Below are positions 1 to 64,000 of a DNA stretch of 64,000 nucleotides, piece after piece. This stretch comes from Neisseria yangbaofengii (lineage in GTDB: Bacteria > Pseudomonadota > Gammaproteobacteria > Burkholderiales > Neisseriaceae), in contig NZ_CP062976.1 of assembly GCF_014898075.1 (NCBI RefSeq), positions 1,240,001 to 1,304,000 of the forward strand. The letters are read 5' to 3'. The stretch's first letter is position 1. Every line of letters begins with the position of its first letter. Below the pieces are notes generated by a model, which saw only the letters and a program-made list of their open reading frames with translations, had not been told where the DNA came from and did not search any database. The position numbers and the translations under genes are program-made.

Positions 1-402
1 GTGTGGTCTTGCCCTTCATTTAATGAATTGCACCGCGATGCTATGGAAGTAGAACGCTACAACCGTCTGCATCCGCTGGAAGAAGCCAAAGTGCCGTTTG
101 TAGCGCAACAATTGAAAGGCCATGAAGGTCCGGTCGTTGCCGCTACCGACTATGTCCGTAGCTTTGCAGAACGCATTCGCGCCTACATTCCAAACGATTT
201 CCATGTGTTGGGTACCGACGGTTTCGGCCGTTCTGACAGCCGTGCAAATCTGCGCCGCTTCTTTGAAGTTGACCGCTACAACGTAGCCGTTACCGCTTTG
301 GCTGCCTTGGCTGATGAAGGTAAAGTAAGCAAAGAAACCGTACAACAGGCCATTGAAAAATACGGTATCGCCACCGATACCTCACCAAGCTGGAAACGCT
401 AA
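1..402 (+). CDS. aceE: Pyruvate dehydrogenase E1 component, C-terminal end (partial)
   Basis: This is the last 133 codons of the homodimeric thiamine-diphosphate E1 subunit, which decarboxylates pyruvate and passes the acetyl group to the lipoyl domains of AceF. The window starts inside the gene, so the first GTG is an internal valine. Recognition rests on the E1 C-terminal region (EVERYNRLHP, then VLGTDGFGRSDSR and RRFFEVDRYNVAVTALAALA), which is very conserved in AceE. The gene is followed by aceF and lpdA on the same strand, the normal neisserial order. A terminator-like uptake-sequence pair follows the stop, so aceF may also have its own promoter. Confidence 0.95.
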   Translation: MWSCPSFNELHRDAMEVERYNRLHPLEEAKVPFVAQQLKGHEGPVVAATDYVRSFAERIRAYIPNDFHVLGTDGFGRSDSRANLRRFFEVDRYNVAVTALAALADEGKVSKETVQQAIEKYGIATDTSPSWKR

Positions 403-407
403 AACGT

Positions 408-440
408 TTCAGACGGCCTTGTGATCAAAGGCCGTCCGAA
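408..440 (+). terminator. Uptake-sequence inverted pair after aceE
   Basis: TTCAGACGGCCTT and AAGGCCGTCCGAA form an imperfect stem six bases after the aceE stop, followed by AAAA. It is a DNA uptake sequence pair that could act as a partial terminator or attenuator between aceE and aceF. Confidence 0.6.
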
Positions 441-500
441 AAAAGATTTTGAATATCTGTTCTTATTCAAAATCAAGCGTTAAACATACAAGGCTGATGT

Positions 501-534
501 TTCAGACGGCCTGAAAAATAAAAGGCCGTCTGAA
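501..534 (+). repeat. Second uptake-sequence inverted pair upstream of aceF
   Basis: TTCAGACGGCCT and AGGCCGTCTGAA are separated by a short A-rich loop. It lies between the aceE terminator and the aceF ribosome binding site (AAGGAA before ATG 605). Its function may be DNA uptake, termination or both. Confidence 0.6.
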
Positions 535-604
535 AACAAACGTATCTGTTTCAAAAAACCTTACTGCGACGATAAACGTTGCAGCACAACTAAGGAATAA
601 AACG

Positions 605-2257
605 ATGAGTCAAATCGTAGAAATCAAAGTACCTGATATCGGTGGTCACGAAAATGTGGACATTATTGCCGTAGAAGTCAAAGCAGGCGACACCATCGCC
701 GTTGACGATACCCTGATTACACTGGAAACCGACAAAGCCACCATGGATGTGCCTGCCGATGCTGCGGGCGTGGTGAAAGAAGTGAAAGTCAAAGTTGGCG
801 ACAAAATTTCCGAAGGCGGCGTGATTTTGCTGGTGGAAACCGGTGCTGAAGCTGCCGAAGAAAAACCGGCTGCTGCCGAAGTGCCTGAAGCCGGAGAAGC
901 CAAAGCAGAAGCTCCGGCCGCTGCAGCCGGCACGGTAACTGTAGCTGTACCGGATATCGGCGGACACGAAAATGTTGATGTGATTGCCGTCGAAATCAAA
1001 GCTGGTGATACCGTTACCGAAGACGACACGCTGATTACCTTGGAAACCGACAAAGCGACTATGGATGTGCCATCTACCGCTACCGGTGTGGTGAAATCTG
1101 TGTTGATTAAAGTTGGCGACAAAGTATCTGAAGGTTCGGCAATTATTGAAGTTGAAATTGCCGGTGGCGCAGCTGCCGCACCTGCTGCACCTGTTGCCGA
1201 AGCGTCTAAAGCTGCTGAAGCTGCCCCGGCTCCTGCTCAACAAGAAGCATCTAAAGCAGCTGAGCCTGCACCTGCCGCTCCTTCTGCGCCTGTTGCCGCA
1301 TTCGGTAGCACACCGGTTGATGAAGCCGCATTTGCCAAAGCACATGCAGGCCCATCAGCGCGTAAATTAGCGCGTGAATTAGGTGTCGACTTGGGTCAAG
1401 TAAAAGGTACCGGCTTGAAAGGCCGTATCGTTGGTGACGACATCAAGGCATTTGTGAAAGCCGCCATGCAGGGCGGCGCGGGCAAAGGAGCTCCTGCTGC
1501 GGCCGGTGCCTCTTTGGGCGGTGGCTTGGACTTGTTGCCATGGCCAAAAGTGGACTTCAGCAAATTCGGCTCGGTTGAAGTGAAAGAATTGTCGCGTATT
1601 AAGAAAATCTCAGGTCAAAACCTGTCGCGCAACTGGGTGGTAATTCCACACGTGACCGTGAACGAAGATGCGGACATGACCGAATTGGAAGAATTCCGCA
1701 AACAGCTGAATAAAGAATGGGAACGCGAAGGTTTGAAATTGTCACCTTTAGCCTTCATTATTAAAGCTTCCGTTGCGGCCTTGAAACAATTCCCCGAATT
1801 CAACGCTTCTTTAGACGGCGACAACTTGGTATTGAAAAACTATTTCAATATCGGTTTTGCCGCCGACACGCCGAATGGTTTGGTGGTTCCGGTGATTAAA
1901 GATGTGGATCAAAAAGGCCTGAAACAAATCAGCCAAGAATTGACCGAATTGAGCAAAAAAGCCCGCGAAGGCAAGTTGAAACCGCAAGAGATGCAGGGCG
2001 CATGCTTTACCATTTCCAGCTTGGGCGGTATCGGCGGTACCGGCTTTACTCCGATTGTGAACGCGCCTGAAGTGGCTATCTTGGGTGTGTGTAAATCGCA
2101 AATGAAACCGGTTTGGAACGGTAAAGAATTTGAAGCGCGTTTGATGTGCCCATTGAGCCTGTCTTTCGACCACCGTGTAATCGACGGAGCCGCCGGTATG
2201 CGTTTCACTGTATTCCTGGCTAATCTGTTGAAAGATTTCCGTCGCATCAGTCTGTAA
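605..2257 (+). CDS. aceF: Dihydrolipoyllysine acetyltransferase (E2 of pyruvate dehydrogenase)
   Basis: AceF transfers the acetyl group from E1 to coenzyme A and forms the core of the pyruvate dehydrogenase complex. The 550-residue protein has two lipoyl domains, with lipoylated lysines at about K44 and K150, each in [10 protein letters not shown]. Alanine/proline-rich linkers separate them from a peripheral subunit-binding domain near residues 248-280 ([13 protein letters not shown]). The catalytic domain follows, with the acetyltransferase motif SFDHRVIDG and catalytic His at about 523. The start has a good ribosome binding site (AAGGAATAAAACG). It lies between aceE and lpdA. The lipoyl segment is very similar to the one in lpdA, suggesting a domain shared by duplication. 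Confidence 0.97.
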
Positions 2258-2362
2258 TCGGTGAAGGGCTCGGTGAGCTTAAAGGCTTGCCGTAACATGC
2301 TAAGTTTGAATGATGTTGAGGCCGTCTGAAACCTTTCGGACGGCTAACCAGAAAGGCTAAAA

Positions 2363-4141
2363 ATGAGCTTAATCGAATTGAAAGTGCCCGACATCGGCGG
2401 TCACGAAAATGTAGATATTATTGCCGTGGAAATCAAAGCGGGCGACACCGTCGCGCTGGAAGACACGCTGATTACCTTGGAAACCGATAAGGCTACTATG
2501 GATGTACCGGCAGAAGCCGCGGGTGTGGTGAAAGAAGTCAAAGTCAAAGTCGGCGATAAAATTTCCGAAGGCGGCTTAATTGCAGTCATCGAAGCCGAAG
2601 GTGCAGCTGCTGAAGCGCCAAAAGCAGAAGCCCCGGCACAAGAAGCACCTAAGCAAACTGCACCGGCGCCTCAAGCTGCGCAATTTGCCGGTACTGCTGA
2701 TGCCGAATACGACGTAGTGGTATTGGGCGGCGGTCCCGGCGGCTATTCAGCTGCATTTGCCGCTGCCGACGAAGGATTGAAAGTAGCTATCGTTGAGCGT
2801 TACAGCACCTTGGGCGGCGTCTGCTTGAACGTGGGTTGTATCCCGTCAAAAGCCTTGCTGCACAATGCCGCGGTGATTGACGAAGTGCGTCATTTGGCGG
2901 CCAACGGTATTAAATATCCTGAGCCCGAATTGGATATCGACATGCTGCGCGGCTACAAAGAAGGCGTGGTCAACCGCCTGACTACCGGCCTGAAAGGCAT
3001 GGCAAAGGGCCGCAAAGTAGACATTATCCAAGGCGAAGGCCAATTTGTCGGTCCTAACCACATGGAAGTGGCATTGACCGCCAGTGAAGAATACGAACAA
3101 GCCACGCAAACCGGCGAAAAGAAAACCGTTGCGTTCAAAAACTGCATCATCGCTGCAGGCAGCCGCGTTACCCAATTGCCGTTCATCCCCGAAGATCCGC
3201 GTATTTTCGACTCAACCGGCGCATTGGCATTGAAAGAAGTGCCGGACAAAATGTTGATTATCGGCGGCGGTATCATCGGCTTGGAAATGGGTACGGTATA
3301 CAGCACCTTGGGTACACGCTTAGACGTGGTTGAAATGATGGATGGCCTGATGCAAGGTGCCGACCGCGACTTGGTAAAAGTATGGCAAAAAGCCAACGAA
3401 TACCGCTTCGACAACATCATGATTAACACCAAAACCGTAGCTGTTGAAGCCAAAGAAGACGGCGTGTATGTGACTTTTGAAGGTGCGAACGCACCGAAAG
3501 AGCCGCAACGCTATGATGCCGTGTTGGTGGCCGCAGGCCGTGCACCTAACGGTAAACTGATTGGTGCGGAAAAAGCCGGTGTAGCGGTGACTGACCGCGG
3601 CTTTATCGAAGTCGACAAACAAATGCGCACCAATGTACCGCATATCTACGCCATTGGTGACATTGTCGGCCAGCCTATGCTGGCGCACAAAGCCGTACAC
3701 GAAGGCCACGTTGCCGCGGAAAACTGTGCCGGCCACAAAGCATTCTTCGATGCGCGCGTGATTCCGGGTGTTGCCTACACCTCGCCCGAAGTAGCTTGGG
3801 TAGGTGTAACCGAGTTGTCTGCCAAAGCAGAAGGCCGCAAAATCACCAAAGCCAACTTCCCTTGGGCCGCTTCCGGTCGTGCCATTGCCAACGGCTGTGA
3901 CAACGGCTTTACCAAACTGATTTTTGATGCCGAAACCGGCAAAATTATCGGCGGCGGTATTGTCGGTCCAAACGGCGGCGACATGATCGGCGAAATCTGC
4001 TTGGCCATCGAAATGGGCTGCGATGCTGAAGACATCGGCAAAACCATCCACCCGCATCCGACCTTGGGGGAATCCATCGGTATGGCTGCAGAAGTGGCGT
4101 TGGGTATTTGTACCGACTTGCCGGCGCAGAAGAAAAAATAA
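2363..4141 (+). CDS. lpdA: Dihydrolipoamide dehydrogenase with N-terminal lipoyl domain (E3)
   Basis: E3 re-oxidises dihydrolipoyl groups and makes NADH. The 592-residue protein carries an N-terminal lipoyl domain (lipoyl lysine about K43), then an Ala/Pro linker, then the flavoprotein. The FAD-binding motif is [17 protein letters not shown], and the redox-active disulfide is in [13 protein letters not shown]. The NAD motif is [12 protein letters not shown], and the C-terminal HPHPTLGES holds the catalytic histidine of the partner subunit. This lipoyl-E3 architecture is known in Neisseria as the P64k antigen. It is co-directional with aceF across a 105-bp gap that contains one uptake sequence. 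Confidence 0.97.
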
Positions 4142-4181
4142 GAGGCATACGACAGCATTGATTGCTGCCTAATCCTATGAA

Positions 4182-4215
4182 AAAAAGGCCGTCTGAATAT
4201 TCAGACGGCCTTTTT
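4182..4215. terminator. Bidirectional uptake-sequence terminator between lpdA and cysG
   Basis: A perfect palindrome, AAAAAGGCCGTCTGAA plus its complement with a TAT centre and terminal T-run. It lies between the convergent lpdA and cysG stops and can terminate both transcripts. Confidence 0.85.
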
Positions 4216-4241
4216 GATTTGTTAACCATATTCTTTAATGA

Positions 4242-5624
4242 TTAAGCTGCATTGCTCTCTTGAAACCATTTCAACTCATCGCGCAGTGCGGCAACTTCGC
4301 CGATGACCATCAAAGCGGGGCGCGGTGCATTTTCTGCCATTTGCGGCAAATCTTTCAGACGGCCTGTTTGCACCGATTGGCTCGGCAGGGTGCCGTTGGA
4401 AATCACGGCAACAGGCGTGTCTTCGCTGCGGCCGTATTCAATCAGCTTTTCAGTAATCACCGAAGCACGTAAAGTACCCATATAAATCGCTAAGGTTTGA
4501 TGGCTCAAAGCCAAAGTGCGCCAATCGGGCTGGTCACCGTCGTGTTTGCTGTGGCCGGTGACAAACAGCGCGCTTTGCGCGCAATCGCGATGCGTCAGCG
4601 GAATGCCGGCATAAGCAGTTGCGCCTAAAGCAGCGGTTACGCCCGGCACAATACGGTAAGGCACACCGGCTACACGCAATATCTGCGCTTCTTCGCCGCC
4701 GCGCCCGAAGACAAACGGGTCACCGCCTTTCAAACGTACCACGCGCAGACCTTGTAATGCGTATTTCACCAACAACCGATTGGTTTCTTCCTGCTGCACG
4801 TGATGGCAGCCCGCACGTTTGCCGACGCTGACTTTTTCCGCATCCTTGCGTACCATGCTCAGAATTTCATCCGAGACCAACGCATCATACAATACAATAT
4901 CCGCCGCCTGAATCGCCTGCAAAGCATGAATGGTCAACAAACCGGCATCGCCCGGGCCTGCCCCCACTAATACTACTTCGCCTTTGGCAGGTTGACAGCC
5001 GTCAAGCTGGGCGGATAATTCAGCTTCGGCCGCTTCAAGATTGCCTTGTGCGGTTAAAGCATTAAAGCGGCTGTCGAACAGATGCTCCCAAAAGCGGCGG
5101 CGGTTTTCCATGCCATCGATTTTTTCTTTCACGCGAGTGCGCCATTTTCCTGCAATGGCCGCCATTTTCCCGGTGTGAAGCGGCAGCAGCGTTTCGATGA
5201 TTTGCCGCCATTTTCGTGCTAATACAGGCGAAGTGCCGCCGCTGGAAATGGCGATTTGAATCGGGCTGCGGTCAATAATGGCCGGTACGATATACGAGCA
5301 TAAACCGGCGGTATCGACTGTATTGCAGAATTTACCGCGCGCTTCAGCCGCTTTGAAAATCCGTTGGTTGAGATTGTGGTCATCAGTGGCGGTAACGGCC
5401 AAAAATACATCATCCAAATAAAAATCGTGAAACACACCGCCCAACCAAGTAATCCTGCCTTCGCTTTGCCATGCCTGAAAAGTCGGATTCAGCTTTTGCG
5501 CTACCACGCGTACGACGGCTCCGGCTTTCAGCAGGCTTTCCGCCTTGCGCCCGGCCACTTTGCCCGCACCGGCTAGCAAAACGGCGCGGCCGCGCAAATC
5601 AGCAAAAATCGGATAATGGCTCAT
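4242..5624 (-). CDS. cysG: Siroheme synthase (multifunctional CysG)
   Basis: CysG turns uroporphyrinogen III into siroheme, the cofactor of sulfite and nitrite reductases. The 460-residue protein has the two usual halves. The N-terminal Met8-like precorrin-2 dehydrogenase/ferrochelatase domain has the Rossmann motif VLLAGAGKVAGRKAESLL near residue 15. The C-terminal SAM-dependent uroporphyrinogen methyltransferase starts near residue 216 (VVLVGAGPGDAGLLTIHAL) and has VRLKGGDPFVFGRGGEE. Length and domain order match the family. It stands alone, convergent with lpdA. No cysteine-biosynthesis neighbours are visible. Confidence 0.96.
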   Translation of the reverse strand: MSHYPIFADLRGRAVLLAGAGKVAGRKAESLLKAGAVVRVVAQKLNPTFQAWQSEGRITWLGGVFHDFYLDDVFLAVTATDDHNLNQRIFKAAEARGKFCNTVDTAGLCSYIVPAIIDRSPIQIAISSGGTSPVLARKWRQIIETLLPLHTGKMAAIAGKWRTRVKEKIDGMENRRRFWEHLFDSRFNALTAQGNLEAAEAELSAQLDGCQPAKGEVVLVGAGPGDAGLLTIHALQAIQAADIVLYDALVSDEILSMVRKDAEKVSVGKRAGCHHVQQEETNRLLVKYALQGLRVVRLKGGDPFVFGRGGEEAQILRVAGVPYRIVPGVTAALGATAYAGIPLTHRDCAQSALFVTGHSKHDGDQPDWRTLALSHQTLAIYMGTLRASVITEKLIEYGRSEDTPVAVISNGTLPSQSVQTGRLKDLPQMAENAPRPALMVIGEVAALRDELKWFQESNAA

Positions 5625-5834
5625 GGTGTGTTCTTTCTTATTTTATCGATGTCGGCATGTTAAAGGCCGTCTGAAAAAATAGGAAAGAATCGATTTTACT
5701 TATCTTATGGTGTTTGGTTATAAGTTGCGCCGATAAAATGACAAGGCTTGTGGGTAGGTAACATTCATAAATACTTTCGTTTGAAAATTGAATAATAGAT
5801 ATTCCTAAAAGTCATTGTGATAAAATTTTTAATC

Positions 5835-8800
5835 TTATTCCGCTATCAATACTTTCTCTTTCAACGTCTTCAACACTTCCTTCACCGCATTAATCCGCAC
5901 ATCGATATTTTCCATTTCCGTGTGATACCGCAGCTTGTCCGCGCCGGCCAAGCGGTATTTTTTGTCGGTTTGAATCAATATGATGATTTCGGTCGGGTCA
6001 ATGCGGTTGTTTTTGCCGAACGTGATGGTAACCGCTTCGTTGGTAGCGTCAATGGCGGCAATGCCCATTTCTTTGGCTTGCAAACGCAAATGGTGGCTTT
6101 CAATCAAGGTTTTCGCGGCAGTTCCGGTCAGGCCGAAGCGATCGACCAATTCTTCATGAACAGCGTTGATTTGCTTGTGGGTTTCAGCGGTGGCCAAACG
6201 TTTGTAGAGCACCAAACGTTCATGGATGTCGGGGCAATAGTCATCAGGCAGCAGTGCAGGGCTGTGCAGCTTGATTTCGGTGGTGACGCCCAGCGGTGCA
6301 TCCAAATCGGGTTGGCGGCCTTTTTTCAAATCGCGCACGGCTTGCTTGAGCATTTCGGTGTATAGCGTGAAACCGACCTGCATCATCTCGCCGCTTTGGC
6401 CTTCACCCAAGATTTCACCTGCACCGCGGATTTCCAAGTCCTGCATCGCGAGGGTGAAGCCCGCGCCCAATTCATCGGCGGCGGCAATCGCATCCAAGCG
6501 TTTTTCGGCATCTTTGGTGACGTATTCGGGCGTGAGCAGGTAGGCGTAGGCTTGGTGGTGGCTGCGTCCGACGCGCCCGCGCAGTTGGTGCAGTTGCGCC
6601 AAGCCGAATTTGTCGGCGCGGTTGATGATGATGGTGTTGGCATTGGGGATGTCGATGCCGGTTTCGATGATGGTCGAGCAGAGCAATACGTTAAACCGCT
6701 GCTGCAAAAAGTCGCGCATGACTTGTTCCAATTCACGTTCGCGCAATTGGCCGTGCGCTACGCCGATGCGGGCTTCGGCCAGCAGGGCTTCCAAGCGTTC
6801 GCGCATATTTTCGATGGTATCGACTTCGTTGTGCAGGAAAAACACTTGTCCGCCGCGTTTGAGTTCGCGCAGCACCGCTTCGCGCACGCTGCCTTCGCTA
6901 AATGTTTTGACGAAGGTCTTCACCGCCAAGCGGCGGCTCGGTGCGGTGGTAATCAGTGAAAAGTCGCGCAAGCCTTCCAGCGCCATGCTTAAGGTGCGCG
7001 GAATCGGCGTGGCGGTCATGGTAAGGATATCGACATTGGCGCGCAGGCGCTTGAGCTGCTCTTTCTGGCGCACGCCGAAGCGGTGTTCTTCGTCGATAAT
7101 CACCAAACCCAGGTTTTTGAACTTGATGCCGTCCTGCACCAATTTGTGCGTGCCAATGACGATATCGACCGTGCCGTCGGCCATGCCTTCCAATGCGGTT
7201 TTGGTAGTTTTGCTGTTGTTGAAGCGCGATAAGGAGGCGACTTTTACCGGAAAATCGGCGAAGCGGTCGGTAAAATTCTGTGCGTGTTGTTCGACCAGAA
7301 GCGTGGTCGGTGCCAACACGGCCACTTGCTTCCCGCCCATTACCGCCACAAATGCAGCACGCAAGGCGACTTCGGTTTTGCCGAAGCCGACATCGCCGCA
7401 AACCAATCTGTCCATCGGTTTGCCTTGGGTCAAATCTTTAATCACAGCGGCAATGGCGGCGGCTTGGTCTTCGGTTTCTTCATAACCGAAGCCGTCGGCA
7501 AAGGCTTGGTAATCCGATTCGTTGATGTCGAATTTGTGGCCTTTCTGCGCAGCGCGTTGGGCGTAGAGGTTGAGCAGTTCGACAGCAGTATCGCGTGCTT
7601 TTTCGGCGGCTTTGCGTTTGGCTTTGTTCCATGCTGCGGTGCCGAGTTTGTGTAATTGCACATTATCGTGCGCATGGCCGGAATAGCGGCTGATGAGGTG
7701 CAATTGCGACACCGGAACATACAATTGGGCTTCGCCCGCGTATTCAAGCAGCATCATTTCGGCGGTTTCGCCGCCCAAATCCATCGTCACCAAACCCATA
7801 TAGCGGCCGATGCCGTGTTCTTCGTGCACCACCGGATCACCAAGGTTGATTTCGGCCAAATCGCGCAACAGGCCGTCTGAAACTTCGGCATGTTTTTTGC
7901 GGCGGTTGGTTTTGCGGGATTTGGCGACGTATTGGTACAAATCCGATTCGGTAATCACGGCGATGTTTTGCTCGGGCAACTGGAAACCGTAAGCCAGTGG
8001 CGCCACAGTAATCATCAGCGGTTCGTGTGCCGACAAAAAGCCCTGCCAATCGCTGACAGCTTTGGCTTTAATGCCGTTTTGCCGCATAAAGCCGGTCATG
8101 GTTTCGCGGCGGCCGAGACTTTCGGCACACAACAAAATCCGCCCTTCAAAGGCCGTCTGAAAATCAAGCAGGGCTTGCAAAGGCTGTTCGGCTTGGCGGT
8201 TGACCGCGACACCGGGCAGGTTTTGGTCGTGGCTGAACATGTCCGGCCATACTTGCGCATAAGCTTTCAGACGGCCTGCAAATTGGTCGGAGGTAAGATA
8301 CAAATGCTGTGGAAGCAAAGGCGGGTAGGTTTCATCGCCTTGCGCCATTCGGTAGCGTGATTTGACATCGCTTTGGAAACGCGCGGCTTCGGCATGCACG
8401 TCGCCCAAGCAGACAAACAGGGCATTGCTGCCGACATAATCAAACAGCGTATCCAACTCATTTTCAAAAAACAGCGGCAGATAATATTCCACACCCGCGC
8501 CGAAATGGCCGTTGCTCACCGCTTTATACACCGCTGCCGCATGATAGTCGGCATCGATTTCATCACGAAAACGGCTGCGGAAGATTTTTTGCGCTTCGTC
8601 GTCGGTGGGGAATTCGTGTGCCGGCAACAGGCGGATTTCGCAGACCGGCGCAACGGTGCGTTGGGTATCGGGATCGAAGGTTTTGATGCTGTCTATTTCG
8701 TCATCAAACAAATCCAAGCGGTAGGGCATGTCGCTGCCCATCGGGAACAAATCGACAATCCCGCCGCGCACGGCAAATTCGCCTGTGGCTACCACGTTGG

Positions 8801-9245
8801 ATACATGGCTGTAACCGGCTTCGATCAAATTGCCTTTAAGCGCGTCCAAATCCAAAGATTGGCCGGTTTTCAGCCAAAATGTGCGCCCGGCCAAGAATGA
8901 TACCGGCGGCAATTTCTGCATAGCCGTCGCCACCGGCACAAACAACGCATCTGCCGCGCCGCTTTTAATTTGCCATAAAGCGGCCAAGCGTTCCGACACC
9001 AAATCGTGATGCGGCGAAAAACGCTCGTAGGGCAGCGTTTCCCAATCGGGCAGGAAAACCGCCGTATCGTGCGGCCGGAAAAACTGCCAGGCCGTCTGAA
9101 GGCGCAGGGCTTGCTCGGCATCTTGAGTCAATACCACTTTAAGCTGCTTGTGCGGCAAATGGCGTGCCAAAGCCAATGGCAACGAACCTTGCGAAAGATT
9201 GAACCAACGGTTTTTTTCTTGGGGTTTGGGAATCGGATAGGTCAT
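5835..9245 (-). CDS. mfd: Transcription-repair coupling factor
   Basis: Mfd removes RNA polymerase stalled at DNA lesions and recruits UvrA for strand-specific repair. The 1136-residue protein has the UvrB-like N-terminal domains. The RNA polymerase-interacting domain lies near VHEEHGIGRYMGL. The RecG-like translocase has Walker A CGDVGFGKTEVAL, the DEEH box (IIDEEHRFGVRQKEQ), motif III MTATPIPRTLSMAL and motif VI LHQLRGRVGRS. The C-terminal TRCF domain completes it. Length is normal. Several DNA uptake sequences lie inside the coding region. It is divergent from the methyltransferase gene at 9443. Confidence 0.97.
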   Translation of the reverse strand: MTYPIPKPQEKNRWFNLSQGSLPLALARHLPHKQLKVVLTQDAEQALRLQTAWQFFRPHDTAVFLPDWETLPYERFSPHHDLVSERLAALWQIKSGAADALFVPVATAMQKLPPVSFLAGRTFWLKTGQSLDLDALKGNLIEAGYSHVSNVVATGEFAVRGGIVDLFPMGSDMPYRLDLFDDEIDSIKTFDPDTQRTVAPVCEIRLLPAHEFPTDDEAQKIFRSRFRDEIDADYHAAAVYKAVSNGHFGAGVEYYLPLFFENELDTLFDYVGSNALFVCLGDVHAEAARFQSDVKSRYRMAQGDETYPPLLPQHLYLTSDQFAGRLKAYAQVWPDMFSHDQNLPGVAVNRQAEQPLQALLDFQTAFEGRILLCAESLGRRETMTGFMRQNGIKAKAVSDWQGFLSAHEPLMITVAPLAYGFQLPEQNIAVITESDLYQYVAKSRKTNRRKKHAEVSDGLLRDLAEINLGDPVVHEEHGIGRYMGLVTMDLGGETAEMMLLEYAGEAQLYVPVSQLHLISRYSGHAHDNVQLHKLGTAAWNKAKRKAAEKARDTAVELLNLYAQRAAQKGHKFDINESDYQAFADGFGYEETEDQAAAIAAVIKDLTQGKPMDRLVCGDVGFGKTEVALRAAFVAVMGGKQVAVLAPTTLLVEQHAQNFTDRFADFPVKVASLSRFNNSKTTKTALEGMADGTVDIVIGTHKLVQDGIKFKNLGLVIIDEEHRFGVRQKEQLKRLRANVDILTMTATPIPRTLSMALEGLRDFSLITTAPSRRLAVKTFVKTFSEGSVREAVLRELKRGGQVFFLHNEVDTIENMRERLEALLAEARIGVAHGQLRERELEQVMRDFLQQRFNVLLCSTIIETGIDIPNANTIIINRADKFGLAQLHQLRGRVGRSHHQAYAYLLTPEYVTKDAEKRLDAIAAADELGAGFTLAMQDLEIRGAGEILGEGQSGEMMQVGFTLYTEMLKQAVRDLKKGRQPDLDAPLGVTTEIKLHSPALLPDDYCPDIHERLVLYKRLATAETHKQINAVHEELVDRFGLTGTAAKTLIESHHLRLQAKEMGIAAIDATNEAVTITFGKNNRIDPTEIIILIQTDKKYRLAGADKLRYHTEMENIDVRINAVKEVLKTLKEKVLIAE

Positions 9246-9442
9246 GATGGAGATAGAAAACAGGTTGAGGCCGTCTGAAAGGCTTCAGACGGCCTGAATG
9301 TTAGGAATGCTTATTTTATCAGAGAAACAAAATAATGTTGGCGACAGAAAGGCCAAGCAAAAGAAAAATCGTCACGGCCATAGCGTGATTTTTTCAGTTT
9401 GGCATTATAATGCGATGCCGAAGATGCCTTATTTGGAAATAT

Positions 9443-11395
9443 ATGTTTCAGATTCACAACCGCCGCTATCTAGGCAGCAAATTCAAGCTGCTGCCTTTTA
9501 TTGATTACGTGATTCGCATGCATTGCCGCGATTGCCATACCTTTACCGATTTATTCGGCGGCACGGGTGTGGTGGCGCACCATTTCAACGACCGTTTCCG
9601 TATTCAAATCAACGATACTTTATTCGGCAATTTTTTGGCTTATCAAACTTTCTTTGCTGATGAAGCGGTCAATTGGCCGCATATCAAAGAATTGGTTGAG
9701 GGATACAATCGGTTGGGCGATATGCCGTCTGAAAACTATTATTCACGCCATTTTGCCGATACCTTTTTGAGCCGCCAAAATATGCTGAAGGTTGGGGTAA
9801 TTCGTGACGACATCGATGTCTTGTTCGTCCAAGGCAAAATCAATGCGCGTGAACAGGCTGTATTGATTACATCATTATTGTATGCCATCGACCGCATCGC
9901 CAATACCGTCGGTCATTACGATGCTTTCCGCCGCAGCGGCGATTTGGCCAAGCCGCTGGTATTGCGTTTGCCGCAAACGCAGGAAGACCACAATCGGGGC
10001 AATCAAATTTTTCAGCAGGATGCCAATGAGCTGGCGAAAACCCTTCGCAGCGACATTGTCTATATCGACCCCCCATATAATTCGCGCCAATACGGCGATG
10101 CTTATCATTTTTTGGAAAATGTTGCTGTCAATGCTAAACCCAAAGTGCACGGCGTGGCGCGCAAAATGGACAGAAGCCATCTGAAAAGCGATTACTGCAC
10201 GCAAAAAGCAGCGGCGCAGTTTGGCCGACTGATTGAAAACATTGATGCCAAATACATTTTAGTGTCGTATAACAATACCGGCTCAAAAATCAATTCGCGC
10301 TCAAATGCCAAAATTTCTGATGTGCAAATCATGGAAATTTTACAGAAAAAAGGCAAAGTGTCGGTATTCGAGCAGGATTTCCATGCCTTTACCACCGGTA
10401 AAACACAGCTTGCCGAGCATAAAGAGCGTTTGTTTTTGTGTGAAGTCGGCATTCGTGACGAATCGGTTGCATTGATGCCATCCAATGAATCCAATCAAGA
10501 AATCGTTAAATCGCCGTTGAACTATACCGGTGGTAAGGGCAAATTGTTGCCGCAAATCAAGGCCAAGCTGCCTGAGCCTTTCGGCGTGTTTTACGATGTA
10601 TTTTCAGGCGGTGCCAATGTGGGTATCAATGTATTGGCTGATGAAATCATTTGCATCGATAAAAACGAGCAACTGGTTGATTTGATGAATTTTATTCAGA
10701 GCCAAAGCTATACCGATTTGGTGGCGCAATTGGAACAAAAAATCGCGCATTACGGCTTAAGCGATACCTTCCGCCACGATTACGATTTTTATGAATGCAA
10801 CAGCAACAATGGCTTGGGCAGATTCAATAAACAACCGTTTGCCCAATTGCGGCAGGATTATAACCAATATAAAGACAATTTATTGTTTTTGTTGCTGATT
10901 TTTTACGGCTTTAACAACCAAATCCGTTTCAACCAAAAAGGCGGATTCAATCTGCCGGTGGGCAAGCGTGATTTCAATGTCAGCCTGCGCAACAAGCTGC
11001 GGCTGTTTATGCAAAGGCTGCACACGCGCCATATCCGTTTTGCCTGCCAAGATTTCCGTGATTTAGACATTCAGTATTTACAGCAGCAAAACGCGTTTCT
11101 TTATCTTGACCCCCCGTATTTGTTGGGTACGGCAGCCTATAATGAAAACGGCGGCTGGACGGTGCAAGACGAACGGGATTTACTGCAATTTCTCAAAAAC
11201 TGCGATGCGCATCATATCCGCTTTGCCTTATCCAATGTGATGAAACACAAAGGCAAAACGCATCAGCAATTATTGGATTGGTGCATCGTGCATTCGTTTA
11301 ACATCAACTATCTGAATTTCCATTACCAAAACGCCAATTATCAGGCGAAATACAAAAGCGGAGAAACGCAGGAAGTGTTGATTACCAATTATTGA
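9443..11395 (+). CDS. Fused double D12-class adenine-N6 DNA methyltransferase (M.FokI-like)
   Basis: Two complete adenine methyltransferase modules lie in one 650-residue chain. The first has RRYLGSKFKLLPFI, the SAM-binding FTDLFGGTGVVAHHF and catalytic DPPYNSRQYGDAYHFLE. The second starts near residue 350 with NYTGGKGKLLPQI, then FYDVFSGGANVG and DPPYLLGTAAYNENGGW. This length and arrangement is that of M.FokI/M.StsI, where each half methylates one strand of an asymmetric site. The start at 9443 (MFQIHNRRYLGSK) is preferred over an upstream ATG at 9410, because the first module begins there. No restriction gene is adjacent: mfd is upstream and dsbD is convergent downstream. The target site cannot be read from sequence. 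Confidence 0.85.
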   Translation: MFQIHNRRYLGSKFKLLPFIDYVIRMHCRDCHTFTDLFGGTGVVAHHFNDRFRIQINDTLFGNFLAYQTFFADEAVNWPHIKELVEGYNRLGDMPSENYYSRHFADTFLSRQNMLKVGVIRDDIDVLFVQGKINAREQAVLITSLLYAIDRIANTVGHYDAFRRSGDLAKPLVLRLPQTQEDHNRGNQIFQQDANELAKTLRSDIVYIDPPYNSRQYGDAYHFLENVAVNAKPKVHGVARKMDRSHLKSDYCTQKAAAQFGRLIENIDAKYILVSYNNTGSKINSRSNAKISDVQIMEILQKKGKVSVFEQDFHAFTTGKTQLAEHKERLFLCEVGIRDESVALMPSNESNQEIVKSPLNYTGGKGKLLPQIKAKLPEPFGVFYDVFSGGANVGINVLADEIICIDKNEQLVDLMNFIQSQSYTDLVAQLEQKIAHYGLSDTFRHDYDFYECNSNNGLGRFNKQPFAQLRQDYNQYKDNLLFLLLIFYGFNNQIRFNQKGGFNLPVGKRDFNVSLRNKLRLFMQRLHTRHIRFACQDFRDLDIQYLQQQNAFLYLDPPYLLGTAAYNENGGWTVQDERDLLQFLKNCDAHHIRFALSNVMKHKGKTHQQLLDWCIVHSFNINYLNFHYQNANYQAKYKSGETQEVLITNY

Positions 11396-11404
11396 CAAAA
11401 CAGA

Positions 11405-11440
11405 AAAGGCCGTCTGAAAAGTATTTTTTCAGACGGCCTT
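11405..11440. terminator. Bidirectional uptake-sequence terminator
   Basis: AAGGCCGTCTGAAAA pairs with TTTTCAGACGGCCTT between the convergent methyltransferase and dsbD genes. Confidence 0.8.
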
Positions 11441-11454
11441 GATTATAGGTCACA

Positions 11455-13266
11455 TTATTTTTCGTTTTGCCGATACCATTCGATAAACGCATCCGGTTTC
11501 ACAAAACCCAATAAAGCTTCGCTATGCGTACCGTCCGCACGAATCACAAACACACCCGGAGGCCCGAATAAGCCGTATTCTTTCAACAAGGCTTGATGAC
11601 CGGCAGTGTTGGCGGTGACATCGATTTGGAAAAAGCGCTGCATATCCACCGCTTCGTGAACCTGAGGCTGGTTGAGCGTGTAGGCTGCCATTTCTTTGCA
11701 GGAAACGCACCAATCGGCATAGAAATCAAGCAAGACCGGTTTCGACGGATCGGTTTTTAAAGCGGCATCCATCGCGGCCTTGAGTTCGGCCGCATCGGTA
11801 AACATAATGCCGTGGCCGCCGCTTTGTCCGGCTTCGGACGGCGGGGTTAGGGTTAAGAAATGATGCAGGGCAGTGGTTTGGCGTTGGTAGCTTTGCCAGC
11901 CGAACCATGCGCCGCCAATCAGCAGCAAAAAGCCCGGCACCATTGCCACGCTTTTCAGACGGCCTGTCTGTTTACCGGCACATACCAACAACCACACCGC
12001 GGGTACCAAAAGCAATAAAGTATAAAGCAACGCCACCAGTGCGTAAGGCAGGTAAGGCGTAGCCAGATACACCGCCACCGCCAGTAGGATAAAGCCGAAC
12101 GCGGATTTGATGCCGTTCATCCAATCGCCTGCGCGCGGCATGATGTGGCCGCCGAAAGTACCGATGATAATCAGCGGTACGCCCGTACCCAAAGCCAAGG
12201 CATACAATGCCAAACCGCCCAATACCGCATCACCGGTTTGGCCGATATAGCCCAAAGCAAAGGCCAAAGGCGGCGCTACACAAGGGCCGACAATCAACGC
12301 AGACAGCATACCCATCACAAACACCGAAGCCATGCGGCCGCCGGAAAGCTTGTTGCTTTGGTTTTGAAAATACGACTGCACCGAGCTTGGCAATTGGATA
12401 TTGAAGAAACCAAACATCGATAAAGCCAACAACACCATAACCGCCGCAGCAGTTAATACTACCCAAGGCTGTTGCAGCCACACGGTCAACAGCGAACCGG
12501 TCAGACCGGCAAACACACCGACCAAAGTATAAGTGAGCGCCAAACCTTGTACATACACCATCGACAAGGCAAACGCCCGCCCCTTAGTGGCATTTTTATC
12601 GCCGACGACAATGCTCGACACAATCGGCAGCAGCGGATACATACAAGCGGTAAAGCTCAGGCCCAAACCGGCGAGAAAAAACGCCAAAAGATTGGCGTTC
12701 AAAGTATCTCGAGACAATTTGAAACGACCCCCGCCGCTTTGGGCAGGTGCAGATTTCAGACTGTCTGAAGATTTGGCATCGGGTCGGGTGAAGCGTTCTT
12801 TCGCCGACACCGGCGTATCATCGCCTTGCGGCTCATACAGGCCGTTGCCGTTGATGTCGAACACCGTATTTACCGGCGGATAGCACACGCCGGCTTCAGC
12901 GCAACCTTGATAGCCCAAGGTTAGTTTATATTGGCCGAAAGCTTGTTGATAAGGCCAATTCACTTGCGCCGCGTGGTGGTACACGGTTTGCTTGCCGAAA
13001 AATTCGTCTTCTTTTTCTTCACCCGGGCCAAATTGCGGCGTATCGCTCAACACGCCGGCAGGATCGGTATCGGCAATGATTTTGGATTGGTAAAGGTAAT
13101 AACCTTCGGCAATCTGAAATTGCACATTGATACCTTGCTCGGTGACATTAATCTGCGGGCGGAACGCCTGCTCGGGCGGCAAAAGTTTCGACGCATCAAC
13201 CGGCTCGGCAAAAGCTGTGTCAAACAAGGCGAGAAAGGCCAAGATAAAATAAAAGAGTTTTTTCAT
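11455..13266 (-). CDS. dsbD: Protein-disulfide reductase DsbD (thiol:disulfide interchange)
   Basis: DsbD carries electrons from cytoplasmic thioredoxin across the inner membrane to periplasmic DsbC-type proteins and cytochrome maturation. The start at 13266 gives a signal peptide (MKKLFYFILAFLALFDTAFA). The reading frame is open 15 codons further upstream, but that extension would bury the signal. Domains in order are the periplasmic alpha domain with its cysteine pair (GCAEAGVCYPP), about eight membrane segments with the conserved Cys residues (FTACMYP and VGPCVAPP), and a C-terminal thioredoxin domain with ADWCVSCKEM. The protein has 603 residues, the usual length. Confidence 0.95.
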   Translation of the reverse strand: MKKLFYFILAFLALFDTAFAEPVDASKLLPPEQAFRPQINVTEQGINVQFQIAEGYYLYQSKIIADTDPAGVLSDTPQFGPGEEKEDEFFGKQTVYHHAAQVNWPYQQAFGQYKLTLGYQGCAEAGVCYPPVNTVFDINGNGLYEPQGDDTPVSAKERFTRPDAKSSDSLKSAPAQSGGGRFKLSRDTLNANLLAFFLAGLGLSFTACMYPLLPIVSSIVVGDKNATKGRAFALSMVYVQGLALTYTLVGVFAGLTGSLLTVWLQQPWVVLTAAAVMVLLALSMFGFFNIQLPSSVQSYFQNQSNKLSGGRMASVFVMGMLSALIVGPCVAPPLAFALGYIGQTGDAVLGGLALYALALGTGVPLIIIGTFGGHIMPRAGDWMNGIKSAFGFILLAVAVYLATPYLPYALVALLYTLLLLVPAVWLLVCAGKQTGRLKSVAMVPGFLLLIGGAWFGWQSYQRQTTALHHFLTLTPPSEAGQSGGHGIMFTDAAELKAAMDAALKTDPSKPVLLDFYADWCVSCKEMAAYTLNQPQVHEAVDMQRFFQIDVTANTAGHQALLKEYGLFGPPGVFVIRADGTHSEALLGFVKPDAFIEWYRQNEK

Positions 13267-13497
13267 ATCGGCAACCTGTCGGTGCGGGGTAGATCCGCGT
13301 TGGTTAAACAAAAATTTAATATCATATCAATGTTTCGGCATTAATCGGCATTAATAAGTGATTTGAGGCCGTCTGAAACACAGGAAACAGGTTTGCTTGC
13401 GTTAAATCAGTTTCAGACAGCCTATGCAGCATAGTTCCGTCATTAACAATGCCGTCCGGACGATTCGTTTTCAGACGGCCTTTGCTGAATATTGCGT

Positions 13498-14271
13498 TTA
13501 AGGATAAGCAATCACCGCATAAGCCGAATGGTTGTGAATCGATTCAAAGTTTTCACTTTCCACCACAAAGCTTTCCACGCGGGCATCGGCAATCAGAGAA
13601 GTGGCCACATCGCGCACCATGTCTTCCACAAATTTCGGATTTTCATACGCTTGCTCGGTCACGAATTTTTCATCAGGGCGTTTGAGCAGGCCGTAGAGTT
13701 GGCAGCTTGCTTGCGCTTCCACGCAGTCGATGACCTCTTCAATCCCCACATCGGCATTGGCTACCAGCGATACGGTAACATGCGAACGTTGATTGTGTGC
13801 GCCGTATTGCGAAATCTCTTTGGAACACGGACAAAGCGAAGTCACCGGCACCATCACTTTCAGGTTGTGGCTGTATGCACCGCTTTTGATTTCACCGGTC
13901 AAGGTAACATCATAATCAAGCAGCGACTGAATGCCGGACACCGGAGCAGTTTTCTTGCGGAAAAAAGGAAAGCCCACACTGATTTTGCCGGAATGCGAAT
14001 CCAGCAATTCAACCATTTCGCGCGTGAGTTGCTGCAAACGCTCGAAGCCCAAGGCTTCGGTTTGCTTTTCCATCAACGCAACAAAGCGCGACATGTGCGT
14101 GCCTTTCTGGTCGGCAGGCAGATACACCGTCATGGTCAGACGGGCAACGGTGGCCTGTTCGCCTTCGGCGGTTCGTAAGGTAATCGGGAAACGTAAATCT
14201 TTAATTCCGACTTGGTTAATCGGCAGGTTGCGTAAATCGCGGGTTGATTGCACGTCTGCGATGGCGTTCAT
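13498..14271 (-). CDS. folE2: GTP cyclohydrolase FolE2 (type IB)
   Basis: FolE2 performs the first step of folate/7-deazapurine synthesis, turning GTP into dihydroneopterin triphosphate. It is the metal-flexible alternative to FolE. The 257-residue protein has the FolE2 signature [18 protein letters not shown] around the metal-binding cysteine, and the length is typical. It is monocistronic. A perfect 12-bp palindrome (AAGCCTAGGCTT, 14293-14304) sits 21 bases upstream of the start and could be an operator. It does not look like the Zur box often seen in front of folE2. Confidence 0.93.
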
Positions 14272-14474
14272 GCGTGTTTTTTCCTTAGAATTAAGCCTAG
14301 GCTTGATTAAGTGTGGGCGGGAAACGGTAATTCAAGGCCGTCTGAAAGGTCGGTTTGATGGCCGATTTTATAAATGCGAGATTATATCACTTAGCGGGCA
14401 GGACGGTATTGATTGTTTCTATTTTCCAGATAGTGATAGAATGAATGCCATTCATATCGAAATAGGTTTGTGCC

Positions 14475-15635
14475 ATGAAATTTGCCACCAAAGCGATTCA
14501 TTCCAGCTATGATTGCGACGAACACCAGCGCGCGCTGATGCCGCCGGTTTACCAAAACAGTATGTTTGCCACCCGTGAAATCGGCGAACAAACCCCTTAC
14601 CGTTATTCGCGCTTGAGCAATCCCACGCGCAAAATTTTGGAAGATACGGTCGCCGATTTGGAACACGCCGCAGCCGGTTTTGCTTTTTCCAGCGGCATGG
14701 CTGGCATTGATGCCGTGTGGCGCACATTTTTGAAACCGGGCGACACAATCATTGCCGTGGCCGATATCTACGGCGGCGCCTATGATTTGTTGAATGATGT
14801 GTATGCGCCATGGGGCGTGAACGTGGTATTAGCCGATTTGAGCGATCCCGATAATCTCGATGCGCTGTTGGCCGAACACGCCAACGTCAAAATGCTTTGG
14901 CTCGAAACGCCTTCAAACCCATTATTACGCTTGGTGGATATTCCGGCTTTAGCCGCCAAAGCCAAGGCAGCCGGTGCGCTGGTCGGCATAGACAATACTT
15001 TTGCCACGCCGTATCTGCAACGCCCGCTGGATATGGGTTGCGACATTGTGTTCCACTCCGCCACCAAATATTTGTGCGGCCATTCCGATGTGTTGATGGG
15101 CGTGGCGGTGGTGAAAACCAAAGAATTGGCCAAGCCTTTGCACACCATGATGGTCAACAGCGGCGCAGTGGCCAGCCCGTTCGACTGCTGGCTGGTGTTA
15201 CGCGGCATCAAAACCTTGGCCTTGCGTATGAAAGCCCACTGCGAAAACGCCTTGGAAATCGCCAAACGCATGGAAAATCATCCGGCGGTGGAAAAAGTTT
15301 TTTATCCGGGCTTACCGTCGCATGAACATTACGAATTGGCCAAAACGCAAATGCCCGAAGGCATCGGCGGCGTGGTCACGGTTTATCTGAAAAACGACAC
15401 CAAGCAAGCAGCCAACAGCGTGATTCAAAACATGGATTTGATCAAAATGGCATCCAGCTTGGGCGGCGTAGAAAGCTTGGTCAATCATTGCTATTCACAA
15501 TCACACAGCGGCGTGCCGCACAATGTGAAAATGGAAATGGGCATCAGGGTCGGTTTGCTGCGTTTTTCCATCGGCATTGAAGACGTGGACGACATTTGGC
15601 AGGATATTTCCAAAGCTTTGGATACGGCTTTGTGA
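14475..15635 (+). CDS. PLP-dependent trans-sulfuration enzyme (cystathionine beta-lyase / gamma-synthase family)
   Basis: This is a Cys/Met metabolism PLP enzyme of 386 residues. The Schiff-base lysine is about K198 in HSATKYLCGHSDV. Other family features are YSRLSNPTRKILE near 44-56, the glycine-rich FSSGMAGIDA, and the C-terminal SLGGVESLVNHCYSQSH that binds substrate carboxylate. The family includes cystathionine gamma-synthase (MetB), beta-lyase (MetC) and gamma-lyase. The sequence alone does not settle which reaction it performs. A role in methionine synthesis is the most likely. A single gene, followed by an uptake-sequence hairpin. Confidence 0.88.
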   Translation: MKFATKAIHSSYDCDEHQRALMPPVYQNSMFATREIGEQTPYRYSRLSNPTRKILEDTVADLEHAAAGFAFSSGMAGIDAVWRTFLKPGDTIIAVADIYGGAYDLLNDVYAPWGVNVVLADLSDPDNLDALLAEHANVKMLWLETPSNPLLRLVDIPALAAKAKAAGALVGIDNTFATPYLQRPLDMGCDIVFHSATKYLCGHSDVLMGVAVVKTKELAKPLHTMMVNSGAVASPFDCWLVLRGIKTLALRMKAHCENALEIAKRMENHPAVEKVFYPGLPSHEHYELAKTQMPEGIGGVVTVYLKNDTKQAANSVIQNMDLIKMASSLGGVESLVNHCYSQSHSGVPHNVKMEMGIRVGLLRFSIGIEDVDDIWQDISKALDTAL

Positions 15636-15641
15636 ATATTC

Positions 15642-15670
15642 ATGCCGTCTGAAGGCCTTTCGGACGGCAT
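15642..15670 (+). terminator. Uptake-sequence hairpin after the cystathionine enzyme gene
   Basis: ATGCCGTCTGAA pairs with TTCGGACGGCAT (one mismatch) six bases after the stop. This copy is of the AT dialect, whereas most copies here are AG. Confidence 0.6.
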
Positions 15671-15762
15671 GAACTGTTTCCATAAAAACTTTACTGTTAT
15701 TTTTCAGACGGCCTTAGCGTATAATCAAGGCCGTCTGAAATATGTTGACCAAAGGAAACCTT

Positions 15763-16542
15763 ATGGCCGCCGCACCTGAAGCCAAGTTCACCGAAGAAAA
15801 AGTGTTATGGGTGAAACACCACACACCCAAACTGATGACATTCGCCATCACGCGCCCCGAAGCCTACCGCTTTTCCGCCGGCCAGTTTTCGCGCTTGGGT
15901 TTCCGCGACGGCGAAGGCTTTATCTGGCGTGCCTATTCGGTGGTATCGGCCGAATATGCCGATACTTTGGAATATTTTGCCGTGTTGATTGAAGACGGAC
16001 CGATGTCGGCCAGATTGGCAAAAATGCAGGCAAACGATGAAATCCTGCTGGATAAAACCGCTACCGGTTTCCTGTTGCCCGAACGTTTTCCAGACGGCAA
16101 AGATTTGGTGATGCTCTCTACCGGCTCGGGCATTGCGCCGTTTCTATCCATCATCGAGCAACCGGAAATTTGGCAACGCTTCGAGCGGTTGGTGCTGGTG
16201 CATTCCGTGTCATATGCCGATGAATTGATTTTCAGCCGACGCTTGGCCGATTTGAAAGATCATCCGCTGATTGGAGAGTATTTCCACAAATTGGTTTTCG
16301 TGCCCGTAACCACGCGCGAAACCACCGAAAACACCTTGTCCAACCAACGCATTCCGGCTTTGCTGCTGGAAGGCGGTTTGGAAAAACACATCGGTTTTAC
16401 GTTTAACAAAGCCGATACGCGCTTCATGGTGTGCGGCAATCCGGCAATGGTAAAAGACACCTTCCAAGCCTTGATGGACTTGGGCTATGCCATGCACCGT
16501 AACCGCGAACCCGGCCAAATTATGATGGAAAACGGGTTTTGA
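15763..16542 (+). CDS. fpr: Ferredoxin/flavodoxin-NADP+ reductase
   Basis: This flavoprotein moves electrons between NADPH and ferredoxin or flavodoxin. The start at 15763 follows a clear AAGGAAACC site; an ATG at 15742 lacks one. The 259-residue protein has FAD-binding FSRLGFR and WRAYSVVSAEY, the NADP-binding LVMLSTGSGIAPFLSI and MVCGNPAMV, and a short C-terminal tail. Length and order match the bacterial FPR family. It is separated from the following hpnC gene by an uptake-sequence pair. Confidence 0.93.
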   Translation: MAAAPEAKFTEEKVLWVKHHTPKLMTFAITRPEAYRFSAGQFSRLGFRDGEGFIWRAYSVVSAEYADTLEYFAVLIEDGPMSARLAKMQANDEILLDKTATGFLLPERFPDGKDLVMLSTGSGIAPFLSIIEQPEIWQRFERLVLVHSVSYADELIFSRRLADLKDHPLIGEYFHKLVFVPVTTRETTENTLSNQRIPALLLEGGLEKHIGFTFNKADTRFMVCGNPAMVKDTFQALMDLGYAMHRNREPGQIMMENGF

Positions 16543-16557
16543 TTGGGCTTGGCCCCG

Positions 16558-16595
16558 TTTCAGACGGCCTGTCAGCTAAAAAAGGCCGTCTGAAA
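16558..16595 (+). terminator. Uptake-sequence hairpin after fpr
   Basis: TTTCAGACGGCCT and AGGCCGTCTGAAA form a stem with an 11-base loop, followed by an A-run. It lies between fpr and hpnC. Confidence 0.6.
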
Positions 16596-16618
16596 AAATA
16601 CCACGCAAAGAACGCATT

Positions 16619-17434
16619 ATGTCTGTCAACCACTACGAAAATTTCCCCGTCGGCTCCATTATTTTGCCGCGCCGTCTGCGCAAGCCCATTCACGCCGTGT
16701 ATGCTTTTGCCCGCACTGCTGACGACATTGCCGATGAAGGCAATTCAAGCGATGAAAGCCGTTTGCACGATTTGACCGAATTGGAACACGAGTTAGACCG
16801 CATCCAAAAGGGTGAAACGCCGCAAACCGCGCTGATGCAGCGGCTCAATAATGAAGCGATTACACCTTTTAAAATGCCGCTTGGGCCGTTTTACGATTTG
16901 CTTTGCGCGTTTAAGCAAGACGTGGTGAAAAAACGCTATCAAACCTTTGGCGAATTGATTGATTACTGCCGCCGCTCGGCCAATCCCGTCGGGCGCATAC
17001 TATTGCATCTCTACGGCGAACATGATCCGGTAAGCATTGCCCGTAGCGACGGCATCTGCACCGCTTTGCAACTGATCAACTTTTGGCAGGATGTCGCCGT
17101 CGATTGGCAAAAAGGGCGTATCTATATTCCGCAAGATGATTTGGAGCGCTTCAAAGTCACGGAGCAGCAAATTGCCGAAGGTAAAGCCGATTTCGCCTTC
17201 CAACGCTTGATGGCACACGAATGCGGACGCGCATTCAGCATGCTCAAAGGCGGCTCGCCCTTGGGCAAAACACTCAAAGGCCGCATCGGTTTTGAGCTAC
17301 GCATGATTATTATCGGCGGGCAGTTGATTTTGCAAAAGCTCGACGGTATTGAATACGATGTGTTTAACGAGCGTCCGGTGTTGGACAAAAAAGACTGGAT
17401 GATTATCGTCAAACGGGCGTTGCAGAAAAAGTAA
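16619..17434 (+). CDS. hpnC: Squalene/phytoene synthase family protein HpnC (hydroxysqualene synthase type)
   Basis: Members condense or process farnesyl diphosphate-derived intermediates on the way to squalene and hopanoids. The 271-residue protein opens with HYENFPVGSIILPRRLR, characteristic of HpnC. It has the first Asp-rich motif (ARTADDIADEG), and the second site reads LINFWQDVAVDWQKGRIYIP. The partners hpnD and hpnE are not next to it, so the pathway product here is uncertain. A terminator hairpin follows at 17443. Confidence 0.85.
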   Translation: MSVNHYENFPVGSIILPRRLRKPIHAVYAFARTADDIADEGNSSDESRLHDLTELEHELDRIQKGETPQTALMQRLNNEAITPFKMPLGPFYDLLCAFKQDVVKKRYQTFGELIDYCRRSANPVGRILLHLYGEHDPVSIARSDGICTALQLINFWQDVAVDWQKGRIYIPQDDLERFKVTEQQIAEGKADFAFQRLMAHECGRAFSMLKGGSPLGKTLKGRIGFELRMIIIGGQLILQKLDGIEYDVFNERPVLDKKDWMIIVKRALQKK

Positions 17435-17442
17435 ACACTCCC

Positions 17443-17475
17443 AAAGGCCGTCTGAAATTCCAGGCGGCCTTTTTG
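17443..17475 (+). terminator. Terminator after hpnC
   Basis: AAAGGCCGTCTGAA pairs with TTCCAGGCGGCC and ends in TTTTT nine bases after the stop. Confidence 0.75.
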
Positions 17476-17636
17476 TAAAAATTTGCCACATTTCACCGCC
17501 AATAATTCAGACCGACAGATAGCTTGAAACAAGGATTTGCGGTAAGATAGGCGGTATCTGAAAATTATATTCAGACGGCCTTTGAAAAGCTTCAACAGGC
17601 CGTCTGAAACCGTTTAAACCTGCTACAGAAAATACC

Positions 17637-20261
17637 ATGAAAACTTCTGAATTACGTCAAAAATTCCTGAAATATTTCGAACAACACCAACACCAAATCG
17701 TCCGCTCCTCTTCGCTGGTGCCGCATGACGACCCGACCCTGCTGTTTACCAATGCCGGCATGAACCAATTTAAAGACGTGTTCTTAGGCTTTGACAAACG
17801 CCCGTACAACCGTGCCACCACCGCCCAAAAATGCGTACGTGCCGGCGGTAAACACAACGACTTGGAAAACGTCGGCTACACCGCCCGCCACCATACCTTT
17901 TTTGAAATGATGGGCAATTTCTCGTTCGGCGATTATTTCAAACGTGATGCAATCCACTTCGCATGGGGTTTTCTGACCGGCAAAGAATGGCTCAACCTGC
18001 CGAAAGAAAAACTGCTGGCAACGGTTTACGCTGAAGACGATGAAGCCTACAACATCTGGCTCAACGAAATCGGTATGCCCGCCGACCGCATTGTCCGTAT
18101 CGGCGACAACAAAGGCGGCCATTATGCGTCCGACAACTTCTGGCAAATGGGCGACACCGGCCCTTGCGGCCCGTGTTCCGAAATTTTCTACGACCACGGC
18201 GAAGAAATTTGGGGCGGCATTCCCGGCAGTCCGGAAGAAGACGGCGACCGCTGGATCGAAATCTGGAACTGCGTATTTATGCAGTATAACCGGGATGAGC
18301 AGGGCAACATGAATCCGTTGCCGAAACCGTCCGTCGATACCGGCATGGGCTTGGAGCGCATGGCGGCAGTGATGCAGGGCGTACACAGCAACTACGAAAT
18401 CGACCTGTTCCAAGGCCTGCTCAAAGCCGTGGCACGGGAAACCGGCGCTGCATTCAGCATGGACGAGCCGAGCCTGAAAGTGATTGCCGACCATATCCGT
18501 TCCTGCTCTTTCCTGATTGCCGACGGCGTATTGCCGGGCAACGAAGGCCGGGGTTATGTATTGCGCCGCATTATCCGCCGTGCCGTGCGCCACGGTTACA
18601 AACTTGGTCAAAACCAGCCGTTTTTCCACAAACTGGTGCCGGATTTGGTTAAAGAAATGGGCGATGCCTATCCTGAATTGAAAGAAAAACAGGCGCAAAT
18701 CGAAGAAGCCCTGAAAAACGAAGAAAGCCGCTTTGCCCAAACTTTGGAAACCGGCATGGCTTTGCTGGAAAACGCTTTGGCAAAAGACAGCAAAAAACTT
18801 GACGGCGAAATCATCTTCAAGCTCTACGATACCTACGGTTTTCCATACGACTTAACCGCCGATATCTGCCGTGAACGCAACATTGAGCTGGACGAAGCAG
18901 GCTTCGAGCGGGAAATGGAAGCCCAGCGCAACCGTGCCCGTGCCGCCCAAAGTTTCAAAGCCAACACCCAGTTGGGCTACGAAGGCAAAGACACTGAATT
19001 TAAAGGCTATACCGAACGCCAAACCGAGGCTTGCGTATTGGCGCTCTATAAAGACGGCGAAGCGGTAAACGAGTTGGCAGAAGGCGAAAGCGGCGCAGTG
19101 GTGATTGATTTCACACCGTTTTACGCCGAATCGGGCGGCCAAATCGGTGATGTCGGCTATATTTTTGCCGGAGAAAACCGCTTTGAAGTGCGTGATACGC
19201 AGAAAATCAAAGCCGCAGTGTTCGGCCAGTTCGGCGTGCAGGTTGCAGGCCGTCTGAAAGTCGGTGATGCCGTTACCGCCAAAATCGACAACGATATCCG
19301 CAACGCCAATATGCGCAACCACAGCGCCACCCACTTGATGCACAAAGCTCTGCGTGATGTATTGGGCAGCCATGTCGAGCAAAAAGGCTCGCTGGTTACC
19401 GCTGAATCGACCCGTTTCGATATTTCCCACCCGCAGGCGGTAACTGCCGAAGAAATCGCCGAAGTGGAACGCCGTGTCAATGAAGCGATTTTGGCAAACG
19501 TGGCCGTGGAAGCCGCCATTATGAGCATGGAAGATGCCCAAAAAACCGGCGCAATGATGCTGTTCGGCGAAAAATACGGCGACGAAGTGCGTGTCTTGAA
19601 AATGGGTGATTTTTCAACCGAATTGTGCGGCGGTACCCACGTTTCCCGTACCGGCGACATCGGTCTGTTCAAAATCATTTCCGAAGGCGGCATTGCCGCA
19701 GGCGTGCGCCGTGTCGAAGCGATTACCGGCCTGAATGCTCTGAAATGGGCGCAAAACCAAGAGCGGCTGATTAAAGACGTGATCGGCGAAGTCAAAGCGC
19801 AAACCGAAAAAGACGTGTTGGCAAAAATCCAAGCCAATGCCGCTCAAAGCAAAACTTTGGAAAAAGATTTGGCAAAAGCCAAAGCCGAATTGGCGGTTTA
19901 TGCCGGTGCCAAACTGCTGGAAAACGCCAAAGACTTGGGCGCAGCCAAACTGGTTGCCGCCCAAATCGAAGCCGATGCGGGTGCATTGCGTGAAATCGTC
20001 ACCGATTTGACCGGAAAATCCGACCAAGCCGTGGTTTTACTGGCAGCGGTCAACGGCGAAAAAGTATCGTTGTGCGCCGGTGTATCCAAACCGCTGATGG
20101 CAAAAGTCAAAGCGGGCGATTTGGTGAAATTTGCTGCCGAACAAATCGGCGGCAAAGGCGGCGGCCGTCCGGACTTGGCGCAGGCAGGCGGCAGCGATGC
20201 GGCGAAATTACCGCAAGCCTTGGCAAGTATCGAAGCTTGGGTAAACGAAAAATTGGCTTAA
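17637..20261 (+). CDS. alaS: Alanyl-tRNA synthetase
   Basis: AlaS charges tRNA-Ala and edits mischarged Ser/Gly. The 874-residue protein has class II motif 2/3 regions ([13 protein letters not shown], then [16 protein letters not shown]) and the editing-site zinc motifs [11 protein letters not shown] and [10 protein letters not shown]. The C-terminal Ala-rich coiled coil and C-Ala domain end with [15 protein letters not shown]. Length and domain order are complete. An uptake-sequence pair precedes the start and a strong terminator follows. Confidence 0.98.
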
Positions 20262-20268
20262 TGAGCAC

Positions 20269-20303
20269 AAAAGCCGTCTGAAAAGGTTTTCAGACGGCTT
20301 TTT
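20269..20303 (+). terminator. Terminator after alaS
   Basis: AAAAGCCGTCTGAAAA pairs with TTTTCAGACGGCTTTTT, a long stem plus T-run directly after the alaS stop. Confidence 0.85.
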
Positions 20304-20426
20304 ATCCCAAAACCACCGTATGATTATGCCTTAAATATATGGACAAATCAGGCTAACAAGATTATCTTATCTCCTGTGCAGCCGCGTACCGGTGATATCA
20401 ATATTTTCTCAAAGAGGGTTTAGAGT

Positions 20427-21830
20427 ATGGCTTATCGTGTTGAATATGATTTATTGGGCGAACGTGAGATTCCGAGCGATGTGTATTGGGGCATCCACAC
20501 CTTGCGCGCTTTGGAAAACTTCCAGATTTCTTCGCAAAAAGTAGCGGACATGCCGCATTTTGTGCGCAGTTTGGTGCAGGTGAAAAAAGCGGCGGCACAG
20601 GCCAATGGCGAATTGGGCGCGTTGTCGGCGGAAGTGGCGAACGCGATTGATAAGGCTTGTGATGAAATTTTGGTAAACGGTCGCTGCATGGATCAGTTCC
20701 CGACCGATGTATTCCAAGGCGGTGCGGGTACTTCCGTCAACATGAATACCTGTGAAGTGATTGCCAACTTGGCTTTGGAGCAATTGGGGCAGGAAAAGGG
20801 CAATTATGAAGCCGTGAACCCGATTGACGATGTGAACGCCAGCCAATCAGCCAACGATGTTTATCCGACTGCTTTCCGCTTGGCGGTGTATTACAGCGTG
20901 GGTGATTTCTTGAAAAACCTGACTGTGTTGAAAGATTCGTTTGCGCAAAAAGCGGATGAATTTAAAGATGTATTGAAATTGGCGCGTACGCAGTTGCAAG
21001 ATGCGGTGCCGATGACTTTGGGGCAGGAATTTAAATCGTTCCAAGTATTGTTGGACGAAGAAATCGTCAATTTGGAGCGCACACGCCAATTGTTGTTGGA
21101 AGTGAACTTGGGTGCTACCGCCATCGGCACGGGCGTGAATACGCCGGAAGGCTATGCTGATTTAGCGGTGAAAAAATTGGCAGCCATCAGCGGCTTGGAT
21201 GTGAAGCTGACGGAAAACCTGATCGAAGCAACGTCCGACTGCGGCGCGTATGTGATGGTACACAGCGCGGTAAAACGCACGGCGGTGAAAGTATCGAAAA
21301 TCTGTAACGACTTGCGTTTGCTGTCATCCGGTCCGCGCGCCGGCTTCGGTGAAATTAATTTGCCGGAAATGCAGGCAGGCTCTTCAATTACGCCGGCTAA
21401 AGTAAATCCGGTGATTCCGGAAATGGTCAGCCAAGTCTGCTTCAAAGTAATGGGCAACGATACCACGATTACCTTCGCTTCTGAAGCAGGTCAATTGCAA
21501 TTGAACGTAATGGAGCCGGTGATTGCGCAATGTATGTTGGAATCGATTTCGTTATTGGACAATGCTTGCACAGGCTTGGCAGAAAAATGCGTGAAAGGCA
21601 TTACGGCTAATCGCGAAGTATGCGAGAGCTATGTGTTCAATTCAATTGGTTTGATTACCTTCCTGAATCCTTACATCGGCCATGAAAACGGTGGTTACAT
21701 CGGTAAAATCTGTGCGGCCACCGGCCAAAGCGTGCGTGATGTGATTTTGGATTTAGGCTTGATGGAAGCTGCGGATTTGGATCGCATTCTGTCGCGTGAA
21801 AACATGTTGAATGCGCAATTGAATAAATAA
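20427..21830 (+). CDS. aspA: Aspartate ammonia-lyase
   Basis: AspA reversibly deaminates aspartate to fumarate and ammonia. The 467-residue protein belongs to the fumarase/aspartase superfamily. The signature [17 protein letters not shown] contains the catalytic serine loop, and other marks are TNVN-type [14 protein letters not shown] and the N-terminal [13 protein letters not shown]. The ribosome binding site is AGAGGGTTTAGAGT. It is convergent with the aminotransferase gene. Both belong to amino-nitrogen metabolism, but they are not an operon. Confidence 0.96.
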
Positions 21831-21843
21831 TGGGTGAAAAGAG

Positions 21844-21876
21844 AAAAGGCCGTCTGAAAACAGACGGCTTTTTTTA
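21844..21876. terminator. Bidirectional terminator between aspA and the aminotransferase gene
   Basis: AAAAGGCCGTCTG and CAGACGGCTTTTTTT flank a four-base loop between convergent stops. Confidence 0.8.
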
Positions 21877-21883
21877 TATCCTG

Positions 21884-23098
21884 TTATTGACGATAATTTT
21901 TCAAGAAGCGTTCCAATTTCGCCATCGCTTCTTCGATTTGATGCACATAAGGCAGGGTCACGATGCGGAAGTGGTCGGGCTTGATCCAGTTGAATCCCGA
22001 GCCTTGCACAAACAAGACTTTTTCCTGCACCAACAAATCGTAAACGAATTTCATGTCATCATGGATGTTGTACATTTCAGTATCGATTTTCGGGAACATA
22101 TACATCGCACCCATCGGCTTCACGCAGGTAATACCGGGAATTTGGTTCGCCAGTTCGTAAGCTTTGTTGCGCTGCTCCAGCAAGCGACCGCCAGGCAAAA
22201 TAAATTCGTTGATGCTCTGATAGCCGCCTAAGGCCGTCTGAATCGCGTGTTGCATAGGCGTGGTAGCACACAAGCGCATAGAGGCAAGCATTTCCAAGCC
22301 TTCAATATAGCCTTGAGCGTGTTGTTTCGGCCCATTGAGCACCATCCAACCTTGACGGAAACCGGCTACGCGATAAGCTTTTGACAAACCGTTAAAGGTG
22401 ACGGTCAGCAAGTCGGGGGCGAGGGCGGCAATGTGGTGATGCACGGCACCATCGTACAAAATTTTGTCGTAAATCTCATCAGCAAAAATAATCAGGCCGT
22501 GTTTGCGTGCCAATTCGGCGATTTCCAGCAGGATTTCTTTGCTGTACACCGCGCCGGTCGGGTTATTCGGGTTAATCACTACAATGGCTTTGGTTTTCGG
22601 CGAAATTTTGGCTTCCATATCGGCCAAATCCGGAAACCAGTCTTTTTCCTCGTCGCACAAATAATGGCGCACATTACCACCGGCCAGCGTGGCGGCTGCC
22701 GTCCATAAAGGATAATCCGGCGCCGGAATCAGGATTTCATCGCCGTCATTGAGCAATGCCTGCATAGACATGGTAATCAGCTCGGATACGCCGTTGCCGA
22801 TAAACACATCATTCACGGTAATGTCACGCAAGCCCTTGGTTTGGTAGTAATGCACAATGGCCTTACGCGCAGAATAAAGGCCCTTGGAATCGCAATAGCC
22901 CTGTGAAGTCGGCAGATTACGGATAACGTCTACCAAAATTTCATCCGGCGCTTCAAAGCCGAAAGGTGCGGGGTTGCCGATGTTCAGCTTCAGAATTTTG
23001 TGGCCTTCTTCTTCCAGGCGCAGGGCTTCTTTGTGTACCGGCCCGCGGATATCGTAGCAGACATGATCCAGTTTTGATGATTTGGGGAAGCGATCCAT
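21884..23098 (-). CDS. alaA: Pyridoxal phosphate-dependent alanine aminotransferase (AlaA-like)
   Basis: This is a class I aminotransferase of 404 residues, closest to AlaA, the glutamate-pyruvate transaminase. The N-terminal SKLDHVCYDIRGP and LKLNIGNPAPFGFEAP are typical of AlaA. The PLP lysine lies in FNGLSKAYRVAGFRQGW, the PLP-contacting Asp/Tyr in IFADEIYDKILYDG, and the substrate-carboxylate Arg in FRIVTLPY near the end. Substrate preference is inferred from family resemblance. It is a single gene on the minus strand. Confidence 0.9.
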   Translation of the reverse strand: MDRFPKSSKLDHVCYDIRGPVHKEALRLEEEGHKILKLNIGNPAPFGFEAPDEILVDVIRNLPTSQGYCDSKGLYSARKAIVHYYQTKGLRDITVNDVFIGNGVSELITMSMQALLNDGDEILIPAPDYPLWTAAATLAGGNVRHYLCDEEKDWFPDLADMEAKISPKTKAIVVINPNNPTGAVYSKEILLEIAELARKHGLIIFADEIYDKILYDGAVHHHIAALAPDLLTVTFNGLSKAYRVAGFRQGWMVLNGPKQHAQGYIEGLEMLASMRLCATTPMQHAIQTALGGYQSINEFILPGGRLLEQRNKAYELANQIPGITCVKPMGAMYMFPKIDTEMYNIHDDMKFVYDLLVQEKVLFVQGSGFNWIKPDHFRIVTLPYVHQIEEAMAKLERFLKNYRQ

Positions 23099-23266
23099 GA
23101 TGTGTGTTCCGTTGAATTGAAGATTGTTTACAATGTAGTAAATGTACCCTTTTTGTAATCAGAATAAAAGGGGATAACCGACAATATTTGTCATTTTAGC
23201 AAATTTATCGGCAAAAACAGGAGAAAATGGCTTATTTAGACCGTCTGAAACTGCGAGACAAAGGCA

Positions 23267-23293
23267 AAAAAGACCGCATTAAGCGGTCTTTTT
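23267..23293 (-). terminator. Terminator of the tRNA-Leu gene
   Basis: AAAAAGACCGC, loop ATTAA, then GCGGTCTTTTT. It lies just downstream of the minus-strand tRNA and is an intrinsic terminator without an uptake sequence. Confidence 0.85.
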
Positions 23294-23299
23294 AAAATT

Positions 23300-23384
23300 T
23301 GGTGCCCAGGGTCGGACTCGAACCGACACACCTTGCGGCGGGGGATTTTGAGTCCCCTGCGTCTACCAATTTCGCCACCTGGGC
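23300..23384 (-). tRNA. tRNA-Leu (anticodon CAA)
   Basis: Read on the minus strand, a seven-base acceptor stem GCCCAGG pairs with CCTGGGC, followed by A and an encoded CCA. The anticodon stem GGGGA/TCCCC holds the loop CTCAAAA, so the anticodon is CAA, reading UUG. A long variable arm (CGCCGCAAGGTG) and the T-loop GGTTCGAGTCC are present, as expected for class II leucine tRNA. Total length is 85 bases. It stands alone and has its own terminator. Confidence 0.95.
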
Positions 23385-23606
23385 GGTGAGGAAGCCGTTA
23401 TTATAGTGACTGCAAAAAATTTGTAAAGCATTTCGCCTGATTTAATCTATAACTAATTAATATATAATGATAATTTATTCATCGGCTGCTAATTTGTTTT
23501 CAGGCGGCCTGAATGGTTTTTTACATTTTATTAAAATTTCCTGATATCAAAGCGATTACAATAGCCAAACTTTCCCTACACCTTGATGAAAGATAAAGGA
23601 AAAAAC

Positions 23607-24203
23607 ATGACCCGTTATTTATCTGCCTTGATGTTGGCCGCGCCGATGGCGGTTGTGGCTCCTTATGCTGCCGCTACGACGCATCCTGCGCAAACGCAAA
23701 TGCAGCAAAATATGGATACTGTGTTGAAGATTGCCAAAAGTTCGGCAAGCGAAGCGCAAAAAATGAAGCAAATCGAAAGCTATGCCAACCGCTATCTGGA
23801 TTACGAGCGCATTTCCGCTTTGGCTGTGGGCGCGCCGTGGCGTAATTTTACTGCCAAACAAAAAAGTGAATTCATCAGCGCATTTAAAGACATGATTATC
23901 AACATGTATTCGCATTCGGCCTTAATGGGCGCGGCGGATGCCAAAGTGAAATTGCTGCCGAAAATGACTTCCAACGGCAACCGACATGATGTTTTCTCTG
24001 AAATCCAAACCAAAAACGGCACCAAATACGAAGTGGCTTACCAGCTTTACCAAGTCGGTTCGGTATACAAAATCTACAATATCCGCGTAGACGGCGCCAG
24101 TTTGGTAACGATTTACCGCAATCAATTTAATGAATTAATCCAACAAAAAGGCATTGACGGCGCGATTGCGACCGTGAAAGCCAAGGGCTTGAAAAAGCAG
24201 TAA
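23607..24203 (+). CDS. MlaC-family periplasmic phospholipid-binding protein
   Basis: This is a MlaC/Ttg2D-like protein, a periplasmic carrier that moves phospholipids between the outer membrane and the inner-membrane MlaFEDB complex. The start at 23607 has a strong AAAGGAAAA site and gives a signal peptide (MTRYLSALMLAAPMAVVAPYA, cut near AAA-TTHP). An in-frame TTG at 23583 is less likely. The family shows in LDYERISALAVGAPWRNFT, then the Gly/Tyr core YQLYQVGSVYKIYNIRVDG and the C-terminal NQFNELIQQKGIDG. No other mla genes are adjacent, so it may be a stand-alone paralogue. Confidence 0.82.
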   Translation: MTRYLSALMLAAPMAVVAPYAAATTHPAQTQMQQNMDTVLKIAKSSASEAQKMKQIESYANRYLDYERISALAVGAPWRNFTAKQKSEFISAFKDMIINMYSHSALMGAADAKVKLLPKMTSNGNRHDVFSEIQTKNGTKYEVAYQLYQVGSVYKIYNIRVDGASLVTIYRNQFNELIQQKGIDGAIATVKAKGLKKQ

Positions 24204-24213
24204 TTGATTGATT

Positions 24214-24253
24214 AAAAGGCCGTCTGAAAAAGCATTGCTTCAGACGGCCTTTA
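24214..24253. terminator. Bidirectional terminator between the mlaC-like gene and cca
   Basis: AAAAGGCCGTCTGAA and TTCAGACGGCCTTTA lie between convergent stops. Confidence 0.8.
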
Positions 24254-24268
24254 TTTATATGGATAGCC

Positions 24269-25507
24269 TTAATCGTGTTGAGCTTTGAAGGCCTCCCGTA
24301 CCGGCTTGATTTTGGCCAAACGCGCTTCATCTATGCGTTGCGCAATTAAATGTTGCTGCTGATCTCGGGCGCATTGTGCGGCAATTTCTCCGGCATCAAT
24401 TTCATTGGCTGCCTGTAATAAGTTTAACCAATGTTCACGCTGCGGATACCCGGCATCTTCAAAATTCAGACGGCCTTGTTGATCAGCCATACACACATTC
24501 AAGGCCGTCTGAAAGCGTTCAGGCCGTCTGAACGCATCGGTTTTCTTTAAGGTCTTCAATATGGTAGCCGGTTTGAGTTGTGCTGCTTGATGAAAAATAA
24601 TGTGCCAGCGGCAAACCAGCTCGGCCAATTCGGCGCACGCACGCGGCGCACGCAAACGTTCATTCACTTCACGTACCAAACTTACGCCGGCCAAATCATG
24701 CCCGTAATGCTTGGGTAGAATTTCAGACGGCGTTTTGGCTTTGCCCAAATCATGCAGCAGCGCCGCATAGCGCTCAGGTAAACTTAAGCCCATTTCGGCC
24801 GCTTTTTGCAACACCATCAGCGTGTGGATGCCGCTGTCGATTTCAGGGTGATAATCCGCACGCTGCGGCACACCGAACAAGGCTTCTACTTCGGGCAGCA
24901 ATACCGCCAATGCGCCGCATTCGCGCAATACTTCAATCATTTTCGCCGGATTTTGCTCCATCAAGCCTTTGGCCAATTCCTGCCAAACCCGTTCCGCCAC
25001 CAGCGCATCCGCTTCGCCGTCGGCCACCATCTGCCGCATCAGCTGTCTGGTTTCGTCCGCCACCGTAAAGCCGTAACGTGCGGCAAAACGGGCAATGCGC
25101 AAAATCCTGACCGGATCTTCGGCAAAAGCAGGAGAAACATGGCGCAAAATGCCGTCTGAAAGATCTTGTTGCCCGCCGAACGGATCGATAATCAGGCCGT
25201 CTGAATCTTGCGCCATGGCATTGATGGTTAAATCGCGGCGCATTAAATCTTGTTCCAGCGTCACGTCTTTATCGGCATGAAACGCAAAACCGGCATAGCC
25301 TTTGGCCGTTTTACGCTCGGTGCGGGCGAGGGCGTATTCTTCGTGACTGTCGGGATGCAGGAACACGGGAAAATCTTTGCCCACCGGCTGAAAACCCTGC
25401 GCCAGCATGGTAGGCGCATCGGCACCTACCACCACCCAGTCGCGGTCTTTGACTGCCAAGCCTAACAAATGATCGCGGACGGCACCGCCGACTAAATAAA
25501 TCTGCAT
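24269..25507 (-). CDS. cca: CCA-adding tRNA nucleotidyltransferase with HD domain
   Basis: This enzyme builds or repairs the 3' CCA end of tRNAs. The 412-residue protein has the class II nucleotidyltransferase head (YLVGGAVRDHLLG, then the metal Asp in KDRDWVVVGAD), RRDLTINAMAQDS, and the ARFAARYGF region. An HD phosphohydrolase domain follows (LLHDLGKAKTPSE), as in the E. coli-type multifunctional enzyme. The coding region includes several DNA uptake sequences. Convergent with the mlaC-like gene. Confidence 0.95.
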   Translation of the reverse strand: MQIYLVGGAVRDHLLGLAVKDRDWVVVGADAPTMLAQGFQPVGKDFPVFLHPDSHEEYALARTERKTAKGYAGFAFHADKDVTLEQDLMRRDLTINAMAQDSDGLIIDPFGGQQDLSDGILRHVSPAFAEDPVRILRIARFAARYGFTVADETRQLMRQMVADGEADALVAERVWQELAKGLMEQNPAKMIEVLRECGALAVLLPEVEALFGVPQRADYHPEIDSGIHTLMVLQKAAEMGLSLPERYAALLHDLGKAKTPSEILPKHYGHDLAGVSLVREVNERLRAPRACAELAELVCRWHIIFHQAAQLKPATILKTLKKTDAFRRPERFQTALNVCMADQQGRLNFEDAGYPQREHWLNLLQAANEIDAGEIAAQCARDQQQHLIAQRIDEARLAKIKPVREAFKAQHD

Positions 25508-25589
25508 ACCAAACCTTCAGTTGATTAAATTGTTTTCAGACAGCCTGAGATTAGTGTCAAACTTGAAAATATTCAGAAATTTCCAATCC

Positions 25590-25685
25590 GTTCCCCGCGT
25601 AGACAGGAATCTAGTCCTATCATTTTCAGAAATCTATAAATATTACAGTCATTTGAAATTCTGGATTCCTGCCTGCGCGGGGGAA
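25590..25685. repeat. Pair of inverted dRS3-like repeats (neisserial intergenic element)
   Basis: A TTCCCCGCGTAGACAGGAAT copy near 25592 and an ATTCCTGCCTGCGCGGGGGA copy near 25665 are inverted relative to each other and resemble the 20-bp neisserial dRS3 element. They flank about 55 bp of AT-rich sequence, like a small intergenic mosaic unit. They occupy most of the 260-bp gap between cca and the DUF2130 gene. The rest of the gap shows no gene. Confidence 0.6.
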
Positions 25686-25767
25686 GCGTAGCGGACTTGC
25701 GCAGCTAATGAGGAGGATAGACTCATTAATTTTTACCTAAGTTTTGCAACTGTCTCGACCTTTTAAT

Positions 25768-27090
25768 TTATTTAATCACATCATCATGATTACCCAAAGC
25801 CTCAAACGCCGCTTTCATGGTCGGATTTTTGCGGGTAAGTTTTTTCACGCTCAATTCTTCCGCCTTATTGTTGGCCAAGCGTAAGTTGTTTTCCGAAGAG
25901 AGCAGAGCTTCTTTGGTTTTTTGCAAATGGGTGATGGTTTTGTCGATTTCTTCAATGGCCGTCTGAAACTTGCGGCTGGCCAATTCGTAATTGCGGGCAA
26001 ATGCGGTTTTGAAGGTATTTAAATCTTCCTCAAAATTCGTGATATCGATATTTTGTGCACGCATCTGGGCAACTTCCTGTTTGTATTGCAAGGTATTCAG
26101 CGCGGCATTTCGTAATAAAGAAATCAGCGGAATGAAAAATTGCGGCCGCACGACATACATTTTCGGATAAGCGTAAGACACATCGACAATGCCGCCGTTG
26201 TAAAGCTCGTTGTCGGCCTCCAAAAGCGACACCAACACGGCATATTCGCATTTTTTCTCGCGGCGGTCCTTATCCAACTCTTTGAAAAAATGTTCGTTTT
26301 TCTTTTTGGTGGCGGTAGTTTCGTTTTCGTTTTTCATCTCAAACATAATCGAGATGATTTCATTGCCGTCTGAATCGCACTCGCGGTAGATATAGTCGCC
26401 TTTGCTGCCGCCGGTTGCGTCGTTATCTTTGCCGAACACGGCTTGCGGGAAGGCGGTGGTGCGGATGCGGTTGAACTCAGTTTCGCAGTGCTGCTCAAGA
26501 CTTTCGCCAACCATTTTGGTGGATTGGCGCGCTTTGAAATCTTTATAAAACGCAATCGCTTCGTCTTTTTGCTTCAATTGGGCTTGATATTGCTCGCGCA
26601 AGGCTTGTTTTTCCAATTCGCGCTCTTTAGCCTGTAATAAAAACCGCGCATTGAGTTCGCCCAATTCACGTTCTTTCACTGCCACAGCACGATGGATTTC
26701 CAATTCTTTTTCAATGTTTTTCGATTCTTCCAAGGATTTGGCCTGCAAACGCAACGCGGCAATTTGCTGATCACGATCGGCCAATTGCGCTTTCAGACGG
26801 CCCTCTGCTTCGGCAACGGCCAGTTGGCTGTCTTTTTCATGGCTTTTTAAGTGTGCCGCCAATTCGGCCAATTCGCGATCTTTAGCAGCGAGCTTCTGCT
26901 GATAAGCGGTTTCCAGCGTGTTTTCCGCCAGCTTGATTTCGGTGTCAAACTGGCGGCGGCTTTGCGCCAAACGCTCGTTTAATTCCTGCTGAAATTCCAG
27001 CGTACGCACTTGGTTGGCAATGTCGGCATAACCGGCTTGGTCAACGGTAAAAGCGGTGTGGCAATGAGGGCATTTTATTTCGGGCATCAT
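25768..27090 (-). CDS. DUF2130 domain protein with zinc ribbon, coiled coil and nuclease-like fold
   Basis: The 440-residue protein starts with a treble-clef-like zinc site ([10 protein letters not shown]). It then runs through about 150 residues of charged coiled coil (repeated [10 protein letters not shown]-type heptads) and ends in the DUF2130 domain. That domain has [16 protein letters not shown], then [27 protein letters not shown]. The spacing of Glu, Asp and the E-x-K pair (FEMK) resembles a PD-(D/E)XK nuclease core. That fold assignment is inference; the cellular role is unknown. It is a single gene behind an uptake-sequence terminator. Confidence 0.82.
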
Positions 27091-27126
27091 GTTCTCGCGT
27101 GATGTGTTTGTGCGTTATTTTAGCAG

Positions 27127-27161
27127 AAAGGCCGTCTGAAAACCGGATTTCAGACGGCCTT
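27127..27161 (-). terminator. Terminator between the ABC transporter and DUF2130 genes
   Basis: AAAGGCCGTCTGAAA pairs with TTTCAGACGGCCTT, just downstream of the minus-strand ABC transporter gene. Confidence 0.75.
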
Positions 27162-27196
27162 ATATATCATCTTTCGTATGGTCTCGGCATATTGCG

Positions 27197-28966
27197 TCAA
27201 TCGCATTTCACCGCGCCGACATCATAGTGAATATTATGAAATTCATTCAGGCTGCTGCGGTGGCCGATGCTGATGATGATGCTTTGGGGCATTTTTTCGC
27301 GAATGGCGCGGTAAAGCTGCGATTCGGTGGGTTCGTCAAGTGCGGAGGTGGCTTCGTCGAGTAAAACCACTTTGGCGCGTGAGAGCAGGGTACGGCAGAA
27401 GGCGACGCGCTGTAGTTCGCCGGGCGAGAGTTTGTGCTGCCAATCATCGGTTTTGTCGAGCTGGCTGCTTAAATGCTCGAGGCGGCACAGACTCATTGAA
27501 GCGGCTAAATCAGGATGCTGCGGGTCGATATCGGGGTAGCAGATGGCTTCGCGCAAAGTGCCTTGCGGAGTGTAGGGGCGCTGCGGCACAAATAAAATCT
27601 GGCTGCGCTCGGGTTGCGCGATGTGTCCGCTGCTGCCAAACGGCCACAGTCCGGCCAGTAAACGCAGCAGGGAGGTTTTGCCGCAGCCGCTCGGGCCTTT
27701 AATTAATAGGGCATCGCCGGGTTGGACATGGATATTGATATTATCCAACAGGATTTCGCCGTTGTTTCGGTAGAGTGCGACGTTGTTGAGTTTGAGGCCG
27801 TCTGAAACGTGTTTAATCTCGGGTTTAGGGGCGCTGTGTTGCTCGTGGGTGCTGAGTAAAAAACCGTATAAACGTTCCAAACGGGCGCGGTAGGCGGTGA
27901 ATTCTTCGTAAAACATGCGAAAAAACGACAGCGCACGTTGCAGACGGGCAAAGGCTTGCACAGTTTGCTGCACATCGCCGATTTTGATTTGGCCGGCAAA
28001 CAGGCGTGGCGCTTGCAGAATAATCGGGAAAAGCTGAATACCGTTGCTGAACATATCGTTAAAGCCGCTTAAGGCCACGCTTTGACGGGCGATGCGCCAG
28101 CGGTTGCGGATAATGGCGGCAAAGCGGCTGCTTAATTGGTTTTGTTCGCGCCATTCGCCGTCGTAAAATGCCACGCTCTCGGCATGATCGCGCACGCGGA
28201 TGAGCGAATAGCGGTAGTCGCCGTTGAGTTTTTCGTTTTCATAGTTGTAACGAATCAAGGGGTTGCCAATCCACATGGCGATAAAGGTTGCCAAAATCAC
28301 AAAGATAAACACAAACCACACAATGCCGCGCGGAATATCGTAGCCAAATACGGTCAGAATGCCCGCCAAGCCCCACAATACAAAGGCAAATTCGAGCGAC
28401 GACACCACCGAATTGAGCATACCGCGCACAAATTCGATGGTAGACGTAATGAAATCCTGTGCGTCTTGTTGGATACGTTGGTCGATGTTGTCGGGCGAAT
28501 GACGGCGCATTTGCAAGCGGTAGTAATTTTTGTTTTCCAGCCAGCGCGCGGTCAGCACATGATTAAGTTTTTCCGACCATTTGATGGCCAAACTTTGATC
28601 GAGAAAATCGTTAACCACACCGTTGAACGCACGCAGCAGCACCACGCCTGCATTCATGGCAGCAAACTGCCAAAATGCCCGTATTTTCATGTCTTGCATG
28701 GAGCTGTATAAGCCGTTGGACATAAAAGTACTGAGCACATTCAACCGGATTTCAGTGAGCAGCAATACCACCATCACCACAATGGCGATGATGATTTTGA
28801 CGCTGCTTTTGCGCGTTAAACAGAGCTTGAGAATATATTTAAATTCTTGGCCGAAGCGGGTTTTGGAAGCGAAAAATAAAATAATGATGAGCGCCACTGC
28901 CACGCCTGCGAGCGCTTGCAGCAGCCACAGCGGAGTGCCGTAAAGCTCGGTTTGCCATTTTTGCAT
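27197..28966 (-). CDS. SbmA/BacA-like ABC transporter with fused ATPase (YddA type)
   Basis: This is an inner-membrane half-transporter of 589 residues, with an N-terminal SbmA/BacA-like membrane domain and a C-terminal ATPase. The start at 28966 (MQKWQTELYGTP) is chosen because an AAGAACC site lies just upstream and the in-frame extension to 29020 adds a non-membrane tail. Membrane features include RWRLEN-type ARWLENKNYYRLQ and IDQRIQQDAQDF. The ATPase has Walker A IKGPSGCGKTSLLRLLAGLW, signature LSPGELQRVAFCR, Walker B KVVLLDEATSALDE and switch His SIGHRSSL. Relatives move peptides, cobalamin or long fatty acids. The substrate cannot be told here. Confidence 0.87.
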   Translation of the reverse strand: MQKWQTELYGTPLWLLQALAGVAVALIIILFFASKTRFGQEFKYILKLCLTRKSSVKIIIAIVVMVVLLLTEIRLNVLSTFMSNGLYSSMQDMKIRAFWQFAAMNAGVVLLRAFNGVVNDFLDQSLAIKWSEKLNHVLTARWLENKNYYRLQMRRHSPDNIDQRIQQDAQDFITSTIEFVRGMLNSVVSSLEFAFVLWGLAGILTVFGYDIPRGIVWFVFIFVILATFIAMWIGNPLIRYNYENEKLNGDYRYSLIRVRDHAESVAFYDGEWREQNQLSSRFAAIIRNRWRIARQSVALSGFNDMFSNGIQLFPIILQAPRLFAGQIKIGDVQQTVQAFARLQRALSFFRMFYEEFTAYRARLERLYGFLLSTHEQHSAPKPEIKHVSDGLKLNNVALYRNNGEILLDNINIHVQPGDALLIKGPSGCGKTSLLRLLAGLWPFGSSGHIAQPERSQILFVPQRPYTPQGTLREAICYPDIDPQHPDLAASMSLCRLEHLSSQLDKTDDWQHKLSPGELQRVAFCRTLLSRAKVVLLDEATSALDEPTESQLYRAIREKMPQSIIISIGHRSSLNEFHNIHYDVGAVKCD

Positions 28967-29071
28967 AAGGTTCTTTTTAATTGCGTTACCAGGCCGTCTG
29001 AAAATATTTTCAGGCGGCATTATTTAATGATTCAAGAGATTATTGCGTTAAGTGTTGTATTTATTGTTTAA

Positions 29072-29090
29072 AATTAATGATAAGAACAAT
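29072..29090 (+). promoter_or_regulatory. Putative Fur box upstream of the TonB receptor gene
   Basis: AATTAATGATAAGAACAAT, about 125 bases before the receptor start, matches roughly two thirds of the 19-bp Fur consensus with the AATGATAA core intact. Iron-responsive repression of a siderophore receptor is expected. The site itself is inferred by eye. Confidence 0.45.
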
Positions 29091-29215
29091 TTCTATTTCA
29101 TTTTATAGCGAAGAATAATGTTATCAAATATAATCCGTCCTTAAAATCATTTTTAGATTTTTTACGCTTAAAACATATTTATTTCAGAAACATATTTATT
29201 TCAGAGAAAACCTAC

Positions 29216-31438
29216 ATGAACAGTAAATTAGCCTTAATGCCGCTCTTGATTGCCGCCGCATTTACCCATGCTGCCGATGAAAGCAGTGATGCCGCAGCTG
29301 CCAATCAAACAAAATTGCAACAAGTAGAAGTGAAGGGCGACAACGCACGCGTGCGCGCAGCCAAATCGTATTCCATTGCCAGCGACGGCGATTTGAAAGA
29401 CCGCGTCAATCTTGGCGTGTTGGGCAAAGCCAATGCCTTTACCGCACCGGTGACGGTAGTGAGTTATGATGAAAAAGCGATTCGCAACACTGAAGCGCGC
29501 ACTTTAGTGGATGTCGTGGCGAAAAAAGATGCGTCGACTTGGCAATTCGGCGGCGAAACCAATACGCTCACCGGCCTGTATTTCCGCGGCTATCAGCTAG
29601 ACTCGCGCCAATTCAGCGTCAACGGTTTAGCTGGTATGTACGGCACGCAGGGTACATCCAGCGTGCAAGTGGCTTCTGCGCAGTTAATCAAGGGCGCATC
29701 GACCGCAGTTAACGGCATGGATCCGGAAGGCGCGGCTTCCGGCTCGTTAAACATCGAAACCAAAAAAGCCGCCGATGAAGGCAAGCACACCGTCGGTTTG
29801 GGTTGGTTTAGCGACAGCCGTGCGCAAGGCACGTTTGATTTGGGCAAGCGTTTCGGCGAAAACAAGCAACTTGGCGTACGCGTCAACGGCAAGTTGCGCC
29901 ACGGTGATACCCCGCGCGACGGTTACAGCGAAGACAACAAAGAATTTGCCGTAAACACCGATTACCGCGGTGAAAAATTACGCGTGGCGTTTGATTCTGT
30001 GTATTCCAAACGCAAAGCACAAGGCGGCCGCGCGCGTATTCAGGATATCCAAAATGCCAATGGCCGATTGTTCGAAGCACCAAGCGGCAAGACCAATTTA
30101 CTGCCTTCTTGGAACTGGCAAAACACCCGCACCCAAACCAATATGCTGACCTTTGAATACGACACCGACTACGATTCCCAAATCAGCGGCGGTATCGGCT
30201 ACAACGATGCGCGTTATTACGGCACACTGATTTCGCCAACGGTCAGCACCACCGACAGCAGCCAATACAACACCAACACTGCCCGCCTGACCGACCAGCG
30301 TTTCCAAACCACCAGCATGAATCTCACCGCACGCGGCCAATTTGAAACCGGCGTGGTTGCGCACACTTGGAGCGCAGCCTTAGACCGCATCGACCGCCGC
30401 CGCCAAACCTATCGCGGCACCAAAGCAGGCAGCAGCAAAGCCACCATTGACGGCACCGGCGATATTGCCGCGCAACTGGCTTCGTTTACCGCCGATTATC
30501 CGACCACCATGGAAAGCGCGTCGAATCCGGATACCCGTATTGAAGTCAACAGCTTAGCATTGTCCGATACCATGGGTTTTGCCGACAACCGCTACCGCTT
30601 TACTTTGGGCGGCCGCTTCCAGCAAGTCGAGCAAAAAAACAATCGCGACCAAACCAAAGCCGATGCTGGCCGCTTCAGCCCGATGCTGATGGCCGCGTGG
30701 GTGCCTCAACCGGATTTGGTGGTTTACGGCAACTACATGGAAGATTTAGAACCGGCCAGCTTGAGCGTTGACAATGCCACCGGCGACACCACCATGGCCA
30801 AACCGCGCGTCAGCCGCCAGTTTGAAATCGGCGTGCGTAAAAACTGGGGCGATTTTGTCACCACGTTAAACGCCTTCCAAATCCGCCGTCCGGGCTATTG
30901 GCGCGGCAACACCACCGGCGAAACCGACTTTGCCGCCAGTGGCGCGGCTCCGGGCGATGCGCATGGTATTGAGCGTAACCGCGGTATCGAATTTAATATT
31001 TATGCCAATCTGCTGAACCAAACCCTGCGCCCGAGCTTTGGTTTGATGTATTTGAAATCGCAAGTCAAAGATTATCCGAATTACAAAGACAATCTGATCA
31101 GCGGCGTGCAAGTCGCCAATCCGAGCGTGATTGCCAAAGCAGGCGTGGAATGGGATATTCCTTATGTGAAAGGTTTGACGCTGTCGGGTAATGTGCAGTA
31201 TTTCGGCAAATCTTATCAAGATACGCAGAAACAATACGCTTTCCCGTCTTATACCTTGGCGGACATCGGCGCGCGCTATAAAACCAAGCTGGGCAAGAAC
31301 GATTTGACCGTGAGCACGGCGGTAGAAAATCTGTTCGACAAAGCTTATTGGCAAGTACAGCGCGGCCAATATGACCGCAGCTTTGCCGTATTGGGTATGC
31401 CGCGGACTTATTGGCTGAAAGCCGAATATTCGTTCTGA
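29216..31438 (+). CDS. TonB-dependent siderophore receptor
   Basis: This is a 740-residue outer-membrane receptor with a signal peptide (MNSKLALMPLLIAAAFTHA). A plug domain follows (TAPVTVVSYDEKAIRNTEARTL), with YFRGYQLDSRQFSVNGL and QLIKGASTAVNGMDPEGAASG typical of ferric-siderophore receptors such as FpvA/FhuE. A 22-strand barrel ends in Phe (YWLKAEYSF). A TonB-box-like stretch, KLQQVEVKGD, sits after the signal peptide. The ligand is not predictable. No transporter operon is adjacent. A Fur-like site upstream supports iron control. The divergent neighbour is the SbmA-like exporter. Confidence 0.88.
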   Translation: MNSKLALMPLLIAAAFTHAADESSDAAAANQTKLQQVEVKGDNARVRAAKSYSIASDGDLKDRVNLGVLGKANAFTAPVTVVSYDEKAIRNTEARTLVDVVAKKDASTWQFGGETNTLTGLYFRGYQLDSRQFSVNGLAGMYGTQGTSSVQVASAQLIKGASTAVNGMDPEGAASGSLNIETKKAADEGKHTVGLGWFSDSRAQGTFDLGKRFGENKQLGVRVNGKLRHGDTPRDGYSEDNKEFAVNTDYRGEKLRVAFDSVYSKRKAQGGRARIQDIQNANGRLFEAPSGKTNLLPSWNWQNTRTQTNMLTFEYDTDYDSQISGGIGYNDARYYGTLISPTVSTTDSSQYNTNTARLTDQRFQTTSMNLTARGQFETGVVAHTWSAALDRIDRRRQTYRGTKAGSSKATIDGTGDIAAQLASFTADYPTTMESASNPDTRIEVNSLALSDTMGFADNRYRFTLGGRFQQVEQKNNRDQTKADAGRFSPMLMAAWVPQPDLVVYGNYMEDLEPASLSVDNATGDTTMAKPRVSRQFEIGVRKNWGDFVTTLNAFQIRRPGYWRGNTTGETDFAASGAAPGDAHGIERNRGIEFNIYANLLNQTLRPSFGLMYLKSQVKDYPNYKDNLISGVQVANPSVIAKAGVEWDIPYVKGLTLSGNVQYFGKSYQDTQKQYAFPSYTLADIGARYKTKLGKNDLTVSTAVENLFDKAYWQVQRGQYDRSFAVLGMPRTYWLKAEYSF

Positions 31439-31452
31439 TTGCGAATATAAAC

Positions 31453-31481
31453 AAAGGCCGTCTGAAACTTTCAGACGGCCC
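31453..31481. terminator. Bidirectional terminator between the receptor gene and ruvB
   Basis: AAAGGCCGTCTGAAA and TTTCAGACGGCCC are nearly contiguous, between convergent stops. Confidence 0.75.
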
Positions 31482-31494
31482 ATCAATATCAAAT

Positions 31495-32526
31495 TTATTC
31501 AGTTACTTTTAAGCCGAAATGCAGGTAAGTTCGCTCGGTGGCGACACGGCCGCGCGGTGTGCGTTGCAAAAAACCTTGCTGAATCAAATAAGGCTCAATC
31601 ACATCTTCAATGGTATCGGTTGATTCGCCAATCGCCGCCGCCACGTTTTCCAAACCCACAGGGCCACCGCCGAATTTATACAAAATGGCTTCGAGAAATT
31701 TTCTGTCCATCACATCCAAACCTTTGGCATCGACATCAAGCATACTCAAAGCGGCATCGGCAATATCGGCATCAATCACGCCGTCGTTTTTCACTTCGGC
31801 ATAATCACGCACGCGACGCAACAGACGGTTGGCAATACGCGGCGTACCACGACTGCGCTTGGCCACCTCCATCGCACCTTCATCACCCATGTTCAACGAC
31901 AATAATTGCGCCGAACGGCTGACAATCGTAGCTAAATCATTGTTTTCATAGAACTCCAAACGGGAAACAATGCCGAAACGGTCGCGCAGCGGATTGGTCA
32001 GCATACCCGCACGCGTAGTGGCACCAATCAGCGTAAACGGCGGCAAATCGATTTTTACCGAACGCGCCGCTGGGCCTTCGCCAATCATGATATCAAGCTG
32101 ATAATCCTCAAGGGCAGGGTAAAGAATTTCTTCTACCACCGGACTCAAACGGTGAATTTCATCAATAAAAAGAACATCATGCGGCTCAAGATTGGTTAAT
32201 AGGGCAGCCAAATCGCCGGCACGCTCCAACACAGGGCCACTGGTTTGGCGCAGATTGACGCCCAATTCTTTGGCAATAATGTGCGCCAACGTGGTTTTAC
32301 CCAAACCCGGCGGGCCAAACAATAAGGTATGGTCAAGCGCTTCACCGCGTTTTTTCGCCGCTTCAATGAAAATGGCCAACTGTTCCTTAGCCTTGGTTTG
32401 GCCGATGTAATCCGCCAATGTTTTCGGGCGCAAGGCGCGTTCTAAAAGCTCTTCTTGGGCAGAAATCGATTGTGCCGCAATAATGCGCTGCGGCGGCTGG
32501 GCGGTAAGATTATCAGTTTGCAACAT
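31495..32526 (-). CDS. ruvB: Holliday junction branch migration helicase RuvB
   Basis: RuvB is the hexameric AAA+ motor that drives branch migration with RuvA. The 343-residue protein has Walker [21 protein letters not shown], Walker [13 protein letters not shown], sensor GATTRAGML and the C-terminal winged helix ([16 protein letters not shown]). Length is normal. ruvA is not adjacent, as is common in Neisseria. It is the last well-known chromosomal gene before the dif-like site. Confidence 0.97.
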
Positions 32527-32593
32527 AATTTATCATTTCAATCATCGGCAAATGCCGGAAATATTTTCAGACGGCCTCAAGGTTAACATAGTC

Positions 32594-32902
32594 CTAGCCG
32601 CGCAATTCACGCCAAGCCAAGTAATCACGCAGCGGCGGCATGGGCGGATTAATGCAATGCGGACACATGCCGGTGATGTCTTCATCATCACTGTCGATAT
32701 GGTATTCATTCGGATCAAAACGCTGCTGCTGCAAAACCGCCTGAGCCAATGCCTGTGCCTGAACCACGTCAAAATCAAAGCGCTGTAAAATTTCTTGCAG
32801 CAAACCGGTTTCATTGGCGCTGAAATCGCTGCTGTTAGTGATAATCATATGCTGATAATCTTTGTTGGTAATTTTCTCGAGCAGTAAATCGGTATTAAAC
32901 AT
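32594..32902 (-). CDS. Hypothetical protein, 102 residues
   Basis: I do not recognise this family. The protein is acidic and Gln-rich in the middle (QAQALAQAVLQQQRFD) and ends with DDEDITGMCPHCINPPMPP, a Cys-x-x-Cys pair that could bind metal. No signal peptide or membrane segment is seen and no clear ribosome binding site precedes the ATG at 32902. It lies 67 bases upstream of ruvB on the same strand and may be co-transcribed. It is the last gene on the chromosomal side of the dif-like site. Confidence 0.6.
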   Translation of the reverse strand: MFNTDLLLEKITNKDYQHMIITNSSDFSANETGLLQEILQRFDFDVVQAQALAQAVLQQQRFDPNEYHIDSDDEDITGMCPHCINPPMPPLRDYLAWRELRG

Positions 32903-32987
32903 AAAGCTATTGGAAACAGAGATAATAGGCCGGATTATACAGCATAACTTTGCCGCTCATTAGTTTGCGTTTCAAGATAATCATGTT

Positions 32988-33017
32988 AATTCGCATAATG
33001 TCGGGTTTATGACAAGT
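32988..33017 (+). other. Degenerate dif-like XerCD site (left end of island)
   Basis: The XerC arm AATTCGCATAA matches the neisserial dif arm at 10 of 11 positions. The XerD-like arm TTATGACAAGT matches 8 of 11 if an 8-bp centre (TGTCGGGT) is allowed instead of 6. It is in the same orientation as the near-perfect dif at 60848, and the two bracket the foreign segment. The gonococcal island is likewise bounded by one good and one imperfect dif copy. Confidence 0.55.
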
Positions 33018-33045
33018 TGCCGAAGCGACCCATTCCGGCGCAGTA

Positions 33046-33244
33046 TTTTTAAATATCAGTCTTGCTTCGCTGGACGTGGTTTTGCGATTTAAAAACGGGC
33101 AAATCCCAAAGGATAGGGTATTCATAAAGATTCGGAAAAAAAACACTCCGAATCTTTACAAACCTTCCCCCTATCCTTTGGGATTTGCCCGTTTTTGGAC
33201 AATCGCACCCCGACCAAGCGAAGCAAGACTGACATTTAAAAAAA
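33046..33244. repeat. Long imperfect inverted repeat (about 90-base arms)
   Basis: The left arm runs from TTTTTAAATATCAGTCTTGC to AAAGATTCGGA. The right arm runs from TCCGAATCTTT to GCAAGACTGACATTTAAAAA. Inside, GGGCAAATCCCAAAGGATAG is exactly mirrored. The loop is about ten bases (AAAAAAAACAC). No credible gene lies inside. It fills most of the 546-base space between the hypothetical gene and the small open frame at 33449. Confidence 0.85.
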
Positions 33245-33372
33245 CGCCTACATTAGCAGTTTAGCCCCTCCCAGCTCCACAATCCTGAGCAGGGCGGAAC
33301 GATTAAAAAAACATGAAAGGAGCTTAAAATGACTTAGATTTGACAATTGACAAGCCAAGCGATGGGGACAAA

Positions 33373-33408
33373 GCAAAAATCCCCAAGCGCGAACTAGGGG
33401 ATTTTTGC
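33373..33408. repeat. 12-bp perfect inverted repeat hairpin
   Basis: GCAAAAATCCCC and GGGGATTTTTGC face each other across a 12-base loop. It could be a terminator in either direction. It precedes the small open frame at 33449. Confidence 0.65.
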
Positions 33409-33448
33409 TGTTCCTGCCAGTTTTAAACAAACCTAAAGGAACTTAAAA

Positions 33449-33541
33449 ATGCAGATAACCTTTCGATTCGGGAAACTGCTTTTGACTGCATCGGTTGATA
33501 CACGCATTATCTTAGCGTTAATTATGCTGCTTAGTCAATAA
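33449..33541 (+). CDS. Possible 30-residue hydrophobic small protein
   Basis: A 31-codon frame starts 8 bases after a clean AAAGGAA site and encodes MQITFRFGKLLLTASVDTRI followed by a hydrophobic tail (ILALIMLLSQ). A similar AAAGGAGCTTAAA-ATG context occurs at about 33322-33338 but hits a stop after two codons. It may be a small membrane peptide or a remnant. An uptake-sequence terminator follows at 33552. No homologue is known to me. Confidence 0.35.
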   Translation: MQITFRFGKLLLTASVDTRIILALIMLLSQ

Positions 33542-33551
33542 CCCACGATAA

Positions 33552-33581
33552 TAAGGCCGTCTGAAGTTTCAGACGGCCTTT
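33552..33581. terminator. Uptake-sequence terminator at the left part of the island
   Basis: TAAGGCCGTCTGAA and TTCAGACGGCCTTTA, nearly contiguous. This is one of the few uptake sequences in the island. Confidence 0.7.
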
Positions 33582-33655
33582 AGCATTTTATGCTAGCCGG
33601 TGAAGGCCGGTTTTGCCCGATTTTGGAATAAAAAGCACTTTTAAGAGCAATTTAA

Positions 33656-33841
33656 TTACCGATGGGTTCGAATCAGTTCTGATTTCAATAAATCATCCTG
33701 TCCGAAGTAGGTCTGAATAGCTACCGACGAAAAAAACAGGATTGCAGTAACCAACAAAATGATGAAAGCCCATTTGAACGGTTTGGTCAAAAAGCCAATG
33801 CTGGTTGACTTGGTCAGAAATTCGGGAGATTGGTTAGCCAT
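33656..33841 (-). CDS. Short inner-membrane protein, likely remnant of a DUF4400-type ICE protein
   Basis: A 61-residue frame whose start overlaps the traD stop (ATGGCTAA). It has one membrane segment (WAFIILLVTAILFFSSVAI) followed by a short hydrophilic end. Its position directly after traD and the N-terminal pattern resemble the DUF4400 conjugative-element membrane protein, which is normally about three times longer. If so, the gene is truncated here by a stop at 33656. The assignment is positional and tentative. Confidence 0.5.
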   Translation of the reverse strand: MANQSPEFLTKSTSIGFLTKPFKWAFIILLVTAILFFSSVAIQTYFGQDDLLKSELIRTHR

Positions 33842-35471
33842 AATATTGTCCTTCTACAAAAGCATTGTTTTCTGAGTCATCGGTGCGGTTCAAGCGGACA
33901 ATTTCACGCATTTTTTCAGCAACGGCAGTCAAATCGGATGGAACATCAATGTCCGGGTCGGGCAAGGGGAGTGGGAGTCGGATTTTATAGAGTTGCCCGC
34001 CCTCTAGTAGCGCAAAAGCCTGTCCTTTGGGCAGGTTGATCAAGTCTGATGTTTGCAGCATCGGGACGGTTTCTGTTGCTAACCGGTCTTCGTTCGAACT
34101 GGTAAAATCCTCCATGTCTTTCGGAAGGGCGACATCTCCGGCGGAAGATACTTGAGTGCCTGAAACGACTTTGACATCCGGTAGCTGGCTGGTCAGCAAT
34201 TCGGCGGTTGATTCGTGCTTGACACGGAGCATAATCATATTGTTCAAGTTACCGGCAATTTGGCCGGCTTTGGCGGCCGAACCGATTTTGGCTTCGACAT
34301 CGGACCATGTTTGCGTGTAAACGGTGACTTGATAACCGGCACCGCCGGCTTTATTCAGCAGCGGAATGAACTCATCCCCGATTAATTCGTTAAATTCATC
34401 TGCATGAATAGCCACTTTCCGTTTTTTAGTTGCTCCTGACTGGCCAAAACCATGACCGTGCTTGTAGATATGACCGGAAAGCGAAGTCAGGTCTGCAAAC
34501 ATTGCATTACCGACTGCTGCGGCTACTTCAGCATCGGTTAGTGCATCCAGTCCCACATATACCACCGCTTCGGAGGCCATGACTTTACGCCAGTCCATAA
34601 CCGGCCGCTCATCAGTTAAATCATTGAAATCCGGACTGATTAATTCGGCTACTTTGCCGCTGGTCAGTTTTTCAAGCAATGGGTACAGTGATGAAACCAG
34701 TTTATCGAAATAGGTGCGTTCATTACCTAAAATGCCGATGACAGCATCCGTCAATGGATTGTTCGATCCTTTTGATTTCAGAAAATACGCGGTTTTAACC
34801 GTTTCCATATCCCGACCGGTTTTGCCGGCCGTTTTCTTTTGTTCTGATTCCAAATCGTAAGATTCATATTCTTTTTCCCACTCGGGATATTCCAAGTTGA
34901 GTGTTTTTTCAAAATAGGCTTTGGCCAAGTCATCCATATTCACGGCACACTGGTAAATGCTCAGATAGGTTGGTTTAATGGAAATAGCTTCCATAATTTT
35001 GGCCAACACGTTTACAAAGCGCCATACGAATGCTTTAAATGCTGCCGAATTACCTTCTCCAGGCAAACCGTTGGACATACGGGTGGCTACTTCGGTAATT
35101 CTTGAGAAATCGCCGACCGGATTGTAGCGGCAAGATACTTCAGGGAAGCCTAAGTGAAAAAGGTAAAACGGCCGGTTCATTTTTTTCGCACGTGCATACA
35201 TCATCAGCATCACATCGGCATCACCTTTGGGGTCGAACATAATGGTCACATCACCACGGCAGATGTCTTGGTTGATCATTACTTCTGCAAGGCGGGTTTT
35301 ACCGACACGGGTAGTTCCCCAAACCCCGGTATGGCCGACGCGCTCGCCCAACGACATGAAGATTTCTTCTTCCTCCGGTTCGACACCGTGAATTTCAGGA
35401 GAACCGCCGACAGGAGGTAAGGGGCAACCGGATTCCACCAGGCATTTGATGAAGCCAGCTTGGTCAGCCAT
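33834..35471 (-). pseudogene. traD: Coupling protein TraD, main ATPase part (frameshifted gene)
   Basis: TraD is the hexameric ATPase that delivers relaxosome or DNA to the type IV channel. This frame carries Walker A (VWGTTRVGKTRLAEVM), Walker B-like TIMFDPKGDADVM and the later IHADEFNELIGDEF, plus the acidic tail. The open frame starts at an internal ATG, and the true N-terminus lies in another frame upstream (35421-35881). Adding one C to the four-C run at 35421-35424 restores the continuous sequence NPVAPLPPVGG, which is the conserved TraD junction. The restored protein would be about 682 residues. The cause may be real decay or a sequencing error. Confidence 0.85.
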
Positions 35472-35881
35472 GTTTCTCCCGGTGTTTTGATTTCATGCAG
35501 GCGTGCTGCTTTATATAGCTTCCCCGGGAGGCGCAGGTGGTCGTTTTCAGGCTGGCGAATCATCATCAAGCGCTGGGTATGCTTCTGCGTCCATCTAAAT
35601 CCTTTTCCCAAAAACAATGCTTTGTCGGATACCGGAATTTGGTCGGGAGTGGCCGCATAATAGGGGAGGTTTTTCACGTTCTTCCGATACCGGCGGATGC
35701 GCTTGCCTTCAAAATAACGTTTGACTGCCAGACCGCCTAAAACCGGAATAACCGCATAGCGGCTGATTCCGGGTAATGGCATGAGTGTGGCTGCCAGCAT
35801 CGCGGCAGAATAGGATGCGGCGCTGCAAAATTCATAGGGGTAGCGGTATACGTTTTCAGGAAGACGGATGGTCAGGCTCAT
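35421..35881 (-). pseudogene. traD: Coupling protein TraD, N-terminal part (other frame)
   Basis: This is the N-terminal 150 or so residues of TraD. It has two membrane segments near residues 20-55, a basic stretch (KRYFEGKRIRRYRKNVKNLP) and the typical KALFLGKGFRWTQKHTQRL. It then loses frame at the C-run at 35421-35424 and reads into a nonsense tail that stops at 35279. The start overlaps the preceding frame's stop (ATGA), as in a translationally coupled operon. See the main part at 33834-35471. Confidence 0.82.
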
Positions 35882-36057
35882 GAATCTTCTCCGGTCGGTT
35901 TGGGTTGGAGTAGGTTTTGGCTGTCAGCCAGTGCAATATCAATGTTGTTCGGTGGTCTGCTGTCGGCTTTCACAATCAGGTGCAGCTTGTCTTCTGGTAT
36001 CAGATAGCAGTGAAACAGTAATTTCTGCTGTGCTTTAACGGCCAAGGCGGTATAGAT
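35878..36057 (-). pseudogene. C-terminal remnant of an unidentified gene upstream of traD
   Basis: About 59 codons in frame (from IYTALAVKAQQKLLFHCYL to LLQPKPTGEDS) end in a TGA overlapping the traD ATG, as coupled operon genes do. Upstream the frame runs into sequence that belongs to the opposite-strand resolvase fragment. The gene seems to have been cut by an insertion or deletion. In related elements the gene before traD is often the relaxase traI, but I cannot identify this tail as TraI. Confidence 0.45.
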
Positions 36058-36451
36058 GGCAGAACGTTTGGTCAATCGGATTAAAGACAAGGGGGCGGTA
36101 TTGTCGATTCCCGGGTTGTTGGATTTGTCGCAACTGGACATGGACGGCCAGCCGGAAATTGCCAAGATTTACCTGAACGGTCTGTCGGATATGTTGTTGA
36201 AAGTCGCTTTGCTGATTGCGCGTCAGGATTACGAGACCCGTAGGGAACGGCAACATCAAGGTATCGGGCAAGCGCGGCAACAGGGTAAATACCGTGGCCG
36301 CCGCCCTGATGCCAACCTACACCGCAACGTATTCCGGTTGCGCAATGCGGGTACCAGCATCAACGAAACCGCAAAATTAGCGGAATGCAGCCCGACCACG
36401 GTTAAAAAGATTATGAAGATGTATAGCAGTATTGATGAAATTCCTCTTTAA
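36056..36451 (+). pseudogene. Serine recombinase (resolvase/invertase) C-terminal fragment
   Basis: 131 residues match the distal part of small serine resolvases: VNRIKDKGAVLSIPGL, then the long E-helix (RQDYETRRERQHQGIGQAR), KYRGRRPDANLH and a C-terminal helix-turn-helix (AGTSINETAKLAECSPTTVKKIM). The N-terminal catalytic region with the nucleophilic serine, about 70-80 residues, is absent and not found in other frames upstream. It is therefore a fragment left by recombination. It points opposite to the tra genes. Confidence 0.8.
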
Positions 36452-36506
36452 GGTTTGTACAACGTTTTAATATCATGAATTTACATTAAGAATACATTAC
36501 CATCTA

Positions 36507-36551
36507 TTGCTTCGACATCGAAAATCCGTATAATGATATACATGTATATCA
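36507..36551 (+). promoter_or_regulatory. Promoter and palindromic operator of the toxin-antitoxin pair
   Basis: A TTGCTT -35 (36507) and TATAAT -10 (36529) are 16 bases apart. A perfect 18-bp palindrome, TGATATACATGTATATCA (36534-36551), overlaps the -10 and start region. This is the usual layout for autorepression by a ribbon-helix-helix antitoxin and its toxin complex. Confidence 0.75.
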
Positions 36552-36576
36552 AAGACTGATATTAAAAAGGAAAACC

Positions 36577-36801
36577 ATGATTGCCGTCAGATTGCCTGAG
36601 GATATCGAAGCCCGTTTAGCAGAGCTGGCAGCCAAAACCGGCCGCACTAAAACCTTTTATGTGCGCGAAGCGGTATTAAGCCACTTGGAAGATTTGGAAG
36701 ATTTATATTTGGCTGAACAGCGATCCATTGAAATCCAAGCCGGCCGCAGCCAACCTGTTTCATTGGAAGAAGTGATGAAGCGCTATGGCTTGGAAGGTTG
36801 A
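36577..36801 (+). CDS. Ribbon-helix-helix antitoxin (RelB/DinJ-like)
   Basis: The 74-residue protein has an N-terminal ribbon-helix-helix (MIAVRLPEDIEARLAELAAK, then TKTFYVREAVLSHLEDLED) that would dimerise on the 18-bp palindrome upstream. An acidic C-terminal tail should wrap the toxin. The AAAAGGAAAACC site precedes the ATG. Its stop overlaps the toxin start by 17 bases, typical of coupled expression. It stabilises the element or is simply a passenger. Confidence 0.88.
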   Translation: MIAVRLPEDIEARLAELAAKTGRTKTFYVREAVLSHLEDLEDLYLAEQRSIEIQAGRSQPVSLEEVMKRYGLEG

Positions 36802-37063
36802 GTTGCACCGAACGGCAGAAAAAGAATTGGCTAAATTGGACAAACAAGTTGCCGTCAGAATTTTGAAATTCCTTCACGAACGTGTTGCCGCTTCTGAGAA
36901 CCCTCGACAAATAGGGGAGGCACTCAAAGGGTCGGCACTTGGCGAATATTGGAAATACAGGGTAGGGGACTACCGCATTATTACCGAAATCAAAGATAAT
37001 GTCCTGACGGTTTTGGTATTAAAGGTCGGCAACCGCCGGGAAATATACCGGTCACGCAACTAG
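36785..37063 (+). CDS. RelE/ParE-family toxin
   Basis: The 92-residue protein has the RelE fold pattern: WKVELHRTAEKELAKLDKQV, a long helix pair, LKGSALGEYWKYRVGDYRII with the basic strand, and LVLKVGNRREIYR at the end. RelE members cut mRNA on the ribosome, while ParE members poison gyrase. The R-x-G-D-Y-R and terminal basic residues fit RelE more closely, but this is not certain. It is paired with the antitoxin at 36577. Confidence 0.88.
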   Translation: MAWKVELHRTAEKELAKLDKQVAVRILKFLHERVAASENPRQIGEALKGSALGEYWKYRVGDYRIITEIKDNVLTVLVLKVGNRREIYRSRN

Positions 37064-37084
37064 ATTCTCGCCCCTATATTTTTA

Positions 37085-37912
37085 TCAACTGCCGGTGGAT
37101 TGGAAATAGCCGCCGGTATCGGCCGCATGGGATACGGTCTTGCCGGTGGACTGGAAGTTTCCGCTACTGCTTGGGTGCACGGCAGTACGTTCAGTCGTAT
37201 GGAAATAGCCTTCCTGTTTCTTAACAGATTTTTTAGCGGCTTGGGCTGTGTTTTTCAGACGACCTGACCCGCGCATCGGCGTTGGCTTGGAAGGCAGGCT
37301 GACACGGAGTGTTTCAGCCGTTGCGGAATCGGAAATTTTTTGCAGATTTCCCTGTCTATAATTCTCTGTTTTGGATGATTTTTCTTGAAACAGACGGTAT
37401 AGGGAAGTAATATTGCGGACATAGGCGCGGGTTTCCCTAAACGGCGGAATGCTTCGGCCGTATTTGCGGACGTTTCCCGGTCCCGCATTATAGGCGGCCA
37501 ACGCCAGATCGACGGATTTAAATTCGTCCAGCATCTTACGCAGATAGCGGCTGCCGGTACGGATGGAAACTTCGGCATCGAATAACTGCAAATGGTGTAC
37601 ACCCAAATCGGCTGCGGTACCCGGCATGACTTGGGTCAGACCTGTCGCTTTAACCCGTGAAACCGCCTTGCGGTTGTATCGGCTCTCGTAAGCCACCAGT
37701 GCCTTGAACAAACCCGGATCAACACCTTCCTCGCGTGCGATTTTTTCAATGGCGGGACTGTGTTTCCAGTAGTTTGCAATCATCGTCAGACAAGATTTGT
37801 TGGCGATTTTGCCTTGCAGACACCCCTCTACCTGCTCTTTGGCACTTTTGGCGAAAGCGGGTTGTGCGGCCAAAAGCACGGCCGTCAAAACAGTAACGAC
37901 GTTTTTTTTCAT
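37085..37912 (-). CDS. ltgX: Lytic transglycosylase of the secretion system (LtgX-like)
   Basis: This is a soluble lytic transglycosylase that opens peptidoglycan for the secretion channel. The start at 37912 gives a signal peptide (MKKNVVTVLTAVLLAAQPAFA). The SLT domain has catalytic Glu about 76 in LVAYESRYNRKAVSRV, then GLTQVMPGTAADLGV and LAAYNAGPGNVRKYG. The 275-residue protein ends with three imperfect repeats (GYFHTTERTAVH, GNFQSTGKTVSH, GGYFQSTGS). It lies between traG and traD, in line with ltgX of the gonococcal island. Confidence 0.85.
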   Translation of the reverse strand: MKKNVVTVLTAVLLAAQPAFAKSAKEQVEGCLQGKIANKSCLTMIANYWKHSPAIEKIAREEGVDPGLFKALVAYESRYNRKAVSRVKATGLTQVMPGTAADLGVHHLQLFDAEVSIRTGSRYLRKMLDEFKSVDLALAAYNAGPGNVRKYGRSIPPFRETRAYVRNITSLYRLFQEKSSKTENYRQGNLQKISDSATAETLRVSLPSKPTPMRGSGRLKNTAQAAKKSVKKQEGYFHTTERTAVHPSSSGNFQSTGKTVSHAADTGGYFQSTGS

Positions 37913-37972
37913 TTTGCAATACCTCGGACAAACAAACGGGATATTTTTGGAATCTTTGACAGGAGTAAGGCT

Positions 37973-38194
37973 ATGAAACAGAATAATCAGAACATCGACC
38001 TGACCAAAGTGGATTTGACCCAGTTGGATAGTGAGTCTATGAACCAGTTGATTGATGCCTTTAAAGGAACTAAACATTACAAGAAAAATCAGAAGATAGT
38101 TAAGATCTTTGGAAGTATTCTTCTTTTAATTCTCTTAATTGTATTTGCACCTATAATTCGTGAAATTTTCACCTTAATTTCAAAAGCATTTTAA
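37973..38194 (+). CDS. Small inner-membrane protein, 73 residues
   Basis: A short frame begins at ATG 37973 behind a good AGGAGTAAGG site and points away from ltgX and toward traG. The first 43 residues are polar (IDLTKVDLTQLDSESMNQ). One or two hydrophobic stretches follow (IVKIFGSILLLILLIVFAPI). I do not recognise the family. Small inner-membrane proteins next to traG act as entry-exclusion proteins in SXT-like elements, so that is a possible role. Confidence 0.6.
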   Translation: MKQNNQNIDLTKVDLTQLDSESMNQLIDAFKGTKHYKKNQKIVKIFGSILLLILLIVFAPIIREIFTLISKAF

Positions 38195-38226
38195 AAAAGA
38201 GCTGGCTGGTTAGCCAGCTCTTTTTT
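38193..38226. terminator. Bidirectional terminator between the small membrane gene and traG
   Basis: AAAAAAGAGCTGGCT pairs with AGCCAGCTCTTTTTT across a short GGTT loop, between two convergent stops. No uptake sequence is present. Confidence 0.9.
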
Positions 38227-38230
38227 ATGC

Positions 38231-41200
38231 TCAACCGAACGTACTCTTGGCATGTATCAGTGCAGCCCGGACATCACTCAGACTCAAATGCGCCTTGTTG
38301 TTGCCCACCCCGTGATAATAGCTTTGACCGGCGGCCACATGCCGCACATGGCCTTTCATGGCATGAGGCACTGGGAATGATGCCCACTCCTTCGCCATGG
38401 CCACCATCGCCTTATTAAGGTCGTTGTGCTTGCCTTTGATAAAGTCCAAAGCCGCACCGCCGCCTGCTTTGCCAATCAGGTATTCGCTGAAGAAACGCTC
38501 CTGCAATTCCGGCGTAAATTTTTCGTTACCGGACAGCTCCAATGCTTTGACACCGGAAGCGAAGGTGGACGGAATCATCTGATAACGTCCGACGGCATTA
38601 AATTCCTTGCTCCGTTGGGCGGCCATGATTTCGTTTACCGTCATACCGGACAAATTGCGTGTAGCGGCTCTTTGTCCGTGGCGTTCGCCTAAATTGACCG
38701 AATTGTAACCGCCTTCGCCTTTACTGATGAGGGAGCGCAATGCGGACATCGGAGCAGCATTGCCCGGTGATGCGGATGCGGTAGCCGAACTGCTTGAAGT
38801 AACTTCTCCCAGACCACGTACCTGACCGGATTCAGCCAGCCGTTCGAAGCGCTCGGCAGCCGCCTGATTCTTAAAGTTGAAGTGGATGTGATCCCCGGTG
38901 GCACCGCCTTCTCCTTTCTTCTCATAATTCACATAATAGTCTTTGTCACTGAACCCGTTTTGCTGCATAAAGTCACGGATTTTATGTTCGGCCGCCATCC
39001 AACTGGTATGGCCGGTACCCAAGGCCTGCGTGCTTTTGCCTTCTTGGTCTAAAACCATATCTAGTGCCAAACCGCGTACATGTTTACTGTTCGGACGGTT
39101 ATCGACATGGTAGGAGTCGTTGAAGGCGCTGAAACGGACATCCTGCTTGTCGGTATCGAACAGTTTTTCCATTGCGTGCGCCATCGCCAATACGCCTTCT
39201 TGGGTTTTCACCCCGTTTTTGGCTTCACCGCCAAAGGCTTTGTTGCGTGCCAACGTCGTCAGTCCTTCACGGTCGGTGGATAGGTAGCTGCCGTTGTCCG
39301 GCGTATTCATTGAGGTTTTGTGCAGGCTGCCTGAAGACGGGGTAGGGTTCTGGTCGCTGTAATCCAGCATTTGTTCCGCTGTCGGTGCAGTCAGCTTGCG
39401 GCCGATAATGCTTTCTAGCGACGAACCGTCAAACGTTTTGCTGGAATCGTTGGGATTGTAGTTGTCCAACATCTTGTTCAGTTCGGCATAGCGTTTGTTT
39501 AGGGTATCAGTTGAATCTGAAATAGCAGTTTTAGTCAGCCCAACACCTCTTGCCAATGCTTCCCCAGCTTTTTCCCATGAAGCTCGCTGACGCAACTCCT
39601 TCTCAATCGCCTGTTTTTCTTCAATCGCAGCCACTTTCATGGCGTTGTTGGCCTCAATCACCTTACGCTGCTCGGCAATGGTCATGCCCATGCTGTTGAC
39701 CTTTTCACCGACCTGCGGACCGAGGTTGCGGGTACCGCCCAGCCGTTCGCCGACATTCAAATCCTGACGGAAACTGCCGACGGAAGCCGCGTGCTGAGGG
39801 TCGATGTCTTGGTTGATACGCGCCGCTGCCTGTCCCTGCATCATCTTCTGATGCTCCAGCATATCCATACGGCCTTCCAGCATGGCTTTGTGGGTTTCGA
39901 TGCCCTGCATATCGCTGTGGTTGAAGATTTCGCGCATGGCGGCATTGGCCGCTAACCGTTCCGCATCGCTGCCACCGGCATTGAATGCCATCAATCTGTC
40001 AAACAGCGCACCGTTGGCATTGCCGCCGAATCGACCCGCATCCATAATGGTCTGCGCCACTTTGTCGCTGTACTGCTCGGCAGCGGTAATGGCCGCATTA
40101 CGCTGGATGTCGGCGGCCTGACTGTCGCGGTCGACGTTAATCATGACCTCGTTGAACATTTTTTGGTCGATGCTGGTGGCGCTGCTGCCGGATTGTTGCA
40201 GGGAAGCAGCGTTCTCCAGGCTGCTCATATCAGAGCGCAAATCGGAAAGGGTCTGGCTGTGGACCTGTTGCAGTGTCTGCGAGTCCAGGCTGGCCGCCGT
40301 CATGGTCAGGCCGTTGCGGTTGGTTACGCTGCTGCTGGTCGTCGTGCCTTCCGATTTCTCGCTACCGGTACTGGTGCTGCTTGTATCACTAGTTTGGCCG
40401 CTAGTAGAAATTTCCACTAAGCCGCCACCTTTCAAAGCAATTCCACCTCCGTTTCCAAAGGCTTCAAGCCCAGTTTTTGCGGTTATCTCCCCTCCTGCAT
40501 AGACCTTACCACCGGCAGCCTGAGTAGTTGAGTCCGCCATCACATGCGTACCCGCTTCCACATAACGCGCCGAAGCCTGCTGGCCGGTCGCCTGGTCGAT
40601 GACCCAGCCGGAAGAGGTGGCTACGCCGTTCGAATCGACATGGGCAAACGTCATCTGCTCCGCCGTCGTACCCAACGCACTGGCCTGTGCGGACAGTACG
40701 CGCTTGGCCGTTTCGGTCTGACTGTCGGTCATGGCGAGGTTGAAAGTGGTCGGGCTGTTTGCATAGGCGTTGGACTGCAAATCCTCCATGCTTTCCGCAG
40801 GGCCGTATTGGGTCGCATTCTGAATCATCCTCTCTGCACCGATAACGCTGGTTTTGTGGAGATCCGGTGCCTCCAGTTCTTCCTTGATGGCATTTTGGCC
40901 GACCAAGTTGGCACGGTTGGCAATCGCCGCAAATCCGTAGGCCGAACCGCTCAAAATAAAGAACAGAATGGTCGGGATATAGGCCATCAGCGATGAACCG
41001 GTCAGGATGGATTTTTGGATGCTGTCGAACAGTCCGGCGGTAAATCCCGGGGACAGCACCACGTTCGGCGTACCGCTGTACATAATGGCCAAGGTTGCTT
41101 TGTAGAGGTTGTCCATCAGGTTTTGCTGCATGAAATGGGCAATCAGGGTGTCAATCGGCAGCCAGGAGTTAATCCACGCCGCCAACATGATGTACATGCC

Positions 41201-41551
41201 CAACAGTTTGAAACCCGCCCAGCCGCGAATCACAATCATGAATACCATCAGCGGGGTCACGCCGATATACAGGCACAGCATCAGGTTCAAGAAGCCTTCG
41301 GCCAGCGTCTGAAAAATCGACGCTTCACCGGCGGCATCCACGGCGGAAGTACCGATGGCATCCGTCATCATGGCGGCGGCCTGAGTACAGGCGGCATCTT
41401 GTGCGCCGATACACTGGTTAGCGATTTGGTTAAAAATCATCGAAGCCTGAATCGAAGCCGCATCAATCTGCACGCCGGCACTGTAATACTGTGCCAAGGC
41501 ATTCGGTGTCAGGGTACCGCTCTGCTGCGCCATGGCGTAGGCCGTCGTCAA
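38231..41551 (-). CDS. traG: TraG C-terminal portion with fused peptidoglycan hydrolase domains
   Basis: The first 200 residues hold several membrane segments (FLNLMLCLYIGVTPLMVFMI and YIPTILFFILSGSAYGFA) that complete the TraG N-terminal domain. A long coiled, Ser/Gln-rich periplasmic region follows. Near residues 840-920 is an M15-peptidase-like domain (NSKHVRGLALDMVL and GATGDHIHFNF). Near 950-1080 is a lysozyme-like domain (LISKGEGGYNSVN and AVGRYQMIPSTF). The gene is in the same frame as the upstream half at 41633. Only two stop codons separate them, so this was one reading frame of about 1,466 codons. A weak TTG (41551) or an ATG (41533) might allow separate translation. Confidence 0.82.
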   Translation of the reverse strand: MTTAYAMAQQSGTLTPNALAQYYSAGVQIDAASIQASMIFNQIANQCIGAQDAACTQAAAMMTDAIGTSAVDAAGEASIFQTLAEGFLNLMLCLYIGVTPLMVFMIVIRGWAGFKLLGMYIMLAAWINSWLPIDTLIAHFMQQNLMDNLYKATLAIMYSGTPNVVLSPGFTAGLFDSIQKSILTGSSLMAYIPTILFFILSGSAYGFAAIANRANLVGQNAIKEELEAPDLHKTSVIGAERMIQNATQYGPAESMEDLQSNAYANSPTTFNLAMTDSQTETAKRVLSAQASALGTTAEQMTFAHVDSNGVATSSGWVIDQATGQQASARYVEAGTHVMADSTTQAAGGKVYAGGEITAKTGLEAFGNGGGIALKGGGLVEISTSGQTSDTSSTSTGSEKSEGTTTSSSVTNRNGLTMTAASLDSQTLQQVHSQTLSDLRSDMSSLENAASLQQSGSSATSIDQKMFNEVMINVDRDSQAADIQRNAAITAAEQYSDKVAQTIMDAGRFGGNANGALFDRLMAFNAGGSDAERLAANAAMREIFNHSDMQGIETHKAMLEGRMDMLEHQKMMQGQAAARINQDIDPQHAASVGSFRQDLNVGERLGGTRNLGPQVGEKVNSMGMTIAEQRKVIEANNAMKVAAIEEKQAIEKELRQRASWEKAGEALARGVGLTKTAISDSTDTLNKRYAELNKMLDNYNPNDSSKTFDGSSLESIIGRKLTAPTAEQMLDYSDQNPTPSSGSLHKTSMNTPDNGSYLSTDREGLTTLARNKAFGGEAKNGVKTQEGVLAMAHAMEKLFDTDKQDVRFSAFNDSYHVDNRPNSKHVRGLALDMVLDQEGKSTQALGTGHTSWMAAEHKIRDFMQQNGFSDKDYYVNYEKKGEGGATGDHIHFNFKNQAAAERFERLAESGQVRGLGEVTSSSSATASASPGNAAPMSALRSLISKGEGGYNSVNLGERHGQRAATRNLSGMTVNEIMAAQRSKEFNAVGRYQMIPSTFASGVKALELSGNEKFTPELQERFFSEYLIGKAGGGAALDFIKGKHNDLNKAMVAMAKEWASFPVPHAMKGHVRHVAAGQSYYHGVGNNKAHLSLSDVRAALIHAKSTFG

Positions 41552-41632
41552 TACGTCCGCCGGTTACGGATTGCTGCCGGAAGAGCCGCCAACCTGGGTC
41601 GCCAATGCGCCGGGCAATTCATCCAACTCGGT

Positions 41633-42631
41633 CTAAATTTTGACCGCACGCGCAGACGGGTCGAGCGTTACACCGGAGCTGCCGCTCATGTTGCGGGTGG
41701 ACACAATCTGATTAGCGGCTGCCGAAGCGCTTTGCGCGGTTGCCGGAGTAGTGTGGCTCAATACTTGGGCAGCAATGATTTTGCCGGCATCGGCACAGTT
41801 CATCGAAGTTTGGATGGCCTTGCCGCCGCCAGCCGGATCGGGAACCATAATCTGTGTCATACCGCTTTGATGGCCGCTGGTCAATACACGCAAAAAGCCT
41901 TCTTTGCTCACATCGCTCCAGCGCACATTCCAGCCACAGGAACGGGTGGCAATAGCCATATTGGTCATGATTAAGGCGTTTTCAGGAGTATTAAACTGAC
42001 GGCGCAACTGCATCAGCGTACGCAGCGGACTGAAGAAGCCCTGCGTGCCGTGTACCGACAGATTGCCGGCTACCGGCCCTTCGACGGCTGCCGTACCCGT
42101 CCAGTTGGCATCGGGCAGTACGGTACTGGCCGTGTCGATGCCCTCGGTAAAACTCTTGCCCAACTTGCTGAACAAGCCCAACGTCCATGCCACACCGACC
42201 GGGATGTTGTCCACCTTACGGAAACGCACCGCACCGGCATTGCTATTCAATGCTTGGTCGTAATAGGAGGCAACATATACCGGCGTGGTCGGAATAATCG
42301 CGAACGCCAAAAAGATAATCATCAGGATGGTTTTGAACGGCTCGAATTTCATCGAGGTGGCCGCGCTCAGGCACATCAGCGTGATGGCAATCAGGATGGC
42401 CAGCTGGATGGCGGAGATGACCATAGAGCCGGAATCGCTGTTGAACAGCATGGCAATCATGCTGAAGGTACGGGTAACCATGTCGATGTCGCCGACCACC
42501 CAAATGGTCGAAATATCGGCATTGCCGGGAATTTCGCTGTCGGGAATGGCGGCATAGGCGGCCGGTACGAAAGCCGCCAATAAAGCCAAGACAGCACTGA
42601 GGCGGGTCAGGTGGCGTTTCAGGGAAGGCAT
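41633..42631 (-). CDS. traG: TraG N-terminal portion (frame closed by in-frame stop)
   Basis: TraG is needed for mating-pair stabilisation and pilus assembly. This 332-residue piece has a signal-like N-terminus (LTRLSAVLALLAAFVPAAYA), a membrane segment (VISAIQLAILIAITLMCLS), another near TILMIIFLAFAII, and the conserved KVDNIPVGVAWTLGLFSKLG region of TraG_N. It ends at TAG 41633-41635. Reading on in the same frame gives 22 codons, then TAA (41564-41566), then the C-terminal half. Both stops differ from Gln codons (CAG, CAA) by C-to-T. The start has AAGGAAACC upstream and lies 13 bases after traH. Confidence 0.82.
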   Translation of the reverse strand: MPSLKRHLTRLSAVLALLAAFVPAAYAAIPDSEIPGNADISTIWVVGDIDMVTRTFSMIAMLFNSDSGSMVISAIQLAILIAITLMCLSAATSMKFEPFKTILMIIFLAFAIIPTTPVYVASYYDQALNSNAGAVRFRKVDNIPVGVAWTLGLFSKLGKSFTEGIDTASTVLPDANWTGTAAVEGPVAGNLSVHGTQGFFSPLRTLMQLRRQFNTPENALIMTNMAIATRSCGWNVRWSDVSKEGFLRVLTSGHQSGMTQIMVPDPAGGGKAIQTSMNCADAGKIIAAQVLSHTTPATAQSASAAANQIVSTRNMSGSSGVTLDPSARAVKI

Positions 42632-42643
42632 GATACGGTTTCC

Positions 42644-44200
42644 TTATTTTGCTGCGGTGGTCAATCCGTTTTTAATCGCCAATGCGGTATCCAGCATCTG
42701 CGACAGGTTCTGCATGGTTTGGGAACGGGCGTTGAAGGTCAGGCGGTTGTTGGCTTCCTGCTCCAGTTTTGCCATTTGTGTTTTTTGGCTGTCACTCAGC
42801 GGCACGATATGCTTGCCGTTCTGGGTCACGTTGGCAGAGTAGGCCGAGGCGATGTTTTTGTTCATGGCCATCACCAGCTCTGCGCCCATCTGCTCCGCCC
42901 ATGCGTCGGCAAAGGCGGAGACGGCTTGGGTTTGCAGGCGCGTACCGGATTTGGCTGCGGCGGCCAGCTTGCTGCGGATTTCTTCCGGAAGCGAATTGAC
43001 GAAGGCAATCTGCTTGGTACTTTGGGCGATGGTATTGTCGGCCAGGTGCGCCATAATCGAATCGGGAGCGATGGCGGTTACGACGGAGTCCCCCATACTG
43101 CTGCTGTCGCCGTAGGCGGTCTGTTTGCCGGTCATCATATTGATGATGTAGCGTTTCACGCCGGGAAACTCGGTTTCGGCCATGGTCACAGTTTGGCAGC
43201 TGTCGGCCTTATTGATGTTGAAATCGGAACATTTGTAGCCGTCCAATGCCGCACCGGTCTCTCTGCCGTACACCAAATCACGGAACGACCAAATCGGTTC
43301 GTACACCTTGTCGCCTTTTTCTTTGGATTCCTTGGCAAACATGCCTCCGGAAGTGCTGGAAGCGGCATTGCTGCCGGTCAGCGCAATGGTGGTACCGTAC
43401 AGGTTCATCGCCAGTTGCAGATAGCTCTGGTCGCCGCCGTAAGGCTCGGTATTGATACCGCCGCCGCCCTGACCGTTTTTGCCGAATACGCCGGCGGATG
43501 CCAGGGTATTCATCATGTTGTTGCCGTAAATGGTGGACTGGTCAGCCGCATCATCGGGACGGTTGGCATTTTTACCGGAATAGCTGCGCTTTTGCAGGGC
43601 TTCCGAAAAATCGGAAACCGCACCTTTGGCCGCACCCCATGCCGCCTCGAAACTGCCTTTGGTTTCGCCGAGCATGCTGCTCATCTGCGAAGTATCGCCG
43701 CGTGCCGCCTCAACCATCGCGCTGCTGATTTGACAGGTGTTTTTGGCGGCTCCGTTAATTTTGCTGGTCATGTCGTGCAGGCCACTCATGATGTTTTGGC
43801 AGGACGGACACATATTGTCCAAGGCGATTTTGAGGGCATAGCCGGTACCGTTGGCCATGATTGCGCGGATGATGTTGCGCATATTGTCCACGGAGATCAT
43901 GGAAAACGAACCGAAGTAGGCATCAATGCCGCCGCAGCCGGCAGAAAAGCGCGGCGGGTCGTAGGCCAGAATATTGAACGAACGCACCGGAGAACGCATA
44001 CTCAGACCGCCGAGCGAACCGCCGTAGTTACCGTTGACCGCGCCCAATTCGGGAGTGGTCGTCGTCCACATCGCGTCCATGCCGGAGGCGATGTCGGCCT
44101 GAACGGTCGAAGGCAGGGTGGCAAACAGCAGTGAGGCGGCCACTACGCCGATTTTGACGGTTGCGTAAGTGCGTTTAGCTTTGTTTTTCAGAATCGACAT
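42644..44200 (-). CDS. traH: TraH, F-type conjugative pilus assembly protein
   Basis: TraH is a periplasmic protein that works with TraF, TraU, TraW and TrbI in pilus extension and retraction. The 518-residue protein has a signal peptide ending in STVQA-DIAS. The family signature is FNILAYDPPRFSAGCGGIDA, with CPSCQNIMSGLHDM as the second cysteine site. The C-terminal coiled region (NNRLTFNARSQTMQNLSQML) is typical. Length is slightly above that of the F plasmid protein. The start follows GGAGACCCGAGTT. It lies between traF and traG as in F, SXT and the gonococcal island. Confidence 0.9.
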   Translation of the reverse strand: MSILKNKAKRTYATVKIGVVAASLLFATLPSTVQADIASGMDAMWTTTTPELGAVNGNYGGSLGGLSMRSPVRSFNILAYDPPRFSAGCGGIDAYFGSFSMISVDNMRNIIRAIMANGTGYALKIALDNMCPSCQNIMSGLHDMTSKINGAAKNTCQISSAMVEAARGDTSQMSSMLGETKGSFEAAWGAAKGAVSDFSEALQKRSYSGKNANRPDDAADQSTIYGNNMMNTLASAGVFGKNGQGGGGINTEPYGGDQSYLQLAMNLYGTTIALTGSNAASSTSGGMFAKESKEKGDKVYEPIWSFRDLVYGRETGAALDGYKCSDFNINKADSCQTVTMAETEFPGVKRYIINMMTGKQTAYGDSSSMGDSVVTAIAPDSIMAHLADNTIAQSTKQIAFVNSLPEEIRSKLAAAAKSGTRLQTQAVSAFADAWAEQMGAELVMAMNKNIASAYSANVTQNGKHIVPLSDSQKTQMAKLEQEANNRLTFNARSQTMQNLSQMLDTALAIKNGLTTAAK

Positions 44201-44212
44201 AACTCGGGTCTC

Positions 44213-45208
44213 CTACATTTTGTTTTTGATGATGCGGTTCAGCATTTTGACCACTTCGTCCATATTATCCGGATCTTCCAACTTGGTTTTGGCGGCATTC
44301 AGATCCTTGCTACTGATCATACCGCGCTCGTTTAGTTTGGCGATGTTGGTCAGGTTTGGGTCGGCCAGATTCATGTCGATGGCCGCCGTTACGATTTTTT
44401 GTTCCAACTCGCTCATGCTCATTGCGCCGTGGGCGACGACGGCCACGCGGTCGGGCGGAGCAACCAAAATGGTTGCAGGTGTCAGTTGGATGCCCATGCT
44501 GCGTGCGCGTTGTCCGCCACGGTCATAACGGATTTGCGCGGGTTTCATGCCGTTGATGACACCGCCGTCGGTACTGATGTAGCGCACCTGCATGTTGTAT
44601 TTCTTTTCCAACATCTTGGTAACTTGGTACTGGCTTTGGCAAAAGGCGCAGCTGCTGTCGAAAAACATCCAAATACCGGCTTTGCGGCTCAAATCCTTGA
44701 TGATGCCTTCTTTGGCCTGGTCGATCTGCCACAGTACCTGTTGGCGTGCCAAGGCGGAAATCGGTACGCGCACCGATTCGGACAGCATCGGGTCGGCATC
44801 GGTCACTTTTTTGCTCATACGGGCAAATTCGTCGGCCTTATCGAGCATCAGCCGGTTGACGTATAGATAGGCGCGGACGTTCTCTTCGGTCGGATTGGAA
44901 ATCGCCAGCTCGAGCAGCTCTTTCTGTTTGTCGCGTATCCAGGTGGCGGAGCCGAACTCGGCCTTTTTTTCTGCCTTGGGTGCTTCTTGTTTTTCAGATG
45001 GCTTCGGAGCCGGCACAGCTTCCGGTTTGGGTTCTTCTTTGGACTTAGGCTTGGGTTTGGCGGCAGGCCTGTCCTTGTACCAGAAGTAGCCGTCGTCGGT
45101 AGCCTTACCGAAGGCGGAACCCTCTGCCAGTGCCTGCATGCTCCAACCCGCACCGACCAAAGCGGCCAGCATCAGACCGGCGGCGGTTTTTGTTTTCCAG
45201 TTTTTCAT
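44213..45208 (-). CDS. traF: TraF, F-type conjugative pilus assembly protein (thioredoxin-like)
   Basis: The 331-residue periplasmic protein has a signal peptide (LMLAALVGAGWSMQALA), a Lys/Pro-rich linker and a thioredoxin-like domain. It carries a Cys pair in MFFDSSCAFCQSQYQ (CAFC). F-plasmid TraF has lost this CxxC, while its relatives in other elements keep it, so the protein may retain redox activity. The family pattern LLELAISNPTEENVRAYLYV is present. It lies 13 bases before traH. Confidence 0.88.
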   Translation of the reverse strand: MKNWKTKTAAGLMLAALVGAGWSMQALAEGSAFGKATDDGYFWYKDRPAAKPKPKSKEEPKPEAVPAPKPSEKQEAPKAEKKAEFGSATWIRDKQKELLELAISNPTEENVRAYLYVNRLMLDKADEFARMSKKVTDADPMLSESVRVPISALARQQVLWQIDQAKEGIIKDLSRKAGIWMFFDSSCAFCQSQYQVTKMLEKKYNMQVRYISTDGGVINGMKPAQIRYDRGGQRARSMGIQLTPATILVAPPDRVAVVAHGAMSMSELEQKIVTAAIDMNLADPNLTNIAKLNERGMISSKDLNAAKTKLEDPDNMDEVVKMLNRIIKNKM

Positions 45209-45220
45209 CGTATTCGGCCT

Positions 45221-46258
45221 CTATCGGATGGTGGCAGGGTCTTCAAACAGCGGCGCGGCGTAGTCGGACGGAGTAGGGCGGATGCCCCGGCGTTGCAGCC
45301 ACATGGTGACGGAACTGCCGACCCGCTTCTGTTCGTCCGGCTTCAGACTGTTCATGGCGCGCTTGGCATAAGATGCGTACCGTTTGTCGGTTGCCGCCGC
45401 GATTTGCAACCAGCGTGCGGCTTCAAGACGGTTTGCTTTGTGCAGGCTGTCGCTTTTGCCGTAATAGCGTGCCAAAGCCACCATTGCGCCGCTGTGCCAG
45501 CGGTCGGCAGCACGGTTGTAATAGGGAAGCGCCGCAGGCTGGTTTTCAGCGGCAATCAGCAGGCCGTAACGGTAAAGCGCGTTCGGGTCGCGCATCCGGG
45601 CGGCATTGGCATAATGGCTGCGAGCCTCGGCCAGCTGCGCCGGTGCGGTTTTGGCGGCCGCTTCCTTAATCAGGCCGGCATGGTATTCGGCCGGCCAAAA
45701 CACAGCGTTGCGGCCTTTACTTTCGCGGTATGCCTGTATTGCGGTCAGAAACCATTTCAATGCGCTGCGGCTGTCCGCCGCCACACCCTTGCCGTAGTAG
45801 TAGGCCAGGCCGAGGTTGTAGGCGGCCAAATGGTTGCCGGTCAGACTGCCGTCGGCATTTTTCACTGCTTTTTGATAGGAACGCAGCGCCAGTTGCATAT
45901 CCTGACGGCCGGACAGTTTGCCGGTTTCGGCTAGGTAGCCGTAATACAGCGAAGCCCAGCGGTTGCCGCCGTTGGCAGCATCCCTCAGTTTGGCTGCATA
46001 CAGGCTGTCGCCGTGGGTAAAGCGCTCGTACAGTTGGCGTGCCGCTTCCTGTTCGCTCGGTTTGCGCTTGTAGCCGGTTTTCGGCGCAGGGCTGTCTGCT
46101 TTTTTCTCTGCCGGTGCTTTGGCGGCGGCCGGCGTGCCGATGTTGCGGCGCTCTTCACCGAATACTTTTCTGTCCATTTCCTGTTTGCCGTCCTGTGCCG
46201 ACGCATTCAGGGCGGCAAACAGGGTCATGCAGACGGCGGCGGTTTTAACGGTATTCAT
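45221..46258 (-). CDS. Secreted Sel1-like (TPR-related) repeat protein in the tra operon
   Basis: 345 residues with a signal peptide (MNTVKTAAVCMTLFAALNASA) and a Lys/Ala-rich spacer. Five or more Sel1-like helical repeats follow, such as ASLYYGYLAETGKLSGRQDM, AYNLGLAYYYGKGVAADSRS and AMVALARYYGKSDSLHKANR. Such repeats bind other proteins. It sits between traU and traF, where related systems carry trbC and traN, so it is probably a periplasmic assembly factor of this system. Ribosome binding site GGAG is 7 bases upstream. Function is not otherwise known to me. Confidence 0.72.
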   Translation of the reverse strand: MNTVKTAAVCMTLFAALNASAQDGKQEMDRKVFGEERRNIGTPAAAKAPAEKKADSPAPKTGYKRKPSEQEAARQLYERFTHGDSLYAAKLRDAANGGNRWASLYYGYLAETGKLSGRQDMQLALRSYQKAVKNADGSLTGNHLAAYNLGLAYYYGKGVAADSRSALKWFLTAIQAYRESKGRNAVFWPAEYHAGLIKEAAAKTAPAQLAEARSHYANAARMRDPNALYRYGLLIAAENQPAALPYYNRAADRWHSGAMVALARYYGKSDSLHKANRLEAARWLQIAAATDKRYASYAKRAMNSLKPDEQKRVGSSVTMWLQRRGIRPTPSDYAAPLFEDPATIR

Positions 46259-46268
46259 CTCTCACTCC

Positions 46269-47417
46269 TCAATCAAATTCACAGCAGTCCACCCAACGCC
46301 ACAACAGATAAACCGCATCTTCGTCGCCGGTTTTCGTACCTTTCTCGCTGCGGCCCATGCCCCAACGCAGGCTGCTGGCTCCGAGACGGTGGGCGCAGCG
46401 GCTGGTAATGTTCAAAAAGCTCGCCACCTCTCCCGCGCCTTGCTTGACGGCCGCACCCAAATCCAAACCCTCGGCACTGCCGGAAGTCGAACCGGAAGAA
46501 GATTCGCTGTACGGATACAGCATGGTGGACTTAAATTCGGATTTGCGCGGAAAAGGAGCGGGTATCGGCGAACACAATGCGTTGTCGCCGACGGTACTCA
46601 TGCTGGCAAAACCGCCGGTGCGGTTGGACACCATGATGGACCGGTTCAGAATCGTCGAAGTGGCAATGGTGCTGTCGCGCTCGGCCGACAGCGTACCGAC
46701 GGCCGGCAGGTTGTTGCCCATGCAGCCGCCCAACCAAAAAGCGGTATCGTCGGCATAACCCCAACCGGCTCCGGTGGTATTGGCCACACAGGAGGCGGTA
46801 TGCGCCGCCATATCGAACAGGGGATTGTTGGCGACGTTGCCGATGGCCATCCACTCCGGATAGAGCAGGTTGCTCCATACCTCGTCGCGTTTCGACCAGG
46901 TAGGCTGCAAGACCGAACTTTCGAAAGAGCCGCGATAGAAACAGCGCGGGATCCAGCCGTAAATGTTGTACAGCGGGAATACCCAGCTGTGGTAGTGATA
47001 GAAACCGGTATCGTATTTTCCTTGGCCGACGCTGCCGCCGTTGGCGGAAGCCTCGCCGGTCAGTCCGCCGACACGGGACATCTGTTTCAGAACCTGTCCG
47101 ACTTTGTCGCCGTAGACGGGCGAGCAGGAAGGATTGCGCATGACTTCGACCAAGCGGGTAGGCAGCCACATACCGCGCGTATAGCCGTAGCGGACATACG
47201 GTTCTTTGCCGCATTTGCAGATACTCTTATTGGTCGCGTGCGGCGGATTGGGTACGTCGTTACCGGAAATAACGGTGTTGCCCATGATGCGTAAAGGGAA
47301 GGCCGAATCAAAGCAGAAGTCGGTGATTGCGCCCATACCGGCATTGGAACAGCTGTTAGCCGAAGCAAAACCGGCTGCTGTACAAAAAAGCAGCGCGGCA
47401 AGGATTTTTTTCAACAT
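46269..47417 (-). CDS. traU: TraU, F-type conjugative transfer protein
   Basis: The 382-residue periplasmic protein is rich in cysteine (FCFDSAFPLRIMGNTVISG, ICKCGKEP, MRNPSCSPVYGD, WIPRCFYRG and WVDCCEFD). The conserved TraU core is FDMAAHTASCVANT and DDTAFWLGGCMGNNLPAVG. A signal peptide ends at FASA-NSCS. It helps DNA transfer more than pilus growth in F. Many disulfides would need a DsbC-type partner, which is absent from this segment. It follows trbC-traW by 10 bases. Confidence 0.92.
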   Translation of the reverse strand: MLKKILAALLFCTAAGFASANSCSNAGMGAITDFCFDSAFPLRIMGNTVISGNDVPNPPHATNKSICKCGKEPYVRYGYTRGMWLPTRLVEVMRNPSCSPVYGDKVGQVLKQMSRVGGLTGEASANGGSVGQGKYDTGFYHYHSWVFPLYNIYGWIPRCFYRGSFESSVLQPTWSKRDEVWSNLLYPEWMAIGNVANNPLFDMAAHTASCVANTTGAGWGYADDTAFWLGGCMGNNLPAVGTLSAERDSTIATSTILNRSIMVSNRTGGFASMSTVGDNALCSPIPAPFPRKSEFKSTMLYPYSESSSGSTSGSAEGLDLGAAVKQGAGEVASFLNITSRCAHRLGASSLRWGMGRSEKGTKTGDEDAVYLLWRWVDCCEFD

Positions 47418-47426
47418 GACGGACTC

Positions 47427-48515
47427 CTACGGATTTTTCACTTCGACGACATCAAAATGCTTGCCGTTCTGACGGTAATAGGTCGGTACGGCTTTGACCT
47501 GCAACAGCTTGCGGGTTCTGTCATCCAACGGAGCGGCATTCAGCCCCGCACCGTCCAAACGGCCTAAGCGTGTGTACAGCACCACCAGAGCGGGATGGTA
47601 TTTCTTCATGGCTTGGGCGAAACGTACCTGCCAGGCATTGCGGCCGTCGATGACCACCAAACCGCGCACGCCGGCCGGATCCAAGGCCAAAACATTGAAG
47701 CGTGTTCCGCGCGGATACAGAACCTTGCCGGTTTTCGGATCACGAATATCGAAAGCGGCCGTCTGATAAGGAATCAGGCGGGTAATTTTGCGCTCTGCGG
47801 CTGCCGGCAGGTTCAGACGGCCTGCCAAGGCTGCCTGTGCATCCTGACGGGCTTGTGCCGCTTCCTTGTTCCAGTCGCGCTTTTGTGCCTGTCGGCGCAT
47901 AACGTCTGCCTGATCGGGTTCGCTCACGCGCCACTGCTGGCTCAGGCGTTGGTTGAAACGGCGCTCTTTGACCGCATTGACTGAGGCGTTGATGTTTTGT
48001 ACACCCTGCACCAGATACCATTTGTTGTTGCTGTCTTGATGCGCCAGTGCCGGAACGTAGGTTATCCGGTATTCGGCAAATGCAGCCGGCTGCACGATGA
48101 TGTTCGGCGGGTTTTTCTTGGCACGCTGCGACAGCTTTTTATAGAGGGTGTCGGTATAATCGAACATTTCCTCCACACTGCCGTTCCCCCAGCCACGATA
48201 GGCAAACACCACGTCTTTACGTCCGGCTCCCTGTTCCAACAGACCCAACACAATTTGTTCCGGCATGGAACGGCTTAAAAAGACCACTGTGCGCGTGTGC
48301 TGCAATTCCTCCATAGTCGGATTCTGTCCGGCCGGCAGACGGCGGCTCCCCGCCGTCTGCTGCTCGGCCTCTTTGGTAAACTGCACGCTGCGTGCTTTCT
48401 GCTGCCGGATCAGGTCGCTTAAAAACGCCGCATCATCGGCTTTTGCCTCAAAACAGAACGCGAAGGCGGCCAACCAAAGCGCTGACAGGATACGGACCCC
48501 GGTAGCGGGAGTCAT
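47427..48515 (-). CDS. traW: TrbC-TraW fusion protein
   Basis: A TrbC-like N-terminal half (TRTVVFLSRSMPEQIVLGLLEQG, then NIIVQPAAFAEYRITYVPAL) is fused to a TraW-like C-terminal half (FDIRDPKTGKVLYPRGTRFNVL, GLVVIDGRNAWQV and VKAVPTYYRQNGKHF). Both work in pilus assembly with TraU. The start at 48515 gives a compact signal peptide (MTPATGVRILSALWLAAFAF). Earlier in-frame ATGs at 48536 and 48551 are possible and would lengthen the overlap. In all cases the signal-peptide region overlaps the end of the S26 gene in another frame (68 bases or more). Confidence 0.83.
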   Translation of the reverse strand: MTPATGVRILSALWLAAFAFCFEAKADDAAFLSDLIRQQKARSVQFTKEAEQQTAGSRRLPAGQNPTMEELQHTRTVVFLSRSMPEQIVLGLLEQGAGRKDVVFAYRGWGNGSVEEMFDYTDTLYKKLSQRAKKNPPNIIVQPAAFAEYRITYVPALAHQDSNNKWYLVQGVQNINASVNAVKERRFNQRLSQQWRVSEPDQADVMRRQAQKRDWNKEAAQARQDAQAALAGRLNLPAAAERKITRLIPYQTAAFDIRDPKTGKVLYPRGTRFNVLALDPAGVRGLVVIDGRNAWQVRFAQAMKKYHPALVVLYTRLGRLDGAGLNAAPLDDRTRKLLQVKAVPTYYRQNGKHFDVVEVKNP

Positions 48516-48969
48516 ACGAGTGTTTTTCCGTCCCATACACGAAAACTTCATCCTTTCCCAGACGGTATTCGGTATCCCATGCCGTCAGAGGTTTGTTCCA
48601 CTTGCCGGCGACGTAGCGCACATCGCCCAAAAATTTGCCGTTGATGTACAGATTGCCGTTTTTGATCGTCACCGTGTCTCCGGGCAGTCCCGCAACCAGC
48701 TTGCCGACCATCTCGCCGTCTGCCAGTACCGGCTGCATGTTTTTGGCCGGGAACAGCACCAAATCGTAACGCTCCAACTGTCCGACAGCCTCTGTTTTAT
48801 CCCAAAGATAGACCGACCACGGCAGACAGCCGGAAATCGTGCGCTCCAGCATGATGCCGTAACGCTCGGTAATGCCGACCGAGGCGAACTTGACCGCAAA
48901 AACCAGCGGTACCGCCCACAGGCCGCGCAGCCAGTCGTTTCGGGTCAGCTCTTTCCCCAACACCTTCAT
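48448..48969 (-). CDS. S26/TraF-type conjugative signal peptidase, with Cys at the nucleophile position
   Basis: The 173-residue membrane-anchored protein (LWAVPLVFAVKFASVGI near 17-33) belongs to the TraF/TrsF signal-peptidase group that matures pilin. The general base Lys is seen in MVGKLVAGLPGDTV (about K90), and GTEKHSYDSRYRGPYP is the C-terminal box with its Asp/Arg. The motif that normally reads Ser-x-Pro-x-Gly-x-Tyr is SGCLPWSVY, with Cys48 at the serine position. Its ATG overlaps the trbI stop, so it is translationally coupled. Confidence 0.8.
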   Translation of the reverse strand: MKVLGKELTRNDWLRGLWAVPLVFAVKFASVGITERYGIMLERTISGCLPWSVYLWDKTEAVGQLERYDLVLFPAKNMQPVLADGEMVGKLVAGLPGDTVTIKNGNLYINGKFLGDVRYVAGKWNKPLTAWDTEYRLGKDEVFVYGTEKHSYDSRYRGPYPVSALVGRLRVLF

Positions 48970-49499
48970 CAGTCCAACTCCGCTCCGCCACCGGCCGTAC
49001 TGGTTGCCGGCAAGCCGCCGTCTTGAGGCAGGGAAGCCGGCGGTAGCACGGCAGTGGGCGAAACACCCGTTTGCGGTACAATCAGTGTAATGCCGAGTTC
49101 CTGTGCCACCTGCTCGGTAATGTCCGCCCCTTTAGGGTAGGTTACGACGGCCGAGCGTTGGACGATAATCATGCCGTCATCGAACATCCGGCTGAATTTC
49201 TCCTGCACCTGCTCGAGATTCTGCGTCAGCATCCGGCGCACCTCGTCAGGGTCTTGGTTGTGCGACCGGCTCATTGCCTGTGTCAGGTAAGACGCCGCCA
49301 GGCAGTCGCTGTCCACCACATAAAATCCTGCGGCAGGTTTAACAGTAAGGCCGAAAGACGACTGGTAAAAGTTGTAGCCGGCCAGCATCAGCGCCGCCGC
49401 CGCCAGCCCCAAGGCCAGCAGGCTGCCGGAGCCGTTGTCGGCCGTATCGGGACGGCCGCCTGTTTCCTGCTGATTGTCTGTTTGGGTTTCGCTGCTCAT
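48969..49499 (-). CDS. trbI: TrbI, F-type conjugative transfer protein
   Basis: The 176-residue inner-membrane protein has a polar N-terminus, one membrane segment (LLALGLAAAALMLAGYNFYQ) and a periplasmic region containing the TrbI pattern FYVVDSDCLAASYLTQAM and EKFSRMFDDGMIIVQRSAVV. In F, TrbI affects pilus retraction. The tail is Pro/Gly-rich. It overlaps its upstream and downstream neighbours by four bases on each side, a tight operon between traC and the S26 gene. Confidence 0.82.
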   Translation of the reverse strand: MSSETQTDNQQETGGRPDTADNGSGSLLALGLAAAALMLAGYNFYQSSFGLTVKPAAGFYVVDSDCLAASYLTQAMSRSHNQDPDEVRRMLTQNLEQVQEKFSRMFDDGMIIVQRSAVVTYPKGADITEQVAQELGITLIVPQTGVSPTAVLPPASLPQDGGLPATSTAGGGAELD

Positions 49500-49765
49500 G
49501 CCTGCTCCTTTTCAGATTCCGTTTGTGCCGTTTTACCTTCATAACGGGCGGCCTCGGCCATCAGACCGTCAATGGTTTGGCGTGTCGTTCCATCCCCGTA
49601 ATAGTGGGCTACCCGTTCCCAATCGAAGTGTTCGGCTAGCGGTCCTTCCGCCGTATCGAAAACAACATCAATCCAACCATCGTTCTCGGCACCGACCACC
49701 ACGCCGGTAATTTCCGGTGTTTCGCGGTAATACACCAAATCGCCGAATGAGAATGTCGCGCTCAT
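49496..49765 (-). CDS. Hypothetical protein, 89 residues, between traC and trbI
   Basis: An acidic soluble protein (FSFGDLVYYRETPEITGVVV, DVVFDTAEGPLAEHFDWERV) of unknown function. Its N-terminal half resembles a small beta-barrel of the kind that reads GDLVYYR..GVVVG, but I cannot name a family. AAGGA lies seven bases upstream of the ATG. It is coupled to trbI by a four-base overlap and lies 15 bases after traC, so it belongs to the tra operon. Confidence 0.7.
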   Translation of the reverse strand: MSATFSFGDLVYYRETPEITGVVVGAENDGWIDVVFDTAEGPLAEHFDWERVAHYYGDGTTRQTIDGLMAEAARYEGKTAQTESEKEQA

Positions 49766-49780
49766 TGCATAATCCTTGTC

Positions 49781-52288
49781 TTAGTCAAACGTACCGTCGC
49801 CGTAACGGTTCCAGGCTTCGCGGCGGATAAGGTCCGCCACTTTCTCACCGGCACGGATGCGGTTTTTCAAATCGGTAAAAAATGCCCCTTCGGTACTGAA
49901 CAGCACGCGGTTGAATGGGGTTTCGATCAGCCACACGATACCGGCCGTCTCTTCGCCGGAAATCAAGACGAACTCGCCGTACTCGCCTTTGACCGTATGG
50001 ATTTTCTGCAACAGGCTCGAAATATAGGGAGAGGGCTTGAACCAGCCTTCCCGCGTCGCCTGTTCCAACGAATCGCCGGTCTGACGGAACATGAATTTGG
50101 TGTAGGTCGAACCCATGATGTCGTAACCGAATTTGGTGGCGAATACCTGGTTGAAGGTTTGTCCGACCACCCATACGCCGCCGTCTTCTTTACGGACTTT
50201 GGAACACAACTGCCCCGTCCATTGCGCGAACGGCGCATCCTTCAGCAAGTCGCCGCACTCTTCCAGCCACAACAGCCGTTTGCGGCCGTCGTGTTTCATA
50301 AACATTTCCTGACTGATGCCGGTGGCCGTCATCATCAGCACCACATCGTGCAGATGGCGGTTGGTCGCCAATCCCGACATTTCCAGCACCGTCCAGTCCG
50401 CCTCGGTACGCAGGTTGTTTTTACCCCGGAACCAACGCCCCATGCTGCCGGTCGAGCCGAAAGGCATCAGCAGCATGGCCAACTCATGTTGTTTGCCGCT
50501 CATATGGCCGCTTTGTGCCTGCAAATACTGAATCACATCGGTTACTTCGGCATCATTGGCTTTGGCCGTAAATACCGACTGGATTGCTTCCATCAGCAGG
50601 GCGCTTTCCAAATCGTCCAAACCTTCGGTCGGTTTGGCCATCTTCCCGAAAATCGGAATCAGGATTTCCATCTCGCGCTCGATGTCGCTGATACGGGTAA
50701 ACGGATTCAGGCAGATGTCGGAGTTCGGATGGAAGTCGATAACCTGTGCGCCGGCGATTTGCGCCGCCGCCACATAACTCATGCCCCGGTCGATGGTCCA
50801 AACCTTGGTGCCCAGCGACAGTTCGTCCTGAATCATGCGCTGAGACAGTACCGATTTACCCTGACCGGACTGGCCCAAGATCAGACCGTTGTAGTTAGAG
50901 TTCTGCGGGTCGAAAATACCGAATCGGAACGGTTTGCCGCGACGGGTGGTAAACAGGCTGCGGTTGCCGAAACCGCGCCATTCGTCCATCACCGGCAGCA
51001 GGTGTGCCGCCAGAGCGGTCGGCATGGTTTTAAAACGGAACGTCCGTTTGATGCTCTCCGGCGATGCGTTCATCGGCAGCGTATTGAAGAAGCTGACTGC
51101 CGGTAACAACCGTTCCTGACGCATCAGAAAGCCGTTACTGCGTAAATAGGCCGCCATGCGTGCCAAACTTTCACGGATCTGCCGGCGGGAATGATGGAAC
51201 AGCGAATACGTCGTGCAGACCTCGACCACCTGTCCGCCTTTGGTGGTTTCTTCCTGTATCATTTTGAAACCCGCGAGACGGCGGCGCAGACGCGGGGAAA
51301 TATTCAACGCTCCCGGTACTTTGGCTGCCCGTTCCGTCATCAGGTGGTCGGAACTGACCTTGCTGCGCTTTTTATCCTGATTCGGAAAATGAATCGTGGT
51401 CTGGAACATATACGGCATACCCGGCTGCGGGCCGCTGCCGCTTGGATGACCGATCAAATCGATCATGCGCGACATATGCCACGGCTTCTCTTGGGTCGGA
51501 TAACGGTCGATGGTCAGAATGCCGACGTTTTGATTTTTACCGTCATGCGAAAAGCCTTTACACAGCAGCATTCCCTGTCGGAACATTCCCCAATCCACCG
51601 ATGTTCCCGGTGGGAACAGCTGCACGTTCAACGGCATTTCCTCATCAATTCCGCCGTCCCATTTGCCGTCCATATCAAAGGGGCGCCGCATAATCGCCAT
51701 CGCTTCGGAACGGTCAGCCAACCGGATATTGAGGCCGGCCGAGCGCAACTGGCTCAGACACTGGCTGTACAGCCGTTTGAACTCCTCACATTCCTTCATA
51801 AACTTGCGGTAGTCTTCTTCCGATCCGTCCAAAGGGCGTTTGGTTTTAAGCGGAATCTTGAGCGTCCAAGTACACACCGGTTGCAGGATTTTGGCATCGC
51901 TGGCATGCAGCAGTTTGCGTTTCGTTCCCTCCCGAAGATATTCGGCACGTCCAGCTACCGCTTCTTTAGCCAAAGCGACCGACTCGTCGCCGTAAGCACC
52001 CAGGCGTTCCGCCTCGTAACGGCCGGTTACTTCGTCAATGTCGGGGATGCCGAAATTGTGAAAAGACATCAGCGTGCCTGCCGGATATTGGATTTCCAGC
52101 AATTCGTCAAAGGAATTACCCATTTCCGCATTCCAGCCCGGAAGCGGATCGAACAGACCCATGGTCGCAATCGCATTTTCGTTTTCGTAATAGAAAATTC
52201 CGTCAGCATCATCGCCGGCAATCAGGCTGACAAATTGACGGCCGCCGTCGCGGTTGCGGTTGATTTCAAAAATATCGGGTTTAGACAT
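49781..52288 (-). CDS. traC: TraC, conjugative secretion ATPase (VirB4 family)
   Basis: TraC is the cytoplasmic ATPase that powers pilus assembly. The 835-residue protein has the TraC N-terminal domain (FYYENENAIATMGLFDPLPG), then Walker A NGLILGQSGQGKSVLSQRM near residue 470, Walker B RKRLLWLEECGDLL and the motif GGVWVVGQTFNQVFATKFG. The C-terminal part includes FRQTGDSLEQATREGWF. Full length and intact, unlike traD and traG. In other F-type systems it is preceded by traL/E/K/B/V/A. Here ssb is directly upstream. Confidence 0.93.
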   Translation of the reverse strand: MSKPDIFEINRNRDGGRQFVSLIAGDDADGIFYYENENAIATMGLFDPLPGWNAEMGNSFDELLEIQYPAGTLMSFHNFGIPDIDEVTGRYEAERLGAYGDESVALAKEAVAGRAEYLREGTKRKLLHASDAKILQPVCTWTLKIPLKTKRPLDGSEEDYRKFMKECEEFKRLYSQCLSQLRSAGLNIRLADRSEAMAIMRRPFDMDGKWDGGIDEEMPLNVQLFPPGTSVDWGMFRQGMLLCKGFSHDGKNQNVGILTIDRYPTQEKPWHMSRMIDLIGHPSGSGPQPGMPYMFQTTIHFPNQDKKRSKVSSDHLMTERAAKVPGALNISPRLRRRLAGFKMIQEETTKGGQVVEVCTTYSLFHHSRRQIRESLARMAAYLRSNGFLMRQERLLPAVSFFNTLPMNASPESIKRTFRFKTMPTALAAHLLPVMDEWRGFGNRSLFTTRRGKPFRFGIFDPQNSNYNGLILGQSGQGKSVLSQRMIQDELSLGTKVWTIDRGMSYVAAAQIAGAQVIDFHPNSDICLNPFTRISDIEREMEILIPIFGKMAKPTEGLDDLESALLMEAIQSVFTAKANDAEVTDVIQYLQAQSGHMSGKQHELAMLLMPFGSTGSMGRWFRGKNNLRTEADWTVLEMSGLATNRHLHDVVLMMTATGISQEMFMKHDGRKRLLWLEECGDLLKDAPFAQWTGQLCSKVRKEDGGVWVVGQTFNQVFATKFGYDIMGSTYTKFMFRQTGDSLEQATREGWFKPSPYISSLLQKIHTVKGEYGEFVLISGEETAGIVWLIETPFNRVLFSTEGAFFTDLKNRIRAGEKVADLIRREAWNRYGDGTFD

Positions 52289-52354
52289 GTTTGCCCCAAA
52301 GGTGAGAGTAGCCAGGGGCGGCAGAAGGCCGCCCTTATTCCGTATAACAGGGAA

Positions 52355-52771
52355 TCAGAACGGCGAATCGTCCGCTTCGGAATCGTTCGGGCGTGGCGGA
52401 CGTAAGGTGACGGATTCGATGCGGGTCGAATCCAGATTGAGGTAGATGTCTTCTACGCGGATTTTACGGGTACGGTGAACCACACCGTCTTTCTCGTAAG
52501 AACCGATGCTTTCGCGGCCGGTAATCGTTACCGGCAGACCCTTGACCAGAATACCGGCCAAATGCTCGGCACGGCGCTCCCAGTATTCGCATTCGACCCA
52601 TTCTGTATGGCCTGCGACATAACGGCGCTCGCCCGACGAATTATCAGGACGGTATTCGGTAGAGGCGATGGAAAAATTTAGTACGGTGGCTTCTTCGCCG
52701 CCGGAACGTTGGGTTTTTTTGAGGGTAATGTTTTGACCGAGATTACCTCGGATTTTCAAATCAATAGACAT
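52355..52771 (-). CDS. ssb: Single-stranded DNA-binding protein of the element
   Basis: The 138-residue OB-fold SSB has the family pattern VLNFSIASTEYR, EWVECEYWERRAEHLAGILVKG and LPVTITGRESIGSY. It ends in an acidic tip DSEADDSPF that resembles the DDIPF partner-binding tail of chromosomal SSB. The start at 52771 is favoured because AAGGA is nine bases upstream of this ATG. The ATG at 52780 directly abuts that site. It ends the maintenance block and precedes traC, like the ssb genes of the gonococcal island and SPI-7-type elements. Confidence 0.93.
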   Translation of the reverse strand: MSIDLKIRGNLGQNITLKKTQRSGGEEATVLNFSIASTEYRPDNSSGERRYVAGHTEWVECEYWERRAEHLAGILVKGLPVTITGRESIGSYEKDGVVHRTRKIRVEDIYLNLDSTRIESVTLRPPRPNDSEADDSPF

Positions 52772-53034
52772 AGCAGGCATTCCTTGCGGATTGCCTGTGT
52801 TTTGAATATGGTAGAACAGAAATTCTACCGATAGAGATGGGGGTAGAGTGGAATTTACTCCCGAATTTTTTAGTTGTCAATAGGTTTTGTGAAAATTTTG
52901 CAGGCGGTCATTTTCAATACCCAAACGGTTGAAATTAAATGGAATAAGCATAATGCTGCCACAGGAAGCGTATCTCGCGCACAAACCTCCGACTCATCTC
53001 TGCCACAGATATTTCTCCTTGCACAAACATCAGG

Positions 53035-53055
53035 GGTGTTCACCCCCTGAACACC
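53035..53055. repeat. Palindrome P1 (8-bp arms, five-base centre)
   Basis: GGTGTTCA, CCCCC, TGAACACC (on + strand), between ssb and the upstream gene. It is one of six related palindromes; this copy has the opposite orientation of the G5 centre. The 297 bases from 52772 to 53068 hold no other credible gene. Confidence 0.85.
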
Positions 53056-53068
53056 TCCGGTTTCCGCC

Positions 53069-53620
53069 TCAGTATCCGGGCAGATCTTCTTCAATCGGGT
53101 TGTAGCGCACCTTATCAGGCAGCATCTTTTTTTCAAAACCGCTCACAGCCAACGCTGCCTCAATTTCTACTTTCATGTCGTATAGCTGCCTCAGCCGGAA
53201 TACCAACAACCCCGCACGGTGGAAATAGTCCTTCATGGCAAAATGCACTTGGAAGTGGATCAGAATTTCATCGAACGATGCGTTCTTTTTTTGCAGCAAC
53301 TCGAAAACCTGTTCCCATTCGTTGAGGTTTTGTCCCCGATACAGAAAACACACATAGGGAATGTGGTACTCGTCCCGGGGATAATACGGCAGGTTTTTAC
53401 CCATACCGTAGTTCCTACGGGAACGAACCCCTAAAAACAAAATGCCCTGTTCCCGCATTTCCTTGACTTCTGCGGCAAACACCTTCGCATCCATAGTCAG
53501 CTCGCGCCATTCCGTTTCAAAACGGCGGATTTGCCCATCTACGGCATCAATGCCCTTAATACGTTTCAAACTGCCGAAACGCCCGTATAGCGTATCCGCA
53601 GTCATATCTTGTCGTTCCAT
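53069..53620 (-). CDS. Hypothetical protein in DUF3158 position of the maintenance block
   Basis: A basic/aromatic protein of about 183 residues (MTADTLYGRFGSLKRIKGID, FEKKMLPDKVRYNPIEEDLP). Its place between the DUF1845/PFL_4669-like gene and ssb is where SPI-7-type elements carry a DUF3158 protein of similar length, and the pattern of a long helical end (FHRAGLLVFRLRQLYDMKVE) agrees. I cannot confirm the family by eye. The start is uncertain: GTG 53629, ATG 53620 and ATG 53605 are all open. Confidence 0.6.
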   Translation of the reverse strand: MERQDMTADTLYGRFGSLKRIKGIDAVDGQIRRFETEWRELTMDAKVFAAEVKEMREQGILFLGVRSRRNYGMGKNLPYYPRDEYHIPYVCFLYRGQNLNEWEQVFELLQKKNASFDEILIHFQVHFAMKDYFHRAGLLVFRLRQLYDMKVEIEAALAVSGFEKKMLPDKVRYNPIEEDLPGY

Positions 53621-53710
53621 ACTATCCACTTGCCGGTTAATGATTTCTAATCAGCCCACGGTATTGCCATGACGGAAATGTCCGCAACGCATACGCTGTA
53701 TCCGCAGACA

Positions 53711-53821
53711 GGGTGTATAGGGGGTATACACCCTGATATTCGTTTCTGTGGGTGTATAGGGGGTATACACCCATCTTCGCCCCCCTTACCCTTAAAAGCC
53801 TTTTAGTGTGCGGACTTTAAT
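53711..53821. repeat. Repeat cassette 1: two palindromes plus conserved tail
   Basis: Two copies of a perfect palindrome, GGGTGTATA-GGGGG-TATACACCC, at 53711-53733 and 53750-53772, are joined by CTGATATTCGTTTCTGT. A tail follows (53776-53821, including CCCTTAAAAGCCTTTTAGTG). Cassette 2 at 55058 has the same parts and almost the same sequence. It lies just upstream of the DUF3158-position gene. The 224-base gap holds nothing else. Confidence 0.88.
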
Positions 53822-53853
53822 GACACGGATTTTCCACCGAAGAAAATTCACTC

Positions 53854-54993
53854 TTATGCTTCTTCCCCGACAGCCAAAAGCCCGTATTGCGCCGCATAAG
53901 CCGTCATTTTTTCCAAATCGGCAGCCGAGAACGGAGAGCACAGGAAAATGTATTGCGGTACGGTCTCATAGATCAACACATTACGCGGAATAGGATCAAC
54001 CGCCTTTTCATCGATCGCCGTTTTCAGACGTTTGCCCAGCGAACCGTCTTCATCATTCAGGAAGTCGTGACGGGAAAGGTTTTTAATCTTGCGCATTTTC
54101 ATTGTGACCAAATACAGATTTTGGTTCAATCGTCTGATTTTCGAACCTCCTGCACGGATGATTTCGTTACATACCGAGTTTTCCAACAGACCTTTCAGCA
54201 TCAGTGTTTTGGCCAGACGGATATACAGGTCGTATGCTGTCAACAGTTGGATCAGACTGAAACCGTAACCACGGATATGGCCGACAGGAATGCTGACCGG
54301 CTTTTCGTTTTCAACCACACCGATATGGATGCCGGAAGTGTTGACCCGTTCCACCAACAAACGCATTTTGTCGGTTTCGGTCTTCAAAAAAGCCGCCGTC
54401 TGAGACAACTCGTGTTCGAACCGAATCAGTGCGGCATGGGCAAACGGATTACCGTCTTGGGTCATTTTAATCAGTTCAGCCGTCAATGCCATTACATAAC
54501 GGATACCCGGCCAGCGTTCACGGATACGGTTCTTATCATTCATCCCCTCCCATGCACGTACAGCCTGTTTGGTATGCAGCAACACATAGTCCTGTTGGAT
54601 ATCACGCAGTTTGCCGATACTGTCAAACTTGGAATCCGCGCTCATAAAAATTTCGATATCTTCCAAAGAAGTAGCACCGGCATTTTTAAAAAACGGATTG
54701 AGGCTGGCAGCCCCCATACGAGGGGCGAGACGTTTGTCTCGGATATATTTTTGAAGCAACTGCCTGTGGCTGGAGAATTGGCGCACCGCCTCATATTCGG
54801 GATTATCCTTCGGAACGCTGAAAATATTGATCTGATGGACACCGCCAAACAAATCGCCTAAACGCTTTTCTTCGCCGTCATAGTCATACCCGTTGGAGAA
54901 GAACGACTGCTTGACCGTCGGTATTTTCTGAGACCATTCGGGCGGTGTTTGAATGGCGAAAGGCGGAATAACGATATGGTGTTTTGCACTCAT
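53854..54993 (-). CDS. DUF1845/PFL_4669-like conjugative-element protein
   Basis: The 379-residue soluble protein resembles the integrating conjugative element family TIGR03761: DYVLLHTKQAVRAWEGM, then a helical core (VMALTAELIKMTQDGNPFAH) and YGFSLIQLLTAYDLYIRLAK, ending in KIKNLSRHDFLN. Its molecular role is unknown but it always travels with parB, ssb and DUF2857 genes. The start at 54993 (GGAG seven bases upstream) is preferred. The frame extends upstream into the repeat cassette, giving an artificial YTPYTPTETN peptide. The gene is flanked by direct repeat cassettes. Confidence 0.68.
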   Translation of the reverse strand: MSAKHHIVIPPFAIQTPPEWSQKIPTVKQSFFSNGYDYDGEEKRLGDLFGGVHQINIFSVPKDNPEYEAVRQFSSHRQLLQKYIRDKRLAPRMGAASLNPFFKNAGATSLEDIEIFMSADSKFDSIGKLRDIQQDYVLLHTKQAVRAWEGMNDKNRIRERWPGIRYVMALTAELIKMTQDGNPFAHAALIRFEHELSQTAAFLKTETDKMRLLVERVNTSGIHIGVVENEKPVSIPVGHIRGYGFSLIQLLTAYDLYIRLAKTLMLKGLLENSVCNEIIRAGGSKIRRLNQNLYLVTMKMRKIKNLSRHDFLNDEDGSLGKRLKTAIDEKAVDPIPRNVLIYETVPQYIFLCSPFSAADLEKMTAYAAQYGLLAVGEEA

Positions 54994-55057
54994 GGAAAAG
55001 CTCCTCGGGTTAAGTGGATAAACTGGTCGGATTTTTGAGCCAGCTGCGGAAATATTC

Positions 55058-55216
55058 GTTTCTGTATAGGGGGTATACACCCTGATATTCGTTTCTGTGG
55101 GTGTATAGGGGGTATACACCCTGATATTCGTTTCTATGAGTGTTCAGGGGGTGAACACCCTGCAAATTTCAGCTTCGCCCCTTACCCTTAAAAGCCTTTT
55201 AGTGTGCGGACTTTAA
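55058..55216. repeat. Repeat cassette 2: three palindromes plus conserved tail
   Basis: Palindromes at 55063-55079 (short arms), 55099-55121 (GGGTGTATA arms) and 55140-55158 (GTGTTCA arms), all with a GGGGG centre, alternate with CCTGATATTCGTTTCT. The tail (55172-55216) matches that of cassette 1. It lies upstream of the DUF1845-like gene and fills the 303-base gap from 54994 to 55296. Confidence 0.88.
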
Positions 55217-55296
55217 TTACACAGATAACCGACATCTCGGAATCTTGCTTAATCAACTTCCGAAACGTGGATTTTCACTATCGGAGATTCATGGTT

Positions 55297-56748
55297 TTAA
55301 CGGGTGAGTTTCTGTTTCAGCATCTTCTGTATATCGGCAAAGACTTTTCTGCCAAAATCTTTTTCTTTCGGGGTTTCAGACGGCGCTACTGTTTCCGGCA
55401 ATACTCGGTTGGCTGTCATGCGTGCTGTTTCAATTCGCATGTTTCTCACAATGGATGCAAATGAGTAGGTTAAGCCTTCGGGACTGGCAGCCTGTTTGCA
55501 CAAGTGTGTCAGTAAACCCAGCGGACTGTTGACGGGTTTAACCTGACCGGCAATCTCATCAAGAATTTCCTGATATTGGTCGTGGCTGCCATTGGGAAAG
55601 TACTTAACGAAGATGTGTTGGCAGTCTGTTTTCAATTTGGACAGCTTGGAGGGGTATGCCAAACCGTCAAAACGGATGTCTGCATCCCCATTGGAAGGAG
55701 CAGGTGTATCAACCACTACCACATCACATCCCTGTGAAGTTCCAGTACCGGTGTTTGTTGTAGTTGTAATATCCTCCGTAGGAGGATTATTGTAATTATT
55801 ACTATATATATTTTGCCGATTAGTCACTTCTGGCTTTCCCAAATCGTCACTTCTAAACTTCTGACTTTCCCCTTTTGTTACTTCCGAGTTTGCCAATTTG
55901 TCACTTCCCAAATCCTGCCCCGTTTGTGCCTTGCGTGCTGCCAATACACCCAAACGCATTTCCGGCTTCAGGGTGAGGCTGATTTTTTCTTCCAGCATGG
56001 CCATTAGACGTGCGCCATTGATGTGGCTGAAGATACGGGCGTTCTGCTCGTAATGCTTTTCTACCAGCAGACCGGCATTCTTCAACATGGTTCGGGTACG
56101 CTGCTGAGGTTTGTAGCCCAGCATGGTAGCTTCTTCCCATTCTTTGATGGTGGCCGAGTAATACAGACGGCGCATCATAAAGGGGTTGTTCAGATTGGCG
56201 TGACGTGCGCTTTGGTGAAGGGCATTCGACAGGATAACGGCGGCATGGATGTCACCGGTCAACCATACTAAATCGAGGTGGTACACGATGGAGTCGCTGA
56301 AATAGTCACGGATAAATCCTAATTCCTGTTTGCGCCATTCCTCAATGGTCAACTGGGTAATATGCGTTAAACCGAAAGATTCGCAAATGGCTTCAGACAA
56401 TGCCTCCAAATTAACACGCACAGCCAAACGCGCACCCTGGCCGATACGGGCAACCTGAATCAGGTTGAGTTCGACCAGTTTGTCTTTGCACAATCCCTGT
56501 TCACGTTTGGTCAATCCTGTTTCTTCTTCCGTTTCGGCAATAGATTTGAAAATCCAGCCGTCACGGATTTCGACATTGATACCGACCCGCAGCCAGTAAA
56601 GCAGTTGTGACAGATAGGAGGCAGTTTTAAGGCTGCCGGTAATCTGTATCAGGCTGCGGTGTACTACGATACGGCGGCCTGACTGCAAGCGCCGCCAACA
56701 GGCAATAAGATTGCCGTTGAACTCTTTCGGAGGGAGCAGTTCGTTCAT
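55297..56748 (-). CDS. Winged-helix DNA-binding protein, possible replication factor of the element
   Basis: 483 residues. The N-terminal part looks like the winged-helix domain seen in plasmid and phage replication proteins (ASYLSQLLYWLRVG, then WIFKSIAETEEETGLTKREQ). The centre predicts a second helical DNA-binding unit (MMRRLYYSATIKEWEEATML). A disordered Thr/Asn/Asp stretch near 300-360 (TTTTNTGTGTSQGCDVV) precedes a helical tail. SPI-7-like elements carry a replication-type protein (STY4528 family) at this position. GGGAGG lies four bases before the ATG. Membership is inferred. Confidence 0.55.
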   Translation of the reverse strand: MNELLPPKEFNGNLIACWRRLQSGRRIVVHRSLIQITGSLKTASYLSQLLYWLRVGINVEIRDGWIFKSIAETEEETGLTKREQGLCKDKLVELNLIQVARIGQGARLAVRVNLEALSEAICESFGLTHITQLTIEEWRKQELGFIRDYFSDSIVYHLDLVWLTGDIHAAVILSNALHQSARHANLNNPFMMRRLYYSATIKEWEEATMLGYKPQQRTRTMLKNAGLLVEKHYEQNARIFSHINGARLMAMLEEKISLTLKPEMRLGVLAARKAQTGQDLGSDKLANSEVTKGESQKFRSDDLGKPEVTNRQNIYSNNYNNPPTEDITTTTNTGTGTSQGCDVVVVDTPAPSNGDADIRFDGLAYPSKLSKLKTDCQHIFVKYFPNGSHDQYQEILDEIAGQVKPVNSPLGLLTHLCKQAASPEGLTYSFASIVRNMRIETARMTANRVLPETVAPSETPKEKDFGRKVFADIQKMLKQKLTR

Positions 56749-56757
56749 GATGCCTCC

Positions 56758-57501
56758 CTATGCCTGCGGGTTATGCAGATACTGCCATGACAGATCCGCT
56801 ATGGCTTTATGGTTCAGGCGGAATACGGTCAGTTCGTATAAAGGATGCCGACCCGCTTCCAATAATCCGGCTTTAGCCAAAGCTTTCATGGCGTGCTGTT
56901 GCTCTGCCTCATTCAACATTGACATGGTCTTTACCTGGTTCTCGGTATAGAGAATCCATTCACTAAAATCACCGCGTTTGTCGGGTGTTTGATAGCGTTG
57001 TTGTGCCTGAACCATAAAATAGAACAACACATCGTTGATTTTGAGGCCGGATTGCAGCATGGCTGCCGCACACAGCCGGTCAACCGGAACGGACGGCTTC
57101 ATGCTGTATGTGCTGTCGCCGCGCAAAGCGTTATCCTGTTCGCGCAGCGCATCAGAGAAGTGTTTTTCGTTCAGGCTATATACGGTATTCATCCCGGAGC
57201 GTTCAGACAACAAAAAGCCCTGTTTCTTCAATAGACGGCGCACGTTATGCCATCGGCTCTGCCCAAATCCTAAGCCATCACGCATATCGGCATCGCTGAT
57301 GGTTACTGACTGACCATAAGGGCAGCTACGAACCATCCATGATAAGAAGTAACCGGCATAGGTATCGCCCGCCAACTGGCCGTAAGCGGGAACATACAGC
57401 ACCGGTTCTTCCATCAAAGAGCCTAATACGCTGGTAATGACTTGGTTCTGTTCGATTTCCACAAGTTCGGGATACTCGTACAGGTTTAATACATTGTTCA
57501 T
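56758..57501 (-). CDS. Winged-helix protein, paralogous in style to its downstream neighbour
   Basis: 247 residues with a winged-helix-like core (AGYFLSWMVRSCPYGQSVTI, then MRDGLGFGQSRWHNVRRLLK and GFLLSERSGMNTVYSLN). The middle segment (RGDFSEWILYTENQVKTMSM) again looks like a helix-turn-helix. The overall plan resembles the N-terminal half of the 483-residue neighbour. A role in replication or regulation of the element is likely but unproven. Its ATG overlaps the preceding DUF2857 gene stop by four bases. Confidence 0.55.
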   Translation of the reverse strand: MNNVLNLYEYPELVEIEQNQVITSVLGSLMEEPVLYVPAYGQLAGDTYAGYFLSWMVRSCPYGQSVTISDADMRDGLGFGQSRWHNVRRLLKKQGFLLSERSGMNTVYSLNEKHFSDALREQDNALRGDSTYSMKPSVPVDRLCAAAMLQSGLKINDVLFYFMVQAQQRYQTPDKRGDFSEWILYTENQVKTMSMLNEAEQQHAMKALAKAGLLEAGRHPLYELTVFRLNHKAIADLSWQYLHNPQA

Positions 57502-58142
57502 TTCAGATACTCCGAGATGGCAGTATTCAACTGGGAAAGGTCATAGTCGGGAAAGGCTTTGTGCAGCAGTTGATAGCGCGTATAACTGTCTTTCTCCTGT
57601 TCGCACAATTCCTCCCAGTAAGCTGCAACCGTCAGTTGCTCTTCCAGCTCCAGTGTTTTACGTCGGCCGACTGCTACCGGCAGGTTCATTTCTGCACGCA
57701 GTTTCTTAATGTCGGCCGATGCCAGCATCGCGCACATATTCAGGATCATGATGTTACTCGCACCATGAGCAACCAGCCATTCGCATTGCTGCATCTGGCG
57801 TTGGCGCTTCTCGTTCTGTTCGCGCTCGATACGCATGATTTCCTGTAAAGTGTTTAGGTCGATACGGACTTCTAATACTCCTGCCAGGCGTTCGGCAATC
57901 GTGCCGACTTGTTCCGCTGTCAGTTTGCTCAGATATTCGAATACCTCAGCGTATTTACCAATCATCACGGAATTGGTTATGCGTTCCTGCTTGCATGGCG
58001 AACCGGCAGCAAGGATATTCAGAATCTGTGCATAGAGCGGGGCGTTCTTGCCTGTCAGCCGCATCTTGTAGGTATCTGCAGCCGACATCACGACAGGTTG
58101 GCGGCGTGCCGTATTTCTCAACATTCTTCGTTCGGGAAACAT
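57498..58142 (-). CDS. DUF2857 protein (element maintenance), copy 1
   Basis: 214 residues. The DUF2857 pattern is visible: IDLNTLQEIMRIEREQNEKR, then a conserved CEWLVAHGASNIMILNMCAM, IKKLRAEMNLPVAVGRRKTL and EEQLTVAAYWEEL. This family always accompanies the parA/parB genes of SPI-7-type elements; its role is not known. A strong GAGGAGG lies seven bases before the ATG at 58142. It follows parB by 15 bases. A second, diverged copy starts at 63473 on the other strand. Confidence 0.75.
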   Translation of the reverse strand: MFPERRMLRNTARRQPVVMSAADTYKMRLTGKNAPLYAQILNILAAGSPCKQERITNSVMIGKYAEVFEYLSKLTAEQVGTIAERLAGVLEVRIDLNTLQEIMRIEREQNEKRQRQMQQCEWLVAHGASNIMILNMCAMLASADIKKLRAEMNLPVAVGRRKTLELEEQLTVAAYWEELCEQEKDSYTRYQLLHKAFPDYDLSQLNTAISEYLK

Positions 58143-58157
58143 ACTCCGTCCTCCTCG

Positions 58158-59822
58158 TCAAACGGGTTTGAACACATCCATTTTCGGCCAGCCGCAACGG
58201 TGTGCATTGATAACCGCCTGCAGATATTCGAACAACAGCGGTGACAGTTCTTCATCACCCGTCATCAGGTAATAGACGTTCAGGTTCAGATTGTCGAAAC
58301 CGCCCGCTCCCAAAGTGTATTCAACCACGTCTTTAAATAATTCCGGATCGCGGTAAGCGGCCGCCAGTACGGGATGTCTGCGTTCGTTTGCCAAAAACGG
58401 ATTGTATTTTTGCAGCATATCAGGCGAACCGAACAGTTCGGATTCGTTGCTGGTCTGCCACAAATAACCAAAGACGACTGAGGCACGCGGATGACGGATG
58501 TTCAGACTGCCGTTTATCAGCAGGTTACCGCGCCATTCGTCACTGGAAAAATCCGGCAAATCCAGCATGTAGCCGTAAGGCATTTTGTCGTCAAATATTA
58601 GGAAATCACGGATGTTGGCTGCATTTGTTAGGTTAATCACAGCAGTATGCAGGGCTTTGATTGCCTGATTTTCATCTAAGGCTACCGCTGCGGCAGCCGA
58701 AGGCAGGGTTACGGGATTATGGGCAGAATCGGAAGTAGGGGATTCGGCCGCAGATTGAGGAAGAGGGCGGTTACTGGTTTCAGTTTCGCGTATGAATGCC
58801 TCGTAATGCGGTTCGACCGCCTTCCGAGCCACGCTGTCGCTCTGCACATCAGGCGTTGCTGTTGTTTCCGCTTTTTCCTGCGTCTCCGAATCGGACGCTG
58901 TTCCAGTTTCGGCGGCGGAAGCCGCGCCATGGCCGCTTGGAGAAGCTGTCCCAGTTTCCTGTTTGATGCCGTAAACGGCCTCAAACTGCTGTTGCAGATA
59001 TGCTTGAAGCGCCGGAACATCGAGTTCCGTCTCTTCAATATGGTCGCTGTGCCATGTATCTAACGTAGCCTCCCAAAAGTCGGCAAACGCTGTCCCAGTT
59101 TCATGCTCGGAAGCAAGCTGTCCCAGTAATTCGTTGTATTGTTTGCGGATGGCCGAACTTTTAGATAAGGAAAGGTCATTACAGAACTTGCCGAGTGCGC
59201 TCAGGTTGTCAGTAGCAAAGAAGTAGAGAGATACTGCGCCTAATGAAATAGACAGGCCTTTTTTACCAAACTCATCCACCAACTTGCGCAAACCCAAGGT
59301 TTGAGAGGATTTTTCTTGCAACATATCGCGGATTTCCGCATACGCGCAGGCTTTGTCCCAAAAAACCATATCCGCACGCTGTTCGTTTTCAATCAGGTGG
59401 GCGATTTGGATGTCTTCGTCGTTGGTGTATTCAATATAGATGCACGGAATGCTTGCAAAACGGGCATCGTCGGTTTCCTCATACAGTTCTTTGACGATTT
59501 TAAGGCGAGTATTACCGCCTTGTGCCAGTATGTATTTACCGGAATCGGGGCGACGGGTCACATGCACGGGGTGCTGTACGCCCGATGCGCGGATAGAAGC
59601 TTTGATTTGTCCGTACAATTCCTCGTCGTGTTGGCGGCGGGGATTTTTGTCGAAAAAATCAATGTCGTTGACTGATAAATTGAGGAACATGCCCGGCATA
59701 TTTTGCGGGGCAGTATTCAGATTCATACCGGTTTGTGTCGGATTGGCAACGAGCAGGCTGGAATTGACCAAGCCGCCCGTCAGTTTCCGAGTCGGTCTGA
59801 TGGGTTGGTTGCCGTTGGACAT
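58158..59822 (-). CDS. parB: ParB-like DNA-binding partition protein, copy 1
   Basis: 554 residues. The N-terminal ParB/Spo0J domain is clear: IDFFDKNPRRQHDEELYGQI, GVQHPVHVTRRP, YILAQGGNTRLKIVKELYE and the CTP/DNA box AHLIENEQRADM. A helix-turn-helix part follows (LGLRKLVDEFGKKGLSISLG). The middle is low complexity with repeated ETGTAS. The C-terminal 180 residues form a separate domain (PYGYMLDLPDFSSDEWRG). It is coupled to parA upstream and DUF2857 downstream. It is similar throughout to copy 2 at 61909, with a matching C-terminal domain. Confidence 0.9.
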   Translation of the reverse strand: MSNGNQPIRPTRKLTGGLVNSSLLVANPTQTGMNLNTAPQNMPGMFLNLSVNDIDFFDKNPRRQHDEELYGQIKASIRASGVQHPVHVTRRPDSGKYILAQGGNTRLKIVKELYEETDDARFASIPCIYIEYTNDEDIQIAHLIENEQRADMVFWDKACAYAEIRDMLQEKSSQTLGLRKLVDEFGKKGLSISLGAVSLYFFATDNLSALGKFCNDLSLSKSSAIRKQYNELLGQLASEHETGTAFADFWEATLDTWHSDHIEETELDVPALQAYLQQQFEAVYGIKQETGTASPSGHGAASAAETGTASDSETQEKAETTATPDVQSDSVARKAVEPHYEAFIRETETSNRPLPQSAAESPTSDSAHNPVTLPSAAAAVALDENQAIKALHTAVINLTNAANIRDFLIFDDKMPYGYMLDLPDFSSDEWRGNLLINGSLNIRHPRASVVFGYLWQTSNESELFGSPDMLQKYNPFLANERRHPVLAAAYRDPELFKDVVEYTLGAGGFDNLNLNVYYLMTGDEELSPLLFEYLQAVINAHRCGWPKMDVFKPV

Positions 59823-59824
59823 GA

Positions 59825-60736
59825 TTATTCTCCCGCTGTATCGGTTTCAGGTTCTTCTGTACCGTATTCGCTGTACAAATCGGCCATATTATTGAAGAAA
59901 GTGCCTTCCAACTGCTGATCTTTAATCGGCGGGAAAAGCTCATACACGAGAGAAGTCATTACTGAGAGTGCAGATTCGGACTTGCCTGCGTGTTCGCGTT
60001 CGTGGCAATGTACCGGAATCCGATAAGTAGAGGCTTCCAAATAGGCTTTGGCATACGGAATAACCGTGTTCAGAATCTGATTTTTACCGTCAATGGAAGT
60101 ATTGAATTCGGCTTTGATTTCATCAGCAATCAGACGGGCATTACGCGAACGGTCTTGCGCGTAAATCAAGGCACGCAGAGGCGGAACCTCTAAGTTGATG
60201 GCCGAACCGAGGCTGAGGCGTTCCAGCAGACCCAACGTACCTTTCAAAAACTCACGCGTGCTGAGTGCGCTCGGATTGATTGGGCTGAGGAGCATGGTTG
60301 AAGCATAGACAACAGCATCCTGAACCGGACCGACAGCTCCTTGGGTGTCGATAATAACAATATCGTAATTGGTCTGAATGAACGGATGAACCAGCTTCGA
60401 ACGCAGCAAAACGGCGCGGTCGATGCGGTTTTGGACATTGATACGGACATCATCCGACAGGTTGTTTGACAGGATAATGTCCAAATTCGGATAAACCGTA
60501 TTGGAAACGGTAGATGAAATGGTATTTTCGGAATTATCTCCCAAAAGCAACTCGACAATACCGTTCGGTGCAACGTAATGCAGCGGATAGTATTTGCTCA
60601 AAGATGCTTGAGGGTCGGCATCAATCATTAATACACGGAAGCCCATATCGGCAAGCATGCCGCCGATGTTTGCAGTAACAGTTGTTTTTCCTGTTCCACC
60701 TTTGGTTCCCACGGTTCCAAGAGTCATAATAGGCAT
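59825..60736 (-). CDS. parA: ParA-family partition ATPase, copy 1
   Basis: The start at 60736 (AAAGGT eight bases upstream) gives 303 residues. It begins with the deviant Walker A TVGTKGGTGKTTVTANI. The Asp of Walker A' is in VLMIDADPQASLSKYYPLHY, the Walker B Asp in YDIVIIDTQGAVGP, and basic PPLRALIYAQDRSRNARLIA follows. Members segregate DNA or position cargo. In gonococci, ParA of the related island is required for DNA secretion. A further upstream frame, to 60928, covers the dif site and is not a credible start. It is divergent from copy 2 at 61013. Confidence 0.92.
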   Translation of the reverse strand: MPIMTLGTVGTKGGTGKTTVTANIGGMLADMGFRVLMIDADPQASLSKYYPLHYVAPNGIVELLLGDNSENTISSTVSNTVYPNLDIILSNNLSDDVRINVQNRIDRAVLLRSKLVHPFIQTNYDIVIIDTQGAVGPVQDAVVYASTMLLSPINPSALSTREFLKGTLGLLERLSLGSAINLEVPPLRALIYAQDRSRNARLIADEIKAEFNTSIDGKNQILNTVIPYAKAYLEASTYRIPVHCHEREHAGKSESALSVMTSLVYELFPPIKDQQLEGTFFNNMADLYSEYGTEEPETDTAGE

Positions 60737-60847
60737 AGGATGACCTTTGTAAAATTGCGTTAAAAATAAGCCTATACCGTATATCTTGACTGTTTTAAAC
60801 CACTTCGAACGCCGGTTTGGAGATTTTACCAAAGGCAGCGTTCTTTG

Positions 60848-60875
60848 ATTTCGCATAATGTATATTATGTTAAAT
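60848..60875 (+). other. dif: Near-perfect neisserial dif site (XerCD)
   Basis: The 28-bp site has XerC arm ATTTCGCATAA, six-base centre TGTATA and XerD arm TTATGTTAAAT, which as I remember the neisserial dif consensus differs at one base of 28 (second position, T for G). It lies in the 276-base gap between the two divergent parA genes. Apart from possible promoters the gap holds no gene. Confidence 0.9.
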
Positions 60876-61012
60876 TTTAGACTGAGGCTCCGAAGTGTCT
60901 GAATTTGGCAACGGCATCCCACCGTCAAAAGGCATTATTTATCCCCCTTTTTTGGGTAAAAGATGGAAATTTATTTTTATTAACTTCCATTTTTCAATAG
61001 TAAGGATAAATT

Positions 61013-61912
61013 ATGTCTGCACCCGTAATTTTAGCCGCCACCTCAACCAAAGGCGGGGTCGGCAAAACCACTTTGCTGGCAAATGCCTCGGCTGTACTGG
61101 CCGATATCGGCCTGCGTGTCCTCATGGTTGATGCCGATGTTCAACCGTCACTTTCCAAGTATTATCCGCTCAACTACCGTGCACCTAACGGTATCGTAGA
61201 ATTGCTGCTTGGCGATAATTCTGATACCAATGTACGCTCAACAGTGTCCAATACGATTTTCCCAAATCTGGATATCATCATTTCCAACAATATCTCGGCC
61301 GATATCCAAACCAAAATCGCCAATCGTGCCGACCGTGCTTTCTTGTTGAAAGCCAAATTCCAAAATCCTTTCTTTCAAAATAATTACGATGTCATTTTAA
61401 TCGATACGCAAGGCGCAGTCGGTGCCTTGCAGGATGCAGCTTCCTTCGCCGCCAGCTGTCTGATTACTCCTATCATGCCTGAAATCCTCAGTGCCCGTGA
61501 GTTCGTCACCGGTACTCAGGAAGCTTTGTCACGACTGGCTCAAGGTGAAGTAATGGGACTTGGCACCCCACAGCTGCGTGCCATTATCTACGCTCAAGAC
61601 CGCAGCAAAGATGCAAAACTGATTGCCCAAGAAATCCGCGAATTTTTCAGTGTGTCACTCGATGACCGTAAAAAGCTGCTCCAAACCACCGTTCCGGAAG
61701 CAAAGTCGTATAAAGAAGCGGCAACATTGCGTATCCCTGTGCATTGCCATGAGCAGCAGCACCCGGGCAAGCTGATGCCTGCCTATGAGGTGATGCACAA
61801 TATTGTTTACGAAATTTTCCCAGGGATCCAAGAACGTCAACTGCGCGGAAGCTGTTTCAACAACATGACCACCCTGCTGCCTGAAGAAAAATCTGCGGAG
61901 GTATTGTCATGA
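61013..61912 (+). CDS. parA: ParA-family partition ATPase, copy 2
   Basis: 299 residues with deviant Walker A ATSTKGGVGKTTLLANA, VLMVDADVQPSLSKYYPLNY, and YDVILIDTQGAVGALQ. It is colinear with copy 1 at 59825 throughout (same NIVEL-type IVELLLGDNSDTNV, ISNNISADIQTKIANRADRA and ATLRIPVHCHEQQHPGKLMP). It lies just outside the dif site and reads outward. AAGGATAAATT precedes the ATG. Its stop overlaps parB copy 2 by four bases. Confidence 0.92.
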   Translation: MSAPVILAATSTKGGVGKTTLLANASAVLADIGLRVLMVDADVQPSLSKYYPLNYRAPNGIVELLLGDNSDTNVRSTVSNTIFPNLDIIISNNISADIQTKIANRADRAFLLKAKFQNPFFQNNYDVILIDTQGAVGALQDAASFAASCLITPIMPEILSAREFVTGTQEALSRLAQGEVMGLGTPQLRAIIYAQDRSKDAKLIAQEIREFFSVSLDDRKKLLQTTVPEAKSYKEAATLRIPVHCHEQQHPGKLMPAYEVMHNIVYEIFPGIQERQLRGSCFNNMTTLLPEEKSAEVLS

Positions 61913-63483
61913 ATGGAAATCAATTGACCCAAGGTGTGGCCGGTTTAAGCCTCCATATCGGTACCCCGGTTCAGACAAACATGCTCTTAAATGACAAACC
62001 GGCCATGGCTAACGGCATGTTCATGCAGCTGCCGGTGGCAGAAATCGAGTTTTTCGACAAAAACCCGCGCCGCCAACATGATGAGGCCAGCTACGCTGCC
62101 ATCAAAGAATCCATCCGTGCCACCGGTATCCAACAGCCTGTGCATGTGACCCAGCGTCCGGGAGAAAACCATTATGTTCTGGCTCAAGGGGGCAATACAC
62201 GTTTGAAAATCATGCGGGAACTGTATCAGGAAACAGAAGAAAGCCGTTTCCGAAACATTCCCTGTTTCTACGTGGCCTATACAAACGAAACCGATCTTCA
62301 GATCGCCCATTTAATCGAAAATGAGCAGCGTGCAGAGATGTGCTTTTGGGATAAGGCCTGTGCTTATGCGGAAGTCCGCGATATTTTTCAGGATGAGAGC
62401 GACAAACGCCTTTCCCTGCGCGAATTGGAGGTGATGTTTGGTGCGGCCGGTTTGATTGTCTCATACCAAGCGTTAAGCCTGTTCTTCTTTGCCTCAGATT
62501 CTTTACAGGAACTGGGTCGTTATGCCTATGAACTGTCAAATCCGAAGGTATCAGAAATCAAAAAATTGCATACAGCCATGGCAGCTGCAGCCAAAAAAGC
62601 CGGTGAGGCCGACGGCTTCCTCGCAACATGGTCGGATATTCTGGAACAGTGGCACGAACAATTCACAGCGGACACTTTGGATGTGACCGCCCTGCTCGAT
62701 TTTGTCAGCGGCCGCTTTGAAGCAGTATATGGCACAGCCGCCTTTATTGATGAAGATAAAACTGACTCAATTGACATCCAATATTCGGAATCTGATTCAA
62801 ACTCCTTAGAAAATTATCCATCTTCTGCAAAATTAAACGCTGAAGAAACCGGTGCAGTGCAGCACCAAGCTGCACCTGCCGCCACAGGCGGCACACCTGT
62901 GTCCAACAAAACTGTGCCAGTGTCTTTCACGCCGACAGGCGCGGCGCGGCCGGAGGTCGACCCTCCGGCTGGGACGGCTCATACGGCGGAAGCTGGAACA
63001 GCCGGACAAATCACCAAAAACCTGCATACCGCAGTCAAAAAATGGCTGAACCGTGTCGGCCTGGGCGAATGTTTTAAAAGCAATCCCGCTTTCCCGCTTG
63101 GCTTCTACATCGAATATCCGGACTTTTCAGCGATTGCCAACAACCCTGATGTAATTTCCCCTTTCATTGTCGATAACCTGCATGCCGAGGCCGGTAATGT
63201 GTTTACCTATTTGTGGAAGCTGTGCGGGTTGGATGAGCTGATGCTCAATATTGATGATGCGGACAATCCTATTCTGGCACTCCCTGAAGATTCTAAGGTC
63301 CGTATCGCCTATCACGATCCGGACAAATGGGATGAGTTTCTGAATTTCGGGATTGGCGAACGCCCTGCTTTGATTAACTGTGTCTTGGGCTGGCAAACCC
63401 GTGCGGATCATCCCTTCTGCGCTGTTTTGGACGAAATCCACCTGCTTGTGCGGCAAATCAACGGGGGGCGGCATGATGGCTAA
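61909..63483 (+). CDS. parB: ParB-like DNA-binding partition protein, copy 2
   Basis: 524 residues, clearly paralogous to the 58158 copy. It has IEFFDKNPRRQHDEASYAAI, GIQQPVHVTQRP, YVLAQGGNTRLKIMRELYQ, LIENEQRAEMCFWDKACAYA and then LSLRELEVMFGAAGLIVSYQ. A disordered, Ser/Ala/Pro-rich middle follows, then a C-terminal domain (PLGFYIEYPDFSAIA) equivalent to that of copy 1. It overlaps the start of the following DUF2857 gene by 11 bases, so the trio is translationally coupled. Confidence 0.9.
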   Translation: MNGNQLTQGVAGLSLHIGTPVQTNMLLNDKPAMANGMFMQLPVAEIEFFDKNPRRQHDEASYAAIKESIRATGIQQPVHVTQRPGENHYVLAQGGNTRLKIMRELYQETEESRFRNIPCFYVAYTNETDLQIAHLIENEQRAEMCFWDKACAYAEVRDIFQDESDKRLSLRELEVMFGAAGLIVSYQALSLFFFASDSLQELGRYAYELSNPKVSEIKKLHTAMAAAAKKAGEADGFLATWSDILEQWHEQFTADTLDVTALLDFVSGRFEAVYGTAAFIDEDKTDSIDIQYSESDSNSLENYPSSAKLNAEETGAVQHQAAPAATGGTPVSNKTVPVSFTPTGAARPEVDPPAGTAHTAEAGTAGQITKNLHTAVKKWLNRVGLGECFKSNPAFPLGFYIEYPDFSAIANNPDVISPFIVDNLHAEAGNVFTYLWKLCGLDELMLNIDDADNPILALPEDSKVRIAYHDPDKWDEFLNFGIGERPALINCVLGWQTRADHPFCAVLDEIHLLVRQINGGRHDG

Positions 63484-64000
63484 GAACAAATCTTTGGTCT
63501 ACCGCATGGCCAGCACCGACAGCCTCCATACTTTCTTGGCTTTGAGTAAGCTGGCCGCAGCGCCGCATTCTAAAAATGAAGCCTCATACAATGCGATTGC
63601 ATTGCGGGAGCATAAACAGACCTTGGCCAAGCTGCGTCAGATGGACACCAAACAACTGGAAAAATTAGCCAAACACTCCATCGGTGTCGTGAGCTACCTG
63701 ATTGATCTGGACTGTCTGCAGGACAATCTGAACGTATTTGAAAAGAATGTTCAGCAGTATGAAGAAGAGCTTCAACGTGTCCGTTGGCTTGTAACCCGTA
63801 AAGCCAGCAACCAGATGATTATTGATTTGTGCCCTTTGGTCAGTTTCGATGAAATCAAAAAGGTTCGTCTTGAATTGGGGATGCCCGTATCCCGAGGCCG
63901 TCTAAAAATGCCCGATACGAATACTAGACTTCAGATTTTGAAGGCATGGCAAAAAAATCAGTCAGAAAAAAACCTGTATCTGCGCTACCAAAACTTGTCT
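63473..64000 (+). CDS. DUF2857 protein, copy 2 (partial, runs off the window)
   Basis: An open frame from ATG 63473 (or ATG 63476, both after GGGGGGCGGC) continues to the end of the window without a stop, at least 176 codons. It matches copy 1 in the diagnostic part: VRWLVTRKASNQMIIDLCPL, then FDEIKKVRLELGMPVSRGRL. It follows the same parA-parB order as the 57498-60736 block but on the opposite strand. The upstream part is more diverged than the core. No terminator is reached in the window. Confidence 0.8.
   Translation, partial: MMAKNKSLVYRMASTDSLHTFLALSKLAAAPHSKNEASYNAIALREHKQTLAKLRQMDTKQLEKLAKHSIGVVSYLIDLDCLQDNLNVFEKNVQQYEEELQRVRWLVTRKASNQMIIDLCPLVSFDEIKKVRLELGMPVSRGRLKMPDTNTRLQILKAWQKNQSEKNLYLRYQNLS

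Follow-up and report, generated by a model that had tools for sequence, protein, structure and literature searches.

Two probable GGI-family islands of separate ancestry head to head at the dif site of Neisseria yangbaofengii

The chromosome of Neisseria yangbaofengii (G000) very probably carries two separate GGI-family islands at one dif site, one on each side, an arrangement that can be attributed to the opposite polarity of their att sites. GGI biology and dif islands with variant XerC arms are already known; the two-sided arrangement is a new variation on these. The window analyzed here (64,000 nucleotides, positions 1,240,001 to 1,304,000 of contig NZ_CP062976.1) contains island A in full (33016..60847) and the inner end of island B (60876..64000), which continues to window coordinate 115881 for a total of 55 kb. 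Both islands adjoin a perfect 28-bp dif (ATTTCGCATAATGTATATTATGTTAAAT, 60848..60875, plus strand), located 49% along the 2,645,607-bp contig, which is the sole site in the genome at up to 3 mismatches.

Gene content of the two islands

The two divergent parA-parB-DUF2857 trios that the first-pass annotation recognized around dif are indeed present at 60736-57498 (minus strand) and 61013-64078 (plus strand), with the order and orientation it described, and the gap of about 275 bp that it gave as their sole separation is 276 bp long (60737-61012), with dif inside. Its statement that both trios have the same overlaps holds for B, in which both junctions overlap, but not for A, in which parA and parB are 2 bp apart and parB and the DUF2857 gene 15 bp apart; the second DUF2857 gene, said to end at 64000, ends at 64078, beyond the window. 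In A, the trio consists of parA (59825..60736, minus strand; PF13614/PF01656), parB (58158..59822, minus strand; PF02195 slightly under the cut-off, TIGR03764 ICE ParB at 142.1 bits vs a cut-off of 143.75) and a YfeB-type DUF2857 gene (57498..58142, minus strand; PF11198). The B counterparts are parA (61013..61912, plus strand; PF13614), parB (61909..63483, plus strand; TIGR03764 at 148.2 bits, over the 143.75 cut-off) and a gene of the same YfeB type (63473..64078, plus strand; PF11198). Both ParA proteins match ParA/AAA_31 of Pfam (E 1.8e-23 and 1.1e-23), both ParB proteins fall slightly short of the ParB_N cut-off (24.4 and 25.3 bits vs 26.3), and DUF2857 exceeds its cut-off of 36.8 in both sets (39.9 bits in A and 44.6 bits in B). 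The A and B proteins are 57% (ParA), 40% (ParB) and 31% (DUF2857) identical, and the next genes outward follow in mirrored order (28%, 40%, 30%, 29%, and 39% for Ssb). The dif gap contains four promoter consensus matches vs 1.2 expected; these are consensus matches only, and no conclusion is drawn from them. No Rfam match at the gathering threshold was detected within 57000-64000.

Island A is a 27.9-kb island of GGI type, eroded, that extends from its outer att to dif and contains a GGI-type gene set. Next to the trio, two conserved backbone genes without Pfam matches (55297..57501, minus strand; 40% and 28% to the B counterparts), an AcaB-family gene (53854..55119, minus strand; PF08900; 30%) and ssb (52355..52780, minus strand; PF00436; 39%) are encoded. 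The transfer genes from TraC to TraG are retained: part of an F-type T4SS identified by Pfam (41633..52288, minus strand) consists of the N-terminal part of TraG, TraH, TraF, TraU, TrbC, an S26 signal peptidase and TraC. Downstream of the TraG_N gene, an ORF of 1106 aa (38231..41551, minus strand) has no Pfam match and, by its position and length only, is probably the remainder of TraG. The relaxase is represented only by a C-terminal remnant of traI (35908..36090, minus strand; tblastn with TraI of B, 48% over 61 aa), and the gene for the coupling protein TraD (33834..35900, minus strand; 68% to TraD of B) is split in two frames (552 and 206 aa). No TraB homolog was found in the genome in a search that had no positive control of its own. 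As in the GGI, the parA end of A is at dif and the traD end at a degenerate site; as in IMEX, A is bounded by a dif-like site and by an intact dif in the same orientation, and none of the 6 places of the genome with PF00589 lies in A, in line with the lack of an own integrase. Among the ORFs scanned, a short resolvase-type HTH ORF (36056-36451) is the sole other recombinase-like gene seen in A.

To the right of dif, a complete second element follows that encodes a MobH relaxase and a coupling protein and ends in another, degenerate dif at window coordinate 115882, as the first-pass annotation predicted for this case, so that its suggestion of two adjacent elements proves correct; no chromosomal genes are found for 55 kb, and the right-hand trio thus does not end abruptly among them. 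Island B encodes TopB, a helicase, two-partner secretion, the MobH relaxase and TraD. Its outer end is formed by traI-traD-DUF4400 and its inner end by parA, as in the GGI, with which it also has the backbone order in common when read from parA. No T4SS genes were found in B by tblastn with the transfer genes of G015, vs both an F-type T4SS and MobH/TraD in the B island of Neisseria weixii. A dif-like site at one end (115882) and the intact dif at the other (60848) are typical of IMEX, but B departs from these elements by encoding its own Xer-like tyrosine recombinase, and from the GGI by an outer site in which the XerC arm, instead of the XerD arm, is divergent.

Arms of the dif sites and a model of integration

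The outer site of A, the middle dif and the outer site of B all lie on one strand and differ in the state of their arms. The outer att of A (AATTCGCATAATGTCGGGTTTATGACAA, 32988..33015, plus strand) has an intact XerC arm (0/9 mismatches) with a degenerate center (3/6) and XerD arm (6/11), that is, the divergent XerD arm of the GGI; half of the center is changed, and the match to dif is weak beyond the XerC arm. The outer att of B (window coordinate 115882-115909, contig 1355882-1355909) has a degenerate XerC arm (4/9), one mismatch in the center (1/6) and an intact XerD arm (0/11). The left junction is delineated by the chromosome of N. weixii, which is without an A island: homology extends across the XerC arm at the outer end of A and stops at 32999, and the chromosomal gene that flanks A in G000 ends 71 bp left of dif in N. 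weixii. The XerC arm starts with ATTTCGC in the middle dif and with AATTCGC in the outer site of A, as in the chromosomal arm of N. weixii, which is as expected if the middle XerC arm arrived with A, an argument that consists of two end bases.

The same polarities are seen in other genomes. In G015, the XerC arm and center are intact, the XerD arm is mismatched at 4/11 positions and the island is on the XerC side, which is the GGI polarity. For three of the five A-side islands (G003, G006 and G021), no outer site could be located, and the polarity of this side is accordingly that of G000 and G015. Sites with a degenerate XerC arm on the XerD side of dif are present in 8 of the 45 Neisseria genomes. 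When extra sites are defined as a center plus XerD arm that has no more than 1 mismatch and is at most 100 kb from dif, all 16 of them, from 8 genomes, share the orientation of dif and are on its XerD side; this count leaves out a distant site in G036 (2259816) and a site in G005 that is on another contig and has an intact XerC arm. The 14 XerC arms from five of the 8 genomes, the distant G036 site included, have 4-6 mismatches out of 9. Because the centers of the middle sites vary (TTTATA in G003 and N. weixii, CATAAT in G006 and G021), full compatibility of these sites with XerCD is an assumption. Among 80 distant ParA loci, a dif-like site is present within 1.5 kb upstream in four, including that of N. 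weixii (at most 7 of 26 mismatches; single-base shuffles were never under 8). In another of these four, a Thiobacillus locus (L113), the degenerate XerD arm is on the parA side, an exception to the otherwise expected placement of parA beside the intact arm.

These observations are best explained by the following scheme. Circular A would have a good XerC arm beside parA and a degenerate XerD arm beside traD, the GGI design, and its recombination with dif would yield a left site XerC(chromosome)-XerD'(A) and a right site XerC(A)-XerD(chromosome). In circular B, of mirror design, the good XerD arm would be beside parA and the degenerate XerC arm beside the recombinase gene and traD; recombination with the rebuilt dif would yield a middle site XerC(A)-XerD(B) and a new right site XerC'(B)-XerD(chromosome). 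As the outcome, parA would face parA across an intact middle dif to which each island contributes an arm, and an intact dif would persist if either island were lost. The scheme builds on features read from sequence, namely the state of the arms at the three sites, the position of the left junction, the different ancestries of the two islands, the recurrence of the layout in G003 and the occurrence of B alone in N. weixii; from these we infer the circular forms and the order of arrival. Integration might be catalyzed by XerCD, perhaps with the Xer-like recombinase of B, and the degenerate outer sites might prevent excision of the islands, as does FtsK stripping for gonococcal difGGI according to the portions of PMC5357621 covered. 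A far more general picture, in which the Neisseria dif serves as a landing pad with two sides coded by polarity, with XerD-degenerate islands directed to the XerC side, XerC-degenerate ones stacking on the XerD side, a B-class Xer-like partner replacing XerC at the divergent arm, and the sole dimer-resolution site assembled from half-sites of two competing islands, is speculative and, taken as a whole, unlikely. GC skew changes sign across the terminus (+0.028 in the left and -0.069 in the right part of the chromosome). Compositional polarity as the cause of the mirror layout turned out to be uninformative, with the skew of A and B near zero (0.000 and -0.016).

Ancestry of the islands and the Xer-like recombinase of B

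Among the 45 Neisseria genomes checked, B-side islands are present in three, namely G000, G003 and N. weixii 10022 (G042, NZ_CP023429.1). G003 has the same head-to-head layout with an XerC-degenerate outer site on the B side and an A-side island that differs from A of G000. N. weixii has B alone, as a 96-kb island at dif with an XerC-degenerate outer site. The island of G015 was taken as the gonococcal GGI reference because it exactly matches 12 of the 12 MS11 GGI primers tested. In the comparison with the gonococcal-type island that the first-pass annotation called for, B is, judging by protein identities, the closer relative of the gonococcal GGI (70% vs 55% for ParA, 54% vs 37% for ParB and 83% vs 68% for TraD, B vs A). 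The trees are congruent with this assignment: A groups with G006/G021 and G004/G008 in the ParA tree (96/95) and with G006/G021 only in the ParB tree (100/100), whereas B groups with the gonococcal-type island of G015 in both (99/98 and 93/93). The ends of B are 99.3-99.6% identical at the DNA level between G003 and N. weixii vs 74% for a single chromosomal gene of 1 kb as the control, which, for these ends only, suggests that B moved between species recently; internally, B is a mosaic in which the segments common to the two genomes are 77-96% identical. In the plasmid collection, N. gonorrhoeae, which has two chromosome records there, is not among the organisms with ParA matches at 1e-30, and the ParB searches gave one distant match in one case and none in the other.

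The recombinase of B is a 355-aa protein (114643-115710; Phage_integrase PF00589, 59 bits), the gene for which is 171 bp from the outer site. Its top NCBIfam match is XerC, at 108 bits, far under the 335-bit cut-off; the host XerD and XerC genes are both above the respective cut-offs. It is possible, albeit doubtful, that B is an integrative conjugative element that uses this protein at dif, either on its own or in concert with the XerD of the host at the divergent XerC arm. Homologs (E <= 1e-25) are found in 3 of 82 Neisseriaceae genomes, adjoining the outer site each time, and these are the same three genomes that contain B-side islands, the island check having covered the 45 Neisseria genomes among the 82; furthermore, gonococcal GGIs are described, in the portions of PMC5431661 covered, as not encoding a recombinase themselves. 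Conversely, XerC-degenerate sites exist without a homolog in G014, G025, G036, G037 and G038, so that the recombinase is not generally required for this polarity, and G004 and G008 encode only weak relatives (23-25%). In the alignment, both intact copies lack the beta-hairpin lysine of XerC/XerD, and their second His is replaced by Tyr; given the roles in catalysis that we take these residues to have, the activity of the protein is uncertain. The N. weixii copy is broken. Relatives in plasmids and phages are all below 60% identity, with the best at about 25%.

Partition genes, implications and known systems

Another interpretation, that the parAB modules are true partition systems which tie the terminus to the cell center, with dif adjacency selected and the two sets diverged against cross-talk, appears improbable. 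It would fit with parA abutting dif in every island found, three on the B side and five on the A side, a count that is not independent since the islands were found through ParA, and with the pattern of ParB conservation, with 54-72% identity in columns 51-200 (50-column windows) and 18-32% beyond column 200. However, dif adjacency is explained by integration alone, related islands in G004 and G008 lie away from the dif site found, and no palindrome with arms of at least 7 is present between dif and parA for either A or B of G000. Such parS-like palindromes are also lacking from this interval on the B sides of G003 and G042 and in G006 and G021, with one detected in G015 and two on the A side of G003. 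Moreover, the gonococcal ParA and ParB bind the relaxase TraI and are themselves needed for DNA secretion, and the portions of PMC8716806 and PMC4207684 covered give limited sign of a ParA-ParB pair. An RNA switch has been reported upstream of gonococcal parA. As for the idea that the layout arose by inverted duplication of a single island about dif, or that the assembly is chimeric, for which the identical mirrored gene order with dif at the axis would speak, it deserves practically no credence and was rejected given that the backbone proteins are just 28-57% identical, the ParA and ParB trees separate A from B, the contents differ (part of a T4SS vs TopB, helicase, two-partner secretion and relaxase), G003 has the same layout with a different A-side island and B stands alone in N. 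weixii. The duplicated partition system and the single composite element of the first-pass annotation are likewise unsupported, the two sets belonging to diverged islands.

If two islands of opposite polarity did integrate at this locus, two large islands can use one essential site without destroying it, and a simple rule, whereby the degenerate arm sets the side, would predict the location of dif-targeting islands. Island B hints at a class of GGI in mirror image that encodes an Xer-like protein itself. Any difference in stability between XerC-arm and XerD-arm degeneracy and any role of dif-adjacent parAB in segregation become testable, and this strain would depend on mobile-element DNA to resolve its chromosome dimers should the middle dif be a hybrid.

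In the literature searched (titles, abstracts and partial texts), no report of a two-sided or head-to-head GGI was recognized. The PAGI/clc-like ICEs have the same ParA-ParB-DUF2857-SSB-TopB backbone set, often close to the end of the element, but the portions of PMC3334931 covered describe no dif-centered pair. ICENmCC103 is, similarly, a GGI-like island at dif, in N. meningitidis, but a single one, with a serine recombinase gene (pinR) and no Xer-like tyrosine recombinase in the portions of PMC5431661 covered. In the dif1 arrays of IMEX in V. cholerae (CTX, VGJ, TLC), several elements also occupy one dif, and TLC has a degenerate XerD arm as in the GGI; these are small phages, and no mirror pair of conjugative islands occupying opposite arms is described in the portions of PMC4246890 covered. 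The XerC-variant dif sites of N. subflava KU1003-01, which flank vgrG islands, resemble the outer site of B in combining an intact XerD arm with a divergent XerC arm, and the published arms AAACTACATAA and AAGGAAAATAA are both found in G025; those islands, however, carry T6SS vgrG clusters, and the portions of PMC10210955 covered give no account of the side of dif or of a dif shared with a GGI. Also among the closest known systems is the GGI itself, an IMEX at the Neisseria dif. Island A is similar to it in polarity, with traD at the outer end and parA beside the intact dif, but is eroded and uses the same dif as B. Island B, with the backbone order of the GGI from parA, is nearer to it by sequence than A, but lies on the opposite side of dif, with reversed polarity and its own Xer-like recombinase.

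Two islands facing a single dif site

The window covers contig positions 1240001-1304000 of a genome that consists of one contig of 2,645,607 bp and shares its genus with Neisseria weixii. The perfect 28-bp dif site (60848-60875 in the window, 49% along the contig) is the sole match genome-wide at up to three mismatches. To the left of this site, parA, parB, a DUF2857 gene and additional backbone genes are encoded on the minus strand (island A); the same genes recur in the same order on the plus strand to the right (island B), as the first-pass annotation described for the first three. The clear similarity reported for all three proteins holds as homology, but the two sets have diverged (57% identity for ParA, 40% for ParB and 31% for DUF2857); the next genes outward encode proteins with 28%, 40%, 30% and 29% identity, and Ssb shows 39%. 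The TraD proteins, encoded at the outermost ends of the islands, are 68% identical. The identity between the two ParB proteins is 54-72% over alignment columns 51-200, 42% before this region and 18-32% after it, a pattern that would fit separate specificities.

The earlier suggestion of two adjacent elements is borne out by the presence, at the far end of each island, of its own degenerate dif-like outer site. In the site of A (32988), the XerC arm is intact, with mismatches at 3 of 6 positions of the centre and 6 of 11 of the XerD arm. The chromosome of Neisseria weixii 10022 (G042, NZ_CP023429.1), in which dif is island-free on the A side, matches up to 32999, the base directly after this XerC arm, where the local alignment ends. 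Beside this site, at 33043-33245, are inverted repeats nested within one another, among them a pair of perfect 28-nt arms (33091-33118 and 33169-33196). Analysis of 76 kb more sequence to the right of the window revealed the second element: its outer site, at window-coordinate 115882, has an intact XerD arm and mismatches at 1 of 6 positions of the centre and 4 of 9 of the XerC arm, and just inside it are genes for TraI (MobH; NF041494 above the cut-off), TraD, a DUF4400 protein and a tyrosine recombinase. About 70 bp past this site, there is a remnant of a third parA (57 codons, interrupted by a stop and 82% identical to the parA of B). Next come an open frame, presumably an IS30-type transposase, and then other genes; the remnant and the open frame occupy window-coordinates 115980-116520 (contig 1355980-1356520). 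The remnant appears to be a leftover of an older B-side island that was displaced outward by B.

Island A retains TraC, TrbC, TraU, TraF, TraH and TraG_N; traD is split, traI is reduced to a remnant, and no match to TraB was found in this island. Its T4SS block (38231-52288) reads toward traD and ends beside ssb, and A probably underwent an internal inversion and deletions. Island B retains the relaxase and the coupling protein, and no T4SS genes were detected in it by tblastn with the gene set of the A-side island of genome G015. At window-coordinates 90093-105906, B also contains a gene for a ShlB-type transporter and, after it, an ORF of 2677 aa that is partially repeated further downstream; judging from its position, this ORF looks like a two-partner-secretion exoprotein. 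Neither island seems to be self-transmissible in its present form. Gonococcal ParA and ParB bind the relaxase, and secretion of DNA depends on them (PMC8716806, PMC4207684); therefore, rather than a partition system duplicated at the terminus, as originally proposed, the two parAB pairs can be read as transfer modules of two islands, with the position beside dif a likely result of integration.

Mirror polarity and the recombinase of island B

If the site of an element had a degenerate XerD arm, crossover with dif would leave a degenerate junction on the left and an intact dif on the right; a degenerate XerC arm would yield an intact dif on the left and a degenerate junction on the right. A is of the former kind and B of the latter and, given this opposite degeneracy, the intact site would fall between the islands, its XerC arm supplied by A and its XerD arm by B. 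The XerC arm starts with AATTCGC at the outer site of A and in the N. weixii chromosome, and with ATTTCGC at the middle dif; these end bases agree with a possible origin of the middle XerC arm from A.

The recombinase of B (355 aa) matches PF00589 at 59 bits, and its best NCBIfam model is XerC (108 bits, far under the 335-bit cut-off); the host XerD and XerC are encoded by separate genes, both above the NCBIfam cut-offs. In the alignment, both intact copies retain the first Arg, His-x-x-Arg and Tyr but neither the hairpin Lys nor the second His, all residues which we take to have roles in recombinases. Among 82 Neisseriaceae genomes, three have homologs (E <= 1e-25); the island survey, which covered 45 of the 82, found B-side islands in exactly these three. 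Because XerC-degenerate sites occur in genomes lacking this recombinase, it is not required for that polarity; conceivably, it is a partner at the divergent arm or acts in excision for transfer.

Islands and variant dif sites across the genus

Among 45 genomes of the genus, 9 matched in a ParA search at 1e-20; because the survey ran through ParA, islands without ParA are absent from the counts. A-side islands at dif are present in this genome, G003, G015, G006 and G021, and B-side islands in this genome, G003 and N. weixii, so that this genome and G003 have islands on both sides. The related islands of G004 and G008 are not located at the dif identified in those genomes, and the parA of G031 is at the edge of a contig. 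Searches for outer sites of the A-side islands in G003, G006 and G021 found none. The B island of N. weixii (96 kb) encodes a GGI-type T4SS (GGI, gonococcal genetic island), traI, traD and a broken recombinase gene. Between G003 and N. weixii, the B ends are 99.3-99.6% identical in DNA, compared to 74% for the single chromosomal gene that could be compared, so the B-class islands are taken as having moved recently; internally, segments of 77-96% identity form a mosaic, and G003 has a large deletion. Possibly another relic is a short, weak parA-like match in G030 (L044, 28-45 codons), immediately next to dif on its XerD side. Three distant ParA loci, in Thiobacillus (L113), Hydrogenophilales (L139) and Parasulfuritortus (L159), have dif-like sites 110-152 bp upstream of a GGI-type parA.

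A search for the centre plus XerD arm, with at most one mismatch, matched 31 of the 45 genomes. Besides the dif sites, it gave 16 extra sites no more than 100 kb from dif, spread over 8 genomes (five in G025, four in G036, two in G037, and one each in this genome, G003, G014, G038 and N. weixii), all on the XerD side and in the same orientation; this count leaves out a distant site in G036 (2259816) and a second-contig site in G005 with an intact XerC arm. With the distant G036 site included, there are 17 sites; in one set of 14, the XerC arm has 4-6 mismatches of 9, and in the remaining three, it has 4 (this genome), 3 (G003) and 3 (N. weixii). The converse search (XerC arm plus centre) yielded extra sites only in G015 and G005 among the 45 genomes, the latter on the second contig with both arms intact; the outer site of A was missed because its centre differs. 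XerC-degenerate islands on the XerD side are thus common in the genus, several deep in G025, G036 and G037. Such islands are partly known already: two arm sequences equal those printed for the vgrG islands of N. subflava KU1003-01 (PMC10210955). The accessible parts of the literature searched contain no GGI-type backbone that has the XerC-degenerate polarity and lies opposite a GGI with the usual one.

Relation to the gonococcal genetic island

The island of G015 can be compared directly with the GGI: all 12 tested MS11 GGI primers match without a mismatch, the gene order is that of the GGI, and 58.7 kb lie between the sites. Its outer site (XerC arm and centre intact, 4 of 11 mismatches in the XerD arm) has the arm pattern described for difGGI (PMC5357621). 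Of the two copies, B is the nearer to this island (ParA 70% vs 55% for A, ParB 54% vs 37%, TraD 83% vs 68%). The ParA tree places B with G015 (support 99/98), and A together with G006/G021 and G004/G008 (96/95). The ParB tree likewise unites B and G015 (93/93), but here only G006/G021 join A (100/100), leaving G004/G008 outside the A group. The T4SS block of A runs opposite to the GGI order. The two polarities thus do not correspond to two old lineages: it is the B class, with its mirror polarity, that is closely related to the GGI itself.
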